Of a DNA stretch of 24,852 bases, positions 1 to 24,852 are shown piece by piece. Within the stretch, counting starts at the first letter, position 1; each line of letters opens with the position of its first letter. The position numbers and the translations under genes are program-made. Source of the stretch: a virus; the IMG/VR virus record IMGVR_UViG_3300031857_001291, positions 1 through 24,852 of that record; one strand, 5' to 3'. A model generated the notes under the pieces. It worked only from the letters and a program-made list of their open reading frames with translations, was not told the DNA's origin and searched no databases.

Positions 1-1
1 T

Positions 2-1513
2 GCTCGTGTTGCTTCTATGGATAAGCGTGCTGTAGGTAAGCTTACAGATGCCAATCACTTAGAAAGCTTCCACAGCACAGAACCTGCTGATTATGATAAG
101 AAAATCATCAGCTTGTACACACAGTCTAGCTTATATAGCAATGACTTTTTAGACATGATTAACAAAAGCACACCTTATTACATTGATAATAATAGTGATG
201 CTTGGAAATGGGATGTACAAGTTCCGTACAAATTCCCAAAAATCATTAATGTTCCTGACAGCACATTGAATTTACAAAAACCTGGTATCGATGGTCAAGA
301 GTTTTCTCTTGTTCTTGATACTAATGAGTTCTCTAAGAACGCTATTGTTTCTGTAGGTTCTCGTCAATATGGTCCTCGTTTCTACGTTATTAAGGATCCC
401 GTTCCTTATAACATGGGATACTTGTACTCTTTCACTCTAGTTTCTGATAATCCTACAGTGGATTTCGTAACTTCTACCTTCTTACAAGTGGGTATTGAAC
501 TGGAACTGGTTGATGCTGCAATTGGTGAATTCGATCAAGACTTATTAGGTCTTCCTCGTTTGGGTGAAAAAATCACTATGTTTGAATCTCTTGGTTCTGC
601 ATATGGTTTCGAACACAAAATCACTGAGTGGGCTGATGACAAAATGATGAGAGATGCTTCTGGTAAACCTCTTGACATTCTGGTATATGCTCCTCAACGT
701 AGAAATCAGCTTCCTTTAACTCGTAATGATGTTAAATGGGAACCGTTTATTGAGTTCTGGATGCGTAAGTCTATGCTTGAGTTGAAAGTTAAGCGTATGA
801 TTTGGAGCAAGCCTGGTACAGTTAAAACAAATGGCTCTAAGCAAGAATTGAAGCGTACTTCTGCTGGTGTATATCACAGAATGCGTAACAATGGTAACTT
901 GGTACAATACAATCGTGGTGAGTTTTCTGCAAACCTGATTCGTTCTGTGTTTGGTGATCTGTTCTACCGCAGGGTGGATGTTAAAGATCGTAGAGTGAAA
1001 ATGTACACTAACGAAGCTGGATTTGATGTATTCCAACAAGCTCTGAAAGCTGATGCTCTGAACAGTGGTCTTACTTTCATGGCTGATAGCGGAAACCGTT
1101 ACTTACAAGGAGAAGGTCAACACATCACTTATAACTTTGCTTTCGATGCAATGGTTACTCGTGAAACTGGTCGTGTTGAACTGATTCACCTGAAAGAACT
1201 GGATCTTCCTCAATCTAATCTGGAATTCGGTCAGAACAAGAAATCTACACCTGTATTCATGGTATTTGATGTTAGTCCAATGAGCGATGGTTCTCTGGTT
1301 AACAACATCCGTGAGGTGCGTATGAAGGGTGCTCCTTCTATGACTTGGGGATATATTGATGGAACTCGTCACCACTTAGGCTTTGCTAAGTCTCAAGGTA
1401 TGAGCTCTGCAAATAAATTCCCTGGTTATGAAATCTGGATGAAAGACCGTTGTGATGTATTCATTGAAGATCTGTCTCGTACAGTGTTGATTGAAGAAAT
1501 CCCACAATTCTAA
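2..1513 (+). CDS. Major capsid protein (5' partial)
   Basis: Likely the crAss-like major capsid protein, an HK97-fold shell subunit that self-assembles into the icosahedral head. The first visible ATG is at base 17, but the reading frame stays open to the window edge (Ala-Arg-Val-Ala-Ser precede it), so the true start probably lies upstream. About 500 residues is the usual size for this family. Asp/Asn-rich N-terminal text, aromatic-rich beta strands and the absence of membrane segments or signal peptide fit a capsid subunit. Codon use is distinctive: arginine is mostly CGT, and CTG and GGT are common, whereas genes further downstream use mainly AGA. That is the pattern of a very highly expressed protein. 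Position at the head of the structural block agrees. Seen: frame, codon bias. Known of family: size and gene order. Inferred: function. Confidence 0.8.
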   Translation, partial: ARVASMDKRAVGKLTDANHLESFHSTEPADYDKKIISLYTQSSLYSNDFLDMINKSTPYYIDNNSDAWKWDVQVPYKFPKIINVPDSTLNLQKPGIDGQEFSLVLDTNEFSKNAIVSVGSRQYGPRFYVIKDPVPYNMGYLYSFTLVSDNPTVDFVTSTFLQVGIELELVDAAIGEFDQDLLGLPRLGEKITMFESLGSAYGFEHKITEWADDKMMRDASGKPLDILVYAPQRRNQLPLTRNDVKWEPFIEFWMRKSMLELKVKRMIWSKPGTVKTNGSKQELKRTSAGVYHRMRNNGNLVQYNRGEFSANLIRSVFGDLFYRRVDVKDRRVKMYTNEAGFDVFQQALKADALNSGLTFMADSGNRYLQGEGQHITYNFAFDAMVTRETGRVELIHLKELDLPQSNLEFGQNKKSTPVFMVFDVSPMSDGSLVNNIREVRMKGAPSMTWGYIDGTRHHLGFAKSQGMSSANKFPGYEIWMKDRCDVFIEDLSRTVLIEEIPQF

Positions 1514-1514
1514 T

Positions 1515-1539
1515 TCCTCCTAGGGGATCTTCCCCAGGA
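1515..1539 (+). promoter_or_regulatory. Hairpin A directly after the capsid gene
   Basis: Two bases after the capsid stop codon, GGGGA (1523-1527) pairs with TCCCC (1531-1535) around a three-base loop, extended by TCCT (1518-1521) with AGGA (1536-1539) and one bulged A. There is no U-tract after it, so it does not look like a classical intrinsic terminator. It may be an mRNA 3'-end stabiliser or processing element for the capsid message. Confidence 0.6.
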
Positions 1540-1547
1540 CTAATACC

Positions 1548-1590
1548 GAGAGGAGAATGCCCCCCACTTCAATGTGGGGGAGCTCTTCTC
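1548..1590 (+). promoter_or_regulatory. Hairpin B, long GC-rich stem-loop
   Basis: GAGAGGAG (1548-1555) pairs over all eight bases with CTCTTCTC (1583-1590), with one G-U wobble. After a small internal loop, CCCCCAC (1561-1567) pairs perfectly with GTGGGGG (1574-1580) around the loop TTCAAT. This is about 15 base pairs in an otherwise AT-rich genome. No run of T follows (AAAAC comes next), so attenuation, RNase processing or message protection is more likely than simple termination. Confidence 0.65.
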
Positions 1591-1594
1591 AAAA

Positions 1595-1651
1595 CAGAGG
1601 TGAGTGTTGGGGTGTCCCCAGCAGCCAAGATCTTCGGTGATCACTCCTCTG
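1595..1651 (+). ncRNA. Possible three-way-junction RNA element
   Basis: CAGAGG (1595-1600) pairs with CCTCTG (1646-1651) and, past a two-base bulge, AGTG (1603-1606) with CACT (1642-1645). This closing stem encloses a perfect hairpin TGGGG/CCCCA (1608-1612 with 1616-1620) and a weaker arm, GATC (1629-1632) with GATC (1639-1642), in which the closing stem's last pair competes for base 1642. The result resembles a junction RNA. It could be part of one element with hairpins A and B, a leader of the following gene (which starts 29 bases later), or a small RNA. No known riboswitch class was recognised. Confidence 0.4.
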
Positions 1652-1679
1652 CCAAATAAAAACCACAAAAACTACAAGT

Positions 1680-2648
1680 ATGGGCAAGATTGGAAAAATT
1701 TCCACTATTAAGAAAGAGTATAATAACTCTCAACTTCAGACAATGCAAGGTGGTCTTTCTACAAGAGGACTGACAAGAATTCCTGGTACAGGTGTTTTCA
1801 AATATCCTTATAAGGAACTTGATGGAACTTATAGAACAGGACTTGATCCACATGCATCTTACATTCGCAGAATCTCTGATCCTACAGAAAGAGAGTTGGA
1901 GGTTGAGCGTGTAACAGCTCTTAGAGAGAAGCTTGAAAATGCTCTTGGAGGTCTTGATCTTGGTCCTCGTTCTAAATTCTGGAACTATGGACTCTCCACT
2001 TCTACAGAAGATACATTACATGTACAACCTGTAAAACTATTAGATGGGGACAATTTCTTCGATCTCAATGTTCCTCTCCAGGAATTAGCTTTCTCTTGGT
2101 TGCGTGTTCACCCAACAATTGCAAGCTCTTATCAAGCTTGGGAGCGTGGTGAATTTGCTGCTGATACACAATTTTATGTTGTAGATGATGAGATTGAGAA
2201 TGCAGTGGTATTCAAAAAGAAACAGCTCATCAACAAAGCGATTGTTAAGTTTGATGGAATGACTCCTGAAAGAAAGAGAAAAGTGGCTAGGTTGTTAGGA
2301 CTTCCTGTAACAGATGATACAAAAGAAGAAGTGGTGTACAATTTAGTAGATAATGTCTTAAAGCAAACAGAGTTTAAGAACGGAAAGTACCAAGGACTCA
2401 ATCCTGTTGAAGTGTTCACTAGGTTTGCTGACATGAAAGACAACTTGCTCCATATTAAGGATCTTGTTAAACAAGCCTTGACACACTCCATATACAGACT
2501 GAAACCAAATGGTAAGGTGTATGAAGGAGAGTTTGAAGTGGCAAAAGATGAAGATGATCTGGTGAAGTTCTTAGCGGATGATGATAATCAAGATGAACTA
2601 ATCACCCTTGAACAAAAATTAAAAACTAAGAAACTCGCATCAGTATGA
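1680..2648 (+). CDS. Conserved capsid-module protein of unknown function
   Basis: I do not recognise a domain with a known activity. The 322-residue product is soluble, with no signal peptide or membrane segment. The N-terminus (1-35) is basic and polar, the middle (about 60-175) is mixed, and the C-terminal third is strongly charged and helical, ending in an acidic stretch (residues about 285-312, many Asp/Glu) and a Lys-rich tail. The position directly after the capsid gene, and translational coupling by ATGA overlap with the next gene, suggest a head-assembly role such as scaffold-like, minor capsid or connector protein. Proteins of this size commonly follow the capsid gene in crAss-like phages. 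Start chosen at the first ATG after the folded spacer, preceded by an A-rich stretch with no Shine-Dalgarno motif. Confidence 0.7.
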   Translation: MGKIGKISTIKKEYNNSQLQTMQGGLSTRGLTRIPGTGVFKYPYKELDGTYRTGLDPHASYIRRISDPTERELEVERVTALREKLENALGGLDLGPRSKFWNYGLSTSTEDTLHVQPVKLLDGDNFFDLNVPLQELAFSWLRVHPTIASSYQAWERGEFAADTQFYVVDDEIENAVVFKKKQLINKAIVKFDGMTPERKRKVARLLGLPVTDDTKEEVVYNLVDNVLKQTEFKNGKYQGLNPVEVFTRFADMKDNLLHIKDLVKQALTHSIYRLKPNGKVYEGEFEVAKDEDDLVKFLADDDNQDELITLEQKLKTKKLASV

Positions 2649-3376
2649 TACCTGTAGATAGTTTATTATATAAGATTGACCAAAGACTAAATAAACTATC
2701 TACTAATGATCATCAACAGATACAATTAGAAGATAAGATTTTAGCTTTGAATGAAGCTCAAATCAAGCTAATAAAGCAAAAGGTTGATGGTTTTAGTGTT
2801 GTTAGTGGCACTGGGTTTGATTCCTTCAAGAAAAGATATGAGGATTTACAATCACTAGTTGTAACATACGATCATGGTGTCCTACCTTTAAAACTAGCAG
2901 ATCCTTTAATAAATAGATGGGAGGCTAGTACAGAATTACTTGTTCCTAAATATATGTTCTATGTTGATTCATATGTGTTAGCGGACAAAGGGAAGTGCAA
3001 AGATAGAAAGATTTGGGTGAATAGAGACTTGTCAAAACATGGTGACACCCAGTTTATTCTAAACAATGTACATTATAGGCCTTCTTTTGAATATCAAGAA
3101 ACGTTCAATTGGCTTTCGTCTGATGCAATAAGTGTATTTACGGATGGAACATTTACACCAAGTAACATCTACGTAATGTACATGAGATATCCAATATATA
3201 TAGACAAAGAAGGATATGTTAAGTTTGATGGCACTCCTTCTGTAAACCAAGACTGTGAACTAGAAACATACTTAGAGGATGAACTTTTAGATTTAACAGT
3301 TCAAAACCTAGCAATGTACACAGAGAATCAACTGGCTGTACAAAGTTCACAAATGAGAATTCAAACAAACGAATAG
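2645..3376 (+). CDS. Putative head-tail connector/structural protein
   Basis: A 243-residue soluble protein whose start codon overlaps the previous stop (ATGA), so the two are probably made together. Residues 1-50 are predicted helical and Gln/Lys-rich; the middle has beta-rich Tyr/Pro text. Near the C-terminus, a Cys followed by an acidic helix (around residues 200-225, pattern CELETYLEDELLDLTVQNLA) resembles the C-terminal helix of phage connector/adaptor proteins, where a Cys-x-Leu-Pro-like turn is followed by a helix ending in Asp-Leu-Ala-Val. This resemblance is by eye and the role is an inference. Next to capsid and an abundant structural gene, a connector or minor head protein is the best guess. 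It ends with TAG. Confidence 0.65.
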   Translation: MIPVDSLLYKIDQRLNKLSTNDHQQIQLEDKILALNEAQIKLIKQKVDGFSVVSGTGFDSFKKRYEDLQSLVVTYDHGVLPLKLADPLINRWEASTELLVPKYMFYVDSYVLADKGKCKDRKIWVNRDLSKHGDTQFILNNVHYRPSFEYQETFNWLSSDAISVFTDGTFTPSNIYVMYMRYPIYIDKEGYVKFDGTPSVNQDCELETYLEDELLDLTVQNLAMYTENQLAVQSSQMRIQTNE

Positions 3377-3403
3377 TTTTTTTCACCTTTAAATATAAAC
3401 AAA

Positions 3404-4549
3404 ATGGCTGATTTTTCATTAACTACCCTCTTTGTAGTTCCAGTAGGGCAAACATCATTCCCTAGCTCTGGTTCTACACAAGACCTCACAGCTGGCCAAG
3501 TTGGTATTTTCTCCAACAATTATGCAGCTACTCTCACTCCTGGTTCTTTCCCTTATTTCTACATTGCTCAAGGTAGAACAAACACTTATTTGCAAGGCTC
3601 TAAGCGTTCAGACAAAATTGCTGGATGTGCTCAAGGAGGTTCTTGTAAATCAAATGTCACTGAGTGGTACAAAGTGAAAGGATGTGCTACAGCAACTAAT
3701 CAAATCACTGACATTACAGATTTTAATGTAAAATGTGGTGATGTTGTAACATTGACTATTCGTGCACACTCTTCTTACATTGACACTCTGTATTTCAATG
3801 GTTTGACACGTTCTGTAACTGTTCAAGCTCCTTGTTGCGATTGTGGTGGTGATCCTTGTGAAACTGTTGATGTTGATGCTCTGATTGACCAATTCATCAC
3901 TAAATTAGAAGCTACAGCTCCTGATTTCTTAGGTGGTGACACTACTGGTACAAATCCTGACAACATCACTTTAAGCACATTCTTCACTTTCACTAATGTT
4001 GGTGGTACTATTCTTCGTATTGAAGGTAAGCCTCTGACTAAATATGGTCAACCTTGTGATGTTGCAGCGTTCCCTTATGAATATGACAGACTGTGGTTCC
4101 GCACATTCATCTATTCTGGTCCTGCTACCACTGCTGACTTTATTGTTGCAGACAATTGTAACATTGTAGCTACTTCTACAATCACTCAAACTTCTAACTA
4201 TCCTACAGGTACTTCTGATGAAATCATCCAACTTGAAAAGAACTACTATTCTTACCAAGCTGGTTATTTGAAACATCTGTACAGAATGGTGGGATATAAT
4301 GGTAACTTTGAGAGCTGGGTGAGCGCAGGTGCAACTTATGATACATATTATATCAGGTTCAATGCCTACGATAAATCTGGTTATCAATGGGGTGATTATA
4401 TCGAGCAAGATGCAATGGTTATCATCGCTGTTCCTGAAGGAACTGCTTCAACAAATCTTTACAATGCATTGGAAGATGCTCTTGGAGAGATTGAGTTTGA
4501 TAACACTTGTATCACTACAACCACTTCTACTACTACAGGAGTAGCGTAA
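3404..4549 (+). CDS. Abundant virion structural protein with Cys cluster and poly-Thr tail
   Basis: A 381-residue protein probably present in many copies in the virion, perhaps an auxiliary or decoration capsid protein. Evidence for abundance: like the capsid gene, it uses CGT arginine and CTG leucine codons far more than other neighbours, and it is followed by the strongest terminator in the window. It is beta-rich, with a Cys-dense hinge at residues 144-152 (CCDCGGDPC) separating an N-terminal part (1-140) from a C-terminal part (about 185-365). More cysteines at 75, 81, 94 and 111 could bind metal or form disulfides. The last residues are a poly-Thr stretch (TTTTSTTTGVA), the same kind of tail found on the small fibre-cluster proteins. 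Start: ATG after TAAACAAA. Exact role unknown. Confidence 0.7.
   Translation: MADFSLTTLFVVPVGQTSFPSSGSTQDLTAGQVGIFSNNYAATLTPGSFPYFYIAQGRTNTYLQGSKRSDKIAGCAQGGSCKSNVTEWYKVKGCATATNQITDITDFNVKCGDVVTLTIRAHSSYIDTLYFNGLTRSVTVQAPCCDCGGDPCETVDVDALIDQFITKLEATAPDFLGGDTTGTNPDNITLSTFFTFTNVGGTILRIEGKPLTKYGQPCDVAAFPYEYDRLWFRTFIYSGPATTADFIVADNCNIVATSTITQTSNYPTGTSDEIIQLEKNYYSYQAGYLKHLYRMVGYNGNFESWVSAGATYDTYYIRFNAYDKSGYQWGDYIEQDAMVIIAVPEGTASTNLYNALEDALGEIEFDNTCITTTTSTTTGVA
4514..4537 (+). repeat. Poly-threonine repeat, C-terminus of the 381-residue protein
   Basis: Eight codons, all Thr except one Ser, made of ACN triplets. The tract sits just before the stop codon, so nothing folded follows it. The same ACN-rich pattern recurs in four downstream genes. 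Confidence 0.85.
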
Positions 4550-4578
4550 TAGATAGAAGAAATACAATCATATAAACC

Positions 4579-4632
4579 TGTGCCAGAGGGTCAGAGAGGA
4601 TAAATCTCAAAGTCCTCTGGCACATTTATTTA
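4579..4632 (+). terminator. Strong rho-independent-like terminator
   Basis: TGTGCCAGAGG (4579-4589) pairs perfectly, 11 of 11 bases, with CCTCTGGCACA (4614-4624). The loop holds a small inner hairpin, GAGA (4594-4597) with TCTC (4605-4608). The stem is followed by TTTATTTA (4625-4632). It ends the unit that includes the abundant structural protein, 30 bases after its stop codon. Confidence 0.85.
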
Positions 4633-4639
4633 GAATAAC

Positions 4640-5203
4640 ATGGCAGAATTAAGACTAGATATAGCAGTAATTCCTACGTACAATTCTCAAACGTTGGGGA
4701 TTGCTGACACATCAACATATCCCTCTCCTTCATCTATCTCTGCTCCTTCAATTGAGTTTAATGTTCCTTCTTTTGGAAAGGTGGTGCTTCCATTCAATCC
4801 AAATAGCTTCAACTTGTTTAATTCAACATCATTAGGAATTACAAGTGTTGGAGACACATTGCTTCCTCTTCCTGATGGAGTGTATTATATTAAATACACA
4901 ATATCTCCTGCATACAAGAACTTTGTTGAGAAAACAATCATGCGTGTTGATGCTCTTCAGGAGAAGTTTGACAATGCATTTATGAAGCTAGATATGATGG
5001 AATGTGATAGGGCAATTAAAACACAACAGAAGGTGCAATTAAACAGCATATATTTCTTTATACAAGGAGCAATAGCTGCTGCAAACAATTGTGCTGTTGA
5101 TGAGGCTAACAAACTTTACAAGCAAGCTAACAAAATGCTTGATAACTTTGTTAGAAATGGATGTCAGTGTTCTGGCACAAACTATGTAACCAACTTTTAC
5201 TAA
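4640..5203 (+). CDS. Conserved tail-associated structural protein (putative)
   Basis: A 187-residue protein with two halves. Residues 1-95 are beta-rich and Ser/Pro/Asn-rich, including a turn-like LPDGVYYIKYTISPA segment (about residues 76-90) typical of small beta-sandwich domains. Residues 95-180 form a helical region, with a long amphipathic helix (VDALQEKFDNAFMKLDMMEC) and repeated Lys/Ala text, ending in a Cys-x-Cys pair (174 and 176). No signal peptide or true membrane segment. It opens the fibre cluster immediately after the terminator and is followed after one base by the zinc-ribbon gene. A tail or fibre-attachment role is inferred from context. The start ATG follows TAGAATAAC. Confidence 0.6.
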   Translation: MAELRLDIAVIPTYNSQTLGIADTSTYPSPSSISAPSIEFNVPSFGKVVLPFNPNSFNLFNSTSLGITSVGDTLLPLPDGVYYIKYTISPAYKNFVEKTIMRVDALQEKFDNAFMKLDMMECDRAIKTQQKVQLNSIYFFIQGAIAAANNCAVDEANKLYKQANKMLDNFVRNGCQCSGTNYVTNFY

Positions 5204-5204
5204 T

Positions 5205-5357
5205 ATGGCTAAGTGTACCAAATGTGGAGCTAATTTTGGCTGTGGATGTCAATTAATTAATGGACTGTGTGCAGCCTGTCATGCTGCTGCTCAAAAAGGA
5301 ACAAAAAGATTTAGAAATGCTATCACCAAGGCTTATCAACTGTGTAGACTGTTCTGA
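5205..5357 (+). CDS. Small zinc-ribbon-like protein (50 residues)
   Basis: A short gene that size cut-offs would miss. ATG at 5205 is one base after the previous stop codon, and TGA ends at 5357. The 50-residue product begins MAKCTKCGANFGCGCQ and has two Cys-x-x-Cys knuckles, Cys4/Cys7 and Cys22/Cys25 followed by His26, plus Cys13 and Cys15. That spacing is the signature of a treble-clef or zinc-ribbon fold. The C-terminal half (30-48) is basic (Lys/Arg), which would allow nucleic-acid or protein contact. Its place among tail genes suggests a small virion or assembly factor, but the function is unknown. Its 3' end overlaps the next gene in another frame. Confidence 0.75.
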   Translation: MAKCTKCGANFGCGCQLINGLCAACHAAAQKGTKRFRNAITKAYQLCRLF

Positions 5358-5586
5358 CATTTGTGTTGTAATCTCAGAAATAGATTGCAAAATAGCACAA
5401 ATGGCAAAAGATCTGTATAACAACACTATTTATTCTCTCAACAGGAATATAGATGGGAATGCTATAAACGATCTTTTAAACTACAAAAGAATCCTACAAT
5501 ACAGAATCTGTAACATAGAGTATGGTGGTAGAAACTTCTCAGATGAACAAATCATCAGTAGAATCAAATTATTAATACGTAAATAA
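5317..5586 (+). CDS. Small helical protein of unknown function
   Basis: No known domain recognised. Using the ATG at 5317, the product is 89 residues, mostly helical, with four cysteines near the N-terminus (CVDCSDIC pattern and one more in SEIDC) and a C-terminal segment (LNYKRILQYRICNIEYG) rich in Arg and Tyr. The same frame is open back to an ATG at 5260, but starting there would overlap the zinc-ribbon gene by 98 bases and give an N-terminus (residues 1-19) unlike the rest, so I prefer 5317 (41-base overlap, preceded by an A-rich stretch). The gene ends 9 bases before the collar-fibre gene. Possibly a fibre chaperone or a small virion protein; this is a guess. Confidence 0.6.
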   Translation: MLSPRLINCVDCSDICVVISEIDCKIAQMAKDLYNNTIYSLNRNIDGNAINDLLNYKRILQYRICNIEYGGRNFSDEQIISRIKLLIRK

Positions 5587-5595
5587 AATACAAAA

Positions 5596-6702
5596 ATGAG
5601 TTGCTCAAATTGCTATAATGGATGTCCTCAGATAGTTTCTGACCAATGTGTTAAATATACAGGAATAGATGTACCAGTTCTTGGTATAAAGAATGGAGAT
5701 AGTCTTTCCTATGTAGAACAAGCCATCATCACTTTTTTAACATCTACATTAGATGGAACAGGAGTGAAGCCTAAGGTGGAACCATCTATAATCTGTGACA
5801 TAGTAAAGAAATATCTTCCTACATGCGGTGATCTTAGTGTTGTAGATTTTATAAAAGCTCTTATTCAAGCAGTTTGTGAATTAAAACCACTTGTTGATGG
5901 AACAATTGCAGATATTGATGACATAAATGATTTTATAGCTTCTTTAGAAGCTGCTTATGATGTAGATTGTTTAACAGGTGTAACTTCCACTTCTGGAACA
6001 CATTTAATATTACAAGCTGTAATTGATAGACTTTGTGCATTTATTATAGATGTAGATGCTACATATGTTAAACTTGATGATCTTGACGATTTGATTGCTG
6101 CATATCTTGGAGGTCAACCAGGCTCATCCAAGTATTATACAAAAATGGTTCCTTATGTGGCTGTTCCATTTTTCCCTACAGTTGGAATATTGTCTAATTT
6201 TAGTGGAAGTGGTGTAGGTAGTGGGGATTGGGAAAAGATATATTTTTGTAATGGTTTAAATGGCACTCCTGATTTAAGAGGAAGGGTTCCTGTTGGTGTA
6301 ACAACAGGTATGGGAGGATCAGCTCTTTCTCCAATAGTTGCTCCTGGAGGACTGAATCCTGACTATCAGTTGAATACAATAACTGGTGCTAATGGTGTAT
6401 TTCTGTCAGAACCTCAGCTTCCTTCGCACACACATACAGCAACAGCTACATCCACTTCTACAGGAACTATTTCTCCAGATCCTCACAGTCACAGTTTTAC
6501 ATATACAGGTAGAGGTGCAACTACTGGTTCTAGTAGTATAGGATCTAGTGCAGGTAGTAGTACAAAAACTACAAGCAGTCAAAGTCTTAGTGTTTCTATA
6601 ACAACATCCACCACTGTAAATAATGCAAACACAGGTGGAAATGAAGCACATTCAAATGTTCAACCTGGTGTAGGTTGCTATTACATCATGTACATCCCAT
6701 AA
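5596..6702 (+). CDS. Tail fibre / receptor-binding protein with phage collar domain
   Basis: A 368-residue host-recognition protein. Residues 1-48 form a Cys-containing N-terminal module (SCxxC...Y-T-G...G-I-x-x-G-D-S-L) shared with two small downstream genes and likely to dock on the tail. Residues 60-175 are helical and Asp-rich, perhaps a stalk. Residues 185-368 carry the phage tail collar pattern: TPDLRGRVPVG (224-234), LPSHTH (275-280), a second His-x-His (297-299) and the typical end NVQPGVGCYYIMYIP. In T4-type fibres such His-x-His motifs bind iron in the needle tip; that link is from family knowledge. A Ser/Thr-rich insert (281-345) lies between the collar motifs and is probably a variable loop. 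Receptor binding is well supported by family; the receptor is unknown. Confidence 0.85.
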   Translation: MSCSNCYNGCPQIVSDQCVKYTGIDVPVLGIKNGDSLSYVEQAIITFLTSTLDGTGVKPKVEPSIICDIVKKYLPTCGDLSVVDFIKALIQAVCELKPLVDGTIADIDDINDFIASLEAAYDVDCLTGVTSTSGTHLILQAVIDRLCAFIIDVDATYVKLDDLDDLIAAYLGGQPGSSKYYTKMVPYVAVPFFPTVGILSNFSGSGVGSGDWEKIYFCNGLNGTPDLRGRVPVGVTTGMGGSALSPIVAPGGLNPDYQLNTITGANGVFLSEPQLPSHTHTATATSTSTGTISPDPHSHSFTYTGRGATTGSSSIGSSAGSSTKTTSSQSLSVSITTSTTVNNANTGGNEAHSNVQPGVGCYYIMYIP

Positions 6703-6720
6703 CATTTTAAATTAATATAA

Positions 6721-7017
6721 ATGTCTTGTTATCCTAATAATTCCTGCAATAGAAATGTCCTAAAAAGCTGTAGTAACACAGATGTTGTTGTCTACACAGG
6801 AGAAAATCTCACATGTACAGGAATAGAATATGGTGATAGTTTAACAGTGGTTCTTCAGAAGCTAGATGAGAAGTATTGTGAAATATTAGATATTATAGAA
6901 AACTGTAATACCACCACTACATCTACCACCACTGTTAATGTACCCCCTGTACACCCAGTTCAAGTGTGTAAAAGTCCTTTTGCAAAAATTTTAGAAAACA
7001 ATCCTCCTGAACAATAA
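6721..7017 (+). CDS. Small docking-module protein with poly-Thr linker
   Basis: A 98-residue Cys-rich protein. Residues 1-60 match, by eye, the N-terminal module of the collar fibre and of the gene at 7646: MSCYPN start, Y-T-G-x-x-L-x-C-x-G-I, then G-D-S-L followed by an amphipathic helix (VVLQKLDEKYCEILDIIE). A poly-Thr stretch (64-71) follows, then a short Pro-rich end (VNVPPVHPVQVC). It looks like a virion attachment module whose former C-terminal cargo domain has been lost or exchanged at the Thr linker. Preceded by an AT-rich leader without Shine-Dalgarno motif. Function inferred from the shared module only. Confidence 0.65.
   Translation: MSCYPNNSCNRNVLKSCSNTDVVVYTGENLTCTGIEYGDSLTVVLQKLDEKYCEILDIIENCNTTTTSTTTVNVPPVHPVQVCKSPFAKILENNPPEQ
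6910..6933 (+). repeat. Poly-threonine repeat in the 98-residue protein
   Basis: Eight codons encoding TTTTSTTT, made mainly of ACC and ACT. It separates the docking module from a short Pro-rich end. Confidence 0.85.
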
Positions 7018-7031
7018 TTAAATTTTATATA

Positions 7032-7628
7032 ATGACATTTAATGCTATTGAAAATATTTTAGATAAAGGGGAAGTTTCTCCAAAATGCGATTGTTGTCCT
7101 TGTTCAAACATATATGTGTTTGGAAGTGTAGAAACAGCTTTGAAACTTATAGAAGCAGCAGGTTGGTTAGGATATCAAGACGATTGTACAACACGCACTT
7201 ACACTACAAGTTGTTGTACAGAAAACTGTTTAGACAAACTTGAAGAGCTTTACGGTGCTGCTGTAACAGATAGAATTTTAGATAAAGGTATGTATGAATA
7301 CTCCTTATTAGGAGCAAGATCAACACTCTGTGATATATACGATTATTTAAAAGATAACAATGTTCCATTATTGGATGCTATTGATTTTATTGATACAATG
7401 CTAGACAAAGGTATTGTTTTTCAATGTTATGGAGATAATCAATTTATAGGTGAGGTGGATACCTTTCTTGAGTTTGCTGAGCTTTCAGAAAGTCTAGTTT
7501 GTAATGATCCAAATCCTTGTAATTGTCTTCCTCCAGAACAATGTTGTTTATCTATTATTGCATCTGTTGAAACATATGCAAAATACGTTGATGCTGTAAG
7601 TGGTGGTGGGGGAGCTGTTCCTGCTTAA
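7032..7628 (+). CDS. Cys-rich repeat protein with LDKG and SVET motifs
   Basis: A 198-residue protein built from internal repeats that I can see directly. An LDKG motif occurs three times (residues 10-13, 83-86, 124-127), each beginning a short Cys/Tyr-containing strand. A second unit, Ser/Glu-Val-Glu/Asp-Thr followed by an amphipathic helix, also occurs three times (32-35, 141-144, 178-181). Eighteen or so cysteines, many in CC or CxC pairs (for example CDCCPC at 19-24), suggest metal binding or disulfides. It ends with a Gly stretch. It sits between two paralogous docking-module genes, so a fibre-associated structural role is plausible. No known enzyme motif was seen. The start ATG follows TTTTATATA. 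Confidence 0.65.
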   Translation: MTFNAIENILDKGEVSPKCDCCPCSNIYVFGSVETALKLIEAAGWLGYQDDCTTRTYTTSCCTENCLDKLEELYGAAVTDRILDKGMYEYSLLGARSTLCDIYDYLKDNNVPLLDAIDFIDTMLDKGIVFQCYGDNQFIGEVDTFLEFAELSESLVCNDPNPCNCLPPEQCCLSIIASVETYAKYVDAVSGGGGAVPA

Positions 7629-7645
7629 AATTAAAATACTATTAA

Positions 7646-7870
7646 ATGTCTTGTTATCCAAATAAAATAGTTCGTGTAACATACCCAAAGAGTTGTTGTC
7701 CAGAAGTGGATGATTCTCAACAACTTACATATTCTGGACCAGCATTGCAATGTATTGAGGTGCAAACAAATCAAACTCTCAACGATGCTATTAAGGAAAT
7801 AGACACTCTTATATGTAACACATTAAACAGTCTTACCACCACCACAACTTCTTCAACAACAGTTATATAA
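7646..7870 (+). CDS. Second small docking-module protein, poly-Thr at C-terminus
   Basis: A 74-residue paralogue of the protein at 6721: same MSCYPN start, a Y-S-G-x-x-L-x-C-x-x-V centre, then an Asp/Ile-rich helix (LNDAIKEIDTLICNTLNSL) and a terminal run TTTTTTSSTTVI directly before the stop. Nothing folded follows the Thr run, so as in its sister gene the distal domain seems absent. The next gene begins 10 bases later and itself contains a Thr linker, so module fission or exchange at this repeat is likely. The role is probably tail docking or as a stump for exchangeable domains; this is inferred. Confidence 0.65.
   Translation: MSCYPNKIVRVTYPKSCCPEVDDSQQLTYSGPALQCIEVQTNQTLNDAIKEIDTLICNTLNSLTTTTTSSTTVI
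7835..7861 (+). repeat. Poly-threonine repeat at the end of the 74-residue protein
   Basis: Nine codons encoding Thr and Ser only (seven Thr, two Ser), followed by Val-Ile-stop. ACC-rich at first, ACA-rich at the end. Confidence 0.85.
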
Positions 7871-7880
7871 ATTTAAAACC

Positions 7881-8393
7881 ATGACAGTATTAATTCAACT
7901 TACAACAGCAGGTCTTGATACAGGACCATTCAACCTATTCTCAAATCTTGACTCCTTTGGAACACCATTTGAAGTGGGAGTGACAAAGGTAGATCTTTTA
8001 TCAGGATATTTAAGCTCACTTGTTCCTTATGGAACAACAACAATAAGGGTGTGTTCCACATCTTTATATTGTGCAAATTGTGTAGATATCACTATTGAAC
8101 CTCTACCTACAACTACCACTACCAGTACTACATCTGGAAGTTTCTATATGTATAGTCTTGTTTTTGATCCATGTTCTTCTGCTACACCAACATTCACTGC
8201 ATATTCAAGTTCATCAGCATTAGGAGTAGGAGTTTCTCTATGGCAAGATTCAGCTCTAACTATTCCTTACACATGTTCTGCTGGTGGACCAGGAAACTTT
8301 TGTTTTGTGGGATTTGCTAGTATTCCTCTAGGCGGTTATTGGCGTATACCAGATGGAACAAATGTGATTGATAATTCTGGAAGTTGTGTTTAA
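7881..8393 (+). CDS. Two-domain Thr-linked protein, candidate host-recognition module
   Basis: A 170-residue protein with three parts. Residues 1-75 form a small beta-rich domain with an A/T-G-P-F-x-x-x-x-N pattern near residue 14 and a D-L-x-x-G-Y segment; a similar domain begins the gene at 18262. Residues 77-85 are a poly-Thr/Ser linker. Residues 86-170 form a second compact Cys-containing beta domain (LGVGVSLWQDSALTIPY, then a Gly-Tyr-Trp-Arg stretch and DGTNVIDNSG) that resembles the exchangeable Thr-linked domains common in crAss-like and other aquatic Bacteroidota phage proteins. A carbohydrate or receptor-binding task is plausible but not shown. It is the last gene before the second terminator. 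Confidence 0.6.
   Translation: MTVLIQLTTAGLDTGPFNLFSNLDSFGTPFEVGVTKVDLLSGYLSSLVPYGTTTIRVCSTSLYCANCVDITIEPLPTTTTTSTTSGSFYMYSLVFDPCSSATPTFTAYSSSSALGVGVSLWQDSALTIPYTCSAGGPGNFCFVGFASIPLGGYWRIPDGTNVIDNSGSCV
8109..8135 (+). repeat. Poly-threonine linker in the 170-residue protein
   Basis: Nine codons encoding TTTTTSTTS. It links the two beta domains, the clearest case here of Thr acting as a linker between folded modules in a small protein. Confidence 0.85.
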
Positions 8394-8405
8394 TATATTA
8401 AAACT

Positions 8406-8429
8406 TCCTGTTTTGTTGGTTTTACAGGA
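8406..8429 (+). other. Short inverted repeat before the terminator
   Basis: TCCTGT (8406-8411) pairs with ACAGGA (8424-8429) around a 12-base loop. It may form an extra hairpin in the 3' untranslated end just before the terminator. Confidence 0.4.
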
Positions 8430-8437
8430 TATGTTCT

Positions 8438-8467
8438 CCCCTGGTGTATCCACACTGGGGGTTTTTT
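8438..8467 (+). terminator. Rho-independent terminator of the fibre cluster
   Basis: CCCC (8438-8441) pairs with GGGG (8457-8460) and GTGT (8444-8447) with ACAC (8452-8455), across a small internal loop, with loop ATCC. Six T residues follow (8462-8467). This is the classical form and ends the unit starting at 4640. Confidence 0.85.
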
Positions 8468-8472
8468 AATTA

Positions 8473-8488
8473 AATTGGTTATTCCAAT
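8473..8488 (+). repeat. Inverted repeat ATTGG/CCAAT in the intergenic region
   Basis: ATTGG (8474-8478) and CCAAT (8484-8488) are separated by TTATT. The first arm lies in a 10-mer, AATTGGTTAT (8473-8482), that recurs exactly at 24766-24775 in the last intergenic region. Possible operator or promoter-associated element. Confidence 0.4.
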
Positions 8489-8503
8489 AATTAATTCAGT
8501 TAA

Positions 8504-8540
8504 AATAATTTGGTAATTATTAAATAAGTGCCTACCTTTA
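8504..8540 (+). promoter_or_regulatory. Candidate Bacteroidota-type promoter with overlapping palindrome
   Basis: TTTG at 8509-8512 and TACCTTTA at 8533-8540 are 20 bases apart, matching the -33/-7 TTTG and TAnnTTTG pattern of Bacteroidota with one mismatch. Predicted initiation near 8546 gives a leader of about 20 bases before the ATG at 8567. A perfect 7-bp inverted repeat, AATAATT (8504-8510) and AATTATT (8515-8521), covers the -33 box and could be an operator. It lies between a terminator and the next gene, where a promoter is expected. Confidence 0.5.
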
Positions 8541-8566
8541 CTCTAATTTTTAACTAAAATTGCTTT

Positions 8567-9802
8567 ATGCAGGATCAGAATTCCTTGTTATATCAGCTGG
8601 AACAAATGCTCCACTGGAAGAAAAGTAGAAACTTCTACGCTAAAAAACTAAACATTACAGAAGAGGAGATTGATGAGTTGATGAGGGAATTGAGAAAGAA
8701 AGACACTGTAAGAAATGATGCTGAAACAGCTGTCTATATTGGTGCTCTTGAGGAACGAGTGATAGAAGTGAACAATGAAAAGGGTACATTAAAAAGCACA
8801 ATAGAATCAAGCTTTGAACCAAAATCAGATTTAGAACTAGCCCAATTACATAAAATAGACCTATCTAAATACAAGATATCAAACTATTGGTCTAAACAAA
8901 AATCTAATGGTAAATTTACTTCTTCTATATTTGCCACGCTTAGGAAACCAAATGATTACACTGCTGAAGACTTTGCTAAGTTTTTGGAGAACTATGTTCC
9001 TAAGGAGGTAAATGTTAGATATATTGACTATGATGAATTTGAATATGATGATGTAGATATTGAGGTGTCTATTTCTGACTTCCATTTGGCAAAGAAAACC
9101 TTAGAAGGAGAAACTATAGAAGATAAGAAAGAACAATACATGAGTGTTCTTACAGACCTTGTAGAAAAGGTGAGAAACTCTTATGATATAAACAAGATAG
9201 TTTTCCCCATCTCTAATGATTTCTTCCATACAGACAACTACCAGAACACTACAACAAATGGTACTCCTCAAGATGTATTAGTGGGATATGATAATGAGTA
9301 TGAGGAGGGTTTTGATCTACTGGTCCAAGCTATAACCTATTTGCAGGAAGTTGCTGGAACTGTGGAAGTTATACTGGTTCAAGGGAACCATGATCGCACT
9401 AAGTCATTCTACCTAGCTCATGCTCTTGATATCTTCTTCAGGGATAATGAAAAGGTGTTTTTTGAAAGAGATCATTCCACCGTAAAATCTACAATACTTG
9501 GTAACACCTTTATAGGATATCATCATGGGAATTGTAAGATAGATGAACTACCTCTGTTGTTTGCTACAGGAGATAGTGCTGCAGGTTTTGGACTAGCTAC
9601 ATACAGAGAAATCCATACAGGTGACAAACACCATTATATGGCAAAAGAAATAAAAGGTGTTAGAATCCAACAGATGCCCTCTCTTTCAGGAACAGATAGA
9701 TGGCATGCTGATAACAACTATGTAAACAATATTAGAGCTGGACTCGTTCTAATCTATGATCCTCTTAAAGGAAAGATTGGAGAGTTTGAATCAAGAATAT
9801 AA
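8567..9802 (+). CDS. Calcineurin-like metallophosphoesterase with HTH-like N-terminus
   Basis: A 411-residue two-metal phosphoesterase. Family motifs are readable in order: Asp171-x-His173 (SDFHLA), Asn217-Asp218 where the usual form is Gly-Asp, Gly-Asn274-His275-Asp (GNHDR), His319-His320 (GYHHGN), and Asp353-x-His355-His356 (TGDKHH), replacing the usual Gly-His-x-His. All metal-ligand classes appear present, so activity is likely; the substrate could be DNA ends, nucleotides or phosphoproteins. Residues 15-45 (SRNFYAKKLNITEEEIDELMREL) look like a helix-turn-helix, followed by a long charged helix. Such an enzyme in a tail block is puzzling; it may be a virion enzyme or a DNA-processing factor sharing the late promoter. 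Start: first ATG after the candidate promoter. Confidence 0.8.
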   Translation: MQDQNSLLYQLEQMLHWKKSRNFYAKKLNITEEEIDELMRELRKKDTVRNDAETAVYIGALEERVIEVNNEKGTLKSTIESSFEPKSDLELAQLHKIDLSKYKISNYWSKQKSNGKFTSSIFATLRKPNDYTAEDFAKFLENYVPKEVNVRYIDYDEFEYDDVDIEVSISDFHLAKKTLEGETIEDKKEQYMSVLTDLVEKVRNSYDINKIVFPISNDFFHTDNYQNTTTNGTPQDVLVGYDNEYEEGFDLLVQAITYLQEVAGTVEVILVQGNHDRTKSFYLAHALDIFFRDNEKVFFERDHSTVKSTILGNTFIGYHHGNCKIDELPLLFATGDSAAGFGLATYREIHTGDKHHYMAKEIKGVRIQQMPSLSGTDRWHADNNYVNNIRAGLVLIYDPLKGKIGEFESRI

Positions 9803-9805
9803 GTT

Positions 9806-10531
9806 ATGTCAACATTAAGAAAATTGGTTTCAGATGTTCGTGGAATGCACAAATTAATTTCCACTGATTCTCTTATTACAGATAGAGTGATTGCTTCTGA
9901 AATCAGAAACAATGCTCTTTTGTTAATTAAAAGAGAAACCAATCTTAGAAAGCTTTGGTCTACATCAACAATTTTTACCACCATTCCTTGTTTGGAGATG
10001 GTGGAAGTTCCTATTTCTGAATGTTGCGATTATGCTGATCCTTGCAGTGTATCTAGAAGTAAATTCAAGCTTCCTCGTATTTCAGAAGGAAACTATCAAT
10101 ATGTCATCCAAGGTGTTTATTCTATAAATGCTATGGGTGGTACAGGAAAGAAACTAAAAGAAATCACAATCAACAGATACACCAACTTGTTAAAACTTCC
10201 TATAATAAAAAAAGAAGATTATTATTGGATAATTAATGACTATTTGTACATCAGCAATCCTCTTATTCAAAAAATAAGAATATCTGCTTTATTTGAGGAT
10301 GAGGTGCCTAATGAGATAATGTATCCAGATTGTGATTGTAATAACATTGTATCTACAGAAGACCTTTGTAAAAATCCCTTGGACAAGCAATTCTCTCTCC
10401 CAGGATATTTAGAAAAACAAGTGTTAGAACTCACTTCTCAAAAACTCTTAGGAACATATTTCCAATTGAAAACAGATATGACAGATGATGGAATGGATGG
10501 TCAAGCACCAAACGCCCCAGCTGGAAGATGA
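9806..10531 (+). CDS. Putative neck/ring (head-tail connector) protein
   Basis: A 241-residue protein starting 3 bases after the phosphoesterase stop. It begins with a helical region (residues 1-55, many Arg/Leu, including LISTDSLITDRVIASEIRNNA), followed by a beta-rich part with a Cys pair (CC at 73-74) and a Pro-Asp-Cys-Asp-Cys patch near residue 175. The tail is Gln/Ala/Pro-rich. In crAss-like phages the genes before the IHF-like and tubular-protein genes encode connector ring proteins of this size, and the length and position fit. I see no catalytic motif. Its stop overlaps the next start (ATGA), so the two are translationally coupled. Role inferred from gene order. Confidence 0.65.
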   Translation: MSTLRKLVSDVRGMHKLISTDSLITDRVIASEIRNNALLLIKRETNLRKLWSTSTIFTTIPCLEMVEVPISECCDYADPCSVSRSKFKLPRISEGNYQYVIQGVYSINAMGGTGKKLKEITINRYTNLLKLPIIKKEDYYWIINDYLYISNPLIQKIRISALFEDEVPNEIMYPDCDCNNIVSTEDLCKNPLDKQFSLPGYLEKQVLELTSQKLLGTYFQLKTDMTDDGMDGQAPNAPAGR

Positions 10532-11004
10532 GAAGGAAAATAGATTGGAGAAGTTCAAGCAAAGAAAACTACAATGATTTTTGCAGTAAGTATCCCTCAG
10601 TTAAACTAACGTTTGATGAGTGGAGAAATATTATTTATGTATTTATGGAATCTTTCAAGGAGTATATTCTTGAAACTGGTGAAAGAGCAAAGCTTCCTTA
10701 TGGATTTGGTGAGTTTTCAATAAATAAGAAAAAGAGAAGAAAAATTAAAGGAACAGATGGAAAAGAATTCATCAATCTTCCAATAGACTGGCAAAAGACC
10801 AAAGAGAAAGGAAAAAGGATATATAATTTCAACTACCACACAGAGGGTTATTTCTTTGGATGGATTTGGTTCAAGGGAACAGCTAGATTTAGAAATGTTG
10901 ATCTTTGGTATTTCAAACCATCAAGAACCACATCTAGACTTCTATCACACTACTTAAAGATATCTGATAAATATCAGCACATTTACAACACCTGGAAAAC
11001 TTAA
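10528..11004 (+). CDS. IHF/HU-like protein of the tail module
   Basis: A 158-residue basic protein. Residues 29-50 form an amphipathic helix (EWRNIIYVFMESFKEYILETG), followed by GERAKLPYGFGEFSINKKKRR (51-71), which closely matches the HU/IHF pattern Gly-x-x-V-x-L-x-G-F-G-x-F-x-V-(R/K)-x-R. After that come more basic beta strands and an aromatic-rich C-terminal extension (Phe, Trp and Tyr, residues 90-140) not found in ordinary HU. IHF-like genes in this position are typical of crAss-like structural blocks. It may bind DNA in the packaged genome or have been recruited as a connector part. Start by ATGA overlap with the ring gene. Confidence 0.75.
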   Translation: MRRKIDWRSSSKENYNDFCSKYPSVKLTFDEWRNIIYVFMESFKEYILETGERAKLPYGFGEFSINKKKRRKIKGTDGKEFINLPIDWQKTKEKGKRIYNFNYHTEGYFFGWIWFKGTARFRNVDLWYFKPSRTTSRLLSHYLKISDKYQHIYNTWKT

Positions 11005-11007
11005 AAA

Positions 11008-11928
11008 ATGTCCTACTACTATAAATACAATTTTACATCTCCTGAGATTGTCTATTCCACTGTAAAAGAAGAGCTTAAGAGCTATTTTGATACAGGGGCT
11101 GTAGATGATTTGCTGTTTCCCACCTACCTTGATAAATGCTTAAGGAAATTGGGCAGAGCTACATATGTCATTTCTGAACAGCTTCTTCAAATAGAAGACT
11201 TCCAAGCAAGACTCCCAGATAACTTTTTTGCTGTTAGGGAGGCTTGGTTGTGTACAGAAATAGATGGTTTTCCATACAAAACAGCTAATTCTTTCTATTC
11301 CCAGGCATCTTCTGAAACAACAATACAAGTGAGTCCTGTGATTTCTAATCAGGTGTCTTGTAATAGCAATTGTCCTCCAGACAACTGTACATGTATGCCT
11401 GAGCTTATACAGTCTGTATATAAGACAAACAATGAGGTGAATTTAACATATACAAAGAAATACCTTCTGAAACCAGGAAATATTTCTGTTAGAGCAGATT
11501 GCACATTAGATTGTGCAAATTTTGGCAGTTCTTCAGCAGACTCTTTTGATATTAGAGATAACAAACTTGTCACCAATTTTAGATGTGGAACAGTTTATTT
11601 GGTGTTCTACGCTACAGAGTATGATAATAGTGGTAATCAAATGATTCCTGATAACTATCGTATCAGGGAATATATAGAAGCATTTATTAAATATAAGGTG
11701 TTTGAAACTCTTACAAATCAGACAAACGATGAAACATTCAATCAGCTTCAGCAAAAACTTGCATATTACAAACAGCTTTCTGAAGAAGCCTTTATAATGG
11801 CTGATATTGAGATTAAGAAACAAGATGCTTATGCTAAGCAAAGAAGAATAAAGAATGATTTAAATAGGTTCAACAGATTTGAACTTCCTAATGTAACATA
11901 TAGATACGGTTGGAGACGTAATACATAA
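11008..11928 (+). CDS. Tail tubular / ring protein (P22 gp4-like type)
   Basis: A 306-residue protein starting 3 bases after the IHF-like gene. Residues 1-75 form an N-terminal helical bundle with DLLFPTYLDKCLRKLGRATY, the kind of helix seen in adaptor proteins. The centre (80-205) is beta-rich and contains a Cys-rich loop (NCPPDNCTC, near residue 123). Residues 210-280 form a long helical arm (Gln/Lys-rich, IPDNYRIREYIEAFIKYKVF, then repeats of Gln and Lys), and the end is basic (RYGWRRNT). Length and helix-beta-helix layout fit the P22 gp4-like tail tubular proteins of crAss-like phages, which stack under the portal to form the tail channel. Identification is from remembered family features and position. 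Confidence 0.7.
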   Translation: MSYYYKYNFTSPEIVYSTVKEELKSYFDTGAVDDLLFPTYLDKCLRKLGRATYVISEQLLQIEDFQARLPDNFFAVREAWLCTEIDGFPYKTANSFYSQASSETTIQVSPVISNQVSCNSNCPPDNCTCMPELIQSVYKTNNEVNLTYTKKYLLKPGNISVRADCTLDCANFGSSSADSFDIRDNKLVTNFRCGTVYLVFYATEYDNSGNQMIPDNYRIREYIEAFIKYKVFETLTNQTNDETFNQLQQKLAYYKQLSEEAFIMADIEIKKQDAYAKQRRIKNDLNRFNRFELPNVTYRYGWRRNT

Positions 11929-11945
11929 CAAATTATTTCTGTTAT
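11925..11945 (+). promoter_or_regulatory. Inverted repeat before the muzzle gene
   Basis: ATAACA (11925-11930) and TGTTAT (11940-11945) pair over six bases with a nine-base loop, overlapping the previous stop codon and ending 4 bases before the muzzle start. It might fold over the start region and affect translation. Weak in an AT-rich context. Confidence 0.3.
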
Positions 11946-11948
11946 ATA

Positions 11949-14900
11949 ATGGCTGAAGAAACTAAGAAAGACCAAGGAGCTATAAATTTAAACAGTGGTG
12001 TTGCACAGACAGGGCTGAACATGGACCAATCTGTAAATCAGATTGGACAGGGATCTCTTACATATGCATTAAACGCTGCTGTTGAGAACTTTGATGCTAA
12101 TTCTGTTAATTACCAGAATGAGCCAGGGAACGAGTTTTGTGTGCAATTTCCTTCGGGGTTTTCTCTTATTGGTCATCATTTAATAGCTGAACAAAACAAA
12201 CATATATTCTTTCTTGTGAACTCTGATACAGGAGATTCTCACATAGGGTATATGGATAATAATGATTGTATTTACAAAATCTATGTAGATGCAAAGTGTT
12301 TAAATTTCAATATTAAAAATCCTATTCACAAGATAGTGCATAAGATTACAAATTGCACTACAGAAATATATTGGACAGATGGTGTTAATCCAAGAAGATA
12401 TTTAAATCTTAACGACATTCCTTACACTTTTGCTGCAGCATCCACTTTTTGCGATCCTAGTTTTACAAATGAAGTGGACTGTAATCAACTAAAACTACAG
12501 CCTAATTTTAAAATACCTCTTCTATCTATAGTTGATGTTCAAGAGGGTGGAGACCTTACAGCAGGAACATACCAATTTGCTATTCAATATTCTGATGCTA
12601 CAGGCAATCCTTTCACTTCCTACTATTCAATCACCAATCCCACTCCTATTGCTGATCCTTTCCTCACCACTCCTAATTTTGATTATAAGGTGGGGAAATC
12701 CATTGTTGTAGAAATTAAAAATCTTGATGAAACTGGACAATACCAATATTTTAATTTAGCCGTAATAAAAACTGTCAATGATATTCCTTCCGTGGAACTA
12801 GTTGGAACATATTTTATTGACGAGCTTACAAAAAGAATCACATACACAGGTCAGAATGTTACACAAATAAGACTCACTATAAATGACATATTTGAGAAGT
12901 TTCCTTATTATGAAATAGCTCAGGATTTGACAGTGGTGCAAGATGTTCTTGTTTGGGACAATCTTACATCTATTGACAGGATTAATTATCAAGAGATTGC
13001 TTCAAAAATTCAGCTTCAGTGGCAAACATACAAACTTCCAGCCACTGAAAACTATGCAGATGAACTAAATGCTACAAACCTTAGAGGATATTTAAGAGAT
13101 GAGGTGTATGCGTTTGAGATAGTGTTCCTCCTAAAGAATGGTAAACAAACAGATGGGTTTCATATTCCTGGAAGGGTGAAGAACGCTTTTGAAATTTCTG
13201 TTCCAGATGTTCCTACAACTAACCCAGATTTTATAGGTGAACCAGATGATCCTATTGCAGGAACCAGTGAGTATTGGAAAATATATAACACTGCTGTAGA
13301 TCTTGGTCCAGCTACAGGAGATAAAATAGGAAATGCTGTTCCTCATAGGTATGGAGATTTTGCTTATTGGGAATCTGAAGAAACCTATCCTTGTAATAAA
13401 GATGTATGGGGAGATTTAGCAGGACAAAAGATTAGACATCACAAGTTTCCAGATGTCCTTGTAAGTCCAATATTTGAATCTAAAATATTTGCTCCACCTA
13501 CCAAATTAGTGATGGAGCAAGGATCTGTTTTTCCAATTGGTGTAAAAATAGATGTTGATGATATTCAAGATTTGATACAAAAATCAAATCTCACTGATGA
13601 ACAAAAAGCTGACATAGCTGGATTTAAGATTGTTAGAGGAGACAGAAGTACAAATAAATCCATTATTGGAAAAGGCATACTCAGGAATGTAGGAAGTTAT
13701 ACAAGAGAAGAACAAACGTTCTACTTTCCAAACTATCCTTATAATGAACTCCAACCAGATGTATTTTTAACTTCTAACAATAATGCTTTTGCAAAAGAAG
13801 CCACTCCTTGGTTGGTGATATGCACTCAATCTGGTAAATATGAAATTACAGACATAAACACTGGAAAACTCATTCCAAAACCAATGGTTGCTGGAGAAAC
13901 TTATGAAATTTGTTCTATAACAAGACCAAAACGTCTTTCAGGAGCAGCAAAAATAGGACCAGCAAATTATGAATCTTGGACAGTTGTAGGTGATGGTAAT
14001 AGTCATGCTGATTATTCTTGGGTAGATCCTTTTTCCACTACCAACTCTAATGGAACACCTGGAAATATAAGAGTTTTTAGTAATGTTTTTGGAAATTCAA
14101 GTTTTGGTCCTATAGTTATAGCTGTTGGAGGCAGTATTTCATACACTGGAAGTTGTACTGGTTTAGGTGCTGCTTGTTCTAGAGAAAAAAAGATACAGAA
14201 TCCTAGAGAAGTTCAAGACATTGGAAGTGTAAACTTTACAAAAGGTAGAATAAGTAAATTATCTTGTAATTCAACAACACCATTAACATCAACAGGAACT
14301 AACATAGCATCTGCAAAAAGAATGGTGTTTAATTCTCCAGAAACTTCTTTTGGAAATCCTTTTCTAGGAAATATTCTGAAGCTTGAAAATGTAATGTTTG
14401 GTGGTGGATTAGGGCACTTTGTACAAGTGAAGAATAATGCAAATTATAAGCTTCTAAGCAAAGATGCTCAATTTGATGCGTTAAACAGTTCTCAAAGTGT
14501 TGCTAATATTGGAGGATTTAATGCAGGGTCTATGTTTGCTGCCTATCAGTCCTACCTCACTATATATGTAAATGGTATCACTAGAAAAAACTATGCCTAT
14601 TCCTACAACTCTATAGCTAGTTACGATTATTCAAGTGAAATTGCAAATGGGCTTGGTATTAAACAAAGACCTCTTGATATCGCTCAATATTTAATTCCAG
14701 GTGTGTTGAATGTTGGAGATGATAAAAATATAAACAACTTTCAAAGAGAATCTTCTGTATATTTAAAAACTACAGAAAATCTGATAGATACAACAATTTA
14801 TTACAAAGAATACAGAATCTGTAATAGTAATGTTTCTTCCACTTTACAGAAACCAGAAGACACTTTTGAGTTTTCTTATGTAGATGAAAACTACAAAAAC

Positions 14901-17900
14901 GCAACTAAACCTGTTTCTCCAGGAACTTGTGAAGTGATTAATTCTGTAATAGTTCCTGTAAAAACTTCTGGAATAGGAAATTATACAATAACAGTGATTG
15001 GTTCTGGGTCTAATTTTGTAACTAATGTTCCCACTCCAGCACTTCCCTTTCCAGATCAAACAAATAGTTTAATTGATCCTACAACCAATTTTCCAAGGAT
15101 TACAGAAAAATCAAGAATCACTATTAGTGAGGTGGGGGCTTGTAATGCTCCAGCTAAAGAGCAAGATTTGAAAGTGGTTTCTTATTATGCCTCTTTAAAA
15201 AATCTAAATATAAATCAATGGGGACAACTTTATACATATTCCACTATTGATACAGGTTTTCAAATAAATGTTAACTTTGGCACCACTCAAGGTGGAAGAG
15301 TTGTTTTTGGAGGAGATACATTTATAAGTAGATTCACATTTAAGACAAAACTTCCTTTCTTTATAGATAACAGAGTGGGAGCTCCTGATGACTCTGATAT
15401 ATTTTATGATGAAATAGGTAATGTTGCCTATCCTAAATATTGGCATTCTTCAAGATCTATCACTGAAAATTATGTTTTAACTACAGGGCAAATTTTAACA
15501 AATATAATTTCGTACAAGGCTAATAACTTTGACTGTCCTAACGATCCTGGTTCTATAGCTCCTCCAAGTGGAACAAATGTTGCTGGTACATACAGAACTT
15601 TCTATGATGGATATTTCTATTTGTTTGCATATGGTATTCCTAATTTTTATTGTGAAACTTCTTACAACTTAGATCTTCGTCAAGCATTTAATAATAGAGA
15701 AGGAGATTTCTGGCCTCATGTAAGCACAGGTATTCCTGATGATTGGGTGCAAGAAGATTTTGTTTCTATTGCTAATGATAACACGTACACTTACAATAGA
15801 ACGTTTAGCAAACAAAATAAGGAGAACTTTTTCTCCCATCTTCCTCCAGATTGGGAAGAAAAGTTGTGTTTTACCAACTATCCATTTAGAGCAATATATT
15901 CAGACAGACAAGTTGAGAACGCTGATAACAGAGTGAATAACTGGTTGTATTACAGAGCTGTTTCATTCTTTGACTTCCCTCAGAATTATGGGAAGCTTAC
16001 ATCCTTAGATGGTATACAGAACAGAGCTGTTTTAGCTAGATTTGAGAATAAGTCATTGCTTTACAATACACTTCTCACTGTTGAAACAAGTAATCCACAA
16101 GCTGCTTATTTAGGAAACGATACATTGTTTAGAAGTGCTCCTCCTATTGATTTTGCAGAAACAGATCTTGGATATGTAGGAAGTCAGAACAAGTTTCTTT
16201 TAAAAATTCCTCAAGGACAAATCACCGTTGATGCTAAAAGAGGACAAATATTCCTAGTTTCAGGAAACCAGGCTACAGACTTAACAGCATTTGGATCTGG
16301 TATGAATAGGTTCTTTACAGATCATTTAGCTTTTGAAATCTTAAGATTTTTCCCTGATTTAGAAACTGTGGTGAACAATGAGAGAATTGTTATCCCTGGA
16401 GTGAATATAGACAACCATTTCAATGGAATAGGATTACATGGTGTATATGATAGTAAGTATGACAGGGTGATAATCACTAAGTTGGACTATGTTCCTCTTT
16501 CTAATGATGTTAAATATGACTACACCACCAAGGATTTTTATATAGAAGAGATTATAAACAATACACCTATTAGAACAATCATCTATTTATCTGATAAGGA
16601 GTATTTCTGTAACAAGTCTTGGACTCTATCATTCAACCTAAACACAAAAACTTGGGTGAGCTTCCACAGCTACCTCCCCAACTTCTACATGGGAGAGAAC
16701 AATTTCTTCTATTCAGGAGTGAATGGATGTTGTGATGGATTTGATTTAAGCGGGTTTGGTGTTATTGCTACAAGTAATTTGGCTGAAGTGGTTGACAGAA
16801 CTACTACAACCACCACTACAGAACCTGTTTCATTCCCTTTACCATCCTATGATTGCGATTGTTCTGGAACAGCATATTCTATAGATTGTTCTTTAGATGG
16901 GACAGCTTTTGATGTAACACCTACAACCACCACTACTACCACTTGTGGATTTGGAGATAATCAATACGTATTTATAACTGGATATACAGTGAATTCTACA
17001 GATGTCACATCAACACTTTCTCTTGAAATTGCTTGTAATGCTGCAAATTATTATCAAGGTTCTGTAGGTATCAATTGTTCATTTTCATTTACAGATATAA
17101 CAGTTTTCTCAGATAGCCTATCTGTTGGAGAAATAGTGTACGAATCTCCTTGTATCACTATTCCTGATGGTTGGTATTTTACAAGCAACTATCCAGCAGA
17201 TGGGTTAGTTTATTATGTTGTTGATGGACAAATTGTTGAAATAACACCCTGCATATGCACTGTTACAGAAACCACCACTGTTGTTCCAAATATTCCAGAA
17301 TGTTGTTCAAATATTTACATAATGAACGATAAGGTGATGTATAGAGATATAAATGGTAACTATACATTAAATGTTCCAGGATATGTTTCTTCTACAGGGA
17401 TTGCAATAACATCTAATAAGTTCTTTGCAATTAATACACAAATAAATGAATGGGATGTGACACTAGCTCCATTCTCAGCAACATTTAACAGAAACATTGC
17501 TCTTCCAGGAGGATTTACAACATCTTCAGGAATTGTAGCAATAAATAATACAACATTAGTTGCTGTAAATGATACACCTGCTCCTCAAAAGGTTGTGGAG
17601 CTTGATATAACAGGAGTGACAGCATCTTTAACAAATCAGTTTGATTTACAAACAGATAGAGTGGCAATTGGAAATCCTTTGTATACAACAGGAGGAAAGC
17701 TCATATTAATTAATCAAGACACAGTTTCCAACGATTACTATCTATCTCAATATGACTATTCTACAGGAACTTTAGAAGTGGACTTCAACATGGGATCTTT
17801 TGCAGCAGTGTCTGTTGCATATTGTGATTGTTTAATATACTTAGTAGATGGTCTTGGAAAAGTGGTAATGGTTGTTAGCACATATCCTGGATATGAGCTT

Positions 17901-18251
17901 ATTACAATTATACCACCAACAGGATTAACTTTCTCCCTTTATACACAATTGATGAGTTGTGTTGTAAACTCTCTAACAGAAAATCCATTATTAACAACAA
18001 CAACTAGTACCACTGTGGTTACATATTGCTACACAGTGGATGTTTCTGGAGAAGGAACACTTTTATGGTTAGATGGTTTTGGAGAAACACAATCTCTAGA
18101 AATCACTGACCCACAAACACTTACACTTTGTGCTCAGTTTAATTCAATTTCTAGTGATGAAGATTTAACATTCATTTCATGTTCAGACTATCTACCATGT
18201 ACAACAGAAGGAGATTGTCCTACAACAACAACCACTACCACCTCACCCTAA
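11949..18251 (+). CDS. Giant tail muzzle / tail-stabilisation protein with poly-Thr modules
   Basis: A 2100-residue protein, longer than the roughly 1500 usual for crAss-like muzzle proteins, the P22 gp10-type tail tip. Residues 1-1617 look like the muzzle core: IYWTDGVNPRRYLNL (140-154), DEVYAFEIVFLL with FHIPGR around residues 380-405, and the repeated-blade propeller text ending near KTWVSFHSYLPNFY (about 1568). From 1618 on, the protein becomes a chain of Cys-rich beta modules separated by Thr runs, including a propeller-like module (about 1784-2010). The last module ends with TTTTTTTSP and the stop. Excess length lies in this tail, suggesting recent acquisition of exchangeable receptor-binding domains. 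Start: first ATG, AT-rich leader without Shine-Dalgarno motif. Confident as muzzle-type; the domain details are inference. Confidence 0.7.
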   Translation: MAEETKKDQGAINLNSGVAQTGLNMDQSVNQIGQGSLTYALNAAVENFDANSVNYQNEPGNEFCVQFPSGFSLIGHHLIAEQNKHIFFLVNSDTGDSHIGYMDNNDCIYKIYVDAKCLNFNIKNPIHKIVHKITNCTTEIYWTDGVNPRRYLNLNDIPYTFAAASTFCDPSFTNEVDCNQLKLQPNFKIPLLSIVDVQEGGDLTAGTYQFAIQYSDATGNPFTSYYSITNPTPIADPFLTTPNFDYKVGKSIVVEIKNLDETGQYQYFNLAVIKTVNDIPSVELVGTYFIDELTKRITYTGQNVTQIRLTINDIFEKFPYYEIAQDLTVVQDVLVWDNLTSIDRINYQEIASKIQLQWQTYKLPATENYADELNATNLRGYLRDEVYAFEIVFLLKNGKQTDGFHIPGRVKNAFEISVPDVPTTNPDFIGEPDDPIAGTSEYWKIYNTAVDLGPATGDKIGNAVPHRYGDFAYWESEETYPCNKDVWGDLAGQKIRHHKFPDVLVSPIFESKIFAPPTKLVMEQGSVFPIGVKIDVDDIQDLIQKSNLTDEQKADIAGFKIVRGDRSTNKSIIGKGILRNVGSYTREEQTFYFPNYPYNELQPDVFLTSNNNAFAKEATPWLVICTQSGKYEITDINTGKLIPKPMVAGETYEICSITRPKRLSGAAKIGPANYESWTVVGDGNSHADYSWVDPFSTTNSNGTPGNIRVFSNVFGNSSFGPIVIAVGGSISYTGSCTGLGAACSREKKIQNPREVQDIGSVNFTKGRISKLSCNSTTPLTSTGTNIASAKRMVFNSPETSFGNPFLGNILKLENVMFGGGLGHFVQVKNNANYKLLSKDAQFDALNSSQSVANIGGFNAGSMFAAYQSYLTIYVNGITRKNYAYSYNSIASYDYSSEIANGLGIKQRPLDIAQYLIPGVLNVGDDKNINNFQRESSVYLKTTENLIDTTIYYKEYRICNSNVSSTLQKPEDTFEFSYVDENYKNATKPVSPGTCEVINSVIVPVKTSGIGNYTITVIGSGSNFVTNVPTPALPFPDQTNSLIDPTTNFPRITEKSRITISEVGACNAPAKEQDLKVVSYYASLKNLNINQWGQLYTYSTIDTGFQINVNFGTTQGGRVVFGGDTFISRFTFKTKLPFFIDNRVGAPDDSDIFYDEIGNVAYPKYWHSSRSITENYVLTTGQILTNIISYKANNFDCPNDPGSIAPPSGTNVAGTYRTFYDGYFYLFAYGIPNFYCETSYNLDLRQAFNNREGDFWPHVSTGIPDDWVQEDFVSIANDNTYTYNRTFSKQNKENFFSHLPPDWEEKLCFTNYPFRAIYSDRQVENADNRVNNWLYYRAVSFFDFPQNYGKLTSLDGIQNRAVLARFENKSLLYNTLLTVETSNPQAAYLGNDTLFRSAPPIDFAETDLGYVGSQNKFLLKIPQGQITVDAKRGQIFLVSGNQATDLTAFGSGMNRFFTDHLAFEILRFFPDLETVVNNERIVIPGVNIDNHFNGIGLHGVYDSKYDRVIITKLDYVPLSNDVKYDYTTKDFYIEEIINNTPIRTIIYLSDKEYFCNKSWTLSFNLNTKTWVSFHSYLPNFYMGENNFFYSGVNGCCDGFDLSGFGVIATSNLAEVVDRTTTTTTTEPVSFPLPSYDCDCSGTAYSIDCSLDGTAFDVTPTTTTTTTCGFGDNQYVFITGYTVNSTDVTSTLSLEIACNAANYYQGSVGINCSFSFTDITVFSDSLSVGEIVYESPCITIPDGWYFTSNYPADGLVYYVVDGQIVEITPCICTVTETTTVVPNIPECCSNIYIMNDKVMYRDINGNYTLNVPGYVSSTGIAITSNKFFAINTQINEWDVTLAPFSATFNRNIALPGGFTTSSGIVAINNTTLVAVNDTPAPQKVVELDITGVTASLTNQFDLQTDRVAIGNPLYTTGGKLILINQDTVSNDYYLSQYDYSTGTLEVDFNMGSFAAVSVAYCDCLIYLVDGLGKVVMVVSTYPGYELITIIPPTGLTFSLYTQLMSCVVNSLTENPLLTTTTSTTVVTYCYTVDVSGEGTLLWLDGFGETQSLEITDPQTLTLCAQFNSISSDEDLTFISCSDYLPCTTEGDCPTTTTTTTSP
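16800..18242 (+). repeat. Five poly-threonine linkers in the muzzle tail
   Basis: Thr runs at 16800-16820 (7 Thr), 16923-16943 (7 Thr), about 17263-17283 (short, TETTTVV), 17994-18014 (TTTTSTT) and 18222-18242 (7 Thr) divide the last 480 residues into five blocks. The runs are ACN-codon repeats like those in the small genes, and the last sits at the C-terminus, two codons before the stop. The spacing of 120 to about 730 bases is the size of single beta domains or a propeller. Confidence 0.85.
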
Positions 18252-18261
18252 AGAACAATAG

Positions 18262-19134
18262 ATGTCAAAAGTAGTATATATAAAGTTGGCAAAATCTGCA
18301 CCAAATGCAGGACCTTTCACTATTTATGATAATCTAGGAAACCTAATAGCAGCAAATGTTTCCATGAAAGATCTTATTGATGGAGTTGCCTATCCTGTAG
18401 ATGATAATGCAACTCGTGTGCTACTTGAATCAAAAGGAAGATGTAAATTTGTAAAATCTATTCTTATTGATGACTTAAATATTAGTATCATAGATTATGC
18501 AAATGTAAAATACACCCAGACATTTACAGGGTGTGTTTGGAGACATTTAAAGAATCCGCAGATATACAATACATATTACGGAGAAACCCAGCCTTACATA
18601 ATCGAATATCCTTTTGCATATAAGTATTATGATGAAATATTGCAGAATGTAAAGGATTATACAAAGGTGTATCAATACCTCCCAGACCAATTTGGGGTGT
18701 TTGATGACAATAGAAAGATAACATTGGACAATGCATGGTTTAACAAAGCTGTGTTATATAACGATCAACAGTCTTCAGGGGTGTTAGAACTGGTTGCAAA
18801 ACCAATGAACAACCTAAAGGAATACATGAAGTATCCTATGTACAATGCTGATAGTAAGGTGATTACATACACTAAGAGTGACAACTTCTACCAGTATAAC
18901 ACATTCTGGTCTTTAGTAAAGGATAAAAGAGACCTTCTATTCACCAAGACATGTGAATCTCTATCTTTGGATAAGGTGGTGAATCAGTCAAATATGGACT
19001 ATGGTAAACGTTCATATAGAAAAGAACCTCTGAGAGCTAAGGATTTGAAGGTGAGGCACATCTTAGACAACCGTTCTGACATTCACTTAGTTTCTCAATT
19101 TATTGTTACACCAAGTCAAATCTCATTCAAATAA
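18262..19134 (+). CDS. Muzzle-C-terminus-like protein with acquired N-terminal domain
   Basis: A 290-residue protein starting 10 bases after the muzzle stop. Residues 1-75 are a small beta domain (APNAGPFTIYDNLGN, then NVSMKDLIDGVAYPV) similar by eye to the N-terminus of the protein at 7881. Residues 85-290 read like the C-terminal part of long crAss-like muzzle proteins: YGETQPYIIEYPFAYKYY, then EILQNVKDYTKV, QSSGVLELVAKP, KSDNFYQYNTFW, ending IVTPSQISFK. So this gene may be the detached end of the muzzle with a new head domain. A TAG lies immediately before the start, so it is not a readthrough extension. Seen: the N-terminal resemblance and gene order. Inferred: the split. Stop overlaps the next start by one base (TAATG). 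Confidence 0.55.
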   Translation: MSKVVYIKLAKSAPNAGPFTIYDNLGNLIAANVSMKDLIDGVAYPVDDNATRVLLESKGRCKFVKSILIDDLNISIIDYANVKYTQTFTGCVWRHLKNPQIYNTYYGETQPYIIEYPFAYKYYDEILQNVKDYTKVYQYLPDQFGVFDDNRKITLDNAWFNKAVLYNDQQSSGVLELVAKPMNNLKEYMKYPMYNADSKVITYTKSDNFYQYNTFWSLVKDKRDLLFTKTCESLSLDKVVNQSNMDYGKRSYRKEPLRAKDLKVRHILDNRSDIHLVSQFIVTPSQISFK

Positions 19135-20924
19135 TGGCAAAATGGTTAAACAAATATGATGCTCCAAAAGCCCAAAATGGTATAGAGGGTACAATGGGAG
19201 GACTTACAGACAAAGGCTTTAATTATAATGGAGCTTGGGGAGGTCCTTCTATGGAAATGGGTGGGAACATTCAACCCCCTATGGCAGGAGCTGTACAAAC
19301 CCTCCCAATGTACCAAATGGGAGGATATGTCTATCCCACAACATTTGTTCCTGAGGCAGAGATGGGAGCATCTCTTCCTGGTTCTGTAGGATTCACGTAC
19401 GCACGCACGCAAGGAATTCCTTCTGAAGGTCCTTATGGAAAGAAAACAGTTCCCAGTGCTCAGAATGGACAGGAGATGCAATTCTACCAAAATGCACTAG
19501 ATTGGACTCCTAGGAATATAAGTGAGTATGGATCAGAAATACCTATGGGTCAAAAAAGTAAGAAAATTCCTGATTATTTAAAACCAACAAAATTACCAAT
19601 TGGTGATATTGCTCAACAGACAGGTATTAAGAGTAATGAGCAAATAATGGCTGAAATAGTTGGTGCTGCTAGATTAAAACAAAAAAAGGAACAAGCAGCA
19701 AGAACAAGAACAACAATTGGTCCAGATGCAAGAACAGCTGGTGAGAAACAGAAAGCTAGAGAGTTCACAGAACAAGTAAACAAACGTAGAAAGGATTTAG
19801 GGTTTATGGAGGGTGCTGGACATAGTCAAGAATACATAGATAAGAAAAGAGCAGAAGCTGATAAAATTTTAACAGCTATTGAGGTAGGTACATTATTAGA
19901 AGCTCCTGTTAGTGCAGGGATTAAAGGTGTTGCAAAAGCTGCTCCAAGAGTAGGTGAATATTTAACAACACAAACCCCTTTAAAAAATGCTTACAAATTA
20001 AATCCTTGGGCATTTAAATCTAATCCTGAAGCCTATTATAGAATGATAGGTGAAGGAGGATATGCTGATGCATTAGAATCTGGTATTATAAGAGCTAATC
20101 CAAAAAGAGGAAAATTTGAAGTTCCCTATTTTGCAAAAGGAAAACCACATTCAGTTTATAGTGGTCCTTATATGGCTGAATATACAGCAGATGATGTAAT
20201 TTTTCCAAAATATAATTTTTCCGATTATGCCACTCCTTTAGAAACTATCACTGTAGGAAATCCAAATCTTAAGTTTTACAAACAAGATTGGCTAAAAGGA
20301 TTTAAAGAAGTTCCTAAATCTTCAGTTTCTTTTGGTCAAACTAGTCAAATTGCAGATGATTTGTTTAATCCAATTTCAGATGATATATTAAAATATCTTC
20401 TTGATGATACTAAACATCCTTTGTTTATAAGAGCTCTTGGAAAAATTGTACCTCCTGGAACCAGTATAGCTGCCCCAGGATTATATGCTCAAGTTTTAAA
20501 TCAAAGTTTATCTGAAGAAGATAAAAGTAAACTTCCAGAATTTGCTAGAGAACATTTGGAAAAAATGGCAAATCAATTTAATATAGATTCTAAGTTAAAA
20601 CAAAAGAAAAAGGGTGGTGTGGTAAAAGATAATAATGGATATTGGAATCCTGACAATTGGGGAAAGGTGGTGGAAATAGATTCTCCCAATATAACAATGA
20701 AAGGTGTTAATCAAGATTTAATAGGAGTGTCTGATACAGGAGATGTACAATACATGACTTCTGGGAACGATTATATATTTGATGGAAACCGTGTAAAAGA
20801 ATACCCCGCAGCTAAATATGGTGTAAATCAACAGGATGAAAAGACTGTTCAACATTTAGATCAATTACTTAACTTTACTAATAAACCGAAAGCCAAGAAT
20901 GGTTGGCTCTCTAAATACGAATAA
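19134..20924 (+). CDS. Cargo protein 1 (possible head-packaged, ejected protein)
   Basis: A 596-residue protein of the cargo type seen in crAss-like and related Bacteroidota phages. The N-terminus starts WLNKYDAPKAQNG and the C-terminus ends KAKNGWLSKYE, so a WLxKY motif marks both ends. Residues 40-120 contain GG-aromatic repeats and a second AQNG. Residues 170-235 are helical, charged and coiled-coil-like. Residues about 288-385 form a compact domain: NPWAFKSNPEAYYRMIGEGG (Arg303), SGIIRANPKRG, PYFAKGKP, then GPYMAEYTADD (Glu349). This resembles polyvalent phage proteins with ADP-ribosyltransferase-like folds, but identity is unproven. A basic patch (QKKKGG) follows near residue 487. Probably packed in the head and ejected with the genome. 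Confidence 0.6.
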   Translation: MAKWLNKYDAPKAQNGIEGTMGGLTDKGFNYNGAWGGPSMEMGGNIQPPMAGAVQTLPMYQMGGYVYPTTFVPEAEMGASLPGSVGFTYARTQGIPSEGPYGKKTVPSAQNGQEMQFYQNALDWTPRNISEYGSEIPMGQKSKKIPDYLKPTKLPIGDIAQQTGIKSNEQIMAEIVGAARLKQKKEQAARTRTTIGPDARTAGEKQKAREFTEQVNKRRKDLGFMEGAGHSQEYIDKKRAEADKILTAIEVGTLLEAPVSAGIKGVAKAAPRVGEYLTTQTPLKNAYKLNPWAFKSNPEAYYRMIGEGGYADALESGIIRANPKRGKFEVPYFAKGKPHSVYSGPYMAEYTADDVIFPKYNFSDYATPLETITVGNPNLKFYKQDWLKGFKEVPKSSVSFGQTSQIADDLFNPISDDILKYLLDDTKHPLFIRALGKIVPPGTSIAAPGLYAQVLNQSLSEEDKSKLPEFAREHLEKMANQFNIDSKLKQKKKGGVVKDNNGYWNPDNWGKVVEIDSPNITMKGVNQDLIGVSDTGDVQYMTSGNDYIFDGNRVKEYPAAKYGVNQQDEKTVQHLDQLLNFTNKPKAKNGWLSKYE

Positions 20925-20925
20925 T

Positions 20926-23900
20926 ATGAAAGCAAAGTTCCTCAAAATCGCTGGTGTTAAATCTGAAAAGGAATTCTACAAGAAATATCCTACAGAAGCT
21001 GCATTCTTCAAAGCTCATCCTGAAGCAAAACAGCTTAAGAAAGCTAAGGTGGGATCGTATATTGGTGGAGAACAAAATCCTTCCAAAATTGTTTCTTATG
21101 GTGAGTATGAAAATCTAGCTCCTTTACAAGTTTTTGGAAAAACAAAAGAGCAAATAGATAGAGAAAATGTTGCCATGTCTTTACAACAAAACAATGCTTC
21201 TAGAGGCATAACAGATGCTTTACAAAAAATATCTGATAGTATTGGTAATGTTCAAGGTAAGAAGGTTAAGAAAGCTCAAGAGGGTGCTACAGCAGCTGGA
21301 AAATCTACAAATGTTCTAGGAGGTATTGCTCAAGGACTTCCTTTAATAGGGAATGTAATAGAAGCTATTGGTAGCATAGGGCAAATGAAGCAACAGCGTA
21401 AAGAATTAGAAAGAGCTTCTAAAATAAGTGATATTGCTTTACAGGCCTCTCAAACCCAGCCTGAAAGAACAGCTAGAAGATATACACAACAACAAGTTAT
21501 AAGTCCTAATGAAGTATTTATTCCTGGAGGAACAACAACAGAAATCCTTGCTGAATATGGAGCTTCTATAGGAGGCACTCCTACAGAAATCCAAAACATG
21601 TACAATCCTGGTGATTTATATTCCAATCTTGGATATGAGCCTCTATCCGAAAGTGATATTGTAAAACAATACAAATCGGGAGGAGCTATTCCTAAAGCTG
21701 TTACAGGATTTGAAAAGTTTATGTCTGGTGGTGGTGGACAAGCTGTTTCATCTTTAATAGGAGCAGGGTTTTCTCAATTAGGTGGGGGTGCTGCTGCTGG
21801 TTCTCAAATAGGAGGTGCTCTTGGACAGGGGTTAAGTATGATTCCTGGAGTGGGGGCTGTTGTTGGTCCAGCTTTTTCAGCTGTAGGAGGATTGGCAGGT
21901 GCAATAATTGATGCTCCAGGTGCTAAACAAGAAAAAATGAATAAGGAGAAGCTTAAGAGTAATATAGGCACTATGGCCTTACAAAATTCTTTAGAAGCAG
22001 CATTAGGAAATAATTCTTCAGTTGTTAGAAATGGTGGTAATATTCCTTATGCAGAACATGGATGGGTGAGTCATGATTGGCAACCACAAGTGATTGCTAA
22101 ATGGGGAGACATAAATGTTGAAGATGTTGATGATATATTCAGACCTGCTGATATGAAAACACTTGAATATGGTGGTCCTGTAAAAGCTCAAGTTGGATGG
22201 AATCTTCCTTATGAAAACTATGAAGAAAGACTAGAAAGGTTTAGAGGTATAATGGGAAAATATTCTGATGAAGATTTGAATAAAAGAGCTACAACACAAG
22301 CTGGTTTGGAAGAATATGCAAAGCTCTATCCAAATGAACCTTTTACGCTAGATGACATTGCTTTCTTTCAAGACTACACAACAAAGGTGTTAGATCCTCA
22401 GACACAAGCGTTTATGCAAAGAAGGGGTGCTGATTGGAAGCCTGGAACAGAGCGCAGTAAGAGAGATGCTATATGGGGACCAAAAACACATAGACAACCT
22501 CTTGCAACAGCAGCAATTAAGCCTGCAGGAGCTTCTGAGTTCACTGAGCTTGGAACAGTGAGAGAAGGATATGCTACATCTGGTGTAAATAGTGGTAGTG
22601 GAGGAAGTGCTGACATGAAAGGATTGGTTCCAAGTAGAATGGTTCTTCCTGGTGGAAAATCTGTTAATGTACAATTCCTTGGAGATGAGGGTAGTAAAAA
22701 ACCTTATTTTAGAAATGAAACAGGAGACTTAGTTCCTTATGATCCTAGTAAATATCATTCTGATACAGGAAAATATTACAGAACAGGAGGAAATCTTAAA
22801 CAAAACTATCTTTCTGAATTAGACAATTTCAACTTTGGTGGTAGTTTAAAAACACATTGGGGAGGGTATGCTGAGCCAATTTCTCAAAACCCATATCTTC
22901 CGGGTACAGGCGAAACTGTATTATTTAAAGGACAATATCATAGTCAGTCTGATGGAAAAGGAAGAACTGGTATAGGAGTTTCCTATAAAAGTCCTGATGA
23001 AAAGGGTATTCAAGACTATGCTGAATATGGAACAAAGGCTGCTGAAAACATGGCTCAGGTTGAAGTGGAGCATGGAGAACCAGCTATACAAACTTATGAA
23101 AACTCGAAATCAAACAATTCAAGTTTTGCTGAAGAAGGTGCTAGTGTAGGTGATGATTTATCAATGACTGTATATGGAGCACTGAAGGCTAAAGCAATGG
23201 TTCCTTTTGATAAACTTGCAAAAGGACTAAGTTATAAAGGATATGTAAATAAGCTTTCTAAGAAAGAAAATAAGGCAATGGCCAATCTTAACAAAGCAGA
23301 GCAAGAGCTTTCAGAATTAGATGTTAATAGTAATTTTGCTAAGGCTACAAAAAACTCACTAGAAGCAATAGTGACTGGAGCACATATGACTCTTAAAGAT
23401 ATTGCTGGTAAAAAAATGTTAGCTGCAGAGTTGCAAAATACTACAAATGAAAAAGCTGAAGAATATGGACTGGATGCTGATGCTTTAGCTAAAGGCAAAT
23501 TCAAACCGTCTAAAGATATGGACAAAGCAAAATATGGTAAAGAAATAGATAAGGCTCAGAAAGGAAAGAAAAAGGCAAAAACTTTAAACATTAAAACTCT
23601 AAAACCAGGAGTTGATGAAATAGCAGAACCTGAACTAATTGATGAGTCTGAAACTAAACAAAAACCCAAAGAAAAATCTGCAGAAGAAATTAGAGCTGAA
23701 CAGGTTGCAAATTTAAGAGAAGCCGGTATTACTGAAGGTCCTTCAAAATCTAAAGGTGAAGCGGAATATGAAAAACTTCCAGAAAAAGATCAAAAATTGT
23801 ATGATTACAATCTTTACAAAGCGATCTTGAAACAAGAAAAGAAAGATCTTGCTAAAGAGAAAGATCCTTCCAAACAACTTGCTATAAAGCAAAAAAGTGC

Positions 23901-24762
23901 TCAGTATAGACAGTTCATGAGTGATAAGTATAAAAAAGATGTAACTGCTATAGGAATGGAGCTTAATGACAAAGATGATAAAGAGGATTCAAGTACAAAA
24001 GACACTGTAAAAGCAATCTCTCAACAATTGTCCCAGCTCCTCAGAAGACCTCTTCAGGAAGAAATTAGTGAAGATCAATTCCTTGGAGAATATTTAGCAA
24101 AATCTCAAAATCAACCAGTTCCTGTACAAGCACAAACATATCAACCTCTGTTAGACACACCATTTGATGTTTCTTTCCAGGATCAATTGAATCAAAACCA
24201 AGCTACGTTCAATGCTCTACAAAGACAAATAGGAGCTAATCCTGCAGCACTATCAGCCCTAGCTGCTCAGAAGTATTCAGCAGACAAACAAGTGTTAGCA
24301 GACCAATTTAGAACAAATCAAGCTCTCAGAGCTGGTGTGTTCTCTAAGAACAGAGACACTCTCAATGATGCAGCTCTTAAAAACTTGGCTATTCTGGATC
24401 AACAATATGTTAGACAACAAGAAGCTCTTAGTAAGACAAAAGCTACAGACCTTGAGATTGCTAAGTCTATTTCTGACAAGATTGCTAAAAACAGACTTGA
24501 GAACAGAACCTTTGCTGCATATTCTAACATGTTCCCTCAATATGGATTCAACAGGAACATGATGGCAATTTCCCAAGCTCCTACATTCTTCAATCCAGGA
24601 GTTGTTGCAGGACTCTCTCCTGAGGATGCAAAAGATTTTCAGGAATGGAAGGACCAAAAGAATAAGACAAAAACACAATCTTCCACTACAGGAAAATATG
24701 GTAAGAATCTTAAAAAACACTTTCAAAACGGATCAATTGTGAAATCTCTAAAAAACATCTAA
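20926..24762 (+). CDS. Cargo protein 2, large ejection-type protein
   Basis: A 1278-residue protein when started at the ATG at 20926. An ATG at 20899 is in frame, but it would overlap the previous gene, and the typical family start MKAKFLKIAGVKSEKEFYKK begins at 20926. The N-terminus (1-48) ends in KAKVGSYIGG. Residues about 266-330 are Gly/Ala-rich and hydrophobic and could enter a membrane. The middle has repeats of GG followed by an aromatic residue, and a stretch with AEYGTKAAE and VEVEHGEPAIQ that resembles conserved blocks in Bacteroidota phage internal proteins. Residues about 745-1020 are Lys/Glu/Ala-rich coiled coil; the C-terminal part is Gln-rich. It ends near GKYGKNLKKHFQNGSIVKSL. 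Role as internal virion/ejection protein inferred. Confidence 0.6.
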   Translation: MKAKFLKIAGVKSEKEFYKKYPTEAAFFKAHPEAKQLKKAKVGSYIGGEQNPSKIVSYGEYENLAPLQVFGKTKEQIDRENVAMSLQQNNASRGITDALQKISDSIGNVQGKKVKKAQEGATAAGKSTNVLGGIAQGLPLIGNVIEAIGSIGQMKQQRKELERASKISDIALQASQTQPERTARRYTQQQVISPNEVFIPGGTTTEILAEYGASIGGTPTEIQNMYNPGDLYSNLGYEPLSESDIVKQYKSGGAIPKAVTGFEKFMSGGGGQAVSSLIGAGFSQLGGGAAAGSQIGGALGQGLSMIPGVGAVVGPAFSAVGGLAGAIIDAPGAKQEKMNKEKLKSNIGTMALQNSLEAALGNNSSVVRNGGNIPYAEHGWVSHDWQPQVIAKWGDINVEDVDDIFRPADMKTLEYGGPVKAQVGWNLPYENYEERLERFRGIMGKYSDEDLNKRATTQAGLEEYAKLYPNEPFTLDDIAFFQDYTTKVLDPQTQAFMQRRGADWKPGTERSKRDAIWGPKTHRQPLATAAIKPAGASEFTELGTVREGYATSGVNSGSGGSADMKGLVPSRMVLPGGKSVNVQFLGDEGSKKPYFRNETGDLVPYDPSKYHSDTGKYYRTGGNLKQNYLSELDNFNFGGSLKTHWGGYAEPISQNPYLPGTGETVLFKGQYHSQSDGKGRTGIGVSYKSPDEKGIQDYAEYGTKAAENMAQVEVEHGEPAIQTYENSKSNNSSFAEEGASVGDDLSMTVYGALKAKAMVPFDKLAKGLSYKGYVNKLSKKENKAMANLNKAEQELSELDVNSNFAKATKNSLEAIVTGAHMTLKDIAGKKMLAAELQNTTNEKAEEYGLDADALAKGKFKPSKDMDKAKYGKEIDKAQKGKKKAKTLNIKTLKPGVDEIAEPELIDESETKQKPKEKSAEEIRAEQVANLREAGITEGPSKSKGEAEYEKLPEKDQKLYDYNLYKAILKQEKKDLAKEKDPSKQLAIKQKSAQYRQFMSDKYKKDVTAIGMELNDKDDKEDSSTKDTVKAISQQLSQLLRRPLQEEISEDQFLGEYLAKSQNQPVPVQAQTYQPLLDTPFDVSFQDQLNQNQATFNALQRQIGANPAALSALAAQKYSADKQVLADQFRTNQALRAGVFSKNRDTLNDAALKNLAILDQQYVRQQEALSKTKATDLEIAKSISDKIAKNRLENRTFAAYSNMFPQYGFNRNMMAISQAPTFFNPGVVAGLSPEDAKDFQEWKDQKNKTKTQSSTTGKYGKNLKKHFQNGSIVKSLKNI

Positions 24763-24765
24763 TCT

Positions 24766-24788
24766 AATTGGTTATATAAGATTACCAA
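24766..24788 (+). repeat. Intergenic element sharing AATTGGTTAT with the 8473 region
   Basis: AATTGGTTAT (24766-24775) is identical to 8473-8482. TTGGT (24768-24772) forms an inverted repeat with ACCAA (24784-24788). Both copies lie shortly upstream of a candidate promoter. Confidence 0.4.
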
Positions 24789-24802
24789 ATTTGATTATTT
24801 CT

Positions 24803-24834
24803 GTTGGAGAATATAATAATTCAAATTAAATTTG
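24803..24834 (+). promoter_or_regulatory. Candidate Bacteroidota-type promoter at right edge
   Basis: GTTG (24803-24806), a 20-base spacer and TAAATTTG (24827-24834) match the TTTG/TAnnTTTG promoter pattern; the -7 box is perfect. Predicted initiation near 24840 falls next to an ATG at 24842. Confidence 0.5.
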
Positions 24835-24841
24835 TACACTC

Positions 24842-24852
24842 ATGGCCTCGTT
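24842..24852 (+). CDS. Possible start of next gene (3' partial)
   Basis: ATG at 24842 begins a reading frame Met-Ala-Ser cut by the window end. It lies 7 bases after the -7 box of the promoter candidate, so if it is real the message would be nearly leaderless. Only three codons are visible and nothing can be said of the product. Confidence 0.2.

Follow-up and report, generated by a model that had tools for sequence, protein, structure and literature searches.

In T-even phages, the small adhesin gp38 owes its fold to glycine-rich motifs, which alternate with hypervariable segments. Recombination between these glycine motifs has reportedly been proposed, by Tetart in 1998 and Trojet in 2011, to swap specificity. 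The structure of the S16 gp38 adhesin has been described (PMC6851490). In side tail fibers with collagen-like repeats, an N-terminal attachment region, a repetitive linker, and a C-terminal domain are variously combined, a mix ascribed to prophage recombination (PMC3368898). Recombination at poly-Ser/Thr tracts has been floated for bacterial polysaccharide-binding proteins (PMC6821194). For PhicrAss001, the sections of the virion description drawn on here report fibers that attach via short N-terminal segments (gp21 residues 1 to 38, gp22 1 to 26, and gp29 1 to 58) and a muzzle of five domains that acts as a DNA/protein gatekeeper, and their account of the muzzle mentions no linkers (PMC10172136). 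Our literature search found no paper describing, in crAss-like phages, Thr/Ser runs of the kind reported below.

The stretch of DNA analyzed here (the window) is the complete IMG/VR record IMGVR_UViG_3300031857_001291, 24,852 bases long, which is itself only a genome fragment. On sequence grounds it is assigned to the genome of a crAss-like phage (Crassvirales). A profile search of the window identified a crAss muzzle (PF25731 crAss_MUZ, 125.9 bits against a cut-off of 27), and the genes between capsid and muzzle include matches to structural proteins. The closest annotated muzzle relatives are those of Lbo-JY46 (34%), csAssE-Sib (29%), and Cellulophaga phi17:2 (29%). The first of these, Leptolyngbya phage Lbo-JY46 (PP438436.1), was recorded from a cyanobacterium; it encodes RecA yet has no (ACN)6 run. 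A more distant muzzle relative (28%) lies on a metagenome-assembled contig labeled uncultured Neisseriaceae and is probably a mis-binned phage. Between the variable fiber genes and the ring-type genes, the window also carries a DNA-repair-exonuclease-like gene (phrog_704, positions 8567 to 9802).

Thr/Ser runs, anchors, and tips

The proteins of the window contain eight Thr/Ser runs seven or more residues long (Table 1), against a mean of 0.03 and a maximum of 1 in 500 residue shuffles per protein. An earlier reading of this DNA, the original prediction, had placed runs of seven to nine residues at the C terminus of the 381-residue protein, in three of four small proteins, and five times in the muzzle, with nearly identical DNA throughout. 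It is confirmed in part. The run closing the 381-residue protein and those in the three small proteins are where they were said to be, the fourth small protein (198 aa, 7032 to 7628) having none. Repeated runs are present in the muzzle too, but there are four rather than five, the would-be fifth being a degenerate VTETTTVV within the 350-aa segment. Near identity of the run DNA was not found: pairs of window runs share a longest exact word of only 6 to 14 nt, and their best identity over 18 nt is 67 to 89%. On the + strand, (ACN)6 occurs solely at three muzzle runs and never in dinucleotide shuffles.

Table 1. Features of the window that bear on the run-linked genes
Feature	Coordinates	Strand	Basis or remark
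crAss-type major capsid protein	17..1513	+	PF23898 Crass_capsid, 96.4 bits, cut-off 27; phrog_11589
381-aa virion-region protein, anchor family c4, run at end, tip never present	3404..4549	+	79/79 c4 genes
Run TTTTSTTT, C terminus of 381-aa protein	4514..4537	+	
368-aa collar-type tail-fiber protein	5596..6702	+	phrog_8763, phrog_8469 tail fiber
Fiber anchor, family c1	6721..6909	+	family c1: 131 genes, 71 architectures
Run TTTTSTTT, then merely a 27-aa stub	6910..6933	+	
Fiber anchor, family c1	7646..7834	+	c1 family membership, alignment
Run TTTTTSSTT, bare gene end	7835..7861	+	
Fiber anchor, family c0, predicted small beta domain	7881..8108	+	family c0: 155 genes, 76 architectures
Run TTTTTSTTS	8109..8135	+	
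85-aa tip, common to L004	8136..8390	+	family c37 in earlier, smaller module set
Muzzle core, anchor family c2	11949..16799	+	PF25731, 125.9 bits
Run TTTTTTT, muzzle	16800..16820	+	
34-aa linker module, muzzle	16821..16922	+	
Run TTTTTTT, muzzle	16923..16943	+	
350-aa module, family c8, muzzle	16944..17993	+	
Run TTTTSTT, muzzle	17994..18014	+	
69-aa Cys-containing tip, family c19	18015..18221	+	same superfamily as c3, c11
Run TTTTTTTS, muzzle end	18222..18245	+	
Separate ORF, c0-like N terminus plus C-terminal domain of muzzle family	18262..19134	+	hhalign to c0 profile 95%

Relatives were collected in three scans of viral contigs carrying muzzle cores. Once repeats had been removed, 147 loci were left, 144 of them with runs; the relatives compared are metagenomic contigs throughout. 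Cutting the proteins at the runs gave 1,316 modules of at least 25 residues in 241 families (family numbers are those of the final set; a smaller, earlier set named c6 as c8). Six families are mainly N-terminal and are called anchors here: c0, c1, c2 (the muzzle), c4 (the 381-aa protein), c6, and c17. In the 144 loci, runs stand between these N-terminal anchors and zero to six variable tips. Architectures are numerous, with 66 among 123 muzzle genes and 18 among 31 c6 genes, besides the counts for c0 and c1 in Table 1. Of the 226 architectures with tips, 64 are found in at least two nonredundant loci, as are 105 of the 320 junction types. The c4 anchor has a single architecture, and in all 79 c4 genes of relatives that could be traced to their stop, the stop comes right after the run. 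The 381-aa gene, which had been counted among the sites of module exchange, thus does not behave as one.

Tips are not confined to one kind of gene. Among the tip families with at least five members, 14 of 21 are found behind at least two different anchors, the muzzle among these. Tip family c7 is FISUMP (TIGR02145 / PF09603), above the cut-offs at 100.6 bits against 33.9 and at 74.9 and 89 against 41.65, with a FISUMP tip matching PF09603 at 1.7e-28. A tree of the FISUMP tips has at least 10 changes of slot label, against a possible minimum of 4, and the label is also clustered. Families c3, c11, and c19 form one superfamily of Cys-containing domains of about 65 residues (hhalign c19-c11 97%, c3-c11 94%), and another tip family weakly resembles the Lcl_C domain. 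Going by these family resemblances, the tips would bind host surface glycans or receptors. The anchors would attach to the virion.

Within the window, the N terminus of the 368-aa collar-type protein aligns with the c1 anchors over a common YTG..GI..GDSL motif. Where the first c1 anchor of the window is followed by a run and a stub, the nearest relative (L004) has an additional run plus a 118-aa tip; where the second ends bare, L004 has a 135-aa tip. Five proteins of Virus NIOZ-UU157 match the c0 anchor (AlphaFold mean pLDDT 89), and two of the five are just 77 residues long. The c19 tip of the muzzle is modeled as all-beta (mean pLDDT 90.5), and neither it nor the c0 anchor has a PDB match with E of 0.001 or below. 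Family c8, which supplies the 350-aa muzzle module, occupies muzzle slots 15 times, c1 slots 3 times, and a c6 slot once among the relatives. Directly after the terminal run of the muzzle, the C-terminal domain of the muzzle family stands as an ORF of its own, which matches positions 1589 to 1781 of the 1,783 of phrog_15100.

A second cluster of genes with Thr runs lies elsewhere in long relatives (L217 to L221). Each of its genes opens with a short N-terminal segment (MGSINSRPLKAFVRYDGSGRIV...) and then a run, after which more sequence may or may not come. Family and PDB searches with these segments gave no match; they are possibly capsid-fiber anchors.

Breakpoints and single exchange events

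Changes of homology were located in 49 disjoint closest pairs (muzzle core DNA identity of at least 82%), which contain 126 variable islands; an island edge was counted as lying at a run if it fell within 30 bp of the run in both genomes. The original prediction that homology changes sharply at the Thr runs was borne out. For 58 of the 126 islands, the left edge coincides with a run in both genomes, compared with a mean of 1.4 and a maximum of 7 in 500 circular-shift trials. On the right, 44 of these 58 islands extend to a gene edge and 11 to a second run; 9 of the 11 run-to-run islands are pure module gains or losses, and 10 are in frame. A further 35 islands have no edge at a run or gene edge, and many of these fall within a part of the muzzle core that has no runs. 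The core holds a second variable region without Thr runs at about 13770 to 14400 (aa ~607 to 817), with 15 of the 126 islands.

Constant co-inheritance of the modules flanking a run, the pattern contrary to the prediction, was not seen: orthologous fiber anchors in the closest pairs carry the same tip in 36 of 71 cases and different tips in 35, and the variation seen consists of whole modules, not single residues. Domain swapping among tail parts therefore holds, on the strength of the left edges and of the tip families found behind several anchors. The idea that runs link exchanged modules on both sides fits the left edges but not the right, which are usually gene ends. Many swaps thus require no crossover at a run, and recombination driven by the flanks is at least as likely as crossing over from run to run. 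Taken as a whole, the earlier interpretation is partly supported.

Two comparisons resolve single events. Loci L019 and L021 have aligned flanks about 99% identical. In L021, a c6-type gene stops two residues after TTTTTTT; in L019, a 197-aa FISUMP tip starts from the same point, and homology returns just ahead of the next gene. Gene ends that lack a module, also part of the prediction, thus exist among the fiber genes. In the second comparison, a c1 gene of L055 carries a c11 tip that L069 and L157 have in their c0 gene, with 99% DNA identity across 192 nt, far above the 83.7% identity of the muzzle cores. The close identity extends into the run and ends inside it, the upstream modules are unrelated, and the c0 gene is absent from L055. 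The L055 tip is thus a recent transfer between two fiber gene slots. Crossing over at a run is best supported by this one case.

How modules may be exchanged

We consider it likely that the adhesins of a large clade of environmental crAss-like phages form a modular apparatus spread over several genes, with the Thr/Ser runs as its permissive joints. The anchor of each gene, conserved and N-terminal (c0, c1, c6, or the muzzle core), would stay at its locus, followed by a P-T7-x-x-P run and then zero to several tip modules, and tips would be replaced, added, deleted, and transferred between anchors. A new junction would arise in frame, inside or beside a run, with the other end placed at a further run, at the 3' end of the gene, or in the gene after it. 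Ordinary recombination between coinfecting relatives, probably aided by phage RecA, could then spread the new combinations. The anchor/tip architecture, the edges at runs, the in-frame run-to-run indels, the tips in several slots, and the one recent interslot transfer are observed directly. RecA is encoded in all 11 long relatives and presumably performs the recombination; no recognizable RecT or ERF was found in them.

Near identity of the joint DNA, which the original prediction had offered as a possible driver of recombination, was rejected in that role. Among the relatives, the longest word shared by runs from different genes averages 9.9 nt, against 9.8 nt after synonymous shuffling, and only 0.3% of sampled different-gene run pairs of one genome share at least 20 nt. 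For run pairs of the same gene, a shared word of at least 15 nt is found in 7.9%, compared with 2.3% of shuffles. The protein sequence is more regular: the run consensus is P-T7-x-x-P, and the lengths after the Pro are six residues in 8 cases, seven in 373, eight in 168, and nine in 37. This sharp peak at seven to eight points to selection on a protein linker. Together with the invariably bare run of the 381-aa protein, it also means that the run must have some role besides exchange. We infer that the run serves mainly protein-level tolerance rather than DNA homology.

Other accounts of the runs were rejected. Growth as a pure microsatellite does not fit run lengths that peak sharply without a taper, and avoidance of slippage does not fit adjacent identical codons at their expected frequency (z -0.3). 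A special right-hand motif ahead of the next gene was dismissed because A-rich sequence precedes all genes alike (8.5 versus 7.8 bits over 14 positions). In codon usage, ACC accounts for 16% of the Thr codons within runs and 7% elsewhere in the relatives.

The strongest alternative, which we judge evenly balanced between right and wrong, is that 3' gene ends are swapped as cassettes by homologous recombination on either side, within the conserved anchor and within the conserved next gene; homology would then end at the run because the run is a domain linker and not itself the crossover site. The islands spanning run to gene edge (44 of 126), run DNA no more alike than the amino acids demand, and RecA in all long relatives tested are what such exchange would give. 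It does not readily produce 11 run-to-run islands, nearly all in frame. Nor does it explain the interslot fusion of L055 and L069, whose upstream modules differ, so that the anchor supplied no homology there. Anchor divergence relative to the core also speaks against it, being not significantly greater beside swapped than beside unswapped tips (-2.7 versus -1.6 points, p=0.36). Import of a whole anchor along with its tip was likewise rejected, there being no significant extra anchor divergence.

That the runs are purely structural spacers, with tips diverging by mutation and selection and no exchange, is improbable. The length peak and the always bare run of the 381-aa gene would suit spacers, but swapped tips are frequently of different families, one tip family stands behind several anchors, and nearly identical genomes differ by the presence or absence of a whole tip. 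As a sole explanation it is refuted by the L019/L021 and L055/L069 comparisons, unless these reflect assembly errors. Such errors are conceivable, since the relatives are all metagenomic contigs and assemblers might fuse unrelated modules at low-complexity runs. As the source of the pattern, we regard them as very improbable: the rarity of different-gene run pairs sharing 20 nt, a length below usual assembly word sizes, and the recurrence of architectures and junction types across nonredundant loci make assembly joins an unlikely explanation, and the frame is kept in 10 of 11 run-to-run indels. Least probable of all is a dedicated diversifier (a diversity-generating retroelement, invertase, or shufflon) that moves the modules, for although several variable receptor-type genes share one genome, reverse transcriptase (RVT_1, PF00078) and serine and tyrosine recombinases (PF00239, PF00589) are absent from the 11 long relatives, as the prediction of variation without a reverse transcriptase had it, and the run matches of each long genome lie nearly all on one strand, which makes inversion unlikely.

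We therefore favor rare in-frame joining at runs combined with spread by ordinary flank recombination. A bolder version, offered tentatively and with somewhat more doubt than belief, is that P-T7-x-x-P is a standard connector, possibly in use in the second gene cluster too. Protein-level selection would hold the run at an exact minimal length, leaving every tip able to join every anchor in frame. By general recombination only, a lytic clade would thereby maintain a combinatorial set of adhesins across at least four slots, including the genome-gating muzzle.

Comparison with known systems

The findings suggest how an abundant uncultured phage type could keep varying its host-contact surface without a dedicated mutator. 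They also provide P-T7-x-x-P as a concrete sequence mark for anchor/tip boundaries in otherwise unannotated tail genes. The muzzle, a gatekeeper in PhicrAss001, takes part in the same module exchange as the fibers. As far as the cited sections of the PhicrAss001 description go (PMC10172136), the window has muzzle, ring, and capsid genes in common with that virion, but its muzzle differs from the one described there in that it is extended at the C terminus by about 480 run-linked residues.

The FISUMP / Fib_succ_major domain (PF09603, TIGR02145), of which tip family c7 is a clear member, occurs in these phages as an exchangeable C-terminal tip behind Thr runs in fiber and muzzle proteins alike. 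As with diversity-generating retroelements and fiber invertases, the outcome is a variable recognition surface; unlike in those systems, searches of the long relatives detected neither a reverse transcriptase nor a site-specific recombinase, and whole modules change. The collagen-repeat side tail fibers form a triple helix, whereas the repeat here is poly-Thr and one joint is common to several genes, including the tail nozzle. Another parallel is with the T-even gp38 adhesins, whose receptor-binding tip likewise consists of conserved low-complexity motifs interspersed with variable segments. Unlike the motifs of gp38, the P-T7-x-x-P runs of the crAss-like phages connect entire domains, and do so in several genes, the muzzle gene among them; whole modules also change genes. 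The Thr-run system works like the glycine-motif adhesins of T-even phages while not being a member of that protein family.
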